Shown: positions 1 through 64,000 of the stretch, piece by piece
Numbering within the stretch: position 1 is the first letter of the stretch
How the letters are laid out: each line of letters starts with the position of its first letter
Assembly (NCBI RefSeq): GCF_011742165.1
Contig: NZ_JAAQTO010000005.1
Location: 41,839-105,838 of the forward strand
Direction: 5' to 3'
Length of the DNA: 64,000 nucleotides
Source of the DNA: Billgrantia bachuensis
Lineage (GTDB): Bacteria; Pseudomonadota; Gammaproteobacteria; Pseudomonadales; Halomonadaceae
The notes under the pieces: model-generated
Told to the model about the DNA's origin: nothing
Databases searched by the model: none
What the model saw: the letters and a program-made list of their open reading frames with translations, nothing else
Made by a program: the position numbers and the translations under genes

Positions 1-577
1 CTGCATCAACGGAGTCAATGGCAGCCTGTGCAGACGCGAAGGAAGAGACATCCAATCCAGTAACGCCCAGCGCCGCTGCTTGGGCATCAACAGTATTGAC
101 CGAAATATCGTCAACGTCAGCGGTAGTATTGGCGCCCACCTGAATGTTCAGTGTTGCAGCACCATTCAGCAGGTCCGTGCCGTTGAAGGTAGTCGCACCG
201 GCAACACGATCGATTTCAGCGATACGCTCGTCGATTTCCAACTGAATGGAAGCACGGTCTTCAGCGGAGTTGGTATCGTTGGCCGCCTGCACCGCCAGCT
301 CACGAATACGCTGCAGGTTGTCGCTGATCTGGTTCAGGCCACCTTCCATGGTCTGCGCCAGGGAGATACCGTCGTTGGCGTTACGCTGAGCCTGCTGCAT
401 GCCCTTGATCTGGGCGCTCATGCGGTTTGCGATGGCCTGGCCGGCGGCATCGTCGGCGGAGCTGTTGATGCGCAGGCCGGAGGAGAGACGCTCCTGCGCC
501 TTGGCCAGCATGCTCTGGGAAGTTTTCAGGTTGTTCTGGCCGATCAGGGCGGTGATGTTGGTGTTGATCACTGACAT
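1..577 (-). CDS. fliC: Flagellin, N-terminal part (gene runs off the window)
   Basis: Structural subunit of the flagellar filament, exported through the flagellar type III apparatus. The reverse strand reads from an ATG at 577 into MSVINTNITALIGQNNL, then the conserved D0/D1 region with SSADDAAGQAIANRM and the LQRIRELAVQAANDT segment; about 192 residues are visible, reaching the start of the variable domain. AAGGAA lies about 7 nt before the ATG, and a sigma-28 promoter lies about 110 nt upstream. The C-terminal D1/D0 region lies outside the window, so length and variable domain cannot be judged. The family call is very secure. Confidence 0.96.
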   Translation of the reverse strand, partial: MSVINTNITALIGQNNLKTSQSMLAKAQERLSSGLRINSSADDAAGQAIANRMSAQIKGMQQAQRNANDGISLAQTMEGGLNQISDNLQRIRELAVQAANDTNSAEDRASIQLEIDERIAEIDRVAGATTFNGTDLLNGAATLNIQVGANTTADVDDISVNTVDAQAAALGVTGLDVSSFASAQAAIDSVDA

Positions 578-687
578 GGTGTCATTCCTTCTCTATGTTG
601 AGGGCTCCATTGACGGGCCCACTGAACCTTTGCTGCGGCCCAGCATTCTCGGGCCTGTCTCAACGGCGCCGTTGGCCGTTACCCTAA

Positions 688-714
688 TTAACGGCTCGGG
701 GAGGAAAACCTTTA
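688..714 (-). promoter_or_regulatory. Sigma-28 (FliA) promoter of the flagellin gene
   Basis: On the minus strand TAAAGGTT, 11 nt, GCCGTTAA; this matches the FliA consensus TAAAGTTT-N11-GCCGATAA at the key positions. It lies about 110 nt upstream of the flagellin start, giving a long leader. Confidence 0.85.
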
Positions 715-785
715 GGGTCGAATGGAATTTTTTTGCTTTTTTTGAGAACCGGCCAACTTGCCAAGCCAGTTCTCCATAATGTAAA

Positions 786-819
786 GAGCACGGGCCCGGC
801 AAACGCCGAGCCCGTGCTC
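786..819 (-). terminator. Rho-independent terminator after the first fliD
   Basis: A 10-bp perfect outer stem (GAGCACGGGC with GCCCGTGCTC) encloses a second CGGC/GCCG stem. On the minus strand it is followed by CTTTAC. It separates fliD (ending at 876) from the flagellin promoter. Confidence 0.75.
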
Positions 820-875
820 CTGCTGTCTACTTGCCGCCTTGGCTCAATATTCAGGCTCTGAGCGGCAGGCTCCTC

Positions 876-2237
876 TTATTTTTTGCTCTGACTCATCTGC
901 ATGTTCAGCATATCGAGCTGCTGCATTAAATATGAACCGGTGGAATTCATCCGAGCAAGCATGACGTCGAGCTGACCGAACTGCTTGCGGTAACGCTCGA
1001 TGGTTCGCTCGATGCTGGTCTCAACGCGCTCATAGCGATCCTCCAGGCTGCTTACCCGTGTTTCCGAACTTTTTATCGAACTCTTTACCAGGCCATCGTC
1101 GCCGAGCACCTGTTCCAGGGTACCGCTGAGCCGCCCCGCCATGCCGGCCTCTTCAGTATCGCCCGCGAAAAAATCCGACACTGCCTGCGGATTGTTCGCA
1201 ATGACCTCGTCGAGCTTGGCTTCGTCCAGCTCTAGCCGCCCGTTGGGTTTCAAGGAAATACCGAGCTGGGACATCATCTGAATCTCGCCACCGGCTACGA
1301 GATCGCCCAGGTTACGGCTCAACCGTGACTCGATGGTGCGTACGGTACGATCCCCTACCAGCTCACCCGCCGTCTCGACATCGCCGGTCGCCTCCGTCAT
1401 TCGGCCGATCGTCGACTTCAACTCGTTGTAGGCGGTGACGAAGCCAGTCACGGCTTCCTTGAGGGCTTCGGTGTCACGCTCCACCACGATAGTCGAGGTC
1501 TTGCCTGCGGCAGCGGCATCGAGTTCGAGCGTCACGCCCTGGATCGCTCCTTCCACTTGGTTGGAGCTGCTGGTAATGGTGATGTTGTTGATTAACAGCT
1601 CAGCGTCTCTTCCCGCCACCTTGACTGCCGTATCTTCGGTCAATGTGGTATTAGCGAAGGACATGCCCGTCACACTTTCCGCGAACCCCGTCTCCTTGGA
1701 GTTCACGACCAGCCGGTAACCACTGCCGTCATTGATGATCGAAGCAGACACACCGGTATCCGCTTGTGCATTGATGGCATCGCGAACATCCTCGAGAGTG
1801 CCTCCCTCGGCGAGGTCAACCGTAACGTCTGCCTTGCCCTCGAAAGTGAGCGTCAGCGTATCACCGCCGGCTCCCACCAGCGGATCGGTCGTGCTTGCGA
1901 CACCCTGGCTGGCGATACTACCCGCCTTCGCGATGTGGTTTACGGTGACTTCATAACGCCCCGGGCTTGCATCCGCGCCAGCCGTCGCGGTGATGCCTTC
2001 GCCCAGCGTCTTGGACGTCAGGCTCTGGTAGAGCTTGGCGTCATTGAGCGCGGTCACGGCGTCCTGGAACTTGGACAAGCCAGACTGAAGCCGGCCATAG
2101 GCGGAGATCTTGGCCTGCTCCTGAGTCCTCTGAGCCGTGATCGGCTGAAGCTTCTGCCTTTCGGCCGCATTCAGCTGATTCAGCAGGCCAGTGAGGTCGA
2201 GGCCGGAGCCAACGCCAAGTGAGGAGATGCTTGCCAT
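876..2237 (-). CDS. fliD: Flagellar filament cap protein FliD, copy 1
   Basis: Forms the cap at the filament tip that folds flagellin subunits into place. 453 residues starting MASISSLGVGSGLDLTGLLN, with a conserved FliD N-terminus, a middle with SYNEL-like VTAYNELKSTIG, and a C-terminal coiled coil ending in RYRKQFGQLDVMLARMNSTG. The ATG at 2237 was chosen over an upstream in-frame TTG because it matches the start of the neighbouring copy and has GGAGGG 10 nt upstream. It has its own sigma-28 promoter and terminator, so it is transcribed separately from the second copy. No fliS or fliT chaperone gene follows it. Confidence 0.95.
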   Translation of the reverse strand: MASISSLGVGSGLDLTGLLNQLNAAERQKLQPITAQRTQEQAKISAYGRLQSGLSKFQDAVTALNDAKLYQSLTSKTLGEGITATAGADASPGRYEVTVNHIAKAGSIASQGVASTTDPLVGAGGDTLTLTFEGKADVTVDLAEGGTLEDVRDAINAQADTGVSASIINDGSGYRLVVNSKETGFAESVTGMSFANTTLTEDTAVKVAGRDAELLINNITITSSSNQVEGAIQGVTLELDAAAAGKTSTIVVERDTEALKEAVTGFVTAYNELKSTIGRMTEATGDVETAGELVGDRTVRTIESRLSRNLGDLVAGGEIQMMSQLGISLKPNGRLELDEAKLDEVIANNPQAVSDFFAGDTEEAGMAGRLSGTLEQVLGDDGLVKSSIKSSETRVSSLEDRYERVETSIERTIERYRKQFGQLDVMLARMNSTGSYLMQQLDMLNMQMSQSKK

Positions 2238-2281
2238 GAGTCTGTCGCCCTCCGTGAGCGTCAATAGCGGTTATAAGCCTA

Positions 2282-2308
2282 CTATCGGCCATCAAGATGA
2301 CAACTTTA
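2282..2308 (-). promoter_or_regulatory. Sigma-28 promoter of fliD copy 1
   Basis: Minus strand TAAAGTTG, 11-nt spacer, GCCGATAG: a near-perfect FliA site 45 nt upstream of the start codon at 2237. Confidence 0.93.
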
Positions 2309-2367
2309 GGCCTACTGCTGAATTTTCTGCCGAGGCCTGACTCGACAGCCTCGGACCGGATAAATGA

Positions 2368-3738
2368 TCAAAACATGCCTCCACCTTCGCCGTTCTGCCC
2401 TGGCAAGCTACTCAGTTGCTGGGACAGGTAGGCGCTGGTCTGATTCATCTGCGCGAGCATGCCGTCGAGTTGGCCGAACTGCTTCTGATAGCGTGCAATC
2501 GTATTGTCGATGCTTTGTTCGGTGCGGGTGTATCGATCGTTCAAACTATCGATACGATTCTCTGCCCCGCCGATGGCCCCTTCCAGCGCACCGTTTGTAT
2601 CCAGCAGTTGCTCGAGAGTCGTATCGAGCCGCCCCGCCATGCCATCCGTTGCGGCCTCTCCGGCGAAGAATGCCCCAACCTCGCCTGGGCCTTCCGCGAG
2701 AGCCGTTTCCAGCTTCACTTCATCGAGTTCGAGCGTGCCATCTACGCGAAGGGTCATGCCCAGATCGGCAAGCATCGTATGCTCGTCACCGACGGATACC
2801 ACACTCGCCAGGTCGCTACGTAAACGAGACTCGATGCTGCGCACTGCGCTATCACCGATCAAATCGCCGGCCTGCCCGTCTTCGCCATTGTAGGCAGTCA
2901 GCTTATCAGCCGTTTCCTTGAGCTCATTGTAGGTTTCGACAAAATCGACGACGGCCTGCTGAACGGCTTCGGCATCCTGCTCAACCGTCAAGGTACTGTT
3001 CCCCGTTCCCTGCAAACTGAGTGTGACCCCCTGGATGGCATCATCCAACTGGTTGCTGGCATTCGATACGGCGATCCCGTTCACTTCAAGCATGGCATCC
3101 TGGCCATCCTGCAGCACCGCTTCGTCTTCCAGGGTTGTCTGGGTCACCAGGTCGGCGAAGTTGGCATCGACGACAGCCGCCTGCTCACCGGTCTCTTGCG
3201 ACATCACCGCCAATCGGTAGCCTTCGCCATCGTTCACGATCGAGGCGGTGACGGCCGCATCGGAATCGGCATTGATGGCGTCACGCACGTCCTCGAGGGT
3301 ACTGTCGGCGGCAATGGCAACGCCGTGGTCGAGGCTATCGTCCGTAAAGGTGAGATCGAGCGTGGCATCGGCATCGTTGAGCACGGTGTCGAGATCATTC
3401 ACTCGCTGTGTGGCGAGGCTGCCGGCGGTGGCCAATTGTTCCACCTCGATGGCGTACTGCCCCGGGGAAGCCTCTGGCCCTGCGGCGGCCTGCACGGCAT
3501 TACCGCTGGCTGATGCAGAAAGGCTCTGAAACAGCGAGGCATCATTGAGCGTTTCGTTGGCGGACTGAAAACCGGAGAGCGCTCCCTTCAATTCGCCGTA
3601 GGCGGAGATCTTGACCTGCTGGGTCTCGATCTGTTGCTTGATGGGTTCGAGCTTGCCGCGCTCGGCTTCATTGAGTTGATTTAGCAAGCCGTTGAGATCG
3701 AGACCGGAGCCAATGCCAAGGGAAGAAATGCTGGCCAT
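2368..3738 (-). CDS. fliD: Flagellar filament cap protein FliD, copy 2
   Basis: Second full-length cap protein, 456 residues, starting MASISSLGIGSGLDLNGLLN. It is co-linear with copy 1 from end to end: both share TLEDVRDAINA, AIQGVTL, VRSIESRL/VRTIESRL and YQKQFGQLD/YRKQFGQLD. The two copies are clearly paralogues, diverged most in the middle surface-exposed domain. The C-terminus here is glycine-rich (GQNGEGGGMF) instead of the Met/Gln-rich tail of copy 1. The ATG at 3738 was chosen by alignment with copy 1; an upstream in-frame start would add 14 unconserved residues. It has its own sigma-28 promoter. Confidence 0.94.
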   Translation of the reverse strand: MASISSLGIGSGLDLNGLLNQLNEAERGKLEPIKQQIETQQVKISAYGELKGALSGFQSANETLNDASLFQSLSASASGNAVQAAAGPEASPGQYAIEVEQLATAGSLATQRVNDLDTVLNDADATLDLTFTDDSLDHGVAIAADSTLEDVRDAINADSDAAVTASIVNDGEGYRLAVMSQETGEQAAVVDANFADLVTQTTLEDEAVLQDGQDAMLEVNGIAVSNASNQLDDAIQGVTLSLQGTGNSTLTVEQDAEAVQQAVVDFVETYNELKETADKLTAYNGEDGQAGDLIGDSAVRSIESRLRSDLASVVSVGDEHTMLADLGMTLRVDGTLELDEVKLETALAEGPGEVGAFFAGEAATDGMAGRLDTTLEQLLDTNGALEGAIGGAENRIDSLNDRYTRTEQSIDNTIARYQKQFGQLDGMLAQMNQTSAYLSQQLSSLPGQNGEGGGMF

Positions 3739-3815
3739 GAGAAACTGCCTTTGAGCCGATGAATTCGGGTACCGAGGCAAGTATTTCTGCGCTCGGCACC
3801 CTCCTTGTCTACCTG

Positions 3816-3842
3816 TTGTCGGCGGCGGGACGCGAACCTTTA
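3816..3842 (-). promoter_or_regulatory. Sigma-28 promoter of fliD copy 2
   Basis: Minus strand TAAAGGTT, 11 nt, GCCGACAA. The core positions match the FliA consensus. It lies about 78 nt upstream of the start at 3738. Confidence 0.85.
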
Positions 3843-3879
3843 GTTGCTAGGTATTTTTTCCACCGAGCCTGGCAGGGAC

Positions 3880-5760
3880 TCAGCCTAGCTCGGCGAGTTC
3901 ACGCGACCGGGATGGCGCCGCTTGAGCTTGGCTTGAGACTTGCCGATCCGCGCGCCGCTCGCTGAGCTTGAACCCGCCCACGGCTTCGGCCAGGCGATCG
4001 GCCTGATCCTTGAGCTGTTCGGCCGCAACCGTCGACTCTTCCACCAGGGCGGCATTCTGCTGTGTCATGCGGTCGAGTTCGGCAACCGCCACGTTGACCT
4101 GGCCGATGCCGTCGCTCTGCTCGCCCGCCGCCACGCTGATCTCACCCAGCACTTTGGCCACTCGGCCGACACCGGCAACCAGTTCCTCCATGGTAGAGCC
4201 GGCACGCTGCACCAGCTCGGTGCCCGAGGCCACTTTCTGGCTGGACGCTTCGATCAAACCACGAATCTCACGCGAGGCCTCGGCACTGCGCGTCGCCAGC
4301 TGACGCACTTCCCCCGCCACCACGGCGAAGCCTCTGCCCTGCTCGCCGGCACGAGCTGCTTCCACCGAGGCGTTGAGCGCCAACAGGTTGGTCTGGAAGG
4401 CGATACCGTCCATCACCTTGACGATATTGCCGATACGCTCGGAGGAGGCGGTAATCTCCTGCATGGTGGTCACGACCTGCCCCACCACTTCTCCGCCACG
4501 GGTCGCCACCTCGGAAGCAGACTGCGACAGATCACTGGCATGGCGGGCCGAATCCGCCGTGTGCTCGACGGTACTGGTGATCTCTTCGATAGAGGCCGAA
4601 CTCTGCTGCAAGCTCGAGGCGGCGTTCTCGGTACGCCGGGAGAGATCCTGGCCGCCGGTAGCGATCTCACCCGCCGCTACGGTCACCGACTCGCTGGCAT
4701 CACGAATCGTGAGCATGACGTTCTCGATACGCGATACGAACTGGTTGAAGGCGCCTGCGATCTGCGCCACCTCATCGCGGCCGTTCTCGGGCAAGCGTCG
4801 GGTAAGATCGCCTTCACCACTGGCGATGTCGGTCATGGCATCGCGTACCGCCTGCAACCGGCGGAACATGAGCGTGAGCAAGGCACCCAATACCAGCACG
4901 GCAGCCAGCACCACCAGTACCAGGGTAAGCGCCGAACTACCCAGCACCGCGCGCAAGCCGGCGGTGGCCTCTCGCTCGTCCAGCGCTACGACCAGTTGCC
5001 AGTCCGTACCTGCAATCGGCTGGCTCTGCAGCAGGCGCGGCCGCTCTGACAGCGTCAATCGCTCAGGCTCGCTCGCTTGCGCAAGGTTGGCAAGAAATGT
5101 GGAATCCAGTTGAGCCGAAAGACGTGTGGCAGGCTCGAGGCTCAGCTCGGGATCGGGGTGTGCGATCAGGGTACCATCCGCAGCGACGAGAAACGCGAAG
5201 CTGCTAGGTGTCGGTGAGATGTCACTGACAATGGTAACCACATCGTCGATCGCTACGTCACCGCCGGCCACGGCAACCAGGCTGCCATTACTCTCGAAAG
5301 GACTAGCAATGGTGACCACCAGCCCACCGGTAACGGTGTCGACATAGGGCAACGTGACGATGCTTTCGCCTTCGGTAACTGCCCTCTCGTACCAGGGGCG
5401 CACACGAGGATCGAAGTCGGCAGGCGGCTCCCAGCCATCGTAGAAGATGGTTTCGCCGGTATCCTGGTAAGCCATGTAGGTGGCTAGAAAGCTACCTGAC
5501 GCCTGGGCTGCCTTCAGCACAGGGTCGAGATGCTCGGCACGGACGCTGTTCTCCATCGCCTCGAGCATGCTCGCATGGGAGCCCACCCAGGCACTGATGG
5601 TACGTCCGTTGCCTTGAGCCACGTCCGACAAATTTTGTGCGATCTGCCGATCGTTATGGCGTTGAATGGTGAAATAGCTGACGGCGGCATTGGCCACCAA
5701 GGCAAGTGCAATGATAACAGCCGTGGCCAACAGTAGTCGGAATTTAAGGGAGGAAAGCAT
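3880..5760 (-). CDS. Methyl-accepting chemotaxis protein with periplasmic Cache sensor
   Basis: Inner-membrane chemoreceptor of about 626 residues feeding CheA/CheW. Order: first membrane helix (about 7-29), a periplasmic dCache-type domain with the [18 protein letters not shown] motif, a second membrane helix around 278-302, HAMP, then the cytoplasmic signalling coiled coil with the hairpin tip [20 protein letters not shown]. The ATG at 5760 opens directly into the first membrane helix; a GTG at 5796 is also in frame but too close to its possible ribosome site. A sigma-28 promoter lies 60 nt upstream, so it belongs to the late flagellar class. Ligand unknown; Cache domains of this type often bind amino or organic acids. 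Confidence 0.92.
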
Positions 5761-5819
5761 CAGGAGGTCTCGCGAATCGGGATTGCTTTCCGGCACATCC
5801 TTGAGCCGGGGCTACTCGT

Positions 5820-5846
5820 ATATCGGCCGCGAGAGACTAGACTTTA
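5820..5846 (-). promoter_or_regulatory. Sigma-28 promoter of the chemoreceptor gene
   Basis: Minus strand TAAAGTCT, 11 nt, GCCGATAT, 60 nt upstream of the ATG at 5760. Confidence 0.9.
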
Positions 5847-5854
5847 GGCGGGTT

Positions 5855-6868
5855 TCAGAGCGCGTGAATGATGACCTCCACGCGGCGATTCTGGGCCCGC
5901 CCCTCACCCGTGTCGTTGCTGGCCAAGGGGCGGGTATCGGCCAGGCCCACGGCGCGCAGACGCTGTGAATCGACGCCCGCCCGCTCAAGGGCGTGAACGA
6001 TGGCGATCGCCCTGGCACTTGAGAGCACCCAATTGGAGGGGAATTCTTCGGTCCGAATCGACCGACTGTCGGTATGCCCCTCCACGGCAACTTCTCCGTC
6101 GTGGCGCTGGATGACCTCCATCAGGCGCTGAACGAGCACCTCACCGTCGTCGGTCAGCTCGGCCGTTGCGGTGGGGAACAGCAGCCGATCCTCCACGCGC
6201 AGCTTGATGCCTTCGGCCACCCGCGAAACTTCGACTCCCTCGAGGTCAGCCAGGTAAGGGGCATCGTCAAGACGCTCACTCAGCACGGCTTGCAGCTCTT
6301 CGGTCGCCGCTATGGCTTGCGGGTCGACTTCCCGAGTGCCATTCGGCGGGCGATCGGTCAACACCAGCGCAAAATTGGCCGCCGATACCGGCAGTGTGCC
6401 GCTTGCCATCAGCACCGGCGACGGAGAAGTCAGGGGCGACAATACGAGCGGAGGCGGCTCACGCTGCGCCAGCAGGGCCAGCGGCGTGGGCGGAGCCGTA
6501 AAGGCAACCCGTTCGCTCGGCGCTGGGCGCGGCAGCCCCGCCACGCCCAGCGCCGCCGCAATGGCCGGTTGGCTCAGCCAACCGAGAGCCGGACGAGGCG
6601 CAACTGGCTCAGGCAACGCCTGGGCCATTTCACTGGGTAGGGGTATCGCGAAGGGAACGAGCGTAGCGAGAGGCGCCGCCTCGTCGTCAGGCTGCCCGAA
6701 GCTGGAAAGCGTGAAGATGAGCACCATCAGTGCCACCAGCAGGGTCATGATGTCCAGGTAGCCGATCATCCAGGTACTGTCCTGGTCGTGATCTTGGTGG
6801 GTCGGCATCAGTGACTCGTGGCGCATGGGGCCACGATGATCGCCGCTGCTGGAGTGCAGGGAACTCAT
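5855..6868 (-). CDS. MotB/OmpA-type stator-like protein without a MotA partner nearby
   Basis: 337 residues. N-terminal cytoplasmic stretch, then a single membrane helix within STWMIGYLDIMTLLVALMVL; the Asp in YLDIMT sits where MotB carries its ion-conducting Asp. About residues 60-165 form a Pro/Ala-rich linker. A C-terminal OmpA-like peptidoglycan-binding domain follows (VEGHTDSRSI ... AQNRRVEVIIHAL). This is the MotB architecture, and a normal motB should be paired with motA, which is absent here. The start at 6868 has a weak ribosome site; ATGs 14 and 20 codons downstream are alternatives. It could be an orphan motor stator half working with a distant MotA, or a motor-like protein for another process. 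Confidence 0.8.
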   Translation of the reverse strand: MSSLHSSSGDHRGPMRHESLMPTHQDHDQDSTWMIGYLDIMTLLVALMVLIFTLSSFGQPDDEAAPLATLVPFAIPLPSEMAQALPEPVAPRPALGWLSQPAIAAALGVAGLPRPAPSERVAFTAPPTPLALLAQREPPPLVLSPLTSPSPVLMASGTLPVSAANFALVLTDRPPNGTREVDPQAIAATEELQAVLSERLDDAPYLADLEGVEVSRVAEGIKLRVEDRLLFPTATAELTDDGEVLVQRLMEVIQRHDGEVAVEGHTDSRSIRTEEFPSNWVLSSARAIAIVHALERAGVDSQRLRAVGLADTRPLASNDTGEGRAQNRRVEVIIHAL

Positions 6869-7019
6869 CGAAACGGTTGTTGACCTGGAGAGATGAAAGA
6901 GAAATGCGAAAAGATGCCTAGACTAACGGGTCTCGACGAGGGGTGAAACCATGAAAAGCGCCCACCGAAGCCGGCTCCTCTGTATCAGGCCCTACTTACG
7001 ACGTACTTAGGCCATGCAT

Positions 7020-9542
7020 TCAGGCGTCTTGTGGCGTAACCCCGTTGCGGGAGGCCAGGTAGCGTTTGGCAAAGAGATCGGCCGGCAGGGGTTGACCGGT
7101 GAGGTAGCCCTGGATCAGTTCGACCCCGTGCCGGGCCAGAGTATCGCGCTGCGACTCGGTCTCGACCCCGACGGCGGCAAGGCGCAGCTCCATCTCCCGA
7201 GCCAGCCCGGCCACCGCGGCTATAATCGCCGCACTGCCCCGCTGCCCGCTATCCAGGCGCTGCACGAAACGGCGGTCGATCTTGAGCATGCTGATCGGCA
7301 GCTCCTGGAGATAGCCGAACGAGGCATAGCCGGTGCCGAAATCATTGATGGCGACCTCGCCACCAAGGCGCCGCAAGCGCTTGAGCACGACGGCTGCCTG
7401 GTGGGGCTTGTCAAGCAGTGTACGCTCAGCGATCTCGAAGCCCAGCAGGCCCGGCTGCAGCTTGTGCTCGTTGAGCTTGGTGGCCACGCGTACGGGCAGG
7501 TCATGTTGCCAGAACTGGCGCGCCGACAGGTTGATGCTGATGGGAACCGGGCCGGCCCCCAAGGTGCTCCAGGCGGCCAACTGTGTGCAGATCTGCTCGA
7601 GGATGTACTCATCAAGCTGCGGTAGCAGTCCCGCGCGCTCGGCCAGGGTGACGACACTGACCGGCGGCACGCTGCCCAACAGCGGATGGTGCCAGCGCAG
7701 TAGCGCCTCGGCGCCATGCAGCCTGACCCCATCGCGCTCGAAGACGGGCTGATAGTGCAGTTGCAAGCCTTCTCCCGTGACGAACGCCTCGCGCAGGGCA
7801 GTTTCGAGCGCACGCTGGCGATCATCCTGCAGGTTCATCTCGTTGCGGTAAAGGCGGTAACCGTTGCGCCCTTCCTGCTTGGCCCGATACATCGCGACAT
7901 CGGCATTATGCACCAACGATTCCGCCGTCGAAGCATCATCGGGATAGAGGCTGATGCCCAGGCTGCAGCCGAGGCGAAACTCCTGGCCTTCTATCACGCA
8001 GGGCTCGCGGACGGCTTCCACCAAGCGCCGAGCCACCCTGGTCACCTCGTCCACCTCCTCCAGGTCGGGAAGCAGCACGAGGAATTCATCGCCCCCGAGA
8101 CGAGCAAGGGTGTCATCCTCGCGCAGGCGCAGTTGCAGCCTCTCGGCCATCATGACCAGCAGTTCGTCACCGAAGGCGTGGCCCAGCGCATCGTTGACCT
8201 CCTTGAAGTGATCCAGATCGACGAAGATCACTGCCAGGCGGCTCTGGTTGCGATGGGCGTGGCGTATCGCCAGCTCCAGTCGGTCTTCCAGCAGGCGACG
8301 GTTGGGCAGCCCCGTAAGGGCATCGTAGTAGGCCAGCCTGCGGATGCGCTCTTCATTGTCACGCAGATGCGTGATGTCGCTGAACAGCGCAGCATAATGG
8401 GTAGCCACACCACTATCGTCGGTAATTGCCGTGATCGTCAGCAGCTCCAGGTAGAGTTCGCCGCTCTTGCGCCGGTTCCAGATCTCACCGCGCCAGTAGC
8501 CACTGCGTTGCAGGGTGTCCCACATTTGATGGTAGAAAGCGGCGTCATGGCGCCCCGACGATAGAATCGCAGGTGTCTTTCCGATCACCTCCTCTGCGGT
8601 ATATCCGGTCATGTGGGTAAAAGCACGATTGACGAATTCGATGCGGTTACCGGCATCTGTGATAATGATGCCTTCCAGCGAGGAATCGATCACCCGCTCG
8701 GCCAGTTGCCGGTTTTCCCGCGACTGGGCAAGTGCACGGTCGCGCTGCTCCAGGGCGTTGCGCAGGTCTTGCATGTAGAGGTGCTCGGCGCCGGCCAACA
8801 TGTCGCGGAAGCCCAGAAGTCCTGCAACTTCGTCGTCCTCATCCAGCACTGCCAGGTGACGTACGCGGTGATCCATCAGCAGATCCCGCGCGGCTACCAA
8901 GGTATCGTTCTGGTGCACCGTCAGTAGAGGTCGACTGGCAAGCGAACCGATAGGCGTGTTACCCGGATGGCGCGCCACGAACCGCACCAGGTCGCGCTCC
9001 GTGAGAATGCCTAGCTCCCCATCCTCGCACTTGATCACTACGGCATCGCACTCGGAGAGCCGCATCGAACGTGCCGCCTGGGCCAAGCGCAGCTCGCCCT
9101 CCAGCACCAGCGCTCGCTGACGCATGGCGGCCTGAACCTCACGCAACCTCAGGTAGGGCTCGAGCCCCTGGTTCAGAGCAACATCAGTCTGCGACAGGAT
9201 TCCCAGTGGGACGCCAGCGTCATCCACCACAAGGAAATGCCGACGCCGCTCGGCATTGAAGCGCAGCGCGGCTTCGCTGACCGGTGTCGAACAGTGCAGG
9301 CTCGCTACCGGCTGGTTCATGACTTCAGAGATTGGCAGGCGAACGGCATCAGGGTCGGCGAAATTTACCGCAAGCGCATCATGCTCCGTCCAGATACCCA
9401 GGGGTTGCCCCGACTTGGCCACGATGATCGAGCTGCACTGGCGTGCCGCCATACGCTCGGCGGCCATCCACAGCGGCGTCTCGGGTTCGCAAGTCAGCAG
9501 CCCGGACTGCATGATGCGTTCGATAGTTAGCTCTTGGCTCAT
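7020..9542 (-). CDS. CBS-PAS-GGDEF-EAL c-di-GMP signalling protein with impaired EAL site
   Basis: 840 residues, no membrane helix. Paired CBS domains occupy about 1-260 (nucleotide sensing), a PAS domain about 285-400, GGDEF about 410-575 and EAL about 590-835. The GGDEF site is intact (LARLGGDEFLVLLP) with an RxxD inhibitory site (REDD) five residues before it, so cyclase activity is expected. The EAL domain keeps AEALLRW, INLSARQF and LKIDRRF. However, DDFGTG reads NDFGTG and the later AEGVE reads AVGVE, two changes at metal-binding or catalytic positions. The start at 9542 replaces an upstream in-frame TTG because of a better ribosome site and homology to the CBS start. Confidence 0.9.
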   Translation of the reverse strand: MSQELTIERIMQSGLLTCEPETPLWMAAERMAARQCSSIIVAKSGQPLGIWTEHDALAVNFADPDAVRLPISEVMNQPVASLHCSTPVSEAALRFNAERRRHFLVVDDAGVPLGILSQTDVALNQGLEPYLRLREVQAAMRQRALVLEGELRLAQAARSMRLSECDAVVIKCEDGELGILTERDLVRFVARHPGNTPIGSLASRPLLTVHQNDTLVAARDLLMDHRVRHLAVLDEDDEVAGLLGFRDMLAGAEHLYMQDLRNALEQRDRALAQSRENRQLAERVIDSSLEGIIITDAGNRIEFVNRAFTHMTGYTAEEVIGKTPAILSSGRHDAAFYHQMWDTLQRSGYWRGEIWNRRKSGELYLELLTITAITDDSGVATHYAALFSDITHLRDNEERIRRLAYYDALTGLPNRRLLEDRLELAIRHAHRNQSRLAVIFVDLDHFKEVNDALGHAFGDELLVMMAERLQLRLREDDTLARLGGDEFLVLLPDLEEVDEVTRVARRLVEAVREPCVIEGQEFRLGCSLGISLYPDDASTAESLVHNADVAMYRAKQEGRNGYRLYRNEMNLQDDRQRALETALREAFVTGEGLQLHYQPVFERDGVRLHGAEALLRWHHPLLGSVPPVSVVTLAERAGLLPQLDEYILEQICTQLAAWSTLGAGPVPISINLSARQFWQHDLPVRVATKLNEHKLQPGLLGFEIAERTLLDKPHQAAVVLKRLRRLGGEVAINDFGTGYASFGYLQELPISMLKIDRRFVQRLDSGQRGSAAIIAAVAGLAREMELRLAAVGVETESQRDTLARHGVELIQGYLTGQPLPADLFAKRYLASRNGVTPQDA

Positions 9543-9883
9543 GGCGCCTCGCTGGCTGGATAATGCAGCTTGAGTCAACGCCCATATCGGACCCAAGTGC
9601 AAACTGCACGCTTCCCTGCCTGCTCAAGATCCCTGCTTGTCTGGATTGCAACATTCAGAATGTAGCCAATCCGTAACTGCATTTTATCCACTTGGCCTCA
9701 CTTTGCATCAACGAACGAAAAAAAAGACCAACGGTGCGCTCAAGGCCGCAAAAAAATTGCGCCAAACATTAAAGTTATTCCCGGTTCGGCCGATAGCTTT
9801 TGCGGGAGAGGCTGTCTACCAGGCGGCCTTGGGGAGGATGCTGAAGATAGCTTCAGCAAGGGCATACATAAGGAAAATACGAA
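9543..9883. other. Intergenic region between the GGDEF-EAL gene and flaG
   Basis: 341 nt between divergently transcribed genes. The only structure seen is the sigma-28 promoter at 9770-9796 and an A-rich stretch near 9718-9727. No credible small gene or hairpin was seen. Confidence 0.6.
9770..9796 (+). promoter_or_regulatory. Sigma-28 promoter of flaG
   Basis: TAAAGTTA, 11-nt spacer, GCCGATAG: a near-perfect FliA site about 88 nt upstream of the flaG start. Confidence 0.93.
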
Positions 9884-10249
9884 ATGTCTTCGCCACTAAC
9901 CGATGCCACCAACGCCTTGAACACGTCGGCACTGCACGACCTGACACCGCGCCAGCGCAAGGAAACCGTGCTCTCCACGCTACCTTCAGCCGGCACCTTG
10001 CTGGCTCAAGCCGCGAGCCACGGCCAGGCACCCAGCCCAGCCGACCTGGTGGAGCCAATTCAACGTATCAATGAAGTGCTTCGCCAGTATGGCGTGGAGT
10101 TCGAACTCAACGACACATCACGGGTGATTACCCGCATCGTGGATCGTGAAACAGGGGACGTGCTACGCCAAATTCCTTCGGAGGAAGTCCTGGCCATCGC
10201 CGAACGGCTGGAAGAGCTGCAGGGAAATCTGATCAGCCTGAGGGTCTGA
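9884..10249 (+). CDS. flaG: FlaG-family flagellar protein
   Basis: 121 residues. The C-terminal half carries the FlaG core: RINEVLRQYGVEFELND, then RIVDRETGDVLRQIPSEEVL, ending NLISLRV. FlaG affects filament length in polar-flagellated gammaproteobacteria and normally sits between flagellin and fliD; here it has been separated from them by about 6 kb. AGGAAA lies 9 nt before the ATG. Transcribed alone from its own sigma-28 promoter, converging on fliE. Confidence 0.9.
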   Translation: MSSPLTDATNALNTSALHDLTPRQRKETVLSTLPSAGTLLAQAASHGQAPSPADLVEPIQRINEVLRQYGVEFELNDTSRVITRIVDRETGDVLRQIPSEEVLAIAERLEELQGNLISLRV

Positions 10250-10333
10250 ACGAAAAAACGCTAATATGCCAGGGTTCCGACACTTCGGCATCGCGTAGCG
10301 AAGCAACACGCTCGCGCGACATTCATGCAGGGG

Positions 10334-10663
10334 TCAGACCTGCATGTTCATGACGTCCTTGTAAGCCGTTACCAGGCGGTTACGAACCTGCAGCCCCATC
10401 TGGAAGGCGACGCTGGCTTTCTGCATGTCGACCATGACGTCGTTGAGCTCGACATTGGGATCGCCAGCCTGAAACGCCATGGTCTTGGCAGCGGATGCCT
10501 GCTGCAGGCTGTTGATGCGCTGTATCGAAGCTTGCAGCTCGCCGGCAAAGCCGCCCTGGCCCACCTGAGTGGAAACCTGCTGCCCCTTGCCAACCTGGCC
10601 GCCGGCTTGGGTCGCCAGGCTCTGCATCTGTGCCAGCGCCGACTGGATGGCCGGTGAACTCAT
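10334..10663 (-). CDS. fliE: Flagellar basal-body MS ring-rod junction protein FliE
   Basis: 109 residues matching FliE length. The conserved C-terminal core reads GDPNVELNDVMVDMQKASVA followed by FQMGLQVRNRLVTAYKDVMNMQV. FliE joins the MS ring to the rod and is the first protein exported. In most flagellar clusters it is the first gene of fliEFGHIJK; here it is inverted and diverges from fliF with 287 nt between them. A perfect 8-bp hairpin (CATGCAGG with CCTGCATG, 10324-10346) spans its stop codon and may help end transcription of the converging flaG and fliE genes. Confidence 0.95.
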   Translation of the reverse strand: MSSPAIQSALAQMQSLATQAGGQVGKGQQVSTQVGQGGFAGELQASIQRINSLQQASAAKTMAFQAGDPNVELNDVMVDMQKASVAFQMGLQVRNRLVTAYKDVMNMQV

Positions 10664-10950
10664 GATCCATGCCCTCTTGCGTAGTGTTAGCTTGCCACGC
10701 CATAAGCCGTTGAACCGGCCCCTGGCGAATGTAGAGCAAGGCTAACAGCTTACGAAGATTAACCAAACTGCCAAATGGCAGGTAAAAAAGGGGCTTTTCC
10801 CGCCTTTGGACTGGAAGGCTGCTCGCATAATAGCTTCCATCACAGTTGCGCCCCTTGCGGGCAGCCAGAACGCGGTGAACGGATGCAGTCGATGCCATCT
10901 TCCAGCAACACTTTACAAGCAGCCGATGGCGCTCTCCTACGGGGGGGCGC

Positions 10951-12690
10951 ATGAGCAACGGTGCCACGACGCAGGAGCGTCAGAACGCCTCGGGCAGCGT
11001 GTCTTCCACCGCGATGCTGGAGCGACTCCAGCAACAGCTTCGCGGAAACCCGCTGATCGCCGTTCTGATCGGTGGGGCCGCCATGATCGCAATCGTGGTG
11101 GCCCTGCTGATGTGGGCGCGTGAGCCAGAATATCGCGTCCTTTACAGCAACCTCACCGAGGCCGATGGGGGGCGCATCATCAGCGAACTGGACACCCGCG
11201 GCGTTCCTTATCGCTTCAGCGAGGGTGGTACCGCCCTGCTGGTACCGGGCGATGCCGTGCACAGCCTGCGTCTGCAACTGGCCGAGCAGGGCCTGCCCCG
11301 CGGCGGTAACGTCGGCTTCGAACTGATGGACAACCAGGCCTTCGGCGTCAGCCAGTTCGCCGAGCAGGTCAACTTCCAGCGCGGCCTCGAAGGTGAATTA
11401 TCGCGCTCCATCGAATCCCTGGGGCCGGTAGAGCGCGCCCGCGTTCACCTGGCCATGGCCAAATCTTCCGTTTTCGTGCGCGACCGCGAGCCCGCAAAGG
11501 CTTCCATCATCGTGACCCTCGAGCCGGGCCGCGTGATGGGAGAGGGTCAGGTCGCCGCCATCGTCCACATGGTCTCAAGCAGCGTACCGGAGCTGGCGGC
11601 CGAGAACGTTACCGTGGTCGACCATAGCGGTCGCATGCTGTCGATGCCGAACAGCCAGGGGCGTGGACTCGATGCAACTCAACTCGATTACATCGCCGAG
11701 GTCGAGCGCTCCTTCCAGCAGCGCATCGAGAACATTCTCGCGCCGATACTCGGTCGCGAGAGCATCAGCGCTCAGGTAGCCGCCCAGATCGACTTCTCGC
11801 GTCGCGAAGAAACCAGCGAGCGCTATGGCCCCAACCAACCGCCCAACGAAGCTGCTGTGCGCAGCCGCCAATCCAGCCTCTCCTATAACGGTGGCGATGG
11901 AGTGGCAATGGGTATACCCGGTGCGCTGAGCAACACACCGCCGGGAGTCGCGCCCTCACCCATCGAAGAACTCCCCACCGATGAAGAGGGAGAGCTCACC
12001 GAGGAAGCCCAGCAGAGCCTGCAGGCGCTGAACAACCTGAACCAGGACGACGTCGTCAACTACGAGGTCGACCGCAACATCCAACACATTCAGCACCGTC
12101 AGGGACAGGTGACTCGCCTGAGCGCCGCGGTAGTAGTGGATTACCGTGAAGAGCGCAACGAAGAAGGCGAATGGCATCGCGTGCCGCTCAGCGAGGTTGA
12201 GATCGCCAAAATCGAGAGTCTGGTGCGCCAGGCCATTGGCTTCTCCCAGGCACGTGGAGACGCCATCGAAGTGGTCAACAGCCCGTTCACCCGTGACGTG
12301 GAGGAGTTCGAGGAACTCGAGTGGTGGCAATCGCCCCAGGTGCATGCACTGGCACTCACCATCGGACGTTACCTGCTGGTGGCACTAGGCATCTTGCTGG
12401 GCTACTTGCTGATCCTGCGCCCGCTGATCAAGCGTCACACCGAGCGGCCCGTGCTGGCCACGACCCCCGGCACCGGTCTGCAGGTTCGCGTGGGCGACGA
12501 TACGGAGGCAAGCGAAGGCGAGCTGGAAGCGGCTGGTGAAGAAGACGACGCACTGCGGCCCTACCAGAAGCCGAAGCGCAAGCGCCGCTCCTCGGCTTAT
12601 GAAGACCACTTGGCCGAGCTGCGCGAACTCGCCCAGGAGGATCCACGCATGATCGCCATGATCGTACGCAGCTGGATGAACAAAGAATGA
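10951..12690 (+). CDS. fliF: Flagellar MS-ring protein FliF
   Basis: 579 residues, a normal length. Membrane helix at about 36-54 (PLIAVLIGGAAMIAIVVALL), a YscJ/FliF ring domain with YRVLYSNLTEADGG and GVSQFAEQVNFQRGLEGEL, a second membrane helix around 470-490, and a C-terminal FliG-binding tail ending in DPRMIAMIVRSWMNKE. Forms the inner-membrane ring on which the export gate and C ring assemble. GGGGGG lies 4 nt upstream of the ATG. First gene of the long plus-strand run; its stop overlaps the fliG start in ATGA. The 287 nt upstream show no sigma-28 site, and no convincing sigma-54 site was found. Confidence 0.97.
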   Translation: MSNGATTQERQNASGSVSSTAMLERLQQQLRGNPLIAVLIGGAAMIAIVVALLMWAREPEYRVLYSNLTEADGGRIISELDTRGVPYRFSEGGTALLVPGDAVHSLRLQLAEQGLPRGGNVGFELMDNQAFGVSQFAEQVNFQRGLEGELSRSIESLGPVERARVHLAMAKSSVFVRDREPAKASIIVTLEPGRVMGEGQVAAIVHMVSSSVPELAAENVTVVDHSGRMLSMPNSQGRGLDATQLDYIAEVERSFQQRIENILAPILGRESISAQVAAQIDFSRREETSERYGPNQPPNEAAVRSRQSSLSYNGGDGVAMGIPGALSNTPPGVAPSPIEELPTDEEGELTEEAQQSLQALNNLNQDDVVNYEVDRNIQHIQHRQGQVTRLSAAVVVDYREERNEEGEWHRVPLSEVEIAKIESLVRQAIGFSQARGDAIEVVNSPFTRDVEEFEELEWWQSPQVHALALTIGRYLLVALGILLGYLLILRPLIKRHTERPVLATTPGTGLQVRVGDDTEASEGELEAAGEEDDALRPYQKPKRKRRSSAYEDHLAELRELAQEDPRMIAMIVRSWMNKE

Positions 12691-13691
12691 GTAGTGCCAA
12701 GACCATGAGCGGCGTGCGCCGCAGCGCCATCCTGATGCTGGCCCTCGACGAGGATAGTGCCGCAGAGGTGTTCAAATTCCTCGCACCCAAGGAGATCCAG
12801 CAGCTCAGTATGGAGATGGCGGAGATGGACCAGGTTTCCCACGAGGACATGCAGCAGGTCATGCTGGAGTTCCATCGTGAGACCGAAGAGTTCATCGCGC
12901 TGAACCTCAACTCCAGCGAGCACATCCGCTCGGTATTGACCAAGGCCCTGGGCAGCGAGCGCGCCACCAGCCTGATCGAGGACATACTGGAGTCCACCGG
13001 GACCAGCAGCGGTATCGATTCGCTGAATCTGATGGAAGCTTCCATGGTGGCCGAGCTGATCCGCGACGAGCACCCGCAAATCATCGCTACCATCCTGGTC
13101 CACCTGGAGCGGCATCAGGCTGCCGACGTGCTGGAGCAATTCGACGACAAGCTGCGCAACGATGTCGTTCTGCGTATCGCTACCTTCAGTGGCGTTCAGC
13201 CGGCCGCCCTACAGGAGCTCACCGAGGTGCTTACCGGCATGCTCGATGGCCAGAACCTCAAGCGCAGCAAGATGGGCGGCGTGAGGACCGCGGCCGAAAT
13301 TCTCAACCTGATGAACTCCTCCCTGGAAGAGACCGCCATCGAAACGGTACGTGCCCACAGCGAGGACTTGGCCCAGAAGATCATCGACGAGATGTTCCTG
13401 TTCGAGAACCTCATGGACCTGGACGACCGCAGCATCCAGTTGGTGCTCAAGGAGATCGACACCAACTCGTTGGTGGTGGCGCTCAAGGGCGCCCCCGAAG
13501 GGCTCATGGAGAAGTTCCTGCGCAATATGTCACGGCGCGCCGCCGATCTGTTGCGCGAGGACATGGAAGCCCGCGGGCCGATTCGTGTCTCCCAGGTGGA
13601 AGCCGAGCAGAAATCCGTCCTGCAGGTGGTACGCCGCCTGGCGGACTCCGGCGAGATCGTGCTGAGCGGCGGAGACGACACCTATGTCTGA
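12687..13691 (+). CDS. fliG: Flagellar motor switch protein FliG
   Basis: 334 residues, a normal length. Three-domain FliG: an N-terminal FliF-binding part, the middle domain with the EHPQIIATILVHLE motif, and the C-terminal torque domain with LMDLDDRSIQLVLKEIDTNS and VALKGAPE. These are the charged residues that face the MotA stator. Start overlaps the end of fliF by 4 nt; the end overlaps fliH by 8 nt, so translation is probably coupled. Confidence 0.98.
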   Translation: MSSAKTMSGVRRSAILMLALDEDSAAEVFKFLAPKEIQQLSMEMAEMDQVSHEDMQQVMLEFHRETEEFIALNLNSSEHIRSVLTKALGSERATSLIEDILESTGTSSGIDSLNLMEASMVAELIRDEHPQIIATILVHLERHQAADVLEQFDDKLRNDVVLRIATFSGVQPAALQELTEVLTGMLDGQNLKRSKMGGVRTAAEILNLMNSSLEETAIETVRAHSEDLAQKIIDEMFLFENLMDLDDRSIQLVLKEIDTNSLVVALKGAPEGLMEKFLRNMSRRAADLLREDMEARGPIRVSQVEAEQKSVLQVVRRLADSGEIVLSGGDDTYV

Positions 13692-14430
13692 GCGAGCGCC
13701 CTCCTCTTCCGAACGCCATGCGCCCTGGCAGCGCTGGCGGATGGGCGAGCTGCACGCCGAGAATTCGGACGACGGGAGTCCTGCTCAAGAGCTGGACCCC
13801 GCCGAGCAGGCCAGGCGCCGTGCCGCTTTTCAGCGCCAGGCGGAGCTTAAAGCGCTGCGCGAGAAGGTCATCCAGGAAGCCCGCGAAGAGGGCTACCAGG
13901 CCGGCTTCGAGGCGGGACGCAGCGAGGGTCATACCCAGGGCCTGAAAGAAGGTCGTGAGGAGGCCCAGCGCGAGCTCAAGCAGCGCATTCATGAGGTCGT
14001 GACACCGCTCAAGCCGCTTGCCGAGCAGTTCACGGATGCACTCGAACTGCTCGACGAAGAGATCGCCAACGACCTGGTCGAGCTGGCCATGGCAACGGGT
14101 CATCAATTGGCCGGCGAGGCGCTCAAGGCACGCCCCAAGCAGGTGTTGGAACTGATCAAGGCGTTACTGCACACCGAACCACCTCTGATCGGGCAACAGC
14201 GTCTGTGGCTGAACCCCCAGGATCACAAGCTGATCGAGGAACACCTGGGCAGCGAACTGGCCGCGGCAGGCTGGAAGCTGCAGCCAGATGCTCAGCTGAC
14301 CCGTGGCGGTTGCCGGGTAACGAGCGCCAACGGCGAGTTGGACGCCACCTGGGAAAGTCGCTGGGAGGCCGTCAAGTCGCAAGTCAGGCGGCGCCGTTCG
14401 GCGACGTCCACCGACGACAATGAAGAATAG
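13684..14430 (+). CDS. fliH: Flagellar export ATPase regulator FliH
   Basis: 248 residues. N-terminal Arg/Trp-rich segment, then a central Glu/Gly coiled region with the FliH-type GxxxG repeats (EEGYQAGFEAGRSEGHTQG), and a C-terminal domain with TRGGCRVTSANGELDATWE typical of FliH/YscL. It holds FliI at the export gate and links it to FliN. Overlaps fliG by 8 nt. Confidence 0.95.
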   Translation: MSERAPSSSERHAPWQRWRMGELHAENSDDGSPAQELDPAEQARRRAAFQRQAELKALREKVIQEAREEGYQAGFEAGRSEGHTQGLKEGREEAQRELKQRIHEVVTPLKPLAEQFTDALELLDEEIANDLVELAMATGHQLAGEALKARPKQVLELIKALLHTEPPLIGQQRLWLNPQDHKLIEEHLGSELAAAGWKLQPDAQLTRGGCRVTSANGELDATWESRWEAVKSQVRRRRSATSTDDNEE

Positions 14431-14439
14431 AGGCAGGAC

Positions 14440-15837
14440 ATGAGCGAAGCAGCGGCATCGACCAACACGCATCAGGCACGCTGGCAGCAGACGCTGCAGC
14501 ATGTCCGTGCGCGTGTGGAAACGGTGCCTGGCTTTCGCGCCAGTGGCCGGGTGCTCCGCGCGACCGGCATGGTGATCGAGGCCGTCGGCCTGCGCGTGGC
14601 ACTGGGCAATGCTTGCCGCATCGAGCTGCTCTCGTCCGGCGGCAGCGAGCCGCCCCGTTTTGCCGAGGCCGAGGTGGTCGGTTTCAACGGCGAACGACTC
14701 CTGCTGATGCCGCTCACGGAGATCGCCGGCCTGATGCCCGGTGCTCGCGTCTTCCCGTTGGGCGATGGCCCGGATCATGCCGCGCGCCGTTTCCCCCTTG
14801 GCGAATCTCTGCTGGGCCGCGTAGTGGATGGCAACGGCGACCCGCTGGATGGCCTCGGCCCACTGGACGACGCTCCGCGTTCCCCGCTCGCTACACCGCC
14901 GCTCAACCCGCTGAAGCGGGCACCGATCAACGAGCAGATCGATGTCGGCATTCGCGCCATCAATGCCCTGCTCAGTGTCGGTCGCGGGCAGCGCATGGGG
15001 CTGTTCGCCGGCTCCGGCGTGGGTAAGTCGGTACTGCTCGGCATGATGGCCCGCTATACCGGGGCCGACGTCATCGTGGTGGGCCTGATCGGCGAACGGG
15101 GCCGCGAGGTACAGGACTTCATCGACAACATTCTCGGCCCCGAGGGTCGCCGCCGTGCGGTGGTGGTAGCGGCACCCGCCGACACCTCTCCGCTGCAACG
15201 CCTGCAGGGCGCCGCCTATGCCACGCGCTTGGCGGAAGGCTATCGCGACCAGGGCAAGAACGTCTTGTTGATCATGGATTCGCTGACTCGCTACGCCATG
15301 GCCCAGCGTGAGATCGCCCTGGCCATCGGCGAGCCGCCGGCGACCAAGGGCTATCCACCCTCGGTTTTCGCCAAGATTCCCAGCCTGGTGGAGCGTGCCG
15401 GTAATGCCGAACGCGGCCGTGGCTCGATCACTGCCTTCTATACCGTACTCACCGAAGGCGATGACCAGCAGGACCCCATCGCCGACTCGGCACGCGCCAT
15501 TCTCGATGGTCACATCGTGCTGTCTCGAACACTGGCCGAAGCCGGCCACTACCCGGCCATTGATATAGAAGCCTCGATAAGCCGCGTGATGACCCACATC
15601 ATCGACGACCAGCAATTGACCATGACCCAGGCCTTCAAGCGACTCTTCTCACGCTATCAGCGCAACCGCGACCTGATCAGCGTAGGCGCATACAGCCCCG
15701 GTCACGATCCCCAACTGGACGAAGCCGTCCAGCGTTACCCGCAGCTGGAGCACTTCCTCCAGCAGGGCATGAATGAAAATGCCTCGATCGAGGCTTCTCG
15801 ACAGGTTCTGGCTGAAACCCTAGGAGTCAGGCAATGA
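14440..15837 (+). CDS. fliI: Flagellum-specific ATPase FliI
   Basis: 465 residues. Related to the F1 ATPase beta subunit: P-loop [17 protein letters not shown], Walker B region [13 protein letters not shown], and the type III ATPase signature [14 protein letters not shown]. It energises unloading of export substrates and chaperones at the base of the flagellum. The last 4 nt overlap the fliJ start (ATGA). Confidence 0.98.
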
Positions 15838-16289
15838 GTGCATCGTCTCAACTCGCCATGCTGAGCGATCTGGCCCGCGATGCCCGCGATCAGGCGGGTC
15901 AATTGCTGGCGGGTGAACGCCAGAACGAGCGCCAGGTGGCCTCCCAACTGGAGTCGCTCAATCGTTATCGGCTCGAGTATGCCGAACGCCTGCAACAGGC
16001 CATGCGTGAAGGCATCGATCCGGCCAGCATGCACAACTATCAGCAGTTCCTGGCTTCGCTGGATGCTGCCCTGCAGCGGGCCAGGCAGGCACTCGATGCC
16101 CAGCAGCAACGGGTCCAGCAGAGCCAGCAGCAGTGGCAGCAGGAACAGAAGCGGCTCTCGGCCTACGATACGCTGGTATCGCGTCGGGATGTCGAGCGGC
16201 AGCGGCAGGAGGAGCGCCGCGAACAGCGTATCAATGACGAGATGTCAGCCGGACGGCTATTGCGCCTGCGTGCCGGATACACAGCGTGA
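15834..16289 (+). CDS. fliJ: Flagellar export chaperone FliJ
   Basis: 151 residues, almost entirely Gln/Glu/Arg-rich helix as expected of the FliJ antiparallel coiled coil. The typical start is [20 protein letters not shown] and the tail is [20 protein letters not shown]. FliJ is the stalk of the FliI hexamer and escorts chaperones to FlhA. Low sequence conservation is normal for this family; the position between fliI and fliK makes the call firm. Confidence 0.92.
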
Positions 16290-16308
16290 TTCGGCAAAGG
16301 AGAAACCC

Positions 16309-17559
16309 ATGAATATTCAGATGATTCTGTCCGCCCTGCCGACGCAACTCTCCGGCAAGCCGGAAACCGGTGCCGGCCATGGCCAGTTCGCCCTGGCCCT
16401 GAGCCAGGCAGCTCAGACCACCCCTGGTGATACCGCGCTGCCCATTCAACTCGATGCCATGCCGGGACAGGGCCTGCCGCAAACCATGGCGGCACAGCAA
16501 GCACTGCTCCAGGCCTTGAATGCCCATGCCGGCCAGCGGCTCAATGGCGAGGGTGACATGGCTCTGCCCGATGCCGAGCTGAACGAGATCATGGCAAGAC
16601 TCGCGTTGATCGAAGGCAGCCAGCAGCAGCCGGTCATAGCTGCCATACAGCCGCTACCCGGCCAGGAGCTGGCACCACCTGCTGACGAAATGACCATCGA
16701 GCTCGCCGAGCAACCCCAGGCTGCCACTCTGGTAGCATCCGTCACGGCAGCAGAAGCACCGCGTCCCAGCACCGCCACCCCGGGTGTGACGACCTTGGGA
16801 GATCGCACCGCTCCCTCTGGTATGCCGGCTACGCCCACTTCGGCCGCCTCGGGCAACCCATTGGCGGCTCAGCTGGCTGCCTCCGCTACTGCCGTCCAGG
16901 AAGTCGATGGCGACGCCGGCGCTCCGGCACGTCCTGCCGACTTCACGACTGCCCTGGCCAAGGTCTCTGCGCCCCAGCCCGGCGGCAGCGAACTGCGTGC
17001 GATGCCAGCCGACGCAGCGCGCGGAGGCTTCGTGCCGGAATCCGCACCAATGGCGCAGTCATCCGCCAGTACGACAACACCGGCCAGCGTACCCGCCCAG
17101 CCCACTCCGTTCGCCCAAGCCAGCCTTGCCGCACCGGTTCAGAGCCCGGCCTGGCCTGGCCAATTGGGTCAGCAAATGGTGCAATTCGCCCGGCAAGGCG
17201 GTGAACAACATGTCGAGATGCGCTTGAATCCAGCCGAGCTTGGACCGCTTTCCGTGACCCTGAAAATGACGGAACAAGGTGCTCAGGCCCAGTTCCTGTC
17301 TGCCCATGCCCAGGTACGCCAAGTATTGGAACAGGCCATTCCTCAGCTTCGCGAGGCGCTGGCCGAACAGGGGATCAGCCTGGGCGAGACCTCCGTGGGC
17401 GAACAGCGTCAGCAGGATGCCCAAGCATTCGCGGGTCGTGACGGCCAGCGTGGCCAGGGTACACAGGCCGAAGACAACCTGACCCTGATTGATGAAGAGG
17501 GCGCAGCGCTCTCCACCACCACGCTTTCGCTGGATGGTCGCGTGAACCTTTACGCCTGA
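16309..17559 (+). CDS. fliK: Flagellar hook-length control protein FliK
   Basis: 416 residues. A long Ala/Pro/Gln-rich low-complexity N-terminal region, about 1-270, acts as the ruler. The C-terminal Flg_hook domain carries the family signature VEMRLNPAELGPLSVTLKMT. It measures the hook and switches export specificity through FlhB. The start at 16309 has AAAGGAG 7 nt upstream and fits directly after fliJ; the reading frame is open further upstream only because it overlaps fliJ in another frame. Confidence 0.93.
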   Translation: MNIQMILSALPTQLSGKPETGAGHGQFALALSQAAQTTPGDTALPIQLDAMPGQGLPQTMAAQQALLQALNAHAGQRLNGEGDMALPDAELNEIMARLALIEGSQQQPVIAAIQPLPGQELAPPADEMTIELAEQPQAATLVASVTAAEAPRPSTATPGVTTLGDRTAPSGMPATPTSAASGNPLAAQLAASATAVQEVDGDAGAPARPADFTTALAKVSAPQPGGSELRAMPADAARGGFVPESAPMAQSSASTTTPASVPAQPTPFAQASLAAPVQSPAWPGQLGQQMVQFARQGGEQHVEMRLNPAELGPLSVTLKMTEQGAQAQFLSAHAQVRQVLEQAIPQLREALAEQGISLGETSVGEQRQQDAQAFAGRDGQRGQGTQAEDNLTLIDEEGAALSTTTLSLDGRVNLYA

Positions 17560-17670
17560 GACAAAAAGGCAAGATAAGCCCTTTCGCGCGGCTTGTTCCT
17601 GTCATCAGGGGCCGCGCGCCTACGGCATACTCTCTCCAACTGCTAGACCAACACAGACAAAGGCAAGGCA

Positions 17671-18147
17671 ATGGCGAAATCGACGGGTGGCTCCTCCAAG
17701 CTCCTGTGGTTGATGATACTGCTGGTACTGCTCTCAACGGCAGCTGCCGGAGCGGCCATCTACATGGTCATGAACGACCGCAACGGCAATGAGGAAGAAG
17801 GCGCCCAGACGCAACAGTTGGAGCGCCAGGCACCCATCTTCGTCAAGATCGACCCCTTCACGGTCAATCTCGCCGACGACAATTTCGGTTCGCGCCTGCT
17901 TTACACCGGCATTTCGCTGAAGGTAGGCAGCGACGAAACTCGCGAAATCCTGGATGAACACATGCCACAGGTGCGCAGCCGACTACTGATGCTGTTCTCC
18001 GGCAAGCAGGCAAGCGAGCTGACCACGCCGAATGGCAAGCGCCGCCTGAGCGAGGAAGTCATCGCCACGCTCTCAGAACCGCTGACCGAGCCTCAGCCGT
18101 CCCTCGAGATACAGGACGTGCTGTTCACCGAGTTCATCGTGCAATAA
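17671..18147 (+). CDS. fliL: Flagellar basal-body-associated protein FliL
   Basis: 158 residues. One N-terminal membrane helix (about 10-32, LLWLMILLVLLSTAAAGAAI), then the periplasmic FliL domain with IFVKIDPFTVNLADD and a tail ending VLFTEFIVQ. FliL rings surround stator units and stabilise them. There are 111 nt between fliK and fliL, with a 7-bp GCGCGGC/GCCGCGC hairpin at 17586-17617 that might attenuate transcription. fliL starts the second half of the run, fliLMNOPQR. Confidence 0.94.
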   Translation: MAKSTGGSSKLLWLMILLVLLSTAAAGAAIYMVMNDRNGNEEEGAQTQQLERQAPIFVKIDPFTVNLADDNFGSRLLYTGISLKVGSDETREILDEHMPQVRSRLLMLFSGKQASELTTPNGKRRLSEEVIATLSEPLTEPQPSLEIQDVLFTEFIVQ

Positions 18148-18165
18148 ACGGGTGCCCTGGCCACC

Positions 18166-19212
18166 ATGTCCCAAGACGATCTGCTGTCACAGGATGAGAT
18201 CGATGCCCTTCTGAAGGGCGTCAGCGGCGATGACGAGCCCGTTGCGCGCAGCGACGGTGACTCCCGCGTACGCCCTTATGACCCGGCGACACAGCACCGC
18301 GTCATTCGCGAGCGTCTGCAGGCGCTGGATATCATCAACGAACGTTTCGCGCGGCACTTCCGCATGGGGCTGTTCAACCTGCTGCGCCGTAGTGCCGACA
18401 TAACCGTCGACTCGGTACGCTATCTGAGCTACAGCGAGTTTTCCCGCAACGTGCCGGTGCCGACCAATATCAACATCATCGGCATGAAGCCGCTGCGCGG
18501 GTCGGCGCTGATAGTGTTCCCGCCCAACCTGGTCTTCATGGTCGTGGACAACCTGTTCGGTGGCGACGGACGCTTCCTGACCAAGTCGGAAGGCCGTGAA
18601 TTCACCAATACCGAGCAGCGCATCATCCAGCGTCTGCTGCAGTTGGCCATTGATGCCTATGAAGAGTCGTGGAAGTCGGTCTACCCACTGCAAATCAGTT
18701 ACTTGCGCTCGGAGATGCAGTCGAAGTTCGCCAACATCACCAACTCGCCCAACGAGATCGTGGTGAACACGAACTTCAACATCGAGGTCGGCAATCTCTC
18801 CAGCAGCTTTCAGATCTGCATTCCGTACCTGATGGTAGAGCCCCTGCGCGACCTGCTGGCCAACCCGCTCAACGATGGCCATCACGATCAGGATGGATCC
18901 TGGACCAAGCGCATGGCGGGCGAACTTCGTCGCTCCGAAGTGGAACTGATCGCCAATTTTGCCGATGTTCCCACTCGCATTGCCCATGTCATGGCGCTCA
19001 AGGTGGGCGACGTTCTTCCTCTCGAGCTACCCGAGACGGTCACCGCCAGCGTCGATGGCGTGCCGGTGATGGAGTGCGATTACGGTAGCCAGCACGAGCA
19101 ACGCGCGCTGCGTGTCATCCGCATCATCGACCATGGTGCACAGAATCCGGTGTCAAAGGACGCCTTCATCAAGGGCGCAGCGCCTCAAGCCAAGGACTTC
19201 AAGCATGACTGA
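18166..19212 (+). CDS. fliM: Flagellar motor switch protein FliM
   Basis: 348 residues. Starts with the CheY-P binding peptide DLLSQDEIDALLKGV, followed by the middle domain (RLQALDIINERFARHFR, NIIGMKPLRGSALIVFPPNL) and a C-terminal SpoA domain (LELPETVTASVDGVPVMECD). Together with FliG and FliN it forms the C ring and reverses rotation when CheY-P binds. Overlaps fliN by 8 nt. Confidence 0.98.
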   Translation: MSQDDLLSQDEIDALLKGVSGDDEPVARSDGDSRVRPYDPATQHRVIRERLQALDIINERFARHFRMGLFNLLRRSADITVDSVRYLSYSEFSRNVPVPTNINIIGMKPLRGSALIVFPPNLVFMVVDNLFGGDGRFLTKSEGREFTNTEQRIIQRLLQLAIDAYEESWKSVYPLQISYLRSEMQSKFANITNSPNEIVVNTNFNIEVGNLSSSFQICIPYLMVEPLRDLLANPLNDGHHDQDGSWTKRMAGELRRSEVELIANFADVPTRIAHVMALKVGDVLPLELPETVTASVDGVPVMECDYGSQHEQRALRVIRIIDHGAQNPVSKDAFIKGAAPQAKDFKHD

Positions 19213-19777
19213 TCCCAAGAAACCCGATCAGAACGTTTCCGACGACGACTGGGCCTCCGCCATGTCCGAGCAGCAGGACAACGAACCTGCAACCGACGAC
19301 GACCCCTGGGCCGAAGCCATGGCCGAGCAGGAAGCGGCCGAGTCCACTGCCAGCGCCGAGGACGATCCTTGGGCGGAAGCGTTAGCCGAGCAGGAAGCGG
19401 TTGAAGCCGCGGCCGACGAGACCCCGGCAGTTGCCAGTGCGCCTGCCTCCGCTCCTCAGTCCGCCGGTGATCGTGTGTTCCGCCCGCTCGACAAGGGCAA
19501 GGAAGGCGGTACCGCTCGTGATCTCGAAATGATCATGGACATCCCGGTCAAGCTGACCGTGGAACTGGGCCGCACCAAGTTGACCATCAAGCAGTTGCTG
19601 GAACTGGCCCAGGGCTCCGTCGTCGAACTCGACGGCTTGGCCGGTGAGCCGATGGACATTTTGATCAACGGCTACCTGATCGCCCAGGGCGAAGTCGTCG
19701 TCGTCGACGACAAGTACGGTATCCGCATTACCGAGATCATCACCCCCTCCGAGCGGGTGCAGAAACTCAACCGATGA
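19205..19777 (+). CDS. fliN: Flagellar motor switch protein FliN with an acidic repeat extension
   Basis: 190 residues against about 137 in enterobacteria. The last 80 residues are the SpoA domain (IPVKLTVELGRTKLTIKQLL, GSVVELDGLAGEPMDILING). The extra length is an acidic N-terminus with three imperfect copies of a unit (DDDWASAMSEQ, DDPWAEAMAEQEA, DDPWAEALAEQEA). The start at 19205 overlaps the end of fliM and is the only ATG giving this conserved DDxWAxAM opening. FliN binds FliH and anchors the export ATPase to the C ring. Confidence 0.96.
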   Translation: MTDPKKPDQNVSDDDWASAMSEQQDNEPATDDDPWAEAMAEQEAAESTASAEDDPWAEALAEQEAVEAAADETPAVASAPASAPQSAGDRVFRPLDKGKEGGTARDLEMIMDIPVKLTVELGRTKLTIKQLLELAQGSVVELDGLAGEPMDILINGYLIAQGEVVVVDDKYGIRITEIITPSERVQKLNR

Positions 19778-20211
19778 GCAGCACCGTCACTTCAGAAGCT
19801 TCCGCCGGGCTCGAGTCCCTTGCCGTCGGTGGCGATGCCCTGGTGGGCATGGCCACCCTCGGCAAGACTGCCGCCGCCCTGGCGTTGGTCATCGCCATCA
19901 TTCTGGTCTGCACGGCGCTGCTGCGTCGCTGGAACCCTCAGAAGCGCGCAGCCGGCGGCCATCTGCAGGTCATCGGCAGTGCCGCCCTGGGCAGCCGTGA
20001 GCGAGTGGTGATCGTCGAGGTCGAAGGCACCTGGCTGGTGCTCGGTGTCGGCGGCGGCCAGATCAACAAGCTGCATGAGCTTGCAGCACCGGCTCGCCCG
20101 CTCGGCGATTCCTCCGGCTCCGCGCCCGAGGGTGAGCGCTTCGCCGCCCGCTTCGCGCGCGCGCTCAAGCAAAATGCCGGCCTGGGCGGTCGTGGGCGGG
20201 GAGATTCATGA
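19774..20211 (+). CDS. fliO: Flagellar biosynthetic protein FliO
   Basis: 145 residues. One membrane helix at about 33-50 ([20 protein letters not shown]), then the FliO cytoplasmic core ([36 protein letters not shown]). FliO is the assembly scaffold for the FliP pore. It overlaps both neighbours by 4 nt, so coupling to fliP is expected. Confidence 0.93.
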
Positions 20212-20917
20212 TCGTCTCTTCTTGCTCGCTGCGCCTGCTCGTCCTGCTTGTCGCGCTGGTTCTCACCCTGCTGCCGCAGGGGGCCGATGCCCAGCAGATT
20301 CCCGGCCTCGTCAGCCGGCCGCTGGAAGGCGGCGGCCAGCAATGGTCGATCACGCTTCAAACCCTGCTGCTGCTGAGCTCGCTGGCCTTCCTGCCGGCAG
20401 CGCTACTGATGATGACCAGCTTCACGCGCATCATCATCGTACTCAGCCTGTTACGCACCGCCATCGGCACCCAGGCAACGCCGCCCAATCAAGTGATGCT
20501 GGGCATGGCCCTGCCTGGGTACCCCTGTCGGCTGAGGAGATCACGTTTCCGGAGTTCCTGCAGCTGGCCCAGCAGCCCTTCCGTGAGTTCATGCTGGCCC
20601 AGACTCGCGAGCCCGACCTGGCACTGTTTGCGCGCCTGGCCGAGGTCGGCCCCATGCAGGGCCCCGAGGACGTGCCGCTACGCATCCTGGTGCCGTCCTT
20701 CGTCACCAGCGAGCTCAAGACAGCGTTCCAGATCGGTTTCACCATCTTCATTCCGTTCCTGATCATCGATCTGGTGGTGGCCAGTACGCTGATGTCGCTG
20801 GGCATGATGATGGTGCCGCCGGCGACAATCTCGCTGCCGTTCAAGCTGATGCTGTTCGTGCTGGTGGATGGCTGGCAGCTGATCATCGGCTCGCTGGCGG
20901 AAAGCTTCTTCATCTAG
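20208..20917 (+). pseudogene. fliP: Flagellar export gate protein FliP, broken by a deletion and frameshift
   Basis: The N-terminal part is clear in one frame up to about 20512: signal peptide, [16 protein letters not shown] helix, [33 protein letters not shown]. The rest is clear in the +2 frame from 20513 ([20 protein letters not shown] to the end, AESFFI). Against the usual FliP order, the FLTFF-MSP helix of about 17 residues is missing at the join. The total of 710 nt is not a multiple of three; adding 52 nt gives 253 intact residues. As written, translation continues out of frame after ALPG. FliP forms the core pore of the export gate, so the allele should be non-functional unless this is an assembly error. 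Confidence 0.92.
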
Positions 20918-20959
20918 GCCGACGTAACAAGACCGAGCCATGCTCGGCGAGGAGTCGAT

Positions 20960-21229
20960 ATGACACCGGAAATGGTCATGAGCCTTGCCTACCAGGGCAT
21001 GCGCGTCACGCTGTTCCTGGCTGGCCCGCTACTGATCACCGCCCTGCTGACCGGCCTGATCGTGAGCCTGTTTCAGGCCGCCACTCAGATTAACGAGATG
21101 ACGCTTTCCTTCATCCCCAAAATTCTCGGCGTCTTTACCGTGCTGGTGCTCGCAGGCCCCTGGTTGATCGGGTTGATCGTCGACTTCACGCGTAACCTCT
21201 TCACCAACATACCCAGCATGTTGATGTGA
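20960..21229 (+). CDS. fliQ: Flagellar export gate protein FliQ
   Basis: 89 residues, exactly the family size, with two membrane helices. Signatures: FLAGPLLITALLTGLIVSLF, QAATQINEMTLSFIPKI and GPWLIGLIVDFTRNLF. FliQ packs around the FliP-FliR pore, four copies per gate. AGGAG lies 9 nt upstream of the ATG. Confidence 0.97.
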   Translation: MTPEMVMSLAYQGMRVTLFLAGPLLITALLTGLIVSLFQAATQINEMTLSFIPKILGVFTVLVLAGPWLIGLIVDFTRNLFTNIPSMLM

Positions 21230-21236
21230 GGCACGC

Positions 21237-22028
21237 ATGGTCGAGGTGACCTTCGCCCAGTTGCACGGCTGGCTGGTAATCCTGCTGTGGCCATTCGTGC
21301 GAATCCTGGCCTTCTTCACCGCGGCCCCACTGTGGGGTCACTCCAGCGTACCCAGGCAGGCCAAGATCGGGCTGGCCTTGCTGATTACGCTGGTCATCGC
21401 CCCGGTACTCCCTCCCATGCCCGACGTGCCGATCATGTCATGGGCAGGGTTTGGCATCATAGTGGAGCAGATGCTGATCGGTATCGCCATGGGCTTGGTG
21501 ATGCACGTGACCTTCGCCGTGGTGCAGGCCGCGGGGGAGTTCATCGGCCTGAAGATGGGTCTGGCCTTCGCCACCTTCTTCGACGCCGGCAGCGGCACCA
21601 ACACAATGATACTGTCCCGTATGTTCTACATGATTACCTTGCTGCTGTTCCTGGCCCTGGGCGGGCATCTGATGGTGCTCGAAGCATTGGTCTCGAGTTT
21701 CCACGGTTTGCCCATCGGCATCGGCTCCTTCAACCCCGCCGCCTTCGAGATGCTGGTGCGCTACGGCGGCACCATCTTCGTGGCGGGCATGTCGCTGGCG
21801 CTACCGCTGGTGGGCTCGTTGATGATCATCAACCTGGCCATGGGCATCCTCAACCGCTCTGCCCCGCAGCTGACGGTGTTCAATATCGGCTTCCCCATGA
21901 TGCTGACCATCGGCCTCGTGCTGCTGATGGTGCTGATGACAGACATGTCACGCTTCCTTCAGCGTCTGTTCAGCCATGCCATCCAGTTCCTCTATTCACT
22001 CATCGAGGCGTTAGCGCCCATCGCCTAA
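21237..22028 (+). CDS. fliR: Flagellar export gate protein FliR
   Basis: 263 residues, with about six membrane helices. Signatures: QLHGWLVILLWPFVRILAFF, GEFIGLKMGLAFATFFDAGS and the N-term loop APLWGHSSVPRQAKIGLA. Completes the FliPQR gate. flhB, which follows fliR in many polar-flagellated bacteria, is not next; instead a terminator and convergent flgL follow. Confidence 0.97.
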   Translation: MVEVTFAQLHGWLVILLWPFVRILAFFTAAPLWGHSSVPRQAKIGLALLITLVIAPVLPPMPDVPIMSWAGFGIIVEQMLIGIAMGLVMHVTFAVVQAAGEFIGLKMGLAFATFFDAGSGTNTMILSRMFYMITLLLFLALGGHLMVLEALVSSFHGLPIGIGSFNPAAFEMLVRYGGTIFVAGMSLALPLVGSLMIINLAMGILNRSAPQLTVFNIGFPMMLTIGLVLLMVLMTDMSRFLQRLFSHAIQFLYSLIEALAPIA

Positions 22029-22032
22029 AAAA

Positions 22033-22056
22033 GCCGCCCCGGCAAGCCGGAGCGGC
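22033..22056 (-). terminator. Rho-independent terminator between convergent fliR and flgL
   Basis: GCCGCCCCGGC, AA loop, GCCGGAGCGGC: an 11-bp stem with one wobble. The A run before it becomes a T run on the minus strand, so it should stop flgKL transcription; it may also act on fliR. Confidence 0.8.
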
Positions 22057-22152
22057 GAAAGAGACCTCATGGTTTGCACCTATGAGGTCTGCAGGGAAGC
22101 GTTAGGGACAAATGCCTGCGCGAGCGAATCGCTGCATTGCCGTGACCCCGCC

Positions 22153-23415
22153 TTACAGGTAATTGAAGAGGGACAGGCCCTTGACGTCGACGAAGGCCTT
22201 CTGCGCTGCCTGCAGCCCCACCTGACGCAGGCTGTACTCGGCAATCGCCTCGCTGTAATCGAGGTCGACAAGGTCGGAAAGCGTCTGCTCGTAGTTCGTC
22301 ATGCGGTTACCGCTGACGGCATCGACAACATCAAGCTCGTTGAGGCGCGCACCCATGGAGGCACGAACGGTCAATACGTTATCGAGGCTGTTGTCGAGTT
22401 CATTCATGCTGGTCCGAAACGTATTACGCAGTTCGGCCTTCTCGGCAGGTGTAGCGGCCGGATTCTCGAGAACGTTCAGGGCCTTTTCCAGAGACTTGAA
22501 GAGGTCATGGTTCATCTCGTCGGCAGTCGCAAACCTGACCCCATCGCCATCCTCAGGGGTCCCCTGCAGTTCGAGTCTCAAACCTCCTACCTCGATCGTC
22601 TGCCCAGCCGGATCATAGGCCTCATCGTTCAGGGCCGGCACAGTATCGACCCAGGCGCCGCTGTCGTCCTGCATCTTCACGGTATAGGTGTGCGTTACGG
22701 TATCGCTGGTGAAATCGACGCGAAACGCGCGGCCATGGTTCGGATCCGAATTATCCAGGACTTGCGGACCTGAAAAAGTGACGCTACCTCCGTTTCCCCC
22801 GGCGATGACTCCGTTCGCATCAAGCTTGCCGGCCTCGGTCAAGTAACCGGCGCCGCTTGCAACGCTATTGAAGATACGAGCCCCATTATCCGATACCGGC
22901 ATCTCGCGCGAGGCGTCGATACGCTGAGCCCTCGCATTGTCATCGCCGACATAGGTCACGCCAGTGCCGTTACGTACGAAGGGAGCACTCGAATCCTGAT
23001 AGCCACCGAACAGGTAGCGCCCGTTGCCATCGGTGGCATTGGCCTGGCCGATCAGCGTCTCGTAGATGCCGCGCAGCTCGGAAGCCACCGATTGGCGGTC
23101 AGCATCGTTCAGGGTGTCGCTCGATGCCTGAACCAGCAGCGTCTTGGCGCTGGTGATGGCATCACTGACGCTGTTGAGTACGCTTTCGGCCTGGGACAGC
23201 GTGTTGCGCGCCGACACCCGCGCATCGGCGAACTGCTGAGTAACCGCCTTGGCCTGGGAAACACCAACCGCCCGAGAAGCTGCCTGCGGATCGTCGGAAG
23301 GATTGACCACACGACGGCCGCTGGCAATCTGCTGGCCGACCTTCATGAAGTCGCCCTGCTGGCGGTTCATGGCCGAGACGCTCTGGTCAAACATGGTCAC
23401 GGTGCTGATACGCAT
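22153..23415 (-). CDS. flgL: Hook-filament junction protein FlgL (HAP3)
   Basis: 420 residues. Starts MRISTVTMFDQSVSAMNRQQ with the flagellin-like D0/D1 helices (QIASGRRVVNPSDDPQAASR), and ends with a D0 helix (SEAIAEYSLRQVGLQAAQKA). It is the last junction ring between hook and filament. The middle (about 150-300) is a variable surface domain. It lies 19 nt after flgK and probably shares its sigma-28 promoter. Confidence 0.96.
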   Translation of the reverse strand: MRISTVTMFDQSVSAMNRQQGDFMKVGQQIASGRRVVNPSDDPQAASRAVGVSQAKAVTQQFADARVSARNTLSQAESVLNSVSDAITSAKTLLVQASSDTLNDADRQSVASELRGIYETLIGQANATDGNGRYLFGGYQDSSAPFVRNGTGVTYVGDDNARAQRIDASREMPVSDNGARIFNSVASGAGYLTEAGKLDANGVIAGGNGGSVTFSGPQVLDNSDPNHGRAFRVDFTSDTVTHTYTVKMQDDSGAWVDTVPALNDEAYDPAGQTIEVGGLRLELQGTPEDGDGVRFATADEMNHDLFKSLEKALNVLENPAATPAEKAELRNTFRTSMNELDNSLDNVLTVRASMGARLNELDVVDAVSGNRMTNYEQTLSDLVDLDYSEAIAEYSLRQVGLQAAQKAFVDVKGLSLFNYL

Positions 23416-23434
23416 CGTACTGGTCTCCGATTAA

Positions 23435-25345
23435 TCAGTTACGCAAGCCGAGGATGGTGTCGAATACCGTGGAAGCGGTATCGATGACCCGGGCGTTGGC
23501 CATGTAGAACTGCTGGTAGCGAATCAGGTTGGCTGCCTCCTCATCCAGATTGACGCCGGATTCGGATTGCTGCACCGCCTTGAGCTGGTCGGTGAGCCCT
23601 TGGCGGGCATCGAGGTTGACCTTGACGATATTGGTGCGGTTACCTACATCGCTGACCATCCCGGCATAGGCCTGGCTGAACGAAGAGCGGCCGGCCACCA
23701 GGGCTTCACTCTGCAGGTTCTGCAGGGCCAGTGCATTGCGGTTGTCGCCGGTACCGGAACTCGCGATGCCGAAATCGAAGCTGGCTGTCTCCCCGGCTCC
23801 GGGCAGTGCGGTTACCTTGAAAGAGATTCCATCAACTTCCAGCGTATCCCCGGCATCAACCGTCTCCGTCGCGGGATCGAAAGGCTCTCCGTTGCGGGTA
23901 ACCGGCGAACCTCCCGGTATCACGGCGAGCGAGCCATTCTCATCCAACTCGAGGCTGTAAGCGGAACCATTGGTCAACGCCCCATCCTGAGCCCGCAAAC
24001 TCCCGATCGCCATGTCGCCTTCGGAGTGCACGAAGCGACCCGCGGCGATCTTGTCCAGGTCGGAAAGGTTCGATTCCATACCTGCCGCGACACGGCGCAC
24101 TGGCTGAACCTCGTAGCGATCGCCATTCGCAGGCGTGCCGCTGAATTGCAGCGTAATACCGCCGAAGCCAAGCGTGGAGGTTCCGTTATCCCACTCGATT
24201 TCATCGCTTGGTACCGCTTGACCATTGTCCTTGCGGATCACCTGGGGAGGATCGCCAGGCGCACCAAAACGTACCGTGTAATCGGTAGCACGCAGCTGAT
24301 CCAGGTTGGCGATATCGAAGCTGGCAGACATGACGTCGACACCGCCGGTGTTGTTATCGCGCGAGTAGGCCTTGGGCTGACCAATGTCGAAGAAGTCGCC
24401 GCCCTGATCGCCATTGAGATCCACGCCAAGACGATGTTGTTCGTTGAAGCCCGCCGTGAGCGATACGGCCAACTGACCGATCTGGTTCTGGGTCTTGTCC
24501 AGCGTTTCAGCGCGGAAGGTCATCATGCCGCCGAGAGCACCACCCTTGATGGTATCCTCCGGCAATGCCACGTCGTTGCCACCCGAATCCTTGTAGCCCA
24601 CCACTGTGCGCTGCGGATCGCTTGGCGAGTCAATCGCCTCCAGGCGATAGTGGTTGGTGCCGGAGACCAGCGGCTGGCCGTTGGGCAGGCTGATGTTGTA
24701 GCTCTTGCCATCCTGAATTTCGAGCCGAACGTCCATGCGTTCATTGAGCTCGGCCACCAGCTGGTCGCGCTGGTTGAGCAGGCTGTTGGGCGCGTTGCCA
24801 CTGCGCGCGCGGGCCAGTGCAATCTCGCGGTTGAGGGTCGCGAGCTGCTCGGTCGTGTTGTTGATCTGGGTAATTTCATCCGCGATCTGGCCGTTGATAC
24901 CCTCCTGCATGTCTTGCAGGTAGCCGTCGAAGGCACGGAACTGGGCAGTCATGGTAGCCGCGGTGCCGAGCACGCCCTGACGGGCAGCCGGGTCGGAAGG
25001 CGCCCCGGCGAGGTCTTCCAGCGACGAAAAAAATTTCTGCATCAGTGGCGCCAGGCCCGCATCCCGGTCGGCCAGCAGGTTGTCGATCTGGCTGATCTGG
25101 TTCTCGTAGGTCTTCAGCGCACTGGATGAGCTCGTCGCGGCATTGAGCTGCGAGGCCACGTACTGGTCGAACTGGCGCTGGATGTCATTGACCTGCACGC
25201 CGGCATCGGCACGGTTCTGCCCCAGGATCGTCAGCTCCCGATTGTAGCCGGGGGTATAGACGTTGCTGATGTTGTTACTGGTGGTGTTCAGCGCGTTCTG
25301 GGCGGCATTCAGGCCGCTCAGGCCGACGGAAAAAATAGTACTCAT
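23435..25345 (-). CDS. flgK: Hook-filament junction protein FlgK (HAP1)
   Basis: 636 residues. Starts MSTIFSVGLSGLNAAQNALN with the rod/hook family motif NNISNVYTPGYNRE, and the C-terminus is NLIRYQQFYMANARVIDTAS. FlgK forms the first junction ring on the hook. The ATG at 25345 has AAAGGAAA about 8 nt upstream; an in-frame TTG 7 codons earlier is rejected because the ribosome site lies inside that extension. First gene of the flgK-flgL unit. Confidence 0.96.
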   Translation of the reverse strand: MSTIFSVGLSGLNAAQNALNTTSNNISNVYTPGYNRELTILGQNRADAGVQVNDIQRQFDQYVASQLNAATSSSSALKTYENQISQIDNLLADRDAGLAPLMQKFFSSLEDLAGAPSDPAARQGVLGTAATMTAQFRAFDGYLQDMQEGINGQIADEITQINNTTEQLATLNREIALARARSGNAPNSLLNQRDQLVAELNERMDVRLEIQDGKSYNISLPNGQPLVSGTNHYRLEAIDSPSDPQRTVVGYKDSGGNDVALPEDTIKGGALGGMMTFRAETLDKTQNQIGQLAVSLTAGFNEQHRLGVDLNGDQGGDFFDIGQPKAYSRDNNTGGVDVMSASFDIANLDQLRATDYTVRFGAPGDPPQVIRKDNGQAVPSDEIEWDNGTSTLGFGGITLQFSGTPANGDRYEVQPVRRVAAGMESNLSDLDKIAAGRFVHSEGDMAIGSLRAQDGALTNGSAYSLELDENGSLAVIPGGSPVTRNGEPFDPATETVDAGDTLEVDGISFKVTALPGAGETASFDFGIASSGTGDNRNALALQNLQSEALVAGRSSFSQAYAGMVSDVGNRTNIVKVNLDARQGLTDQLKAVQQSESGVNLDEEAANLIRYQQFYMANARVIDTASTVFDTILGLRN

Positions 25346-25374
25346 CGTGTCGTTTCCTTTCGCCAATGCCCGTT

Positions 25375-25401
25375 ATATCGGCCTGAAGACGCGAAACTTT
25401 A
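25375..25401 (-). promoter_or_regulatory. Sigma-28 promoter of flgKL
   Basis: Minus strand TAAAGTTT, 11 nt, GCCGATAT, an almost exact FliA consensus, 30 nt upstream of the flgK start and inside the short gap after flgJ. Confidence 0.94.
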
Positions 25402-25406
25402 GGAGA

Positions 25407-26528
25407 TCAATAACTGAAAAAGACCAGCGAATCGCCACGCTGCTGCACCGGACCCATGCTGTTCATTACCGCGATCAGCTTATCGGCGTAGGCCGGGTCG
25501 GTGGCGTAGCCACCCGCCTGCAGAGCCCTGGCCGCCTGTTCGGCACTCCCAGCGGCGGTCACTTCCGCATAGCGGGGATTGTTGCCGATCAACCGCGCAT
25601 AGTCGGTGAAAGCTTCCTCGAAGGAGCCGTAGGCACGGAAAGTGTCTACCACACGCGTACGCTTGCCGTTGATGTACTCATGGGTGACCATATCGGTAGT
25701 GCGTCCCTGCCAGTGGCCGCCCGCCTTGATGCCGAACAGGTTGTAGCTGTTGCCGCCGTCGGCAGTGGCGATCTCGTGACGCCCCCAACCGGTTTCCAGC
25801 GCCGCCTGGGCCAGGATCAGCTCGGCCGGCACACCGGTCTGGCGGCTGGCGGCCTGGGCGGGTGCCGAGAGGCGCTCCATGAAGCGCTGCGCATGCTCGC
25901 CTGCTGATGCCCTGCTGCGCGATGTCTCGGTGGTCGGCAAATTGCCCTGGGCAGATACCGCGGCCTGCGCGGCAGGTGCTGCGGGCAACTCGGCATCGAG
26001 CGCCGACATGAAGCCGCCACGCACCGCCTCGAGCTCTTCGAGGAAGCTGGCCGGTGTCGTTACCGCTTCAGCCTCGCGAACTGTCGCATCGTGCTCATCG
26101 CCACGCGCTTCCTCTTCGCTCGCCGGCTGCAGGGCATCCTGAAGTACCCTGGGCGTACCGCGAGGAATACCGGCGATCAGCTCGCTCAGTTCCTGGTCGG
26201 CGACACCGGAGCGGGAAGGCGACCCGCCCATTTGTCCTTCGAGTTGGGCGACGAGATGGTCGGCCAGGCCGATGCCACGTCCGGCCATTGTCTGCGCCCA
26301 CTGCTGGTCGAGCATCGACTGATAGAACTCGCCTTGCTGGCTGTCGAGCAGGCCACCGGAAGGAATGGTGTCGCGCATGCTCTTGAGCATCATCTGCAGG
26401 AACAGTGCCTCGAATTGCTGGGCCGCGCCGCGCAGGCCGGCCGCGCTATCCTGGCGCGCCGTATGCTTGAGCCGCTCGAGCCCCTGTACGTCGAGGGCGA
26501 ACTGGCCGGTGGCGTCCTGAATGCTCAT
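25407..26528 (-). CDS. flgJ: Rod-cap and peptidoglycan hydrolase FlgJ
   Basis: 373 residues, two domains. The N-terminal rod-binding part carries AAQQFEALFLQMMLKSMRDT and GEFYQSMLDQQWAQTMAGRG. About 130-210 is a Ser/Ala-rich linker. The C-terminal glucosaminidase domain carries ILAQAALETGWGRHEI with the catalytic Glu, NSYNLFGIKAGGHWQG, and RAYGSFEEAFTDYARLI. It drills the cell wall for the growing rod. Its ATG overlaps the flgI stop (TGATG). Confidence 0.95.
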   Translation of the reverse strand: MSIQDATGQFALDVQGLERLKHTARQDSAAGLRGAAQQFEALFLQMMLKSMRDTIPSGGLLDSQQGEFYQSMLDQQWAQTMAGRGIGLADHLVAQLEGQMGGSPSRSGVADQELSELIAGIPRGTPRVLQDALQPASEEEARGDEHDATVREAEAVTTPASFLEELEAVRGGFMSALDAELPAAPAAQAAVSAQGNLPTTETSRSRASAGEHAQRFMERLSAPAQAASRQTGVPAELILAQAALETGWGRHEIATADGGNSYNLFGIKAGGHWQGRTTDMVTHEYINGKRTRVVDTFRAYGSFEEAFTDYARLIGNNPRYAEVTAAGSAEQAARALQAGGYATDPAYADKLIAVMNSMGPVQQRGDSLVFFSY

Positions 26529-27667
26529 CAGAGAATCTCCAGGTCGGCACGCAGCGAGCCGGACGCCTTGAGCGCCTCGAGGATAGCCATCAGGTCGGTG
26601 GGCGTGGCGCCGAGCGCGTTGAGCGCATTGACCACATCCACCAGATCAGCTCCTTCGACCACGCGCAGGTAGGCATCCTGCTCCTGAACCTCGATTTCGG
26701 TATCGGGTACCACTACCGTCTCGCCTTCGCCGAAGGGTGCCGGCTGGCTGACCATGAAGCGCGGATCGATCACGATGGAAAGGTTGCCATGCGCCACCGC
26801 CGCGCGATGCAACTTGACCGCACTGTTCATGACGACCGAGCCCGTGCGGGCGTTGAAGACAACCTTGGCCGAGGCCTCCGAGGGCGTAACCTGGATGTTC
26901 TCCACCTGGGCCATGAAGTTGACCCGCGAATTGGCATTCATCGGCCCGTCGAGCGCGATGACACGACCGTTCATCGCCGCCGCCACCGGCCGGCCGAATT
27001 CGTCGTTGATGGCGTTGACCACACGCTGCGCGGTGCCGAAATCGGCCTGCTTCAATTCCAGCTCGAGCAGCCCGCCATTACTGCCCAGGTCGAGCGGCAC
27101 CTCACGCTCCACCATGGCGCCGCCTGCGATGCGGCCGCCGGCCAGTTGATTGACCTGTACCGAGGCGCCTCCCGCCGCTGCTCCAGCCCCGCCGACCAGC
27201 AGGTTACCCTGGGCGATGGCATAGGTATCACCATCGGCGCCCTTGAGCGGTGTCATCAGCAGCGTACCGCCACGCAAGCTGCGAGCGTTGCCGATCGAAG
27301 AAACGTTGACGTCCAGCCGCTGCCCAGGGCGCGAGAAAGGCGGCAGATCGGCCGTTACCATTACCGCGGCCACGTTGCGCAGCTGCATGTTGGTGCCCGG
27401 CGGCACGGTAATGCCGAGCTGCGACAGCATGTTGGTCAGGCTCTGTCCTGTGAAGGGGGCCTGCATGGTCTGGTCGCCGGTACCGTCGAGACCGACCACC
27501 AGGCCGTATCCGACCAGTTGGTTGTCGCGTACGCCGGCGAAGCTGGCGATCTCTCGAATCCGCTCGGCCTGCACCGGCAGCGCCAGCAGGAATAGCCCCA
27601 ACAGCAGCAGCACTCTCGCCAACACGGTAATCTGCCTCATATCCCGGTTCATCCCGATCTGCTTCAT
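26528..27667 (-). CDS. flgI: Flagellar P-ring protein FlgI
   Basis: About 379 residues with a signal peptide (VLLLLGLFLLALPVQA). The mature protein starts ERIREIASFAGVRDNQLVGY; further signatures are GLVVGLDGTGDQTM and VVVPDTEIEVQEQ. Forms the periplasmic P ring bushing. Several start codons lie close together; the one at 27667 has GGGGGC upstream, while the ATG at 27688, which overlaps the flgH stop, has no visible ribosome site. Confidence 0.94.
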   Translation of the reverse strand: MKQIGMNRDMRQITVLARVLLLLGLFLLALPVQAERIREIASFAGVRDNQLVGYGLVVGLDGTGDQTMQAPFTGQSLTNMLSQLGITVPPGTNMQLRNVAAVMVTADLPPFSRPGQRLDVNVSSIGNARSLRGGTLLMTPLKGADGDTYAIAQGNLLVGGAGAAAGGASVQVNQLAGGRIAGGAMVEREVPLDLGSNGGLLELELKQADFGTAQRVVNAINDEFGRPVAAAMNGRVIALDGPMNANSRVNFMAQVENIQVTPSEASAKVVFNARTGSVVMNSAVKLHRAAVAHGNLSIVIDPRFMVSQPAPFGEGETVVVPDTEIEVQEQDAYLRVVEGADLVDVVNALNALGATPTDLMAILEALKASGSLRADLEIL

Positions 27668-27687
27668 CGTTCGCCCCCGCGCTTCCA

Positions 27688-28428
27688 TCAGAAAGGCGAA
27701 ATATTCAGGAAGAAGCGCTGCATCCAGCCCATGTACTGCGCCTCGTTGATATAGCCATTGCCCACGTATTCGATCCGTGCATCGGCCACGGCCGTGGAAG
27801 GCACGGTATTCTGGCCGGTGATGGTGCGCGGGCTGACCACACCGGAGAAGCGAATGAACTCGACTCCCTGGTTGATGGCGATCTGCTTCTCGCCGCGCAC
27901 GCGCAGGTTGCCGTTGTGCATCACTTCGAGCACCGACACGGTAATCGTTCCGGTGAAGCTGTTATTGGCCTGAGAACCACCGCCACCGGTAAAGCCACTC
28001 TCGCCGGAGAGGTCGAAACCGTATTCGGCCAGGCGCTCCAGTGCGTCGGGCAGTTCAACCAGATCGAGACCGGCCGAGCCACTGCGATCCATATTGGAAC
28101 GGGCATTCTTGCTGGCACTGACCTGCTCGTCGAGTACGATGGTCAGGATATCGCCGACCATGCGCGGGCGACGGTCCTCGAACAGCGGCTGAGCCCCACG
28201 ATGCGCTTGATAGATGGAGCCATTGGCCATTCGCGGCGGCGGCTCGACGATGTTGATCTGCTCCTGCTCTCCCACCACCGAGGCGCGTGGCACCTGGGCG
28301 CAACCGCCCAGGGCCAGCATTGCGATGGCGAGAACCGCCATGACCACTCGTGCGGCCAATATCTTCGCCGAGCTAGTACTTGATTTAGTACTTGGGTTAG
28401 TACTTGAGAGAGTACCCGTACCTTTCAT
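27688..28428 (-). CDS. flgH: Flagellar L-ring lipoprotein FlgH
   Basis: 246 residues. Lipoprotein signal with lipobox LGGC near residue 43, preceded by an unusually long Ser/Thr-rich N-terminal stretch (SSTNPSTKSSTSS). Mature protein signatures: GSIYQAHRGAQPLFEDRRPR, VGDILTIVLDEQVSASKNA, IRFSGVVSPRTITGQNTV. Forms the outer-membrane L ring. The long n-region is encoded by a 12-bp tandem repeat, so the true start could be a later codon nearer VVMAVLAIAML. Confidence 0.93.
   Translation of the reverse strand: MKGTGTLSSTNPSTKSSTSSAKILAARVVMAVLAIAMLALGGCAQVPRASVVGEQEQINIVEPPPRMANGSIYQAHRGAQPLFEDRRPRMVGDILTIVLDEQVSASKNARSNMDRSGSAGLDLVELPDALERLAEYGFDLSGESGFTGGGGSQANNSFTGTITVSVLEVMHNGNLRVRGEKQIAINQGVEFIRFSGVVSPRTITGQNTVPSTAVADARIEYVGNGYINEAQYMGWMQRFFLNISPF
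28374..28406. repeat. 12-bp tandem repeat in the flgH signal-peptide region
   Basis: TAGTACTTG occurs at 28374, 28386 and 28398, exactly 12 nt apart, followed by a decayed AGTAC at 28411. On the flgH strand the period is four codons, giving the Ser/Thr/Pro/Lys-rich leader. Confidence 0.75.
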
Positions 28429-28482
28429 GCTTACTCGCTTCCGGCTGAACGCTTCAAGCCAAGATGTTACGTCGATCGTCGA

Positions 28483-29265
28483 TCACAGCTGGCTCAGGCG
28501 CGCCAGCATCTCGTCGCTGGTCTGCACGGCTCGGCTGTTGATCTCATAGGCTCGCTGGGTCTGGATCATGCTGACCATCTCCTCCACCACATTGACGTTG
28601 GAGGTTTCCACGTAGCCCTGGAACAGGCGCCCGGCGCCGTTCATGCCCGGCATGGCCTCGTTACGTGGGCCGGAAGAAGTGGTTTCCCGATATAGATTGC
28701 CACCGATACTCTCCAGGCCGGTCGCATTGACGAAGGTGGAGATAGTGATCTGGCCAACTTCCAGCGCCTGGTTGACACCGGGCTGGGTCACCGAGACGAT
28801 GCCGTCCTCACCGATGGAAATTGACAGGGCATTGTCTGGAATGATGATGGCCGGCTCGAGCGGATAGCCGTTGGCGTTCACCATCTGGCCGTTCTCGTTG
28901 AGCTGGAAGCTGCCGTCGCGGGTGTAGGCGGTGGTACCGTCCGGCATCAGCACCTGAAAGAAGCCGTTGCCGTTGATCGCCAGGTCGCGCGAGTTCTCGG
29001 TCTGCTCGAGCCCACCCTGGCTATGCAGGCGTTCGGTGGCCACCGGGCGAACGCCGGTGCCGACCTGCATGCCCGAAGGCAGGCGGTTCTGCACGTCGTT
29101 CTGCGCACCAGGCTGACGCAGGTTCTGGTAGAGCAGGTCCTCGAACACCGCCCGCGAGCGCTTGAAACCATTGGTGCTGACGTTGGCGAGGTTGTTGGAG
29201 ATGACATCCAGCTTGACCTGCTGGGACTCCAGGCCGGTCTTGGCCGTCCACAGTGACTTGATCAT
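28483..29265 (-). CDS. flgG: Flagellar distal rod protein FlgG
   Basis: 260 residues, exactly the family length. Starts [20 protein letters not shown] with [20 protein letters not shown], and ends [20 protein letters not shown]. Forms the distal rod that passes through the P and L rings. Part of the minus-strand flgB-J run. Confidence 0.98.
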
Positions 29266-29308
29266 AATTTTTCCTTGACCCTACGGGCCTCAGCCCTGGA
29301 TGGAGCCG

Positions 29309-30064
29309 TTAGCCTTGGATAGAGAGCAGATTATTGGCCCGCTGGGCGTTTTCATTGGCGGTACTGATCGCTTTCATCTGCATTTCGTAGCGCTTGGCCA
29401 CGTCGATCATGGCGACCATGGCCTCCACCGCGCTCACATTGCTGCCTTCCAGCGAACCGCTGACAACGCGGGCTTCATCGTCGGCTTCCAGAGCGGCAAC
29501 CTCGCCCTCGGCATTGGGCGGCATGCGGAACAGGCCGTCGTCGCCGCGCAGCAGATTCTGCTCCGGCGTGACAAGCTTGAGCCGGCCCACGTCGACCAGG
29601 GCCTCGGGCCCCTCCCCTTCGCCGATGGCGCTGAGGGTACCGTCGGCACCGATGGTGACACTTGAGCCCAGCGGTACGACGATGGGACCGCCGTCACCGA
29701 TTACCGGGCGCCCCATTACCGTGACCAGGCCATTACCGTCTATCTGAAGATCGCCACGTCGGCTATAGGCCTCGGTGCCGTCGTCGGCCTGGACGGCGAG
29801 CCAGGCGTCGCCTTCCATCGCCACGTCCAGCTCGCGCCCGGTATGGGTGATCGGCCCCGGGCTGAAATCGCTGCCCGGAGTGGTCGCCGCTACCGAAACG
29901 CGGGTCGGCAGCAAGCCGTCGCCCTGAACCGGCACGGCGCGCATGGCATGCAACTGGGCGCGAAAGCCGCTGGTGGAGACATTGGACAGGTTGTGACTGA
30001 CCACTGCCTGCTGGTCCATGCTCTGCTTGGCCCCGCTCATGGCGGTATAAAGTATGCGGTCCAT
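29309..30064 (-). CDS. flgF: Flagellar proximal rod protein FlgF
   Basis: 251 residues. Starts MDRILYTAMSGAKQSMDQQA with SHNLSNVSTSGFRAQLHAMR; C-terminus VEAMVAMIDVAKRYEMQMKA. The MDRxLYxAMxGA opening separates FlgF from FlgG. Confidence 0.97.
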   Translation of the reverse strand: MDRILYTAMSGAKQSMDQQAVVSHNLSNVSTSGFRAQLHAMRAVPVQGDGLLPTRVSVAATTPGSDFSPGPITHTGRELDVAMEGDAWLAVQADDGTEAYSRRGDLQIDGNGLVTVMGRPVIGDGGPIVVPLGSSVTIGADGTLSAIGEGEGPEALVDVGRLKLVTPEQNLLRGDDGLFRMPPNAEGEVAALEADDEARVVSGSLEGSNVSAVEAMVAMIDVAKRYEMQMKAISTANENAQRANNLLSIQG

Positions 30065-30084
30065 GACTCAGGCTCCGTCCCGGC

Positions 30085-31350
30085 TTAGCGCAGGTTGATC
30101 GCGGTTTGCAGGAGTTCGTCCTGGGTCTTGATCGTCTGCGAGTTGGCCTGGTAGGCCCGCTGCGCCACGATCATGCTGACCAGCTCACGCGCCATGTCGA
30201 CATTGGAAGTCTCGACGGCACCCGACACCACACTGCCCAGCAGGCCGGTACCCGGGGCGCCGACCAGCTCCTGCCCCGACTCATTGGAGGCGCGCCAGAC
30301 GTTGTCGCCGGCAGGCGTCAAGCCCTCGGGGTTGCGGAAGCTGACCAGGGCGACCTGACCGGCGGGACGCGACTCCTCGTTGGAGTAGTTGCGCATGATG
30401 GTGCCATCGTCATTGATGGTGATGCCCACCAGGGTACCGGAGGTGTAGCCGTTCTGGGTCAGGCTGCTGACGGTGGAGGTGTTGCCGAACTGGGTGGTAC
30501 CGGCCAGGTTGATGTCGAAGGTGAGATCCTCCGGTCCGCCGCCAAGATAATCGCCGGCAGCGAAGGTGATGCCCGGGATGGCACCGTTGGCATTGACATC
30601 GCCGGCACCGTTGACCAGCTTGCCGTTACTGTCGAACTGAACGGTGTATTCGTTCACGTTACCCGCGCCATCGTCCAGCGTGGTGCCGTCGAGTGTCATC
30701 CTGGCAGTCCACTCGTTGGCCGCAGCCTTTTCGTAATAGACGGTGATGTTGCGCGGATTACCGAGCGAATCGTAGACGGTGAAGTTGTTGGAGTAGTGAT
30801 AGTCGATCATGGCCGGGTTGCCCGTCGAGTCGGTCGCTTCCACTGTGCTCAAATCTTCACCCGTCACCTTGCGCGCATCCAGGTTGAGGGTGGTGCCCAC
30901 ACGAGTCGTAGCGCTTGCCGCCAGCTCCTCGGCGGAGACGTTGAGCGGCTCCGGCTGGCCACCGACCTGTACTTGGCCCTGGGCATTGAGCCCGTAGCCC
31001 ATGATCTGGAAGCCCTGGGCGTTGATCAGGTCGCCTTCAGAGGTCATGGAGAGCTGGCCGTTGCGTGAATAGACGACCTCGCCGCTGGTATCCGCATAGC
31101 GGAAGAAGCCTTCTCCGGCTACCGCCAGGTCCAGGTTGCGATTGGTCGATTCGACGTTGCCCTCGCTGAAGTTTTGCAGCACGGCCGACACCCGTGTACC
31201 CAGGCCGACCTTGGAGTTGGCAAAAACGTCCGAGAACTGAACGTTGGAGCCCTTGAACCCGACGGTTTGGGAGTTGGCGATGTTGTTGCCGATCGTGCCG
31301 AGTTTCTGCGCCTGGGAGTTCAGGCCGCTAAGTGCTTGTGAAAAGCTCAT
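30085..31350 (-). CDS. flgE: Flagellar hook protein FlgE
   Basis: 421 residues. Starts MSFSQALSGLNSQAQKLGTI with NNIANSQTVGFKGSNVQFSD, has hook D1/D2 domains in the middle, and ends ELVSMIVAQRAYQANSQTIK. Builds the universal joint between rod and filament. Directly downstream of flgD, its assembly cap. Confidence 0.97.
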   Translation of the reverse strand: MSFSQALSGLNSQAQKLGTIGNNIANSQTVGFKGSNVQFSDVFANSKVGLGTRVSAVLQNFSEGNVESTNRNLDLAVAGEGFFRYADTSGEVVYSRNGQLSMTSEGDLINAQGFQIMGYGLNAQGQVQVGGQPEPLNVSAEELAASATTRVGTTLNLDARKVTGEDLSTVEATDSTGNPAMIDYHYSNNFTVYDSLGNPRNITVYYEKAAANEWTARMTLDGTTLDDGAGNVNEYTVQFDSNGKLVNGAGDVNANGAIPGITFAAGDYLGGGPEDLTFDINLAGTTQFGNTSTVSSLTQNGYTSGTLVGITINDDGTIMRNYSNEESRPAGQVALVSFRNPEGLTPAGDNVWRASNESGQELVGAPGTGLLGSVVSGAVETSNVDMARELVSMIVAQRAYQANSQTIKTQDELLQTAINLR

Positions 31351-31432
31351 TTTTCGTTCCTCTGCCTACCGCTGAAAGTGCCGCTATGCGCGGTTCTTTT
31401 ATGCTGCGTATGCTGTGTCAATGAATGAAGAT

Positions 31433-32125
31433 TCAAAGGATCTGCTTGACCTGGTCGAGGCCGACCTGGCCATAGACGGCTCCCAGGTCCAGCTTCACGC
31501 CACCGTTCTGGTCGGGAGGCGTTATCCCGCCGACCACGGCGTAGTTGAGCGTGGTGCCGTTCACCGTCTTGTCGCCGCTGGTAGCTTCGATGCGTACGCG
31601 ATAGGAACCCGAAGCGGCTGCCTCGCCTTCGCTGGTACGGCCGTCCCAAGTGAATGACTCCACCCCCGCCTTGGCCGACCCGATGTCGTAGCGGTTGACC
31701 ACCTGGCCACTGGCATTGGTGATCACCACGCTCACGTTTTCGGCCGACTGAGGCAGCTCGATGCCGAACGGCGTGGTATGCGGCTCGCCATCCTCGCCCT
31801 GCTCGAGCAGCACGCGGTCGCCGGGCACCATCACGCCCTTGCCGATCAAGCCGGTGGCCTGCAGGGTCTGGCCGGCGTTCATCTGGTCGGTGATGCCACT
31901 CAAGGTCTCGTTGAGATCCTCGATGCCACTGACGGTGTTGATCTGCGCCAACTGGCTGGTCATCTGATGGTTGTCCATCGGTTCGAGCGGATCCTGATGC
32001 TGCATCTGAGCAATCAGCAGAGTCATGAAGTTGTTGCGCAGGTCGGCGGACTGGCTGGCATCGCGTGCAGCGGGGCCACCCTGGTTCATTCGCGTGACGA
32101 CATTGGCGTCGATGGTGTTGGACAT
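31433..32125 (-). CDS. flgD: Flagellar hook-capping scaffold FlgD
   Basis: 230 residues. The N-terminal FlgD motif reads NNFMTLLIAQMQHQDPLEPM with MTSQLAQINTVSGIEDLN. A C-terminal Tudor/Ig-like FlgD_ig region (VVNRYDIGSAKAGVESFTWD) follows. It sits at the tip of the growing hook and is discarded later. Confidence 0.96.
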   Translation of the reverse strand: MSNTIDANVVTRMNQGGPAARDASQSADLRNNFMTLLIAQMQHQDPLEPMDNHQMTSQLAQINTVSGIEDLNETLSGITDQMNAGQTLQATGLIGKGVMVPGDRVLLEQGEDGEPHTTPFGIELPQSAENVSVVITNASGQVVNRYDIGSAKAGVESFTWDGRTSEGEAAASGSYRVRIEATSGDKTVNGTTLNYAVVGGITPPDQNGGVKLDLGAVYGQVGLDQVKQIL

Positions 32126-32130
32126 GACGA

Positions 32131-32538
32131 TCAGCCCTCGCCCAGCGTGAGTGTCTTGAGCATCATCTGCTTGCTCGTGTTCATGACCTCGACGTTGGCC
32201 TGGTAAGAGCGCGACGCCGAGATCATGTTGACCATTTCATGTACCGGCTCGACGTTGGGCATCGACACATAGCCTTCTTCGTTAGCCAGCGGGTGCTCGG
32301 GGCGGTACTCCATGCGCAGGGGCGAGGGATCCTCGACCACTTCGCGCACCCCGACACCGCCAATACCATGGCCGCCCTGCAGGCGTGACTCGAACATGAC
32401 CTGTTTGGCCCGATAGGCCTCGCCGTCCGGCCCGGCCACACTGTCGGCGTTGGCCAGATTGCTGGCGGTGACGTTCATGCGCTGCGACTGGGCGCTCATG
32501 GCCGAGCCGGCGATATCGAACACGGAAAACATCGACAT
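32131..32538 (-). CDS. flgC: Flagellar proximal rod protein FlgC
   Basis: 135 residues. Starts [20 protein letters not shown] with [20 protein letters not shown] and ends [17 protein letters not shown], a textbook FlgC tail. Lies between flgB and flgD with short gaps. Confidence 0.98.
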
Positions 32539-32569
32539 GGTAAGATCTCTCTCCCTTTGCTCCGGGCTG

Positions 32570-32983
32570 TTATTCCGGCTGCATGGCGTTCTTCAGCCCC
32601 TGGATGCGGCTGTTCATCATGGTCAGTGCCGCCTGGTAGCGCACCGTATTGTCGGCGAACTGGGTGCGCTCGCGGTCCATGTCCACGGTATTGCCGTCCA
32701 GGCTTGGCTGATCGGGAATGCGATAGAGCAGTTCCTGACTGGGTGCCGCCATGGCACGGCCCGGCAGGTGCCCTTCGGAGGTGCGCGCCAGCGACAGCCC
32801 ACTGCCAGTGGTGCGCCCTTGATCGACTGCCTTCTTCAATTCACTGGCAAAGTCGATATCGCGCGCCTTGTAATTGGGCGTATCGGCATTGGCGATGTTG
32901 CTCGCCAATATCTTGTGACGCTGCTGACGCAGGCCCAGCGCCTGCTGGTGGTAATTAAAGGCGGCCTCGAGCTGGTCGATCAT
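32570..32983 (-). CDS. flgB: Flagellar proximal rod protein FlgB
   Basis: 137 residues. Starts [20 protein letters not shown], contains [20 protein letters not shown] and ends [19 protein letters not shown]. First gene of the minus-strand rod/hook run, diverging from flgA. GGGGAG lies 7 nt upstream of the ATG. The 183 nt up to flgA contain no sigma-28 site, and no clear sigma-54 site was found. Confidence 0.98.
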
Positions 32984-33166
32984 GCCGGCACTCCCCGTAC
33001 AAACCCAGTGGATGACATGCGGAACTTCTTGAGGTTGAAGAATAGCTACGCCGCTGTCATTTCAATGGCAGGAACAGGCCGGTTTTCCTCGTTCATTTCC
33101 ACTGTTTCAGTCCGACGCCTCCCGCTAGACTCCTGCTATCACCACCCAGCTGGACGGTCTTGCCCC

Positions 33167-33856
33167 ATGCGTCTGATCCGATTCGCCCTGTTGCTACCGC
33201 TGTCACTGGCCGGCTTGCCGCCGATTGCGGCAGCCTCGGCCAACGACACCGAACTGCTGCAAGCCGTACACGCCTTCCTGCACGAAGAGGCCCAGGCCTT
33301 GGGTGACGAACTCATCATCGAATTGCACCCACCGTCCGCCAGGCTGCCGAGGTGCGAATCCCCCGAGCCCTTCCTGGCACGCCCTGGCGATGTTCCTCTG
33401 GGGCGTGTTTCCGTGGGCGTACGCTGCGGCAGCGACGGCCGCCAGGTGCGCTACTTGCAGGCAGAAATTGGCGTAATGGGAGAGTATCCGGTGCTTGCGG
33501 CCGCACTGGCGGCGGGCGAGACTGTGCGCCGCGATCACCTGACGATGCAGTCGGGTAATCTCGCCGAGCTGCCGAACCGCACTTTGCTCGATATCGACGA
33601 GATCGTCGGCCAGGCGGCAACACGCCCCCTGGCTCCTGGCCAACCCTTGCAAGCTCACCAGTTTCGCAGCCTACCGTTGGTGGAGAGAAACCAGCGTGTC
33701 GTGGTCGAAGCCCGCGGCTCCGCGTTTCGCATATCCCGCGAGGGCCAGGCCCTGGAGCCTGGAGCCTTGGGCGACCGCGTCAGGGTTCGCTTCGATAGCC
33801 GTGAAGTCGTGACGGCTGAGGTGGTAGGAGAAGGCACCCTTGTCGTAGACTTCTGA
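33167..33856 (+). CDS. flgA: P-ring assembly chaperone FlgA
   Basis: 229 residues with a signal peptide (MRLIRFALLLPLSLAGLPPI). The C-terminal SAF-type domain carries LAAGETVRRDHLTMQSGNLA, ATRPLAPGQPLQAHQF and VRVRFDSREVVTAEVVGEGT. It keeps FlgI in an assembly-ready state in the periplasm. The start at 33167 was chosen because it begins the signal peptide; the open frame further upstream overlaps flgB and is not coding. Confidence 0.94.
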   Translation: MRLIRFALLLPLSLAGLPPIAAASANDTELLQAVHAFLHEEAQALGDELIIELHPPSARLPRCESPEPFLARPGDVPLGRVSVGVRCGSDGRQVRYLQAEIGVMGEYPVLAAALAAGETVRRDHLTMQSGNLAELPNRTLLDIDEIVGQAATRPLAPGQPLQAHQFRSLPLVERNQRVVVEARGSAFRISREGQALEPGALGDRVRVRFDSREVVTAEVVGEGTLVVDF

Positions 33857-33937
33857 AACCGACCGCAGTACGTTGGCGAGTGCATCTGGCAAGCAAAGGC
33901 ATATCCGCCCGGGAAACTTGTGCCGAAAAAACAGGCC

Positions 33938-33964
33938 TAAAGTTATCCAGCGCGCTGCCGATAG
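33938..33964 (+). promoter_or_regulatory. Sigma-28 promoter of flgMN
   Basis: TAAAGTTA, 11-nt spacer, GCCGATAG. The expected transcription start lies about 7 nt after the -10 element, near 33971. That is already past the ATG at 33968 and so constrains the flgM start. Confidence 0.93.
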
Positions 33965-33997
33965 CAGATGAAAGCATTCGGTCATGAGGCCATTATC

Positions 33998-34279
33998 GTG
34001 AAAATCAACAGCCAGAACCCCCTGACTCGCCCGACCCAGACGACTCCGCGCGAGGAGACTCAGCCGGTCAAGGGTGCCACTCCTGCAGGTCAGCAGGAGC
34101 CCGGCCCATCGGCCGCTACCCATCTCAGCCAGAAGGCCGCCGACGCCTCGCGCGACGTCGACATGGCGCGAGTCGAGGAAATTCGCGAGGCCATTCGTGA
34201 GGGGCGGCTGGAAATCCGTGCCGAGCGCATTGCCGATGCCCTGATCGAATCTCTGGCAGCGGAGAGTCGCGGGGAATGA
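33998..34279 (+). CDS. flgM: Anti-sigma-28 factor FlgM
   Basis: 93 residues from the GTG at 33998: MKINSQNPLTRPTQTTPRE, a disordered Pro/Gln-rich middle, then the sigma-28 binding helices ARVEEIREAIREGRLEIRAE and RIADALIESL. FlgM holds FliA inactive until the hook is finished and it is exported. The GTG was chosen over the ATG at 33968 because the sigma-28 promoter would start transcription at about 33971, a GAGG ribosome site lies 8 nt before the GTG, and the family opens with (M)KI(N/D). An upstream promoter could still use the longer form. Confidence 0.9.
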   Translation: MKINSQNPLTRPTQTTPREETQPVKGATPAGQQEPGPSAATHLSQKAADASRDVDMARVEEIREAIREGRLEIRAERIADALIESLAAESRGE

Positions 34280-34725
34280 GCCTGGCGAAGCTTCTTCAGG
34301 AACAGCAGCAGCGCTTGGGCGGCGTCATCGAACTGCTTCAGCAGGAGCGCGCCGTGCTGACCAATGCGGAGATCGACGGCAGTGTGCTCGGCAAAATTGC
34401 CGGGCACAAGCAGACGCTGCTGGCCAAGCTGGAAGCCAGCGAAACGCTGCGCCAAGGTGTACAGCAGCGGTTGGGCTATGCCAGTGGAGCGGAAGGAGCA
34501 CGCCAAGCAGCGGCCGACGCCGGCTGTGAAAGTGCCTGGTCGCATACCTTGGAGCTGACTCGCGAAGCCCAGCGCCTCAATGCACTGAACGGGAAATTGG
34601 TGAAACTGCGCATGGAGCAGAACACACGCCTTCTGGAGTACATCCATCAGGCCGCGGAGAAAACCGTATATCGCGCCAGCGGGCGTGTTGCCGCCCAATC
34701 GGGACGCATCAATGCCTCGGTCTAG
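34276..34725 (+). CDS. flgN: Flagellar chaperone FlgN
   Basis: 149 residues, all helix, overlapping flgM by 4 nt. Typical FlgN layout: an N-terminal LLQEQQQRLGGVIELLQQER and a C-terminal LNALNGKLVKLRMEQNTRLL. It binds FlgK and FlgL and delivers them to the export gate. Low sequence conservation is usual; position after flgM supports the call. Confidence 0.92.
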   Translation: MSLAKLLQEQQQRLGGVIELLQQERAVLTNAEIDGSVLGKIAGHKQTLLAKLEASETLRQGVQQRLGYASGAEGARQAAADAGCESAWSHTLELTREAQRLNALNGKLVKLRMEQNTRLLEYIHQAAEKTVYRASGRVAAQSGRINASV

Positions 34726-34901
34726 TACCGCCTGCTAACGCCACGCCCCACCCTTTTCTCACTTCCTGCCCTTCAAGACTACGCTTCAGTGCATCGCTGC
34801 CGCCCCCTCTCTTGAGCAGGCTGCTCCAGAGCAGTGTCGGCAGCTCAGTCTCTACGTCCCAGCCGGCAACTTCCTGGCGTAACCGCCACTACATCACCCA
34901 A

Positions 34902-34937
34902 CCGAAGCAAGCCTACTGTCCGAAGCAAGCCTATTCC
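34902..34937. repeat. Two 18-bp direct repeats in the flgN downstream gap
   Basis: CCGAAGCAAGCCTACTGT is followed directly by CCGAAGCAAGCCTATTCC. They lie in the 238-nt gap between convergent flgN and the diguanylate cyclase gene, in which nothing else was seen. Confidence 0.5.
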
Positions 34938-34963
34938 TCCGGCCTGGCCGCGCACATGTCCCG

Positions 34964-36970
34964 CTACCACAGGCTGTCGATCAGGTCATCACCGAAAGCG
35001 GTGATCACCACGGTGTTACGTCCATCCGCCTTGGCCTTGTAGCTCGCCTCGTCGGCGCGAGCAAGCACGGTCTCGGCCGATTCGTCGCCCTCCTGGAGAG
35101 CCGTGACTCCCATACTGAGCGTGATGGTATAGGTCTTGTCCTCATTGGTCACCGTGACCTCGGACACTGCGCGGCGCAGGGATTCAGCGATCTCGCCCGC
35201 CTGCTTGACCGTACAACTGGGTAGCAGGACGGCGAATTCATCCCCCCCCTGGCGAGCGACATGATCGCTGCGCCGCACTTCCCAGGCTACTACTTGGGCA
35301 ACTCGCCGCAACATCTCGTCACCCAAGGCGTGACCACCCTCGTCATTGATCGGCTTGAAGTGGTCGAGATCGAACAGAATCAGCACCGAGGGAGTGCCGG
35401 TCTTGGCATACTCCGCCAACGCCTCCTCGAGGCGTCGCTCGAAGCCACGCCTATTGAGCAGCCCTGTCAAGGGGTCGTGTTCAGCTTCCCAGCGCTGCAG
35501 TGCCTCCTGCTGCCGTCGCTCAGTGATGTCCTTGACCATGCCCACGAAACCCAGTGACTGCTCGTTGCCCTGTACCTGGCTGGCATGCACCTCGACCCAC
35601 AGCGTGGCCCCGCTCGAATGAAGGAAACGTATTTGGCGCACGAAGTCGTTGCCGGTCGCCAGGGTATGCTGCCACATGTCCTCGGCTCCCCGCTGATCTG
35701 CGGGGTGTATGCGCTCCCACCACTCTCTGTCGCTATGCAGCTCGTCGAGCCCGAGCAGCTCGAGAAGCGCCGGGTTCAGATAGTTGAGGCGGCCGCTCAG
35801 ATCCGCTACGAACATGCCAATGGGGGTAGAACCGAGCACCGCATCGAGAAACGCCTGGCGATCGCGTAGGTGCTCCAGCGCCGCCAGTCGCTCGTGCTCG
35901 AGGCGATTGAAGCTGCTGGCGACCTGACGCAGCTCATGCATGCTGGTGGAGAGCTCCAGGTAACGCCTCTCGCCCGCTCCGACCTGGGCGATTTGCCGCT
36001 CGAGCCGGTGCAGCGGGCGCAGCAGTCGCCGGACCAAAAGACGCATGGTGACCAACAACATGACCGCCAGCACCAGCCAGGCCCACCATAGCCGGCCCAG
36101 AAAATCGCCCAAGGGCTGCCGAACCTGGGCCTGCGGTACCGCCACCTTGACGATCCAGTTAGCCGGCCAGATCTGGCGATACGACATCAGGGTCGTGGAA
36201 CCGCTCGCTGCCTGAGCGACCGTCTCCCCCTGCCAACCATCCAGCGCGAGTTGCAGCGTCGGAAAATCGCTGGGGATACTCCTGTGTTCGGCTGGCTGCT
36301 GGCGGCGCGGATGAAAGAGTCGCTCTCCCTCTGCGGTGAATACCGATACGTAGCCATCCTCGCCCAACCGGATCGTCTCCAACCGGCGGAACAGACCACC
36401 TTGAGCGAGATTGATCATGCCGCCGACCACACCGGCAAAGCGCCCTTGCTCATCGAAGCGCGGCACCAGCATGAGCACCAATGAATCACCACTCGCCCTG
36501 CCGGTGAAAGGACGGCTGACGTAAGGCCATGGTGAATGACGAACCATGCGGAAATATTCCGTGTCGGCGGTTTCAAGCCCCACCCGCCCCGGCACGATGG
36601 GCCAATCCGCAACGACACGCCCTTCGGCGTCGGTCACCATCAACCCCTCGAACCACTCCAGCAGCACCTGGCTATTTGCCAACCGTGACGTAAGCTCGGC
36701 CGCTTCGGCGTCACGCAGGGCCCGCTCGAGTCGCTGGAGCGCGCCTATCCTGCGGTCGACCTGGCGGGTCAGGTCATCGGCGACCAGCTGCGACTCGTAG
36801 CGTAGATGAGATAGATTGGCTTCGTCGACGAGCCCCTTGCCGAACTGCCAGGCCAATACCAGAACGACGCCGACAATCACCAGCCAGGTCATGGCCAACC
36901 CCGTAAGGAGGCGCCCCTGCAGCGAACAGATCGAGCGAGCCAGTGACGCGACTGGAGCCATCACGTGCAA
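34964..36970 (-). CDS. Membrane diguanylate cyclase: Cache sensor, HAMP-like linker, PAS, GGDEF
   Basis: 668 residues. Membrane helix at about 25-45, a periplasmic Cache-type domain (about 50-285), a second helix at about 290-310, a PAS domain (about 370-480) and GGDEF (about 495-660). Active-site signature ARQGGDEFAVLLPS, with RRSD five residues before it as an RxxD inhibitory site. It should make c-di-GMP from two GTP in response to an extracellular ligand. Start is uncertain: AAGGGG lies 6 nt before the TTG at 36970, while an in-frame ATG lies at 36961. Convergent to flgN. Confidence 0.9.
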   Translation of the reverse strand: MHVMAPVASLARSICSLQGRLLTGLAMTWLVIVGVVLVLAWQFGKGLVDEANLSHLRYESQLVADDLTRQVDRRIGALQRLERALRDAEAAELTSRLANSQVLLEWFEGLMVTDAEGRVVADWPIVPGRVGLETADTEYFRMVRHSPWPYVSRPFTGRASGDSLVLMLVPRFDEQGRFAGVVGGMINLAQGGLFRRLETIRLGEDGYVSVFTAEGERLFHPRRQQPAEHRSIPSDFPTLQLALDGWQGETVAQAASGSTTLMSYRQIWPANWIVKVAVPQAQVRQPLGDFLGRLWWAWLVLAVMLLVTMRLLVRRLLRPLHRLERQIAQVGAGERRYLELSTSMHELRQVASSFNRLEHERLAALEHLRDRQAFLDAVLGSTPIGMFVADLSGRLNYLNPALLELLGLDELHSDREWWERIHPADQRGAEDMWQHTLATGNDFVRQIRFLHSSGATLWVEVHASQVQGNEQSLGFVGMVKDITERRQQEALQRWEAEHDPLTGLLNRRGFERRLEEALAEYAKTGTPSVLILFDLDHFKPINDEGGHALGDEMLRRVAQVVAWEVRRSDHVARQGGDEFAVLLPSCTVKQAGEIAESLRRAVSEVTVTNEDKTYTITLSMGVTALQEGDESAETVLARADEASYKAKADGRNTVVITAFGDDLIDSLW

Positions 36971-37244
36971 TGAAATCCCCTTGGTGGAGGTAAAATATGG
37001 CCTGTCGGCTTCGCCTTGACAGAGTGTACCGCCTCTTCCTGGCAGCCCCGCCCGAAGGCAGGAGAACTAATTTCGTTATCGGCAAGCCCGAAGCGAACTT
37101 GAGCCCTGCAGACGCATCAAAGCATGTTACCCAACATGACGACCCCGCCCCTCAACGCAAGAGGGGACCTTTGCTCAAGTCCTGGCGAGGCAGGACGATA
37201 TAGACTTAAAGTCGATCCGCACTCAACTTAATGAAGCCGCTCAG

Positions 37245-38990
37245 ATGACCGAAAAAGGTAACCGCCCCCCGGGCAAGCACCTGCATGTCCTTGCTCAACA
37301 TCCGGCGAGGTTGGTGCAACATGCCTTCGAGCAGAGCCAGACCGGTATGGTCATCACCGACCAGAATGGCATCATTGTGCTGGTCAACGATGCCTTTTGC
37401 CGTATCGCTGGTAGCGATAGCACCGAAACGAGCGGTTGGCCAATCGAGCATTTCTACGTCTCTCGACGCACACCTTCGCACCTGCCGGTTACTGCTGACA
37501 CCACACCGAACCTGACGCATTCCTGGCAACAGGAAGTACTCTGTCGTCGCGCCGACGGTGAGTCGCTACCGGTATTGATGACGGTCGACGCGATACTCGA
37601 CGAACATCAGCAGCCACGCCACTTTCTGCATAGCTTCGTCCAGCTCACCAGCGCCAACGGCGAGATGCTCGATGATCGTCACTGGATTCACATCGATCCC
37701 ATCACCGGCCTGCCTAACTGGCTGCTCCTGCGCGATCGCCTGGGCCACGCTCTGGCCCAGGCCGAACGTGCCGACACCACCCTGGCACTTCTATTCATCG
37801 ACATCGACCGATTCAAGACCATCAACGACGCGGCAGGCCATATCGAGGGAGATCGCATGTTGGGCGAATTGGCCCAACGTCTACAACGCGAGGTGCGCAG
37901 CAAGGATACCCTGGCCAGGCTCGGCAGCGACCAGTTCGTGGTTCTGCTGGAAAAGGATGGAACGGCGGAGGCGGCGCAGCTGGTAGCGGAACGCCTGCAG
38001 GAAGCCCTGGAGCCCCCCTTCATCTCGGGGGATCGCTACCTGCTGATGACGGCATCGATCGGTATCGCCTTCTATCCCACCGATGCCGAGGATGTCGAGA
38101 CGCTGCTGACAGCCGCGCGGAGCGCCATGTTCATCGCCCGTAAGAAGGGGCCTGGCCGCCTTGCCTTCGTCGATCATCGTTTGACGGCACGACTCAAGGA
38201 GAAACAACAGCTCGAGAGCCTGCTCAGCGAAGCCGTTCATATGCCGGATCACCACTTCGTGTTGCACTACCAGCCGGAGCTCGATCGGCACTCTCTTCTC
38301 TGTACCGGCCTGGAAGCCGTGCTGCGCTGGAAACGCCCCAAGCGCTGGCAGCAACCACCGGGGTACTATATGGACGTTCTCGCCCGCCTGGGGCTTGGCG
38401 TAAGACTCAACCGCTGGATGATCCAGACCTCGATATCCGATCATCGCCAGTGGCATGACACCGGCTCTCCCCTGGGAGGACTGCCGGTTTCCATCCAGCT
38501 CTGCGAATCGCATCTGGCGCAGGATACCTTCGACCACCGGCCACTGGACCATTTCCTGCGCCACCAGGAGATGGGGGCCTTCGAATGGCTGACCCTGAAG
38601 GTACCTTCCCACGGCATTGGCAGCGACTTGGACAAGGCGACTCACCTACTGAAGCGGCTCGAGCGGCTTGGTATCCGCCTTGCGGTCGAGGGAGTCGGCA
38701 CAAACTCCGTCGACCTTGCCTGGCTGTCTCGCCTGCCTTTCCACAAAGCCACCATCGATGCTCAACTGGTCGGAATGCGTCAGGATGGGCGGCGTCTGGT
38801 GGAGGCCTCGTGTCGCATGCTGAACGCTCTCGATATCGAGCCGGTGATCGTCGGCATCGATAATGTAAACCTGGCATCCAACCTGGAGCCGGTCTCCGCC
38901 CGTCTCGTGCAGGGCAACCTCTACTGCCCGGCGCTGTCGGCTGAGGCACTGAGCCACTGGCTCGAAGAGCACAGGCCGGCCGAGGAATGA
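37245..38990 (+). CDS. PAS-GGDEF-EAL protein with both catalytic sites degenerate
   Basis: 581 residues, no membrane segment. PAS at about 28-130, GGDEF-like domain about 145-305, EAL-like domain about 320-575. The cyclase motif reads GSDQF instead of GGDEF, yet the inhibitory RxxD (RSKD) is kept five residues before it. The EAL domain has LEAVLRW for EALLRW, QLCESHL where N.S is expected, VEGVGTN for DDFGTG and VGIDNV for AEGVE, so essentially all metal ligands are lost. It is most simply read as a c-di-GMP binding or protein-interaction module. Divergent from the preceding cyclase; converges on the amidase gene. Confidence 0.88.
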   Translation: MTEKGNRPPGKHLHVLAQHPARLVQHAFEQSQTGMVITDQNGIIVLVNDAFCRIAGSDSTETSGWPIEHFYVSRRTPSHLPVTADTTPNLTHSWQQEVLCRRADGESLPVLMTVDAILDEHQQPRHFLHSFVQLTSANGEMLDDRHWIHIDPITGLPNWLLLRDRLGHALAQAERADTTLALLFIDIDRFKTINDAAGHIEGDRMLGELAQRLQREVRSKDTLARLGSDQFVVLLEKDGTAEAAQLVAERLQEALEPPFISGDRYLLMTASIGIAFYPTDAEDVETLLTAARSAMFIARKKGPGRLAFVDHRLTARLKEKQQLESLLSEAVHMPDHHFVLHYQPELDRHSLLCTGLEAVLRWKRPKRWQQPPGYYMDVLARLGLGVRLNRWMIQTSISDHRQWHDTGSPLGGLPVSIQLCESHLAQDTFDHRPLDHFLRHQEMGAFEWLTLKVPSHGIGSDLDKATHLLKRLERLGIRLAVEGVGTNSVDLAWLSRLPFHKATIDAQLVGMRQDGRRLVEASCRMLNALDIEPVIVGIDNVNLASNLEPVSARLVQGNLYCPALSAEALSHWLEEHRPAEE

Positions 38991-39018
38991 CTGGGCTCGA
39001 CCTGACCGGGATTCGCCA

Positions 39019-40443
39019 CTAGACGACCGAGTCGCCTCGCGACAAATCGAGCTCATCGGGAAAGCGCGACGGAAAAGCCGACAGATAAGCGTGGCTGACC
39101 CTTAAGATTCGCGCATCATCATGCTTGCCACCCGCCAACTGGAACCCCACAGGCAGGCCACTAGGCGTGAAGCCGCAGGGAACGGACGCAGCGGGCTGCT
39201 GACTGAGGTTGAAGGGATAGGAAAATGGCGCCCACTCCTCCCAGTCGCGCATGCCGGTGCCCGGCGGCACGTCGTGATTGAGAGGAAAGGGACGCACTGC
39301 CACCGAAGGTGTCATGACAAGGTGGTAACACTGATTGAAGTGTTCGAGCTTCTCCGTCAGGCGCGCCCTCTCCTTCAGCGCATAGAACATGTCCAGTGCG
39401 CTCAACTGCTCGGCCCGCTTCGCGTCGGCCACCAGGCCGGAGTCGAGCAGCCGGCGCTGCCGCTCGCCGTGCTCTCGATACAGCGCAAGCGAAGCAGTGA
39501 ACCAGAGCGTATTGAAGATACGGATGGGCGACTCGAAACCTGGGTCTACCTCTTCCACCTCGGCGCCGAGCTCAGCGAGCCGACAGGCTGCCTGGCGTAC
39601 GCATTCGGCCACCTCGGACTCTACCCGGGCATAGCCCAACGTGGGTGAGTAGGCGATGCGCATGCCCTCGATCCCCTGACCAAGCTCTTCGCCCCAATCG
39701 TCCGGTTGTCCACGCAAGGCGTAAGGATCTCGATAGTCGTAGCGCCCTATCACGTTCAGCATGCGTGCCGCATCGGCCACGGTTCGAGTCAATGGCCCCA
39801 AGTGGGAGAGCGAGGCCTCCTTCGAGCGTGGCCACTCCGGCACCCAGCCAAAGGTGGGCTTGAAGCCAAACACACCGCAGAATGATGCGGGTATGCGGAT
39901 CGAACCGCCTGAATCGCCCCCTTGGTGCAGTACGCCCATATTGAGCGCCGCTGCTGCCGCCGCGCCACCCGAAGAACCACCCGGCGTCAGCCTGGTGTCC
40001 CATGGGTTGGCCGTCGCGCCGAAGATGCGATTATCGGTAATGGCCTTCCAGCCGAATTCCGGCGTATTGGTCTTGCCCAGGATTACCGCTCCCGCCTCGC
40101 GCAGCATGCGTGCCGGCGGAGAATCCCGTTCGCAAGGGGCGTCCGACTCTGTCAGCGATCCCTTGCGCGCCGGCAGGCCGATTGATTCGGTCAGATCCTT
40201 CAATGAGACCGGAACGCCATCGATGCGGCTGAGAGCACGACCTTCGCGCCAGCGCCGGGTCGAAGCCTCGGCGGCCGCTTCTGCACCCTCCCTGTCGACG
40301 ACTACGTAAGCATTGACGCGATCGTTGAAGCGATCGATGCGCTCGAGAGCAGCTCTCGTTGCCTCCAGGGGTGAAGCCGCACCGCTTTCGAAAAGCTGTC
40401 GAAGCTGCCCCGCATCCATGGTGCCAAGATCGGTATCGCTCAC
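39019..40443 (-). CDS. Amidase-signature family hydrolase
   Basis: 474 residues. The Ser-cisSer-Lys catalytic set is visible: Lys in VSLKDLTES, the Gly/Ser-rich PGGSSGGAAAAAA and the nucleophile region GGDSGGSIRIPA. Hydrolyses an amide or acyl-amide; substrate cannot be told, and the fatty acid amide hydrolase and GatA-like branches look alike. The GTG at 40443 has GGAGG 6 nt upstream and gives MSDTDLG; the frame is open further upstream but runs into the preceding gene. It is 85 nt downstream of the dehydrogenase gene on the same strand, so they may be co-transcribed. Confidence 0.87.
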   Translation of the reverse strand: MSDTDLGTMDAGQLRQLFESGAASPLEATRAALERIDRFNDRVNAYVVVDREGAEAAAEASTRRWREGRALSRIDGVPVSLKDLTESIGLPARKGSLTESDAPCERDSPPARMLREAGAVILGKTNTPEFGWKAITDNRIFGATANPWDTRLTPGGSSGGAAAAAALNMGVLHQGGDSGGSIRIPASFCGVFGFKPTFGWVPEWPRSKEASLSHLGPLTRTVADAARMLNVIGRYDYRDPYALRGQPDDWGEELGQGIEGMRIAYSPTLGYARVESEVAECVRQAACRLAELGAEVEEVDPGFESPIRIFNTLWFTASLALYREHGERQRRLLDSGLVADAKRAEQLSALDMFYALKERARLTEKLEHFNQCYHLVMTPSVAVRPFPLNHDVPPGTGMRDWEEWAPFSYPFNLSQQPAASVPCGFTPSGLPVGFQLAGGKHDDARILRVSHAYLSAFPSRFPDELDLSRGDSVV

Positions 40444-40528
40444 AAGAACCTCCGTTTTTCCAGTGAGACCTCCTACGAGTGTGGGGAAAAAACATCCCGT
40501 TGGGCAAAATAGGGACTTCGCGCAACCA

Positions 40529-41515
40529 TTAGCCACGCCGCGCTGAGCGCTGGTGGCGCTGACTCAGCATCCAGCTTATCGATGCTACGACAGTCGCCGC
40601 CGAAGCCACCGTCAACACGCGCCGGCGCAGGCGTGGCGAGCGAAAGCGGCCATCGATGCGCCGCTCTCCGCCAGGAGGAGCGAATAGGTTTCCTGACGAT
40701 TCGGCCTGCGGCCGTGCCCGGCGCAGCGAGGCATCCACCAAGCTGGCATTGATCGTGCTGTAACCCGGCACCCATTGCGCAAACAGCGACAGCACGGCGG
40801 GCAGACCGACGTAGACGCTAGGCCGTGGTCGCCTGGCCAACCCCACGATGGCCCGCGCCGTACGCCGTGGATCGTAGACCGGCGGAACGGGCTTGACGAC
40901 ACGGCCCGTATAGTTCGCCCCATCCCGGAAACCCGGCGTATCCATGACGGAGGGAAAGAGATTGCAGACATGAATGTTCGGCCAATGGCGCAATTCGCCA
41001 CGCAGGCTCTCGCCAAAGGCGCGCAAGCCGAACTTCGCGGCGCTGTAGGAGGCTGCATAGGGCTGTGGCGCCCATCCCCCCAGCGAGACGTTGTTGATGA
41101 GAGTACCGCACTCCTGCCGCTTGAAGTACGGCAACACCGCATGGGCACCACGCAAACCGCCCAGCAGGTCGGTCTGTAACACCTGCTCATGAACTTCGCG
41201 CGGCACTTCCTCGAATGGCCCCAGCGCACCGACTCCAGCGTTATTGACCCAGACATCGATACGGCCCGCCGTATCGAATGTACTCCTGGCAACTCGCTCC
41301 ATGTCGTCGGGCTGGCTGACGTCGGCAACGACTATTCGGGCCTGACCACCCAGGCGATGACACGTCTCGGCTACATCGTGAAGAGCCCGGCGGTCGCGGG
41401 CGACGAGGAACAGCGCGGCACCACAGCGTGCGAACTCTTGGGCAGCGGCCCGGCCAATGCCACTCGAAGCGCCTGTCAACACGACTACCGCATCGCGCAA
41501 ATCTTTTGTACGCAT
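40529..41515 (-). CDS. Short-chain dehydrogenase/reductase with C-terminal membrane anchor
   Basis: 328 residues. NAD(P)-binding TGASSGIGRAAAQEF, NNAGVGALGPF, and the catalytic YSAAK (Tyr-x-x-x-Lys) after NNVSLGGWAPQP. The classical SDR core ends near residue 250. A basic, Arg-rich extension then leads to a hydrophobic stretch (VLTVASAATVVASISWML) that may anchor it to the membrane. The ATG at 41515 has GGAGGAG 5 nt upstream. Substrate unknown. Confidence 0.88.
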   Translation of the reverse strand: MRTKDLRDAVVVLTGASSGIGRAAAQEFARCGAALFLVARDRRALHDVAETCHRLGGQARIVVADVSQPDDMERVARSTFDTAGRIDVWVNNAGVGALGPFEEVPREVHEQVLQTDLLGGLRGAHAVLPYFKRQECGTLINNVSLGGWAPQPYAASYSAAKFGLRAFGESLRGELRHWPNIHVCNLFPSVMDTPGFRDGANYTGRVVKPVPPVYDPRRTARAIVGLARRPRPSVYVGLPAVLSLFAQWVPGYSTINASLVDASLRRARPQAESSGNLFAPPGGERRIDGRFRSPRLRRRVLTVASAATVVASISWMLSQRHQRSARRG

Positions 41516-41707
41516 CTCGACTCCTCCCTGATGACGCCTACTCCGAGCCGGCAATAGCCAGCGCGGTGTCGTTGGCATCTCCGACCGTGCCCATAACGTA
41601 GTCGACGGAGCGCGAGAATGGCGGAGCGCGTGCCACCAACTTTGTATCATTGCGTTTCAAGGAGCTAATCTTGGTTAATAGATGCGCACAATGACAAGGA
41701 AAAGAAA

Positions 41708-41950
41708 ATGAATAAGGCATTGGTGGCTGCCGCCTGCGCAGTCGGCATCGGCGCTGGCATCCATCTGCTCAACGATGCAAGGGACCAGGCGGAAACGGTA
41801 AACCCAGGTGACCTGTCACCGGACCAGCAGCGCTATTGCGAGAACGTCGAGCAGTGGTATCGGGAAGAGATGCTTGATGTCGCGCCCAAGTGGCGTCTCG
41901 GCCATCCTGACGAACAGGGCACCTATACTCAATGGTGTGCGGAAAGGTAG
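41708..41950 (+). CDS. Small exported protein of unknown function
   Basis: 80 residues. The N-terminus is a short hydrophobic stretch (MNKALVAAACAVGIGAGIHL) that may be a signal or anchor. The rest is acidic with two cysteines (RYCENVEQWYREE and TQWCAER) that could pair in the periplasm. AAGGAAAAG lies 3-11 nt upstream of the ATG. I do not recognise the family. It stands alone between the dehydrogenase gene and the repeat-rich island edge. Confidence 0.65.
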   Translation: MNKALVAAACAVGIGAGIHLLNDARDQAETVNPGDLSPDQQRYCENVEQWYREEMLDVAPKWRLGHPDEQGTYTQWCAER

Positions 41951-41972
41951 AGGAATAGCGACAGATATACGC

Positions 41973-42004
41973 AAAAAGCCGCCTGGCGCGATGCGCCAAG
42001 CGGC
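41973..42004 (-). terminator. Copy 1 of the tRNA-Ala terminator hairpin
   Basis: AAAAAGCCGCC then TGGCGC, GAT, GCGCCA and AGCGGC: the same hairpin that lies directly after tRNA-Ala at 48438-48470 and again at 42691-42723. On the minus strand it ends in TTTTT. Here no tRNA lies next to it, so it looks like a remnant of rearrangement, though it could also serve the small gene that ends at 41950. Confidence 0.75.
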
Positions 42005-42010
42005 GAATCA

Positions 42011-42290
42011 TGTAGCTCAATGACAGAGCTGCACCGAATCCCCTTCTCTATCAGCGCCTACCGCTGCGCTTATCTGTCAAATTGCCGGCTGGCCAACGGT
42101 CCACGGTGCTGGCCGTAGAGTATCCAGCGCCAGCAGCAGCCTCAGAAAAACGAAAGCCCGGCCGAATGAACGGCCGGGCCATCCCGTTGCGCATCGCTCC
42201 CTGACGCATCCCTCAGCGTGGCATCTGACGTCACTTATGTCAGGTGGATTCTGTGCGTGATCGTACATCAAGTTTGTAAGACATAGCTTA
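42011..42290. repeat. 280-bp direct repeat, left copy
   Basis: Nearly identical to 44903-45185, with scattered substitutions and small indels. It holds a TAGCTC...GAGCTG hairpin and a second perfect 8-bp hairpin GCCCGGCC/GGCCGGGC at 42156-42179 that is terminator-like on the minus strand. No convincing coding frame. The two copies flank the island chemoreceptor gene. Of the 536 nt between the flanking genes, the remaining 200 nt downstream show nothing clear. Confidence 0.9.
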
Positions 42291-42486
42291 CAGCGTGGCG
42301 AGCAGAGTCTGGCCAACATGAGCGGTTTCGGTGTGGCCGTTTCTGCGGAATAGAGAAAGCCTCCACAAAAGGGACGAGATAGCAGGCGCTACCAGCACGA
42401 AAAACGAGCTAGCCGCCCCGCTTGACCATAGGGCAGCGGCCAGCCATACCTAGACGGAATCACTCATTCCAGGCAAGGAGGTCTGT

Positions 42487-42645
42487 ATGAGAAAATGGTT
42501 AATGCTGGCTGCATTCAACTGGCTCAGAAAGCCAGCAAATCGTGCCAAAGCGAAGAACGCTTGGAACAACTTTCGAGGAAAAAAGCCTGACAGCCGCTCT
42601 CCCGGGTCGGCTCCCAACCGTCGTCCTGGTGATCGTCCCGACTAG
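42487..42645 (+). CDS. Small basic protein of unknown function, 52 residues
   Basis: Preceded by a strong AAGGAGG ribosome site 5 nt before the ATG. Starts MRKWLMLAAFNWLRKPANRA, continues AKAKNAWNNFRGKK and ends in a Pro/Arg/Asp tail (PGSAPNRRPGDRPD). Very basic, with an amphipathic Trp/Leu-rich opening. The last third is repeated at 45294-45363, where the differences are one Ser to Ala change and one silent change plus conserved stop, which supports real coding. I do not recognise a named family. Confidence 0.6.
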   Translation: MRKWLMLAAFNWLRKPANRAKAKNAWNNFRGKKPDSRSPGSAPNRRPGDRPD

Positions 42646-42689
42646 CCAACCGCACCTGTCCGACCTCAAAAACGCAGTTTACAGGCTAA

Positions 42690-42790
42690 CGAAAAAGCCG
42701 CCTGGCGCGATGCGCCAAGCGGCTGATTCTACGAAACTTTGGTGGAGCCTAGCGGGATCGAACCGCTGACCTCAACACTGCCAGTGTTGC
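42690..42790 (-). repeat. Partial tRNA-Ala copy with its terminator (island attachment-site duplicate)
   Basis: 42740-42790 repeats, without change, the last 51 nt of tRNA-Ala(GGC), from the anticodon arm to the CCA end. 42691-42723 repeats its terminator hairpin. The corresponding intact region is 48437-48539. The 5' part of the tRNA, with the D arm and half the acceptor stem, is missing, so no functional tRNA is made. This is the usual signature of an element inserted at a tRNA 3' end. Confidence 0.9.
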
Positions 42791-43010
42791 ATAGGCGTTC
42801 GCCTAAAGTACTGCTAGCAAAGATAAGCCCACTCCTTCCACTGGAAGCACATACAGCATATACGCTCAACGTGGCTACTGGCGCTCCGACAGGGTTTTAC
42901 GGCTCTAGTCCTGAAAGGGAAAAGTGTGGCCTGTTGCTTCGTACCGATCTGACCCAGCTGGCGGCTGACTGCGGCTGGGTAGCCGGGGCGCGTATTTTTC
43001 CTACTTATAC

Positions 43011-43037
43011 TTAAGTTCTAGGTGCTGATGCCGATAG
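43011..43037 (+). promoter_or_regulatory. Sigma-28 promoter of the island chemoreceptor
   Basis: TTAAGTTC, 11-nt spacer, GCCGATAG, 35 nt upstream of the ATG at 43072. The -10 element is perfect; the -35 element has two mismatches to the consensus. Confidence 0.82.
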
Positions 43038-43071
43038 AAGGGTCTCATTCCCTCACAAGCGGTACTGAAAC

Positions 43072-44745
43072 ATGCTCTCACGTGTCAAAATTGGTACAAG
43101 GCTCGGCATCGCCTTCGGTAGCGTTTCTCTGCTACTCCTAAGCATCTTCGGCGCAGGAATGCTTGGGCTTAACTCAATTAACAGAACTGTGAATACTACC
43201 CTGGAAAGAGATGTGGCACTTTCCTCAAACTCTGCCCTAGTTAAAATTCTATCTTTACAGCAACGCCGCTACGAAAAAGATGCGTTTATAAACATCAGCA
43301 ACCAAGAAAAGCTAGCATCTTATTATGACAAATGGCAAGATACACAAATTAGGCTCAGAGAAGCTCTAACAAATGGATCCTCTTTGACCGAATCAGAAGC
43401 CTTACACAAACTATATAGTGAAGCCGACATTGCTTTAGATGGCTACGTCGACGGTTTTAACACGGTCTATGACAACATCACAAACGGTAGAATTAGTGAC
43501 ACGGAGAGTGCTAACGTTGCTTTCAGTGAACACAAACAAGCAATCTATAAATTAGAAGAATTGGCTGAACAGATAGAGCAAGCCGCGTTAGCTCGAGTGA
43601 ACGTAGCCAAAGGTGATATAATTAAACAATACGACTTCGCGCGCTGGTCACTTATTGCCTTTTCGACAATAGCACTCTTGATGGCTATTTTTTTAGCTTA
43701 TGCGATTACTCGCAGCATAGTAAACCCATTGAAAGGCGCAGTAGAGGTGGCCCATCGAGTCGCCGAAGGGGATTTAACATCGAAGATCGTTAACAAGGGC
43801 TCAGATGAAATATCTTTGCTATTGTCCAGCCTTAACACTATGCAGAACAAACTTAGTAGTTTGGTTGTTTCGCTGCGCAGTAGTAGTAAAAACGTTTATA
43901 CGGGCTCAAATGAAATTGCAATCGGTAGCCAAGATCTTTCTACACGTACCGAAGAACAGGCCTCCTCCTTGCAGGAAACCACCTCTAGCATGGAGCAAAT
44001 AGTTTCGACTGTACGACAAAATACTGATTCTGCAAGTGAAGCGGATCGACTTTCTTCTGATGCTGCCGATACAGCTGAAGCCGGTAGTCAGGATGTTCTT
44101 CGCACCATTGAACTAATGCAAGAAATTGCAGCCAGCTCCAACAAGATCAACGAATTCGTTGAGATAATCGATTCAATTTCCTTCCAGACCAACATCCTCG
44201 CTCTGAATGCTTCCGTTGAAGCAGCCCGAGCTGGAGAACAGGGTCGAGGATTTGCTGTAGTGGCCAATGAGGTTCGCTCTTTGGCTAGTCGAAGTGCAGA
44301 GTCTGCAAAAGAGATACGCGCAGTAGTGGAATCGACTACAGCCCAAATCGGCAATGGAGCCGAGCAGGCCAAGCGCAGCGGTAAAACCATCAACCAGACG
44401 GTCGAATCAATTCGCCAAGTCTCTAACTTGATGAAGGAAATCGCGATCGCAACCCGTGAGCAAAGTAGCGGCATTGATCAAATCAATATTGCACTCACTG
44501 CTATGGACACCATAACTCAGCAGAATGCTTCTCTGGTCGATCAAACAAGTGCCGCCGCTGCTTCTCTCGAGGTCCAGGCCAAGCAACTGACTGAATTAGT
44601 TTCCACGTTCCGCACGGAGGATAAAATCGAAATGAGCCCTTCACCTCAGCGAGATGTAAGAGAGAGCCAGTCGCTTTCGATTACTACTGCAAGATCATCT
44701 CGATCTCCGGTTCAGCCCGAAGAAATAGAAAGGAGTGAGTATTAA
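43072..44745 (+). CDS. Methyl-accepting chemotaxis protein of the island (four-helix-bundle sensor)
   Basis: 557 residues. Membrane helix at about 10-33, a periplasmic four-helix-bundle (4HB_MCP) domain with [13 protein letters not shown], a second helix at about 190-211, HAMP ([20 protein letters not shown]), then the signalling domain with tip [20 protein letters not shown]. Base composition is visibly AT-richer than the flagellar genes, and codon choice differs (many AAA, ATA, AAT), which suggests transfer. Lies between two copies of a 280-bp repeat and within the tRNA-Ala island. No CheB/CheR-binding pentapeptide at the C-terminus. Confidence 0.92.
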
Positions 44746-44902
44746 GCTAGAACGCATGCGTTACGCAAGGCTGCCTAGCAATTCTCTTTTGGCCGCAGCG
44801 TTTTAGTGTAGCTGCCATTTTTTATGGCTATAATTGGGTATGTATCATCAGGTGGCCCGGGCGCCGACAAATAATTGCCCGCCCGTGCCACTTCTCTGCA
44901 GG

Positions 44903-45185
44903 TGTAGCTCAATGATAGAGCTGCACCTGCACCGAATCCCTCTCTCAGCGCCCTACTGCTGCGTTTATCTGTCAAATTGCCGACTGGCCAGCGATCCACG
45001 GTGCTGGCCGTAGAGTATCCAGCGCCAGCAGCAGCCTCCAGAAACACGAAAGCCCGGCCGAATGAACGGCCGGGCCATCCCGTTGCGCATCGCTCCCTGA
45101 CGCATCCCACAGCGTGGCACCTGACGTCACTTATGTTAGGTAGATTCTGTGCGTGACCGTACATCAAGTTCGTAAGATATGCTTA
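44903..45185. repeat. 280-bp direct repeat, right copy
   Basis: Matches 42011-42290 along its whole length. It opens inside a long imperfect palindrome (GCAGGTG, TAGCTC, loop, AGAGCT, G, CACCTGC at about 44898-44930), which is better preserved here than in the left copy. It contains the same GCCCGGCC/GGCCGGGC hairpin. Confidence 0.9.
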
Positions 45186-45293
45186 TATTGATCCCGGCGA
45201 CCGGTAATCCAAGGCGCCGCACCCCACTCATGACTCGATCTCGCCGATACGGCTGCAGCTAGGCTGGCCATTGCACGGCAGGGTTCCCGCTTG

Positions 45294-45363
45294 GCCTGAC
45301 AGCCGCTCTCCCGGGGCGGCTCCCAACCGTCGTCCTGGCGATCGTCCCGACTAGCCAACCGCA
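45294..45363 (+). pseudogene. Truncated 3' copy of the 52-residue small gene
   Basis: Reads the same frame as the end of the small gene at 42487-42645 (PDSRSPGAAPNRRPGDRPD, then stop), with no start codon or ribosome site; the upstream sequence is unrelated. The break point at 45294 marks one edge of a duplication. Confidence 0.7.
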
Positions 45364-45372
45364 TCTAACGAA

Positions 45373-45401
45373 AACGCCCCTCCGGATGCCGGCAGGGCGT
45401 T
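45373..45401 (-). terminator. Terminator-like hairpin downstream of the GGDEF-EAL gene
   Basis: AACGCCC and GGGCGTT with an inner CCGG/CCGG pairing; on the minus strand it ends in TTTTCGTT. It lies about 140 nt beyond the end of the gene at 45538. Confidence 0.6.
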
Positions 45402-45537
45402 GGTAAATCTGGCTCTCGGCGGAAATACGCGCCAGCCTACAGATACGAAAACGCCATATGCTGATGCGTGCAAATTTTGTAAAGATCTAGCACTCCCTCC
45501 TTTCTACTTAACCAGTGTAGATCGATAGCACCCCTCA

Positions 45538-47802
45538 TCATGGGCCTGCCCTATCAGAATCTGGTTCAGTTACGTTCCCTTCAGCGGGGAGTAAGAGGGT
45601 TTCCACAAAGTGTCTCCTGCACATGAATCGGTACAGTTCCGCCTCGGGTATTGGACGCGAAATCAGGTATCCTTGGGCTGTATCGCATCCCATTTTTGCT
45701 AGCGCCTGTAGTGTTGCTTCATCTTCGACCCCCTCCGCCGTCACCCGAAGCCCCATCTTATGGGCGAGGTTGATTGTAGAAGCGATGATGGCCCTATCTT
45801 TCTCACTCTCCATCATATTGGCGATAAAACTACGATCCAGCTTCACTTCATCAACAGAAAACTTGCTGAGGTAAGATAAAGAAGCGTAACCAGTTCCAAA
45901 GTCATCTATTGCACAGCTAATGTTAGCTTCATGAAGTTCACTAACCACCTTCTGAGCATGATCATGATCTTGAATGACGCCTGTTTCTGTTATTTCAAGG
46001 CAAAGTCCCTGCGGGTACCAGAACTGTTTCAATGATAGAATGTAGTCTACTAGCGTGTATCCCTCAGCCAAGTCTCGAGCCGAAACGTTAACGCTAATAC
46101 TAAAGTCAGGGTCATGAGAACGGCATCGTTCAATTTGAGCCACCGACTCTTTAAGAACCCAATAAGTCAACTGTTTAATCAACCCCGTCTCTTCCAAGAG
46201 TCCAATAAAATGACCAGGAGGCACAAAGCCTAAAGTCGGGTGCTGCCAACGAACCAGCGCTTCCGCTTCCTTTATGTATCCGCTCGTCAAGTCAAGCTTA
46301 GGTTGGTACAATAAATACATATCGCGGGTGCCAAACCGACGAAAATCTTCTACGAGGATGAGGTCATTAGGATCAGGTTCAAGGCCGCCAGTGTAAACAC
46401 GCCATGCTTCAGAAGCTTTCGTTGCTGCTGAGTAAGCGGTCATGGCACGTCTAACTAACTCCTCCGCCTCAGATTGGCTCTTATGACCGACTTCAGCGCG
46501 ACCCTCGCTAATTCCCATAACCACGTTTGCGCTTATATTTAACTTCCCTATTTCAAGGGACTCACTAACGAATACCACAATGTCTTCGTGTGACATTTCA
46601 TGTTTTCTTACGATAGCGAATACACCTGAGCCAAAATGGCTAATCTGTGCAAACCCCAGGGATTCCAAGCGGCTAGAAAACTCTTGCAACAACAACTCAT
46701 GGCCGAAATGATAGCCGAACAAGCTGGTTAACTGTTCAAGATTGAGCAATCGAAGGAGGATGACAGTAGGTGCCAGCTCGCTTCGTTCTTCCAGCAATCG
46801 ACCCAAGTTATCGATGAATGCCGCTCGGCTGGGTAAACCTGTGACCTCATCATAATCTGCTTTGTAGCGCAGTTCCTTCTCAAGCTCCCTTTTGGCTGTA
46901 AGCTCCTCGTAAAGTCGACGTGTACGGAAGCGCACCAAACGCTTTAAGTACCAAGAGAGAGAAAATCCAAGAAGAGTGGCAAAAGATAGCGGCAAAAGTA
47001 ACCAGTAGAAATAGCGAAGCCAATCAGACATGCGGTGCTTATGCCATTCTAGCTCTGGTATCCATTCATGATAAATATCGTGGTACGTGCCTTCCGCCTG
47101 AATCAATGCTAGATTAGTGTTTAACCAACTCAACATTTCATCGTTGCCCTTTCGTACACCGAACACATATGGTTGTGGCCAGAAAGGGGCGCTTGTTTGT
47201 TCTACTTGAGTCTCGGCGGCATGCCTGCGCGAAGTGTTAACCACTTCCACGCAGGCATCTGCTTCTTGTTCATTGACAGCGACCAAGCAGTCTCGCTCCG
47301 TTTCAACCTCTACCAGAATGAAATCATGTTGTTCTTCCTCAAGCCGAGTTGCTGCATAACTGCCTCGTACTACAGCAACCCGCCCCCCCACTAACTCATT
47401 TAACGTCCTATAACTCTTGTTATTTAATGAAAATATCCCATGCGACAAATAATAAAAGGGCTCCGTAAAATCGAAATCTTCTTTACGCCCCTCCGAGGCT
47501 AGCAAAGGTATAACATCTGCCTGCCCCAGCCTGACAGACTCAATGGCTTCCTCCCATGCCATTAACCTATGCTCGGCGACCCTATTACCTTGTTGAGCCA
47601 AGCTATCCTGAAGATCTATAACAAATCCCTTGGCTTGGCCATCTTGGGGAACCCACTGGAACGGACGATAGGTTGCTGAGCCTACAAAAACAACCTTTGC
47701 CGGCTCTGATGTTTCTACTTGGCCATGTGAGGCGCTAGTGGTAACCCCTATAATCGTAAGCCCCACAGCCCAGAACCATACTTTTATTAACTTAATTCTC
47801 AT
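45538..47802 (-). CDS. Transmembrane GGDEF-EAL phosphodiesterase with solute-binding sensor
   Basis: 754 residues. Signal peptide, then a periplasmic extracellular-solute-binding-type (SBP_bac_3) domain, about 35-255 (VVFVGSATYRPFQWV, FDFTEPFYYLSHGIF). A membrane helix follows (about 270-290), then a GGDEF-like domain whose site reads FGSGVF, so cyclase activity is lost. The EAL domain (about 490-735) has every key motif intact: EALVRW, NVSARDL, LEITETG, IDDFGTGYASLSYL, KLDRSF, AEGVE. It should hydrolyse c-di-GMP when its sensor, which resembles amino-acid binding proteins, is engaged. AT-richer than the core genes, like the island chemoreceptor. Confidence 0.9.
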   Translation of the reverse strand: MRIKLIKVWFWAVGLTIIGVTTSASHGQVETSEPAKVVFVGSATYRPFQWVPQDGQAKGFVIDLQDSLAQQGNRVAEHRLMAWEEAIESVRLGQADVIPLLASEGRKEDFDFTEPFYYLSHGIFSLNNKSYRTLNELVGGRVAVVRGSYAATRLEEEQHDFILVEVETERDCLVAVNEQEADACVEVVNTSRRHAAETQVEQTSAPFWPQPYVFGVRKGNDEMLSWLNTNLALIQAEGTYHDIYHEWIPELEWHKHRMSDWLRYFYWLLLPLSFATLLGFSLSWYLKRLVRFRTRRLYEELTAKRELEKELRYKADYDEVTGLPSRAAFIDNLGRLLEERSELAPTVILLRLLNLEQLTSLFGYHFGHELLLQEFSSRLESLGFAQISHFGSGVFAIVRKHEMSHEDIVVFVSESLEIGKLNISANVVMGISEGRAEVGHKSQSEAEELVRRAMTAYSAATKASEAWRVYTGGLEPDPNDLILVEDFRRFGTRDMYLLYQPKLDLTSGYIKEAEALVRWQHPTLGFVPPGHFIGLLEETGLIKQLTYWVLKESVAQIERCRSHDPDFSISVNVSARDLAEGYTLVDYILSLKQFWYPQGLCLEITETGVIQDHDHAQKVVSELHEANISCAIDDFGTGYASLSYLSKFSVDEVKLDRSFIANMMESEKDRAIIASTINLAHKMGLRVTAEGVEDEATLQALAKMGCDTAQGYLISRPIPEAELYRFMCRRHFVETLLLPAEGNVTEPDSDRAGP

Positions 47803-48007
47803 ACGTCCACTATCTCGCGAGGCCCATTACATCCTGTGTCTTGTCCTATCTCGACCCATGCTCAACACCTGCAGCGTTAAATTATCGTTTTACTAGTTCA
47901 AGCACGCCTAACCCAAGTATCTCATGCCATCTAAGCTTTAGGCATAGCATATTTTATTAAGAAGCCTAACCACAAATCTTGTGTTCTGGTTGCGGCTACG
48001 AGGAGTC

Positions 48008-48172
48008 TCAAAAGCGGCATGGCTTGAAGGCCCTAACCCTGTGCGGCTGGCGCATTTCTACCAATCGCCCAGGTCGCCGGCTGTCCTCGACCTGCTCAAA
48101 ACAGTCAACAGCAAAGCTGGACACGCTGAAGCCCAGCTGGCGTCCATAATGCTCGACGTTGGCGGCAATCAT
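48008..48172 (-). pseudogene. Possible gene fragment, family not recognised
   Basis: An open frame of 54 codons from an ATG at 48172: MIAANVEHYGRQLGFSVSSF, then AVDCFEQVEDSRRPGR. It has the composition of a folded protein and no ribosome site. It may be a truncated island gene; there is no function to propose and it may be chance. Confidence 0.25.
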
Positions 48173-48207
48173 GTCATAGCTCGCGCCCTACGCCCTGCAC
48201 CCGTCGA

Positions 48208-48390
48208 TTGCTTGCGCGCCTGGATGTGAGGCAGAAGCCGACGTTCCACGAATCCGCTCGCTCGGCTCCGAGCTGTTCGAGCCACGCAGACGAAGCGATG
48301 ACAAAACATTACCTGGATGGTCACGGCATCCGCTGGCAGGAAGCGAAGGGCCCAGGAAAAGGCATGAACGCCCTTCTTGGAGCGTCCTAA
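48208..48390 (+). pseudogene. C-terminal relic of a tyrosine-type phage integrase
   Basis: Reads KPTFHE, then in the +1 frame IRSLGSELFE, then back in frame SHADEAMTKHYLDGHGIRWQ. These are the catalytic HxxR box and the Tyr nucleophile box (MTKHY) of lambda-type integrases. A one-base loss and a deletion of roughly a dozen codons between the boxes inactivate it; the N-terminal two-thirds are gone. It points toward the 3' end of tRNA-Ala 99 nt away, the expected position of an integrase beside its attachment site. Confidence 0.72.
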
Positions 48391-48437
48391 AATGGCTAGT
48401 AATGGAGTGGAGGTTTACGGGAATTTTACGGGCACGC

Positions 48438-48470
48438 GAAAAAGCCGCCTGGCGCGATGCGCCAAGCGGC
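48438..48470 (-). terminator. Terminator of tRNA-Ala
   Basis: GCCGC, mismatch, TGGCGC, GAT loop, GCGCCA, mismatch, GCGGC, followed on the minus strand by TTTTT. It lies 18 nt after the CCA end of the tRNA. Confidence 0.85.
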
Positions 48471-48488
48471 TGATTCTTCAAAACTTGT

Positions 48489-48564
48489 TGGTGGAGCCTA
48501 GCGGGATCGAACCGCTGACCTCAACACTGCCAGTGTTGCGCTCTCCCAGCTGAGCTAAGGCCCC
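48489..48564 (-). tRNA. tRNA-Ala (anticodon GGC)
   Basis: 76 nt including an encoded CCA. GGGGCCT acceptor pairs with AGGCTCC, D arm TTAGCTCAGCTGGGAGAGC, anticodon arm CAACA-CTGGCAG-TGTTG giving GGC, T arm GCGGTTCGATCCCGC. It is the intact member of the pair whose 3' copy lies at 42740-42790, so it is the insertion site of the island. Confidence 0.97.
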
Positions 48565-48594
48565 ACACGTTCTCGACCTGCGAGAACGAGGCGT

Positions 48595-48623
48595 ATCTTA
48601 CCCATCGCGGCCGAGTCCGTCAA
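48595..48623 (-). promoter_or_regulatory. Sigma-70 promoter of tRNA-Ala
   Basis: Minus strand TTGACG, 17-nt spacer, TAAGAT, about 30 nt upstream of the tRNA 5' end. Between them lies a CGTTCTCG/CGAGAACG hairpin (48568-48588) in the precursor leader. Confidence 0.75.
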
Positions 48624-48822
48624 TAGTCCGCACGAGAACATACTCTTCGTTGATAGAAAGCGGGGATTGGGATGCTCGTTCAATTTCCCTTGCCTCATGA
48701 GTATGGCAAGCTTGCAACTGAATGCCGAAGGCTCGGTGTTCAGAGCCTAGCCCGAGTTCAAGCTCCGCCGCGACTGCCTGTTCGTCGCCGCCAGCTATCC
48801 GCAATGACGAGGAATGTCAGTC

Positions 48823-49470
48823 TTGATCAAGGTGCTCATTGTCGATGACCATCATCTGGTTCGCACCAGTCTCGCTCGCTTGCTCGAGAATGAAGAGGAT
48901 ATAAATGTGGTGGGCGAAGCCGCCAGCGGCGAGGAAGCCATTACCCTTTGTCGCGAGCTGGAGCCGGATGTCATTCTGATGGACCTGCGCATGCCAGGTA
49001 TCGGCGGTCTTGAAGCGACTCGCAAGATCATGCGCAACAATGCCGATGTGCGTATTCTGGCCCTTACCGGTTTCATGGAAGACAATTTCGCTCAGCGCAT
49101 GCTCGATGCCGGTGCCGGCGGCTTCATCAGCAAGGACACCCAGGTACCGGACATGGTCGATGCCATCCGCAGCGTCTTTGCCGGGCATCGCTACATCAGC
49201 CCCGACATCGCCCAGCGCCTGGTCCTCTCGCGTTTCGACTCGGAGGAGAACCCGTTCGACAAGCTCTCGCAGCGCGAGCTGCAAGTGGCCATGATGATCG
49301 TCAACTGCCAGCGGGTCTCGGAAATCTCCGATCGGTTGTTCCTCAGCCCCAAGACCGTCAACACCTATCGCTACCGGATTTTCGAGAAGCTCGGTGTCGA
49401 AACCGACGTGGAACTCACCCACCTGGGACTGAAGCACGGCCTCATCGAAGGATTCGACTCCGCCAACTGA
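48823..49470 (+). CDS. gacA: Response regulator of the GacA/UvrY family
   Basis: About 215 residues. Receiver domain with IVDDHHLVRTS (acidic pocket), phospho-acceptor Asp in PDVILMDLRMPG, and Lys in GFISKDT; then a LuxR-type helix-turn-helix with LSQRELQVAMMIVNCQRVSE and SPKTVNTYRYRIFEKLG. In gammaproteobacteria it responds to BarA/GacS and drives CsrB/RsmY-type small RNAs. The GAGGA site ends directly at the ATG at 48814 but is 9 nt from the TTG at 48823, and MIKVLIVDDHH matches the family opening, so the TTG start is favoured. The conserved gacA-uvrC pairing supports the identity. Confidence 0.93.
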   Translation: MIKVLIVDDHHLVRTSLARLLENEEDINVVGEAASGEEAITLCRELEPDVILMDLRMPGIGGLEATRKIMRNNADVRILALTGFMEDNFAQRMLDAGAGGFISKDTQVPDMVDAIRSVFAGHRYISPDIAQRLVLSRFDSEENPFDKLSQRELQVAMMIVNCQRVSEISDRLFLSPKTVNTYRYRIFEKLGVETDVELTHLGLKHGLIEGFDSAN

Positions 49471-49499
49471 AGGCACGCTTCTGGTAATCTATTGCTTCC

Positions 49500-51335
49500 A
49501 TGCAAGACAGCCAGAGCGCCATGACCTTCGACCCGAGGCAGTTCCTTGCCAACCTCACGCAAGCCCCCGGCATTTACCGGATGCTGGATGAGCGTGGCGA
49601 CACCCTCTATGTAGGCAAGGCCAAGCGACTGAAGGCTCGCCTGGCCAGCTACTTTCGCGGCGCGCTCAATACCAAGACTCAGGCCATGGTGTCTCGCATC
49701 GCTGACGTCCAGGTCACGGTGACGCGCAGTGAAATCGAGGCCTTGCTGCTCGAGCAGACCTTGATCAAGGAGCTCCGGCCGCCTTACAACATCCTGCTGC
49801 GCGACGACAAGTCGTACCCTTTCGTCTTCGTCAGCGATCGCCATCCCTACCCCGCGCTCGAGTACAAGCGTGCCCGCAGGCGCCACGACGATGGACGCTA
49901 CCTGGGCCCTTACCCAAGCAGCGGCGCGGTACGGGAAAGTCTCTCGCTGATGCAGAAAATCTTCCGCATACGCAACTGTGAGGACAGCGTTTTTTCACAT
50001 CGCACGCGCCCCTGCCTGCAGTACCAGATCCAACGCTGCAGCGCGCCCTGCGTGGATTACATCAGTGAAGCCGACTATCGGCGCGACCTGGAGCATGCAG
50101 TGATGTGTCTCGAAGGTCGCAGCGAGCAGGTCACTCAGGAACTGACCGAGGCCATGGAAGCCGCCAGCCGTGACTTGGCATTCGAGGACGCCGCCCGCTT
50201 GCGCGATCAGATCCAGCATTTGCGCCAGCTCCAGCACCGCCAGTTCGTCGACACCGAAGGCGGCGACGCCGATGTATTTGCCTTGGCCGAACGCGAAGGT
50301 GCGCTGTGCATCTCTGTTCTCGCGGTACGTCAAGGGCGATTGCTGGGAGCTCGCCACCACACGCCTGACAACGGCTTGGGCCTGGCAGCCTCGGAGCTGC
50401 TGGGAGAGTTCGTCAGCCAATACTATCTTGGTCAGGGTCGCGAGATTCCTCGTGAAGTGATCAGCAGCCTGCCGCTCCCCGACGACGATATTCTGGAAAG
50501 CGCTTTGAGTAGCCGTGCCGAGCGGCGCGTACGTGTAACCCACAAGGTCCGCGGCCACCGCAGCCAGTGGCTCGAACTGGCACGCACCAACGCCGAGCAG
50601 CAGTTGGCCAGTCGTCTTGCCAGCCAGAACGAACTCGACCGCCGCTTCGATTCGCTGCAGAAAGCCCTGGCGCTCGAGACGACCATCGAGCGGCTCGAAT
50701 GCTTCGACATCAGCCATAGCCATGGCGAGGCGACAGTAGCCTCGTGCGTGGTATTCGACCGCAATGGGCCGCGAAAATCGGACTACCGGCGCTTCAATAT
50801 CGAAGGCGTGACTGCCGGCGACGACTATGCCGCCATGCGCCAGGCTCTAAGCCGGCGCTTTCGTCGCCTCGCCGAAGGCGAAGGAGCCACTCCGGACATT
50901 TTGCTGCTGGATGGCGGCAAGGGGCAGCTCAACCTGGCACGCGAGGTCCTGGGCGAACTGGAGCTCGGCCACATCCGTCTGCTTGGCGTGGCCAAGGGCA
51001 CCACACGCAAGGCCGGTCTCGAAACGCTTTTCATCGAAACCGTCGATCGCACCCTCGACCTGCCGACGGCATCGCCGGCCCTGCACCTCATCCAGCACGT
51101 GCGGGACGAAGCCCACCGCTTTGCCATCACCGGACACCGCAACCGTCGCGACAAGGCCCGCCGCAGCTCGGCACTGGAAGATATCGAAGGTATCGGCCCC
51201 AAGCGCCGTCGTGAACTGCTGCGCTTTTTCGGCGGGCTCCAGGGTGTCAAGCAGGCAAGCCGCGAAGAGCTTGCCCGTGTGCCCGGCATCAGTGCCACTC
51301 TGGCAGAGACGATTCATCGCTCCCTGCATGGATGA
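49500..51335 (+). CDS. uvrC: Excinuclease ABC subunit C
   Basis: 611 residues, the usual length. GIY-YIG nuclease domain (APGIYRMLDERGDTLYVGKA), UVR motif around 205-240 (AARLRDQIQHLRQLQ), RNase H-like nuclease centre (ECFDISHSHGEATVASCVVF, LLLDGGKGQLNLA), and C-terminal helix-hairpin-helix (LEDIEGIGPKRRRELLRFFG). Makes both incisions in nucleotide excision repair. The ATG at 49500 has no clear ribosome site; the ATG 7 codons later is possible. Confidence 0.98.
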   Translation: MQDSQSAMTFDPRQFLANLTQAPGIYRMLDERGDTLYVGKAKRLKARLASYFRGALNTKTQAMVSRIADVQVTVTRSEIEALLLEQTLIKELRPPYNILLRDDKSYPFVFVSDRHPYPALEYKRARRRHDDGRYLGPYPSSGAVRESLSLMQKIFRIRNCEDSVFSHRTRPCLQYQIQRCSAPCVDYISEADYRRDLEHAVMCLEGRSEQVTQELTEAMEAASRDLAFEDAARLRDQIQHLRQLQHRQFVDTEGGDADVFALAEREGALCISVLAVRQGRLLGARHHTPDNGLGLAASELLGEFVSQYYLGQGREIPREVISSLPLPDDDILESALSSRAERRVRVTHKVRGHRSQWLELARTNAEQQLASRLASQNELDRRFDSLQKALALETTIERLECFDISHSHGEATVASCVVFDRNGPRKSDYRRFNIEGVTAGDDYAAMRQALSRRFRRLAEGEGATPDILLLDGGKGQLNLAREVLGELELGHIRLLGVAKGTTRKAGLETLFIETVDRTLDLPTASPALHLIQHVRDEAHRFAITGHRNRRDKARRSSALEDIEGIGPKRRRELLRFFGGLQGVKQASREELARVPGISATLAETIHRSLHG

Positions 51336-51404
51336 TAACGTCCGGTACAGATAGAATGGGGTCCACTTAGGCTTTTCCGATCCAAGGCAAGGACCCCCCG
51401 TCAC

Positions 51405-51953
51405 ATGAACATCCCCAACATCCTGACGCTGGCTAGAATCGCCTTTATCCCGCTGCTGGTGGTGTTCTTCTATCTCCCTTATGCCTGGAGCATGCCGATA
51501 GCGGCCGGCCTCTTCGCACTGGCCTCTGTCACCGACTGGCTCGATGGCTACCTGGCACGGCGCTGGAACCAGTCCACGCCTTTCGGTGCCTTTCTCGACC
51601 CGGTGGCGGACAAACTGATGGTGGCCGTGGCCCTGGCTCTGCTCATCGAGCGTTTTGACAGCATCTGGCTGACCCTGCCGGCCCTGGTAATCATCGGACG
51701 CGAAATCGTGATCTCGGCGCTACGCGAATGGATGGCCGAGATGGGCAAGCGAGGCAGCGTAGCCGTCTCCTGGTTGGGCAAGGTGAAGACCACCCTGCAG
51801 ATGGTCGCCCTGCTGCTGCTGCTGGCTTTTACCCCAGGCACGCAGCTTTCACTGGTAGGCGTAGCCACCCTACACGTCGCTGCCATCATGACACTCTGGT
51901 CAATGTATATGTACTTGCGCGCCGCCTGGCCCCACCTGTCTCGCGCGATGTAG
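51405..51953 (+). CDS. pgsA: CDP-diacylglycerol-glycerol-3-phosphate 3-phosphatidyltransferase
   Basis: 182 residues, an integral membrane protein. CDP-alcohol phosphotransferase motif D-G-x2-A-R-x8-G-x3-D-x3-D seen as [20 protein letters not shown] followed by LDPVADKL. Makes phosphatidylglycerol phosphate. AAGGA lies upstream of the ATG. The order uvrC-pgsA-tRNA-Gly is conserved in many gammaproteobacteria. Confidence 0.97.
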
Positions 51954-51980
51954 ATGCATGCTCCTGATGCCATCAAGTGA

Positions 51981-52008
51981 TTGACATTAACGAGCTTATC
52001 CGTATAAT
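51981..52008 (+). promoter_or_regulatory. Sigma-70 promoter of the tRNA-Gly-Cys-Leu cluster
   Basis: TTGACA, 16-nt spacer, TATAAT, both hexamers perfect, 15 nt before the tRNA-Gly 5' end. Confidence 0.9.
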
Positions 52009-52023
52009 TCGCACTCGAGTCGA

Positions 52024-52098
52024 GCGGGAATAGCTCAGTGGTAGAGCATCGCCTTGCCAAGGCGAGGGTCGGGAGTTCGAATCTCCTTTCCCGCTCCA
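52024..52098 (+). tRNA. tRNA-Gly (anticodon GCC)
   Basis: 75 nt with encoded CCA. GCGGGAA/TTCCCGC acceptor stem; anticodon loop TTGCCAA within CGCC..GGCG; T arm GGGAGTTCGAATCTCC. Confidence 0.97.
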
Positions 52099-52197
52099 AA
52101 TTCTTGTGGGCCAAGCGCACAAGAGAGGCGGTACCGAGGGTCGTGAACCGGCACGCCGGGCAGATCGATCTTCTTCTCACCGCAAACGACTCAACGA

Positions 52198-52271
52198 GGC
52201 TGGATGGCAGAGTGGTCATGCAGCGGACTGCAACTCCGTGTACGCCGGTTCGATTCCGACTCCAGCCTCCA
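52198..52271 (+). tRNA. tRNA-Cys (anticodon GCA)
   Basis: 74 nt with encoded CCA. GGCTGGA/TCCAGCC acceptor stem; anticodon loop CTGCAAC; T arm GCCGGTTCGATTCCGAC. Confidence 0.96.
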
Positions 52272-52310
52272 TTTCTTGACCCCTTTCAGCTGCCTGCTCG
52301 AAACCGTGCC

Positions 52311-52397
52311 GCCCGGATGGCGAAATTGGTAGACGCAAGAGACTTAAAATCTCTCGGTGGCAACACCGTGCCGGTTCGAGCCCGGCTCCGGGCACCA
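52311..52397 (+). tRNA. tRNA-Leu (anticodon TAA)
   Basis: 87 nt with encoded CCA and the long variable arm of a class II tRNA (CGGTGGCAACACCG). GCCCGGA/TCCGGGC acceptor stem; anticodon loop CTTAAAA gives TAA. Confidence 0.96.
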
Positions 52398-52484
52398 GGC
52401 TCTTCGCTATCCCCTCGCTCCTATCCTGCCGGACACCTTTACGGCATGCTGGCTGTTGCATAGTAGGCTTCAGCGAGAACGCGC

Positions 52485-54077
52485 ATGGCTCCTAGCACCC
52501 CGACTCGTAGCGAACACGATGTATTGGTGATCGGCGGAGGCGTTGCCGGCCTGACCCTGGCCCTGCACGTCGCCGAGACACGCCGTGTCACCCTGGTGCG
52601 CCCCGCCAGCGACGATCAAGGCGCCAGCCGCTGGGCTCAGGGCGGCATTGCCGCCGTACTCTCTCCCCAGGACGACTTCGAGGCCCACGTGGCGGATACG
52701 CTGGTGGCCGGGGATGGCCTGTGCGACGAGCGGGCCGTGCGCTTCACCGTCGAACAAGGGCCCGCTGCCATCGAGTGGCTATTGTCGCTAGGCGTGCCGT
52801 TCACTCGTGATGACAGCCCAAACGCCAGCTACCCCTACCACCTGACTCGGGAAGGCGGGCATGGCGCCCGCCGCATCATCCATGCCGAAGATGCCACCGG
52901 GCGTGCCGTGCTCGATACCCTCAAGGCTCATGTCCAGGCACATCCGGCAATCACCATTCGCGACGATCTCGTCGCCATTGGCCTGCTGGCCGACGCGGAG
53001 AAACACTGTCGCGGCGCTCTCTGTCTGGATGAGCGCAGCCAGCCACTGGCACTGCAGGCCAGCGATACCGTACTGGCCACCGGCGGCGCCAGTGGCGTCT
53101 ACCGACATACCACCAGCCCACACCCGGCCAGTGGCGAAGGCATGATAATGGCCGCCGAGCTGGGAGCCGAGCTGATGAACCTGGAGTTTCAGCAGTTTCA
53201 CCCTACCTGTCTCTACGACCCGGACGGCCCGCCTTTCCTGATCAGCGAAGCGGTTAGAGGCGAAGGTGGACGGCTTTACAGCACGGACGGGCGACGCTTC
53301 ATGCTCGCACTGGACGAGCGTGCCGAACTGGCGCCACGCGATATCGTTGCCCGCGCCATCGATGCCGAGATGCAGCGCACCGACTCGCCTCATGTTTGGC
53401 TCGACGTGACCCATCTCGGCGAGGCAGCCATTCGCCATCATTTCCCCACCATCCACAGCCACTGCCTGAGCCGCGGGCTGGACATTACTCGACAGCCGAT
53501 CCCCGTCGTGCCCGCCGCCCATTACAGCTGCGGCGGGATTGCCACCGACCTCGACGGTAGTTCCAGCGTGCCGCACCTGTACGCCATCGGCGAAGTCGCC
53601 TGCACGGGGCTGCACGGCGCCAATCGCATGGCCAGCAACTCGCTGCTGGAATGCCTTGTCTACGCACGTAGCTGTGCCGCCAAGCTGGCGCTCAGCCACG
53701 CTCCAGCCATGGCGCCGCTGCCAGCAGGCGGCGTGGGCGGAAGAAAGGTGGACGCCCAGCGTATCCAGCAATGGCGCAAGGAAATGCGTGACATCATGAG
53801 CCGCCACGTGGCAATCGTTCGCCGCGACGCAGGGCTCGATGCCGCAGCAAGCGAACTGAGTGAGCTGAGTCGGGAAGTGGAAGCCGTACTCGCTAGCGCT
53901 GCGCCCAGCGCGGCGCTAGCGAGTCTATGGCATGCCGTCAGGCTGGCCCGCCTGACGGTTTTGGCGGCTCGCCAGCGTCGTGAGTCACGCGGCTTGCACT
54001 TCAATCCGGACTGCCAGCAACACCTTTCGCCTCAGCCCTCGAGACTCCATCTGGACGACCTTTCGCACCCAGCCTGA
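52485..54077 (+). CDS. nadB: L-aspartate oxidase
   Basis: 530 residues, the usual length. FAD-binding VIGGGVAGLTLALHVAE, GASRWAQGGIAAVL, substrate loop EGGHGARRIIHAEDATGRAV, SCGGIATDLDG and GANRMASNSLLECLVYARSC. Oxidises aspartate to iminoaspartate, the first step of NAD synthesis. Convergent with ygfX/sdhE; the latter family helps insert FAD into succinate dehydrogenase, a relative of NadB, but the neighbourhood may be coincidental. Confidence 0.97.
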   Translation: MAPSTPTRSEHDVLVIGGGVAGLTLALHVAETRRVTLVRPASDDQGASRWAQGGIAAVLSPQDDFEAHVADTLVAGDGLCDERAVRFTVEQGPAAIEWLLSLGVPFTRDDSPNASYPYHLTREGGHGARRIIHAEDATGRAVLDTLKAHVQAHPAITIRDDLVAIGLLADAEKHCRGALCLDERSQPLALQASDTVLATGGASGVYRHTTSPHPASGEGMIMAAELGAELMNLEFQQFHPTCLYDPDGPPFLISEAVRGEGGRLYSTDGRRFMLALDERAELAPRDIVARAIDAEMQRTDSPHVWLDVTHLGEAAIRHHFPTIHSHCLSRGLDITRQPIPVVPAAHYSCGGIATDLDGSSSVPHLYAIGEVACTGLHGANRMASNSLLECLVYARSCAAKLALSHAPAMAPLPAGGVGGRKVDAQRIQQWRKEMRDIMSRHVAIVRRDAGLDAAASELSELSREVEAVLASAAPSAALASLWHAVRLARLTVLAARQRRESRGLHFNPDCQQHLSPQPSRLHLDDLSHPA

Positions 54078-54097
54078 AAAGCCATTCGAAGCCTCGG

Positions 54098-54490
54098 TCA
54101 ACGAGCCAAGGCGCGCCGCAACTGTCGAAGCGCAGCAGGCGAAGCGCTATCGGGCCATAGCCAGGCCCGCTGATGACCGACCTCCAGCGCAATCAGCCAA
54201 GGGCCGAGATAGGCGCACCGCAGCTCGACGGGAGCGGCCTCGGTGGCCGCCGCCGGACGCCATAGCCAGTGCCAGCCGCCCCCTGCTTCCGGCAGCATTT
54301 GCAGTTCACCGCAAGCCTGCCCGTGCCAGAGCCACCAACCCAGCGGCAAGAGCCACGCCAGGGCCGGCAGCGCCAGCCAGCCGGGAGTATGAACCAACAC
54401 GACACCGCTGACTGCCAACGCCAGCAGCCACTGGCTGCCCCATGCCAGCCTAGACGGGACGATGCGGATCGTTGTCGGCGTTCTCGGCAT
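54098..54490 (-). CDS. ygfX: YgfX/CptA-family small membrane protein
   Basis: 130 residues. Opening IRIVPSRLAWGSQWLLALAV, two close membrane helices (about 20-55), then a soluble tail with CAYLGPWLIALEVGHQRAWL, WPDSASPAALRQLRRAL. YgfX partners SdhE across gammaproteobacteria and has been described as an inner-membrane toxin-like protein (CptA) acting on the cytoskeleton; that role is debated. The start at 54490 overlaps the end of sdhE by 41 nt. Confidence 0.82.
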   Translation of the reverse strand: MPRTPTTIRIVPSRLAWGSQWLLALAVSGVVLVHTPGWLALPALAWLLPLGWWLWHGQACGELQMLPEAGGGWHWLWRPAAATEAAPVELRCAYLGPWLIALEVGHQRAWLWPDSASPAALRQLRRALAR

Positions 54491-54755
54491 GTTCTTGAAT
54501 CAGCGCCACGATGCGACGAAACTCCGGAGCGGGCTCATCGCGCTGCATCAGCCAGGCAAAGAGATCCTGATCCTCACCCTCGATGAAAGCACGATAAGCC
54601 GCCTGGTCATCGGCACCAAGCTGGTCGTAACAGTGCTCGAGGAAAGGGATCAGTAGCAGGTCGAGTTCCCACATCCCGCGCCGGGAGTGCCAATAGAGCC
54701 GCTTGCGCAAGGCAGCGGCATCGGGGGTATTCGCTTCGCTCAACGTCGGCCTCAA
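54450..54755 (-). CDS. sdhE: Succinate dehydrogenase FAD assembly factor SdhE
   Basis: 101 residues. Carries the essential RGxxE motif in WHSRRGMWELDLLLIPFLEH; further family residues in AFIEGEDQDLFAWLM. It promotes covalent FAD attachment to SdhA and FrdA. Followed by ygfX on the same strand, and divergent from ihfB. Confidence 0.94.
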   Translation of the reverse strand: MRPTLSEANTPDAAALRKRLYWHSRRGMWELDLLLIPFLEHCYDQLGADDQAAYRAFIEGEDQDLFAWLMQRDEPAPEFRRIVALIQEHAENADNDPHRPV

Positions 54756-54833
54756 TGGTAGGGGGAATGAGTCATCCAGTATACCGGAGCAGGAAAAATG
54801 GGGCAGTGCTTCGGCCTGCCTTGTTCACTTTTC

Positions 54834-54862
54834 TTGACCATGGTCGTAGTGCGTTGTTTTAT
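54834..54862 (+). promoter_or_regulatory. Probable sigma-70 promoter of ihfB
   Basis: TTGACC, 17-nt spacer, TTTTAT, about 80 nt upstream of the ihfB start. The -35 element is good; the -10 element is moderate. Confidence 0.55.
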
Positions 54863-54944
54863 CTCGGTTTGAGCAGTATGCTGACGGAAGAACAAGAATG
54901 CCACCCAGGTCCCACCGGACCGGGCAAAGCCTGGAGATGACCCG

Positions 54945-55241
54945 ATGACCAAATCTGAGTTGATCGAACAGATCGCCATGCGTCAGCCTGAACTTTCGAT
55001 CAAGGAAGTCGAATCAGCGGTTCGCCTGATTCTCGATGACATTACCGATACGCTGGCCGAGGGTGGGCGAGTCGAGATCAGGGGATTCGGCAGTTTTTCC
55101 CTGCATTACCGGGAGCCACGGGTAGGCCGTAACCCCAAGACCGGCGATCCGGTCGCGCTGGAAGGCAAGTTCGTGCCACACTTCAAGCCTGGCAAGGAGC
55201 TCCGCGAGCAGGTCAATGCCAGCCGCGCCCTCGGCTACTAA
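54945..55241 (+). CDS. ihfB: Integration host factor beta subunit
   Basis: 98 residues. HU/IHF fold with [20 protein letters not shown], the DNA-inserting beta arm with Pro in NPKTG. IhfB rather than IhfA or HU by the [18 protein letters not shown] opening. Bends DNA at promoters and recombination sites. GGAG lies 9 nt upstream. In many relatives rpsA precedes it; here sdhE does. Confidence 0.96.
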
Positions 55242-55270
55242 CACTTTCGTCATTCACAAGGGATAGAAAC

Positions 55271-55576
55271 ATGCGTTGGCTCAAAGGCCTGATCCTGGCC
55301 ATCATTCTGCTGGCGGTGCTGCTTGTCGGCATACTCTTCGCCGTCAACAACCAGCAGACGGTACCGCTCAACCTGATCTGGCTGGAGCTACCGCCCATAT
55401 CGCTTTCCGTCTGGCTCCTAGCCGCCCTGGTCTGCGGCGTGGTGCTGGGCATGCTGGCGATGACAGGAGTCTGGCTGAGACTGCGCACCGCACTTTCCCG
55501 CGCCCAGCGATTGAATCGCCAGCAACGCAAGGAACTCGACCGGCTTCGCGTTCAGGAGCTCAAGGAACTGCCGTAA
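55271..55576 (+). CDS. lapA: Lipopolysaccharide assembly protein A domain protein
   Basis: 101 residues, two membrane helices (LILAIILLAVLLVGILFAVN and ISLSVWLLAALVCGVVLGML) and a basic coiled tail (ALSRAQRLNRQQRKELDRLR). LapA works with LapB and FtsH in control of LpxC levels. lapB starts directly after its stop. Confidence 0.93.
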   Translation: MRWLKGLILAIILLAVLLVGILFAVNNQQTVPLNLIWLELPPISLSVWLLAALVCGVVLGMLAMTGVWLRLRTALSRAQRLNRQQRKELDRLRVQELKELP

Positions 55577-56764
55577 ATGCTCGATGCCCTGCTGCTTGTG
55601 CTGCTAGTGGCCGCCGTTGCCATTGGCTGGTGGCTAGGCCGCCGTGAGCGCCAGGGTAGCCATGATCGCGCGCTACCGAATACGCTGTCGCGGGACTATT
55701 TCGTCGGCTTGAACTATCTGCTCAACGAACAGCCCGATCGCGCCATCGAGACCTTCGTCAATGCGCTGGAGGTCAACAGCGAGACCATCGATACCCACAT
55801 TACCCTGGGTAATCTGTTCCGCACCCGGGGTGAGGCCGACCGCGCCGTCAAGATTCACCAGAACCTGCTGGCTCGCCCCACCCTGACGGCGCTGCAGAGC
55901 GAACAGGTACAGCTCGAACTGGCACGGGATTTTCTCCATCTGGGATTGTTCGACCGTAGCGAGCGACTGCTCCAGCAGTTGGTACAGGACTCCAGCCATG
56001 ATGACATTCGTCATGCCGCCAAGCGCCTGCTGGCGGACCTGTTCGATCGTGAGGGAGAGTGGCAGGCTGCCTTTGACGTGGCCTATCCCAATCTGATCCG
56101 CCAGCACGAAGACATCCGCCGGGCAGCGGCCCATTGGCTCTGCGAAATGGCCGATCACGAGCGCCGCTCAGCAAGCCCGGGCCTGGCCCGCAAGCACTTG
56201 CGCCGGGCGCTATCCATCGACCCACGCTGCGTGCGCGCCAACCTGTTGTTAGCGGCATTGTCCCAGGATACCGGGCATTATCGCGAGGCCATCCGGACCC
56301 TCATGCGCATTCCGGATCAGGATCTGGACATGATGCCGGTTGCGCTGGAACCGCTACACCACGCCTATGCAATGCTGGATGATGAAGCGGGACTGGTGGA
56401 TTGCCTGGAGCGGCTGCTCGATCGTGCTCACGTGACCAGCCTGATCATTCTGCTGGCGGAGACTCAGCGCAAGCGCCATGGGCTACAGGTAGCCATCGAG
56501 CTGGTCAGCGAGCAGCTCAACCGAGCACCCAGCCTGGGTGCGCTCGACTACCTGCTGGACCTCTACCAGCACCAGCAGCAACAGCAAGGTGCACCCGACA
56601 ACCGGCTGCAACTGCTCAAGCAACATACCCATACCCTGCTGACGGCACGGCCTAGGCATCGCTGTCAGCGCTGTGGCTTCGCCGGTCAGCCGCTCCACTG
56701 GCAGTGCCCCAGTTGCCGCAGTTGGGGCACCACCCGTCCCATTACCGGCATCGAAGGCGAGTAA
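55577..56764 (+). CDS. lapB: Lipopolysaccharide assembly protein B (YciM)
   Basis: 395 residues. N-terminal membrane anchor (LLLVLLVAAVAIGWWLGRRE), about nine tetratricopeptide repeats with YLLNEQPDRAIETFVNALEV, and a C-terminal rubredoxin-like metal site with two CxxC pairs (CQRCGF and CPSCRSWG). LapB presents LpxC to the FtsH protease. A Gln/His-rich run (HQQQQQG) lies in the last repeat. Confidence 0.95.
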   Translation: MLDALLLVLLVAAVAIGWWLGRRERQGSHDRALPNTLSRDYFVGLNYLLNEQPDRAIETFVNALEVNSETIDTHITLGNLFRTRGEADRAVKIHQNLLARPTLTALQSEQVQLELARDFLHLGLFDRSERLLQQLVQDSSHDDIRHAAKRLLADLFDREGEWQAAFDVAYPNLIRQHEDIRRAAAHWLCEMADHERRSASPGLARKHLRRALSIDPRCVRANLLLAALSQDTGHYREAIRTLMRIPDQDLDMMPVALEPLHHAYAMLDDEAGLVDCLERLLDRAHVTSLIILLAETQRKRHGLQVAIELVSEQLNRAPSLGALDYLLDLYQHQQQQQGAPDNRLQLLKQHTHTLLTARPRHRCQRCGFAGQPLHWQCPSCRSWGTTRPITGIEGE

Positions 56765-56770
56765 GGGTGT

Positions 56771-57472
56771 TCAGCCAGCGGCCAGCTCCTGCTCGATGGC
56801 CGTCAAGGCCACCATCGGATCGTCCGCCTGGGTCACAGGCCTTCCAATCACGAGATGGGTGCTTCCGACCGCCATTGCCTCGGCCGGTGTCATCACGCGA
56901 CGTTGATCGCCATGCTCGGTACTGCGGGGCCTGATGCCCGGCGTCACCTTGAGGAAGTCGTCGCCACACAGCTCGCGCAGCCTGGCCGCCTCCTGAGCCG
57001 AACACACCACACCATCCATGCCGCATTGACGCGCCAGCATGGCCAACCACTCGACATGCTGTGCCGGGGTCGCATCGACGCCTACTTCAGCAAGATCGCT
57101 CGCCGACATGCTGGTCAGTACCGTTACGGCAATCAGGTGGGTGGACAAACCATGGCGCTCCAGTCGCTCTCGTGCGGCTTCCATCATGCGCCTGCCACCG
57201 CTGGCATGCACGTTGACCATCCACACACCCTGCTCAGCAGCCGCCTGTACGGCCCCAGCCACGGTGTTCGGAATGTCGTGGAACTTGAGGTCGAGAAAAA
57301 TCTGAAAGCCGCGCCCATGCAGCGCATCGATCACCTCCGGGCCGCTGCGGGTGAACAGCTCCTTGCCCACTTTGACGCGACAGCGCTCGGGATCGAGCCG
57401 GTCGGCCAGGCACAGGGCGGCATCGAGAGAGGGGTGATCAAGGGCAATGATCAGTGGCGAATCACTAGACAC
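56771..57472 (-). CDS. pyrF: Orotidine 5'-phosphate decarboxylase
   Basis: 233 residues. Active-site [11 protein letters not shown] with Lys and Asp of the charge network, ALDHP at the start, and [13 protein letters not shown] phosphate loop. Final step of UMP synthesis. The GTG at 57472 has GGAG 9 nt upstream and begins [12 protein letters not shown]; the frame is open about 90 codons further upstream but unconserved. Convergent with lapB, 6 nt apart. Confidence 0.96.
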
Positions 57473-57651
57473 GTTGAGTGCTCCGGCTGCGTGGTCAGTT
57501 CGCTCGATTATACCAGTCCTTGACGATTCACCGTTCTCTTCAGGCTGAACTATGCTCTTACCTAATATGTGTTGGGAGGCAAGATTCGCCCAAGCAAGAC
57601 AACGACAACGGCCAGCGCTATGCCCCTGAACTGATGGATCGGGAGGACTCC

Positions 57652-58803
57652 ATGACAAGTGAACAACGCATAGGCCCCATTGCCTTGCCCGACAGCCGCG
57701 CCCAGCGAGTGCTGAGTACGCTGCTGGAGGGTTCCGGCGTGACACTCAACGGCGAGGCTCCTTGGGACCCGCAGATCTACCATCCCGATTTCTGCTCGAG
57801 AATCCTGCGCCAAGGCTCCCTGGGGCTGGGAGAGTCGTTCATGGACGGTTGGTGGGAGTGCGAGCAGATCGATGAAATGGCCTGCCGCCTGCTTCAGCAC
57901 GGCCTGGGAGAGCGGGCTCGCCCCCCAGCAGATCGCATCATGTATCGCCTCCAGGCTGGGTTGCTCAATCTGCAGAGCAAGGCCCGAGCCTATATCGTCG
58001 GCGAAGCTCACTACGACCTGGGCAACGACCTGTTCGAGCGCATGCTAGACCCCACCATGTGCTACTCCTGCGGCTACTGGAAAGAAGCCGGAACGCTCCA
58101 CGAAGCCCAACTTGCCAAGCTCGAACTGGCTTGTCGCAAACTCGAACTGCGCCCCGGCATGCACGTGCTCGACATCGGCTGTGGCTGGGGCAGCTTCGCC
58201 GAGTATGCGGCCCGCCACTACGGTGTCTCGGTCACCGGTATCACCATCTCCCGCGAGCAGGCGGAGCTGGCCAGAGAACGCTGTGCCGGCTTGCCCGTCG
58301 AGATCGAACTCAAGGACTACCGCGAACTGACCGGCTGCTATGATCGCATCGTCTCCATCGGCATGTTCGAGCATGTAGGCCATCGCAACTACGACGTCTA
58401 CTTCCAGACCGTCGAACGACTGTTGGCCGAATATGGCCTGTTCCTGCTGCACACGATAGGCTCGAACCACTCAGAGATCAGCGTCGACCCATGGATCGAC
58501 CGTTACATCTTCCCCAACGGGGTCCTGCCATCGGCACGTCATATTGCCGATGCCAGCGAAAATCTGCTGCTGATGGAGGACTGGCACAACTTCGGCCCCG
58601 ACTACGACAGGACGCTGATGGCCTGGCGCGACAACTTCGACGCCCACTGGCACGAGATCGCAGACCGCTACAGCCAGCGCACCGAGCGTATGTTCCGCTA
58701 TTACCTTTCGGTGTGCGCCGGCGCCTTTCGTGCCCGTGACCTTCAGCTCTGGCAGGTCGTTTTCTCGCGTGGTAGAAGGGCGCGCTACGACGCACCACGA
58801 TGA
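57652..58803 (+). CDS. cfa: Cyclopropane-fatty-acyl-phospholipid synthase
   Basis: 383 residues, the same as the E. coli enzyme within one residue. SAM-binding [20 protein letters not shown], catalytic region [33 protein letters not shown], and tail [22 protein letters not shown] [20 protein letters not shown]. Adds a methylene bridge to membrane unsaturated fatty acids. The ATG at 57652 has GGGAGGA 4 nt upstream. Confidence 0.97.
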
Positions 58804-59024
58804 GATCGTTGCTGCATGCGGCTTATTCTTACAAGCGACATGGACAATTTCTTACAGCTTCTGCTAGATGATTTACGCACTGTTACAACGTATATTAGAC
58901 CTTCACACAACGGCTCCCTTCTGAAGGCAGGCGACTTCCGCTGATACCATGACGAGGCATCGGGCCGTTACATAACAACACCAGGACTCATGCCTGTGCG
59001 CAGCAGGCCACAAGGGATGCCCGC

Positions 59025-59936
59025 ATGCCTGATGAGAATGCCATGACGGGAGGGGAGCTGAACGAGCCGATCAGCATGCGTGACTTCACGGAACGCCTGC
59101 CCGGCGTTGTCTTCCAGTTTCATCGTGACCATCATGGACACATGCATTTCCCCTACCTGGCCGGTAGCGGTACCGGTCTGCCAGGAATCGACCGCGACGC
59201 CTTGAGCCAGGACGCTCGCCATATGCTCGACCGGCTGGACGAAGAGGATTACCCGCGCGTGATGGCTGCCATCGAGCGCTCGGCTCGCTGGCGCATACCC
59301 ATCGCCACCAAGTTCCGCATACGCCTGTCGAGCCAACGGTGTTGCTGGGTGGCGCTGCGAGCCCAGCCGGAAGACGCGACGACCGGTGTGCTCTGGTATG
59401 GCCTGATGATCGACATTACCGAGCAAATGGCCGAGGAGGCCAGGCTACGCCGGCTCTCCGATACCGATGACCTGACCGGCCTGGCCAACCGCCGCAGGCT
59501 GATGACTCGGCTGGACGAAGAGATTGCCAGGAGCAATCGCCATGGGAGCCCGCTCTCCCTGATGCTGATCGACCTGGATCATTTCAAACGTATCAACGAT
59601 ACCTGGGGACATCTGCAAGGCGATCAGGTTCTTGCCGAGTTTGCCACTATCTGTCAACAACTACTGAGGGAAGAGGATGTCGTGGGCCGACTTGGTGGTG
59701 AAGAGTTCGCCGTGATACTGCCATTGACCCCATTGGTCGCCAGCCGCCCTTTGGCCGAGCGGCTGCGCCGTGCCATCGCCGAGCACAATTTCGGTATCGA
59801 TGCCGGCCAAGTCACGGCCAGTATCGGTCTTGCCGAATATCGCCTGGGCGAGCCAAGAGACACCTTGATCGACAGGGCCGATCGCAGCCTTTACGCGGCC
59901 AAGCATCAAGGGCGCAACCGTGTCGTCAGTAGGTAG
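59025..59936 (+). CDS. PAS-GGDEF diguanylate cyclase
   Basis: 303 residues, soluble. PAS-like domain about 15-130 with PGVVFQFHRDHHGHMHFPYL, then GGDEF about 140-300 with the intact GRLGGEEFAVILP and an RxxD inhibitory site (REED) five residues before it. It should produce c-di-GMP and be feedback-inhibited. AAGGG lies 8 nt before the ATG. The phhB relic begins some 25 nt beyond its stop. Confidence 0.9.
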   Translation: MPDENAMTGGELNEPISMRDFTERLPGVVFQFHRDHHGHMHFPYLAGSGTGLPGIDRDALSQDARHMLDRLDEEDYPRVMAAIERSARWRIPIATKFRIRLSSQRCCWVALRAQPEDATTGVLWYGLMIDITEQMAEEARLRRLSDTDDLTGLANRRRLMTRLDEEIARSNRHGSPLSLMLIDLDHFKRINDTWGHLQGDQVLAEFATICQQLLREEDVVGRLGGEEFAVILPLTPLVASRPLAERLRRAIAEHNFGIDAGQVTASIGLAEYRLGEPRDTLIDRADRSLYAAKHQGRNRVVSR

Positions 59937-59959
59937 CGTCAGTCCCGCTGCCGGGATCG

Positions 59960-60264
59960 TCACGAACTCAGAAGCCGGAATCAGGCGGTTCAGGTCCGAG
60001 GTTCACGAGTGGCGGATCGTCGAGCGCGATGGCATCATGCTATTGAGCGGGTCTTTATCTTACTCGATTTTCGGCAAGCCCTGCCTTTACCAATCGCGTG
60101 GGTGACGTTGCCGAGGCCGCGGGCCACCACCCGGCACTACTGACCGAATGGAACAGGTCACCGTCAACTGGTGGACACACAAGATCAAGGGCCTGCATCG
60201 CAACGACTCCATTCTTGCCGCTAGAACCGACGAGGTAGCGAAACAAAATGTTCGAACATATTGA
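59960..60264 (+). pseudogene. phhB: Frameshifted relic of pterin-4a-carbinolamine dehydratase
   Basis: Across three frames the text reads [94 protein letters not shown], which is a complete PhhB C-terminal two-thirds and more. Three single G losses (near 60057, 60086 and 60149) break it. The start has been lost. PhhB recycles the pterin cofactor of phenylalanine hydroxylase and in pseudomonads sits in phhA-phhB-phhC, where phhC is an aromatic aminotransferase like the next gene. Confidence 0.82.
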
Positions 60265-61435
60265 GCGGGTTCCCGGGGACGCCATCCTCGGCCTGATCGA
60301 GGCCTTCAAGAAGGATACCAATCCTGAGAAGGTCGATCTCGGCGTCGGCGTCTACAGGGATGCCCAGGGCAACACCCCAGTGATGCGCGCCGTCAAGGAA
60401 GCCGAGGCCCTGCTGCTCAAGAACGAAGCCACCAAGACCTATATCGGCTCCCACGGTGCACCCGAGTATGGCGAAGTCATCCTGCCGATGGTGCTGGGTG
60501 CAGGCTCGCCGGTGCTCGAGGCCGGCCGCGCCAGCGCAACCCAGTCGCCGGGCGGTACCGGCGCGCTGCGTCTGGCTGCCGATTTCATCAGCACTCAGCT
60601 CCCCGGCAAGGGCATCTGGGTCAGCAACCCTACCTGGCCGAACCATCACGGCATCTTCACTGCCGCCGGTATCGAACTGCACAAGTACCCCTACGTCGAT
60701 GCCGAGAACCGCCTTGATTTCGACGGTATGCTGGCAGCGGTCAAGCAGATCCCCACCGGCGACGTCATCGTTCTGCACGCCTGCTGCCACAACCCCACCG
60801 GCTTCGATCTCTCACGCGAGCAGTGGCAGCAGATCCTGGAAGTGATCCGTGAGCGCAGCCTGCTGCCTCTGGTCGACTTTGCCTACCAGGGCTTCGGCGA
60901 GGGCCTCGACGAGGACGCCTACGGCGTACGCCTGTTGGCCGAAAACCTCGACGAAGTGATCATTACCAGTTCTTGCTCGAAGAACTTCGGCATCTACTGC
61001 GAGCGCACTGGCTGCCTGATCATGGTGGCGAAGAACAATGAGCAGATGGAAAACATTCGTTCGCAGGTGGCCATCGTCGCCCGCGAGAATTATTCCAACC
61101 CGCCGGCTCATGGCGGCGCCATCGTCAGCGAGATCCTGCACTCCGCCGAACTGGCCGCCATCTGGCGCGAAGAGCTTACGGAAATGCGCGATCGCATCAA
61201 CACCCTGCGCCGCGATTTCGTCGAAGCACTGAAGCCCTACGGGCTCGACCAGAAATATGCCTGCGTAGCCGAGCAGCGCGGCATGTTCTCCTATACCGGC
61301 CTGCAGCCGGAGCAGGTCGACCGCCTGCGCGATGAGTTCGGTATCTACATGGTACGTTCAGGCCGGGCCAACGTGGCCGGCTTCTCCCATGAGAACCTGC
61401 CCTACCTGGCCAAGGCCATTGCGGCAGTCAACTGA
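60248..61435 (+). CDS. Aromatic/aspartate aminotransferase (PhhC/AspC type)
   Basis: 395 residues. PLP-dependent class I fold: PLP Lys in [15 protein letters not shown], substrate-binding Arg near the C-terminus in [13 protein letters not shown], and [17 protein letters not shown]. It transfers amino groups between aspartate, phenylalanine or tyrosine and 2-oxoglutarate. The phhB relic overlaps its start, which suggests it was the third gene of a phenylalanine degradation operon. AspC and TyrB cannot be separated by eye. Confidence 0.93.
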
Positions 61436-61461
61436 CCGACTGCCCGCTTCCTGGGAACAGC

Positions 61462-61491
61462 GCAATGCCCCGGCCGTCGCCGGGGCATTGC
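61462..61491. terminator. Strong hairpin between convergent genes
   Basis: GCAATGCCCCGGC, CGTC loop, GCCGGGGCATTGC: a perfect 13-bp stem between the aminotransferase and the Crp/Fnr-type gene. Neither side has a long T run, so intrinsic termination is likely but not textbook. Confidence 0.65.
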
Positions 61492-61524
61492 GTATATGGC
61501 CAGCAAGCTGGTCTAGTGTCCGCC

Positions 61525-62271
61525 TCAGGCTTTTGCGCCGTTGAAAAGCGGGCGCATGTTCTCGATCAGGTAGCGATCATCGAACCCGGCCTCCTGCTTC
61601 AATGCTTCAAGGTCCGGTATCTTTACGTTGTAGCGATCACGAAAGACAAGACCGTCGTCGCTCAACGCAGTGAAGGTTCGGCTGACGTGCACCGTACTGA
61701 GCCCGAGCAGATCTGCCAGCACTTCCTGCGACAGCGGCAGACGGAAGCTTTCACAGCCATTGCCGTGAGTCTGCTTGAGGCGCTGGCACATCTCGAGCAG
61801 AAAATGTGCCAGTTTCTGGCGCGCATTGCGTCGCGCCAGGTTGACCAGACGTTCCGTCAACATCACTTGCTGGCGGCTGGCAACGGCGAACAGGATCGAG
61901 GTCAGGGTGAACGAGCGATGGAAGATATTGACGAGGTTGCGATGGGGAAAGAAACAGATTTCACCGTCTTCGATCATCTGCACCCCAGCCAGGCGCTGCG
62001 AGAAGGCGAATTCCCGCAGCCCGATGATATCGCCAGGCAAATAGATATCCAGAATCTGACGAGAGCCGTTCTCGAGATTGCGATAGGAAAATGCCCAGCC
62101 CGCCTTGAGAGTACTGAACTCAGCAGCCTCATCTTGCTCTTCCCACAGGATAGTGCCCGCCCGTACTGGTGTAGCGCTATCCTCCAGTTGCGCCAGCAGT
62201 TCCCTGTCCTCGTCCGATACCGGATGAAAATAGTTGAAGTGACGGACAATACAGCTCTTCTCTGAGCTCAT
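61525..62271 (-). CDS. Crp/Fnr-family transcription regulator
   Basis: 248 residues. Cyclic-nucleotide-binding-like beta roll (about 15-135, GSRQILDIYLPGDIIGLREF), a dimer helix, and a C-terminal winged helix with LPLSQEVLADLLGLSTVHVS. It lacks the N-terminal cysteine cluster of FNR/ANR, so it is not an iron-sulphur oxygen sensor. The ATG at 62271 has GAGGAGAG 4 nt upstream. Divergent from the permease gene with 153 nt between, so it may control it; effector unknown. Confidence 0.9.
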   Translation of the reverse strand: MSSEKSCIVRHFNYFHPVSDEDRELLAQLEDSATPVRAGTILWEEQDEAAEFSTLKAGWAFSYRNLENGSRQILDIYLPGDIIGLREFAFSQRLAGVQMIEDGEICFFPHRNLVNIFHRSFTLTSILFAVASRQQVMLTERLVNLARRNARQKLAHFLLEMCQRLKQTHGNGCESFRLPLSQEVLADLLGLSTVHVSRTFTALSDDGLVFRDRYNVKIPDLEALKQEAGFDDRYLIENMRPLFNGAKA

Positions 62272-62424
62272 CGACACTCTCCTCTCGACTAGGAACGCGG
62301 GCCATGCACATGACGACACCGAAGTTAATGGCAGTATACGACAAAGGCAGTCTTGACCAATCAGTCAGGACACGGTCACACTGAGCCTGCCTTGACTACA
62401 ACCCCAACACACAAGAGGCTCATC

Positions 62425-63963
62425 ATGGCGGCTTCCCCTGTGCACTACCCCTGGTACAAGAAGGAGGACACCGATGCCTTCTTCGCTCTCTTTCAGAACA
62501 ATATCGCGAACTTCGTCATCATTGCCATCAGCATGCTGGGCATGGGCTTCCCCGCCTCCATCGTATTCGGTCAGGTATTACCGGGAGCAGCAGTAGCGGT
62601 GATGGTGGGCAACTTCTACTATGCCTGGAGTGCGGCTCGCCTGGCGCGCAAGGAGAACCGCGCGGACGTCACCGCACTCTCCTATGGTATTTCCACACCG
62701 GTCATGTTCGTCTTCCTGTTCGGCGTGCTGCTACCCGCGAAGCAGCTTACCGGCGATGCCGAACTGGCCTGGAAGGTGGCCGTTGCTGCCTGCTTCATCA
62801 GCGGCGCCATCGAGGCAGCCGTCAGTCTGGTCGGCCGCTGGGTCCAGTATCATTTACCGCGCGCCGCCATGCTCGGTGCCGTGGCCGGGGTTGCATTGAC
62901 CTTCATCGCCGGCGAGATGCTGTTCAAGACCTTGGAGATGCCTGTCATCGGCTTACTGGTACTGGCTATCATCATCGTCGGTCTGGTGGCACGGGTCAGC
63001 ATGCCTTTCCGCCTGCCCACTTCGCTGTTTGCCATCGTCATTGGTACTGCCATGGCCTACCTGATCGGCGATGCCGGAAGCGAGCGTTTCAGCGACGCCT
63101 TCACCCACCTCGGCTTCTACCCGTTGCTGCCCAATCTGGCCTGGTTCGAGGGGTTGGGGCTGTTGTTTACCGGTATGCTGGCGGTACTCACCGTCGTGCT
63201 GCCGATCACGCTGTATAACGCCATCGAAACCATGAACAACGTCGAGGCGATGGAAGCCGCCGGCGACAAGTACGATGTGCGCGAATGCCAGGCCGTTGAT
63301 GGCGCAGGCACCATGATCGGTGCTCTGTTCGGCGGCGTCTTCCCCACCACCGTGTACATTGCCACCGTAGGCGCCAAATGGATGGGGGCAGGCCGCGGTT
63401 ACAGTATTCTCAACGGTGCGGTCTATGCCTTGGCCACCATGTTCGGTTTGATCGCCGCCCTGGCGGCCATCATCCCGGTTTCGGTGGTTGCCCCCATCCT
63501 CGTTTTCGTCGGCATGTCGATGATCGCTACCGCCTTCCAGAGCAACGATACGCGCTACTATCCTGCCGTGGCGCTGGCCATGCTGCCCTACTTCGCCAAT
63601 TACGTGATGACCCGCTTCAATCGTGGCGCAGGCGAGGTGGTGGCGGACATCTCGGGCGGCATCGTCGCCATGGGCCAGGGGGCCATGTTCATGGCCATTT
63701 TCATCGGTGCCATGACCGTCTCGGTCATCGATCACCAATTCCGCCGCGCGGCCATCTTCGCCGGGGTGGCGGCCGGCTTCTCCTTCGTCGGCCTGATGCA
63801 TGCGCCGGAACTGGCCCTGAACGCTGCCTGGGATTTCACCCTCGGTTACATGGTGATGGGCGCCCTCTTCCTATACTTTGCCTGGCAGCAAGAGAAGTTG
63901 GCAGCACCTCACGGCTCCTCGTCGCGGCCTGCTCCAGCCACGCAACCGCCGCCGGCCGACTGA
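62425..63963 (+). CDS. NCS2-family nucleobase permease (putative)
   Basis: 512 residues, about twelve to fourteen membrane helices. Family signatures: FFALFQNNIANFVIIAISML, ADVTALSYGISTPVMFVFLF, and TLYNAIETMNNVEAMEAAGD with PTTVYIATVGAKWMGAGRGY. The closest group is the AzgA/uracil-xanthine permease superfamily; the substrate cannot be told. The ATG at 62425 has AGAGG 6 nt upstream and starts MAASPVHYPWYKKEDTD; an in-frame TTG 24 codons upstream has no support. Ends 37 nt before the window edge. Confidence 0.88.
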   Translation: MAASPVHYPWYKKEDTDAFFALFQNNIANFVIIAISMLGMGFPASIVFGQVLPGAAVAVMVGNFYYAWSAARLARKENRADVTALSYGISTPVMFVFLFGVLLPAKQLTGDAELAWKVAVAACFISGAIEAAVSLVGRWVQYHLPRAAMLGAVAGVALTFIAGEMLFKTLEMPVIGLLVLAIIIVGLVARVSMPFRLPTSLFAIVIGTAMAYLIGDAGSERFSDAFTHLGFYPLLPNLAWFEGLGLLFTGMLAVLTVVLPITLYNAIETMNNVEAMEAAGDKYDVRECQAVDGAGTMIGALFGGVFPTTVYIATVGAKWMGAGRGYSILNGAVYALATMFGLIAALAAIIPVSVVAPILVFVGMSMIATAFQSNDTRYYPAVALAMLPYFANYVMTRFNRGAGEVVADISGGIVAMGQGAMFMAIFIGAMTVSVIDHQFRRAAIFAGVAAGFSFVGLMHAPELALNAAWDFTLGYMVMGALFLYFAWQQEKLAAPHGSSSRPAPATQPPPAD

Positions 63964-64000
63964 GCCTTACCGTAGAGCCCCGAAACGGCAAAAGGCCCTG

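Follow-up and report, generated by a model that had tools for sequence, protein, structure and literature searches.

Islander, in its account of tRNA-borne islands, reports an anticodon-centred crossover in 2083 of 3919 islands (PMC4383910). Composite islands formed by tandem accretion have been described, in which a tRNA that already carries one element receives another beside it (PMC4891358). Cargo that combines motility sensing with second-messenger turnover is described for Vibrio cholerae VSP-II, which encodes the chemoreceptors VC0512/AerB and VC0514 and the c-di-GMP phosphodiesterase VC0515 under VerA and Zur control (PMC8248653). RmcA of Pseudomonas aeruginosa is presented as a GGDEF-EAL protein with an SBP_bac_3 domain and phosphodiesterase output that senses L-arginine (PMC8846402).

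We analysed a locus beside tRNA-Ala(GGC) in a 64,000-nucleotide stretch of DNA (the window) and compared 90 genomes of the genus, including the one that carries the window (G000). The locus likely consists of what is left of decayed mobile elements, a kind of locus that is well known, and retains two intact genes predicted to help direct swimming. A preliminary description had noted the tRNA, a partial tRNA copy, two AT-rich genes and an integrase relic, and these observations are borne out. The features are as follows.

41,969-42,004, minus strand: native tRNA-Ala terminator, displaced, marking the true left edge of the insertion (repeat match and G097 alignment)
42,005-42,677: relic, likely of the first inserted element, with block R1 (42,011-42,290) and a short tail (42,585-42,657); absent in G097 and G098
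42,678-42,790, minus strand: att copy, comprising a terminator and 52 nt of the tRNA-Ala 3' part (sequence comparison)
42,791-42,903: element end adjoining the att core (match to element ends elsewhere)
43,011-43,037, plus strand: predicted FliA (sigma-28)-type promoter, TTAAGTTC-N11-GCCGATAG, ending 34 nt before the chemoreceptor start codon
43,072-44,745, plus strand: intact chemoreceptor gene, 557 aa, with HAMP and MCP signalling domains (Pfam accessions PF00672 and PF00015)
44,903-45,366: second relic block, with R2 (44,903-45,185) and a short tail (45,294-45,366) (repeat match)
45,538-47,802, minus strand: intact gene predicted to encode a c-di-GMP phosphodiesterase of 754 aa with SBP_bac_3, degenerate GGDEF and EAL domains (Pfam)
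48,211-48,384, plus strand: tyrosine integrase relic, C-terminal part only, 49-60% identical to intact integrases
48,425-48,487, minus strand: terminator copy now adjoining tRNA-Ala (sequence comparison)
48,489-48,564, minus strand: intact tRNA-Ala(GGC), the insertion target (Rfam, 61.8 bits)

As in the islands described by Islander, an intact tRNA gene is accompanied by a displaced 3' fragment in the same orientation, and the crossover appears to be anticodon-centred; relative to that description, this locus differs in having three terminator copies and no intact integrase (PMC4383910). The intact tRNA lies where the preliminary description had placed it. The claimed exact tRNA copy with its terminator is also present, at a length of 52 nt rather than 51 (42,739-42,790 equals 48,488-48,539). 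Similarity extends through the terminator (42,678-42,790 versus 48,425-48,539, 93% over 115 columns, E 7e-44), and the tRNA part of this repeat stops at the anticodon stem-loop. The third and outermost copy, on the left, is terminator alone without any tRNA part (41,969-42,004 versus 48,434-48,470, 97% over 37 columns). The preliminary description mentioned neither this copy nor the two repeated relic blocks, and both alter the boundaries.

Two close relatives, G097 and G098, have an empty site at tRNA-Ala, of the kind that had been proposed as a check. The window aligns to G097, the sister of G000 in a uvrY tree (support 96/88), without a break over 36,001-42,004 (81.7%) and again over 48,431-49,873 (89.7%), with a 40-bp overlap at the terminator. 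The alignment to G098 comprises two pieces up to 42,004 (76% and 74%) and one from 48,438 (85%), with a 33-bp overlap. Since the flanks in both genomes meet at the terminator, the true left edge is 41,969-42,004 and not 42,690, as had been thought; the DNA between 42,005 and 42,690 is missing from both relatives too. The net insertion relative to them is about 6.47 kb.

The integrase relic beside the intact tRNA is real. It matches the C-terminal part of intact integrases in G013, G015 and G072 (in the last, approximately residues 305-376 of 377) and lacks 14-15 internal residues, leaving about 60 codons. N-terminal integrase pieces had no convincing match in the window, and the frames at 47,981-48,226 and 48,208-48,387 matched nothing in Pfam or PHROGs. 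With the integrase reduced to a C-terminal piece, the island is hence decayed. A relic of this length could not excise the island, which is therefore likely fixed in the host genome. An insertion at the tRNA that has since decayed is thus supported by the att copies, the empty sites and the integrase relic.

Intact integrases beside tRNA-Ala occur in five of the 90 genomes (G013, G015, G070, G072 and G075), four of them 86-88% identical to that of G072. They lie 0.1-4.1 kb from the tRNA, which has uvrY on its opposite flank; in each genome a displaced tRNA copy at a distance of 37-50 kb delimits an element of that size. These elements share the integrase C-terminus and the attachment site with the window, and those of G070 and G072 also share the element end. 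Together with 52 nt of the att copy (165 nt in all), the element end is 86% identical to the distal end of the 50-kb G070 element, its closest relative, and 83% to that of G072. In contrast to the island, the five elements have intact integrases. Four (G072, G013, G075 and G015) also yielded phage genes (tape measure, tail, sheath, head, terminase); in G070, one long gene near the distal end was tested and matched only PHROGs of unknown function. No phage structural genes were found at 42,005-48,430, where, apart from the two genes, the only non-overlapping frame of at least 110 aa is an antisense one of 130 aa near R2. The putative label 'prophage-type' for the island rests on the integrase and the relatives of the element end. 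Neither cargo gene was found in the portions of the five elements that were read, which for G013, G015 and G070 were parts of the element.

We consider it likely that 42,005 to ~48,430 is the eroded remainder of two successive prophage-type insertions into the tRNA-Ala(GGC) anticodon loop. A tyrosine integrase would have crossed over within the anticodon stem-loop, the incoming element restoring the tRNA and displacing the native 3' part and terminator leftward. This would have occurred twice, and nearly everything except two genes would afterwards have been lost. Two insertions are likely because repeated relics flank the 42,690 repeat on both sides: R1 and R2 are 90% identical and their short tails 96%. 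Accretion of two elements is nevertheless something we infer. Tandem islands would each have their own tRNA fragment and their own integrase; here a single integrase relic is present, no trace of an integrase remains from the first element, and the outer copy is terminator only. Compared with the tandem-accretion islands as described, the likeness is an apparent integration next to an earlier element at a shared tRNA, and the difference is that both elements are relics with one integrase trace left (PMC4891358).

As the left copy lacks a tRNA part and the first element an integrase, one insertion followed by internal duplication, which would have produced the second relic block and the extra terminator copy, would also yield the repeats. 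We regard this as unlikely, if the most serious competitor. It accords with the single integrase relic and the single displaced copy bearing tRNA sequence, but the att copy at 42,690 and the adjoining element end sit between the relic blocks, as a second insertion leaves them, and in G072 a younger element is stacked at this site on an older relic that contains the chemoreceptor.

Both cargo genes are AT-richer than their surroundings, as the preliminary description had stated. The GC content of 1-kb windows is 0.43-0.50 over the two genes and 0.555-0.676 outside 41.5-48.5 kb, and GC3 is 0.43 in the chemoreceptor and 0.46 in the phosphodiesterase versus 0.67-0.79 in eight flanking genes; a foreign composition is thus supported. 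We searched the 89 other genomes for homologues of both genes, scoring the best 11-15 candidates per genome, so that misses are possible; nearly all candidates were scored in a separate search with the sensor half of the chemoreceptor. Homologues over 60% identical along their whole length were found in a few of the 89 genomes, so that the same cargo in all relatives, which the preliminary description had named as refuting an island, is not observed.

For the chemoreceptor, whose domains identify it as a methyl-accepting chemotaxis protein, the one such homologue found is in G072 (78%), at the same tRNA and without the phosphodiesterase. The G000-G072 pair has dN 0.129 and dS 0.845 (NG86), and dN/dS is 0.15 (NG86) or 0.24 (YN00), which points to a gene under constraint. 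Ancient common inheritance followed by losses may apply instead, since the dS is close to that of uvrY (0.858); four other host genes have higher values (1.19-2.5). On the tree, presence of the chemoreceptor takes two changes, as any two separated rows need.

It is improbable that the chemoreceptor is part of an ancestral host locus on the left side of the tRNA, with only the remainder being island DNA. The gene order in G072 (amidase, SDR, GntR, CoA transferase, TRAP genes, chemoreceptor, att copy) would fit, with the gene coming after the TRAP operon and outside the att repeats. However, in G012, which the uvrY tree places as sister to G072, the TRAP operon adjoins the tRNA and no chemoreceptor is present there, none is found at the site in G097 and G098, and the gene is AT-rich in both carriers.

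The phosphodiesterase retains EALVR, EITE, DDFG and EGVE in its EAL domain (Pfam accession PF00563), which we take to be the motif set of EAL phosphodiesterases, and has lost the GGDEF motif. It is predicted to degrade c-di-GMP under the control of a periplasmic amino-acid-type binding domain. Pfam detected no PAS domain at E 0.001. The protein resembles RmcA in pairing an SBP_bac_3 sensor with GGDEF-EAL domains, and departs from RmcA as described in lacking a PAS domain and having a degenerate GGDEF motif (PMC8846402). Whole-length homologues above 60% occur in three of the 89 genomes (G089, G097 and G098), away from this tRNA. A scan of genome contigs with the phosphodiesterase gave nothing that was confirmed, and dS against four homologues was saturated and gave no value.

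The two genes had been read as a matched pair for motile and sessile behaviour. This reading is not supported: the genes are convergent around a relic block, the G072 chemoreceptor lacks the phosphodiesterase, the phosphodiesterase homologues examined are located elsewhere without the chemoreceptor, and close homologues of both were found together in none of the 89 genomes searched. A single 5.7-kb island at 42,690-48,564 carrying such a pair is very improbable, for although no displaced copy other than the 42,690 repeat contains tRNA sequence, the empty sites refute its left edge, close homologues of the two genes were not found together elsewhere, and three terminator copies and two relic blocks suggest a composite. 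The island is ordinary in kind. VSP-II already combines chemoreceptors with a c-di-GMP phosphodiesterase; VerA and Zur control is a feature described for VSP-II (PMC8248653).

The chemoreceptor is predicted to feed a cue into the host chemotaxis system. Scored over 16 positions against what we take to be the sigma-28 (FliA) consensus, its predicted promoter matches at 13 (-61 to -35), and G072 has a FliA-type site at the same place with 14 matches. When the 150 nt upstream were shuffled 1000 times, 13 of 16 was never reached. However, that score was attained at 10 of 18 loci checked, G000 among them, and 8 of 200 shuffles of the 19-kb G072 locus also yielded a FliA-type site. The window, which includes a flagellar cluster, holds nine sites with at most three mismatches versus 0.06 expected; the chemoreceptor site, with three, has the most mismatches of the nine. 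Given its own FliA-type promoter, the chemoreceptor is predicted to be expressed together with the host flagella.

These observations are compatible with a portable, self-wired chemoreceptor, a possibility we rate below an even chance. On two or more occasions, in separate lineages, prophage-type elements would have carried a foreign gene with its own flagellar-sigma promoter to the same tRNA-Ala site adjoining a flagellar/c-di-GMP cluster, and the gene would have stayed under selection while its vehicles decayed; G072 and G000 would represent two stages of a lysogenic conversion of chemotaxis. The locus also suggests a route by which a flagellar-sigma promoter could link a receptor of foreign origin to the motility of its host. 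Within one genus, the same tRNA is seen unoccupied, occupied by complete elements, carrying an element above an older relic, and beside a relic alone, so that the steps from mobile element to host genome, a process already known in general, can be traced.

The nature of the R blocks was also considered. A known RNA was rejected, as Rfam on 40,000-50,000 at E 0.1 returned only the tRNA. A coding origin from umuDC was rejected too: UmuC and UmuD as tblastn queries had no match in 41,501-48,600, and UmuC gave only short matches in G072. There the umuC relic is a match of 17-19 residues and R2 is recognisable over its first ~50 nt only, which weighs against the favoured reading. R matches at E 0.001 occur in 15 of the 90 genomes. 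We rejected a widespread repeat because those longer than 250 nt are limited to G000 (three places) and G010; the match in G012 is 164 nt and that in G098 is ~93 nt. R-like DNA lies directly upstream of umuD-type genes on contig C10 of G000 and contig C61 of G010 (Peptidase_S24 in both), and relatives of the element end occur on the same G000 contig and near a tRNA-Pro in G009.

The window corresponds to positions 41,839-105,838 of contig C45 in the source genome. The site at tRNA-Ala(GGC) carries the following features:

48,489-48,564, minus strand: tRNA-Ala(GGC)
48,211-48,384: tyrosine integrase relic, a C-terminal piece with 14-15 residues missing internally
43,072-44,745, plus strand: chemoreceptor gene
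45,538-47,802, minus strand: predicted c-di-GMP phosphodiesterase gene

An exact second copy of the last 51-52 nt of the tRNA lies at 42,739-42,790, and the repeat extends past the exact part through the terminator (93%, 115 columns). The two large genes have GC3 values of 0.43 and 0.46, compared with 0.67-0.79 in eight flanking genes. The combination of tRNA-Ala, displaced copy, AT-rich genes and integrase relic, elements that the preliminary description had named, is far above chance. The island is real and decayed, as proposed, and is likely composite. The stretch at 47,960-48,207, between the phosphodiesterase gene and the integrase relic, has a frame with no match in Pfam or PHROGs.

We compared the region around tRNA-Ala and uvrY in 26 further genomes. 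The predicted empty site was seen in two related genomes, G097 and G098, where the flanks join at the terminator. G097 aligns in one piece to 36,001-42,004 and in the next from 48,431, with a 40-bp overlap corresponding to the terminator and a net insertion of ~6.47 kb in the window; the G098 pieces overlap by 33 bp, with the left flank in two (36,001-40,490 and 40,624-42,004). In both empty sites the alignment carries on into the part of the window to the left of 42,004. This puts the left edge at a third terminator copy (41,969-42,004), the native one, and not at 42,690 as first described; the 42,690 copy is internal.

The relic between these two terminator copies consists of a block, R1 (42,011-42,290), and a short tail (42,585-42,657). 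R1 has a counterpart, R2 (44,903-45,185), between the two cargo genes, with identities of 90% for the block and 96% for the tail. Similar DNA lies directly upstream of umuD-type genes on contig C10 of the source genome and contig C61 of G010. An imperfect inverted repeat (44,897-44,931; 86% over 35 nt) resembling a tRNA D arm lies where R2 starts, and part of it also begins R1.

The tRNA-Ala repeat stops at the anticodon stem-loop. The adjoining ~113 nt (42,791-42,903), an element end, are 86% identical to G070 and 83% to G072 (165-nt query), and related ends occur on C10 and near a tRNA-Pro in G009. With the G072 integrase as query (E 1e-40), integrases were found in 7 of 90 genus genomes; those of G013, G070, G075 and G015 are 86-88% identical to it and two further genomes reach 58-59%. 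In all five element genomes (G072 included), the integrase gene is within 0.1-4.1 kb of the uvrY-adjacent tRNA-Ala, and there is a displaced copy of the tRNA at a distance of 37-50 kb; in G075 this copy sits at a contig end. The G072 and G013 integrases match phage integrase families. Nine of the ten element proteins tested hit PHROGs of the head or tail class: G072 contributes tape measure, tail, portal, terminase, sheath and head matches, G013 and G075 each a tape measure, and G015 a tail protein. The sole G070 element protein tested matches only PHROGs of unknown function.

The G009 copy of the element end (L073 8,032-8,337), which includes a tRNA-Ala anticodon core, is ~100 bp away from a tRNA-Pro(GGG); this end may therefore have a second target site. 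A further element of the source genome, on C10 (L071 1-7,200), has umuD and umuC together with a frame that looks YedK-like by eye and an integrase with a different arm type; its att core resembles that of the window, and no tRNA was found in the 16-kb locus.

In window orientation, G072 reads amidase, SDR, GntR, CoA transferase, TRAP genes and chemoreceptor, followed by ~50 nt from the start of R2, a UmuC tail match (17-19 residues), an att copy, the element end, a ~38-kb prophage and tRNA-Ala. This order places a chemoreceptor-bearing relic under a younger element. The source-genome chemoreceptor sits inward of an att copy. Both arrangements would be most simply explained if elements had inserted repeatedly at a single tRNA and each round had been followed by deletion.

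Large elements occupy the site in G013, G015, G070, G072 and G075, and an integrase relic in G023. In G008, G010 and G005, tRNA-Ala is followed by the amidase without the SDR gene; G012 has an HMGL-TRAP-CoA transferase-GntR stretch, and the amidase match is absent from the neighbourhood in G009. G067 has ~1 kb of other DNA (L127 16,313-17,317, 62% GC) between a small gene and the tRNA terminator. In the other 12 of the 26 genomes, the left-flank genes were not found within 5-18 kb left of the tRNA. On the uvrY tree the source genome groups as sister to G097, which has the empty site, and G072 as sister to G012; the chemoreceptor therefore requires two changes, which with only two carrier rows is in itself no test.

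The island is ordinary in kind. tRNAs are known hot spots of phages and islands (PMC11476347), element stacking at a tRNA is called tandem accretion, and Vibrio cholerae VSP-II carries chemoreceptors and a c-di-GMP phosphodiesterase on one island. By the Islander definition, this island has the tRNA and its fragment but lacks an intact integrase. Among the titles listed by literature searches, none concerned this locus, which does not prove absence.

The chemoreceptor has HAMP and MCP signalling domains and is 78% identical to that of G072. It is under constraint, since dN is 0.129 against a dS of 0.845 (NG86), or 0.142 against 0.587 (YN00). Its sensor half has matches in 43 of 275 family genomes (E 1e-15), exceeding 50% identity only in the source genome and G072; the closest other in the protein collection is from a Halomonas MAG (80%). 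A FliA-type site ends 34 nt ahead of the start codon, and the G072 gene has the same site (14/16). At least 13 of 16 positions are present in 10 of 18 homologous loci checked, the source genome counted. The window has nine FliA-type sites against 0.06 expected, which fits its flagellar cluster. This large cluster (1-37,000) has the eight further sites, and Pfam (10 proteins tested) identifies FliD, FliG, FliM, FlgK, FlgJ-type, FlgH, FlgE/G-type and dCache-PAS-GGDEF proteins. Two adjacent FliD-like frames (876-2264 and 2368-3780; Pfam on the first only) have very similar starts and are likely a gene duplication.

The predicted phosphodiesterase has SBP_bac_3, degenerate GGDEF and EAL domains, the last with its motifs kept, and is like RmcA in sensor class. 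The top FliA-type score upstream is 9. Three of the 89 other genomes of the genus have homologues at 61-63% identity, with no tRNA-Ala copy nearby in the ~19-kb loci read, and a 53% paralogue adjoins a PilZ-HD gene on contig C44 of the source genome. No chemoreceptor match was found in seven phosphodiesterase loci read. G089 has two homologues with equal scores (L110 and L111), each adjoining an exonuclease frame, and these likely represent a duplicated mobile segment; in L110 the frame was assigned by Pfam (RNase_T and FRG), in L111 by eye.
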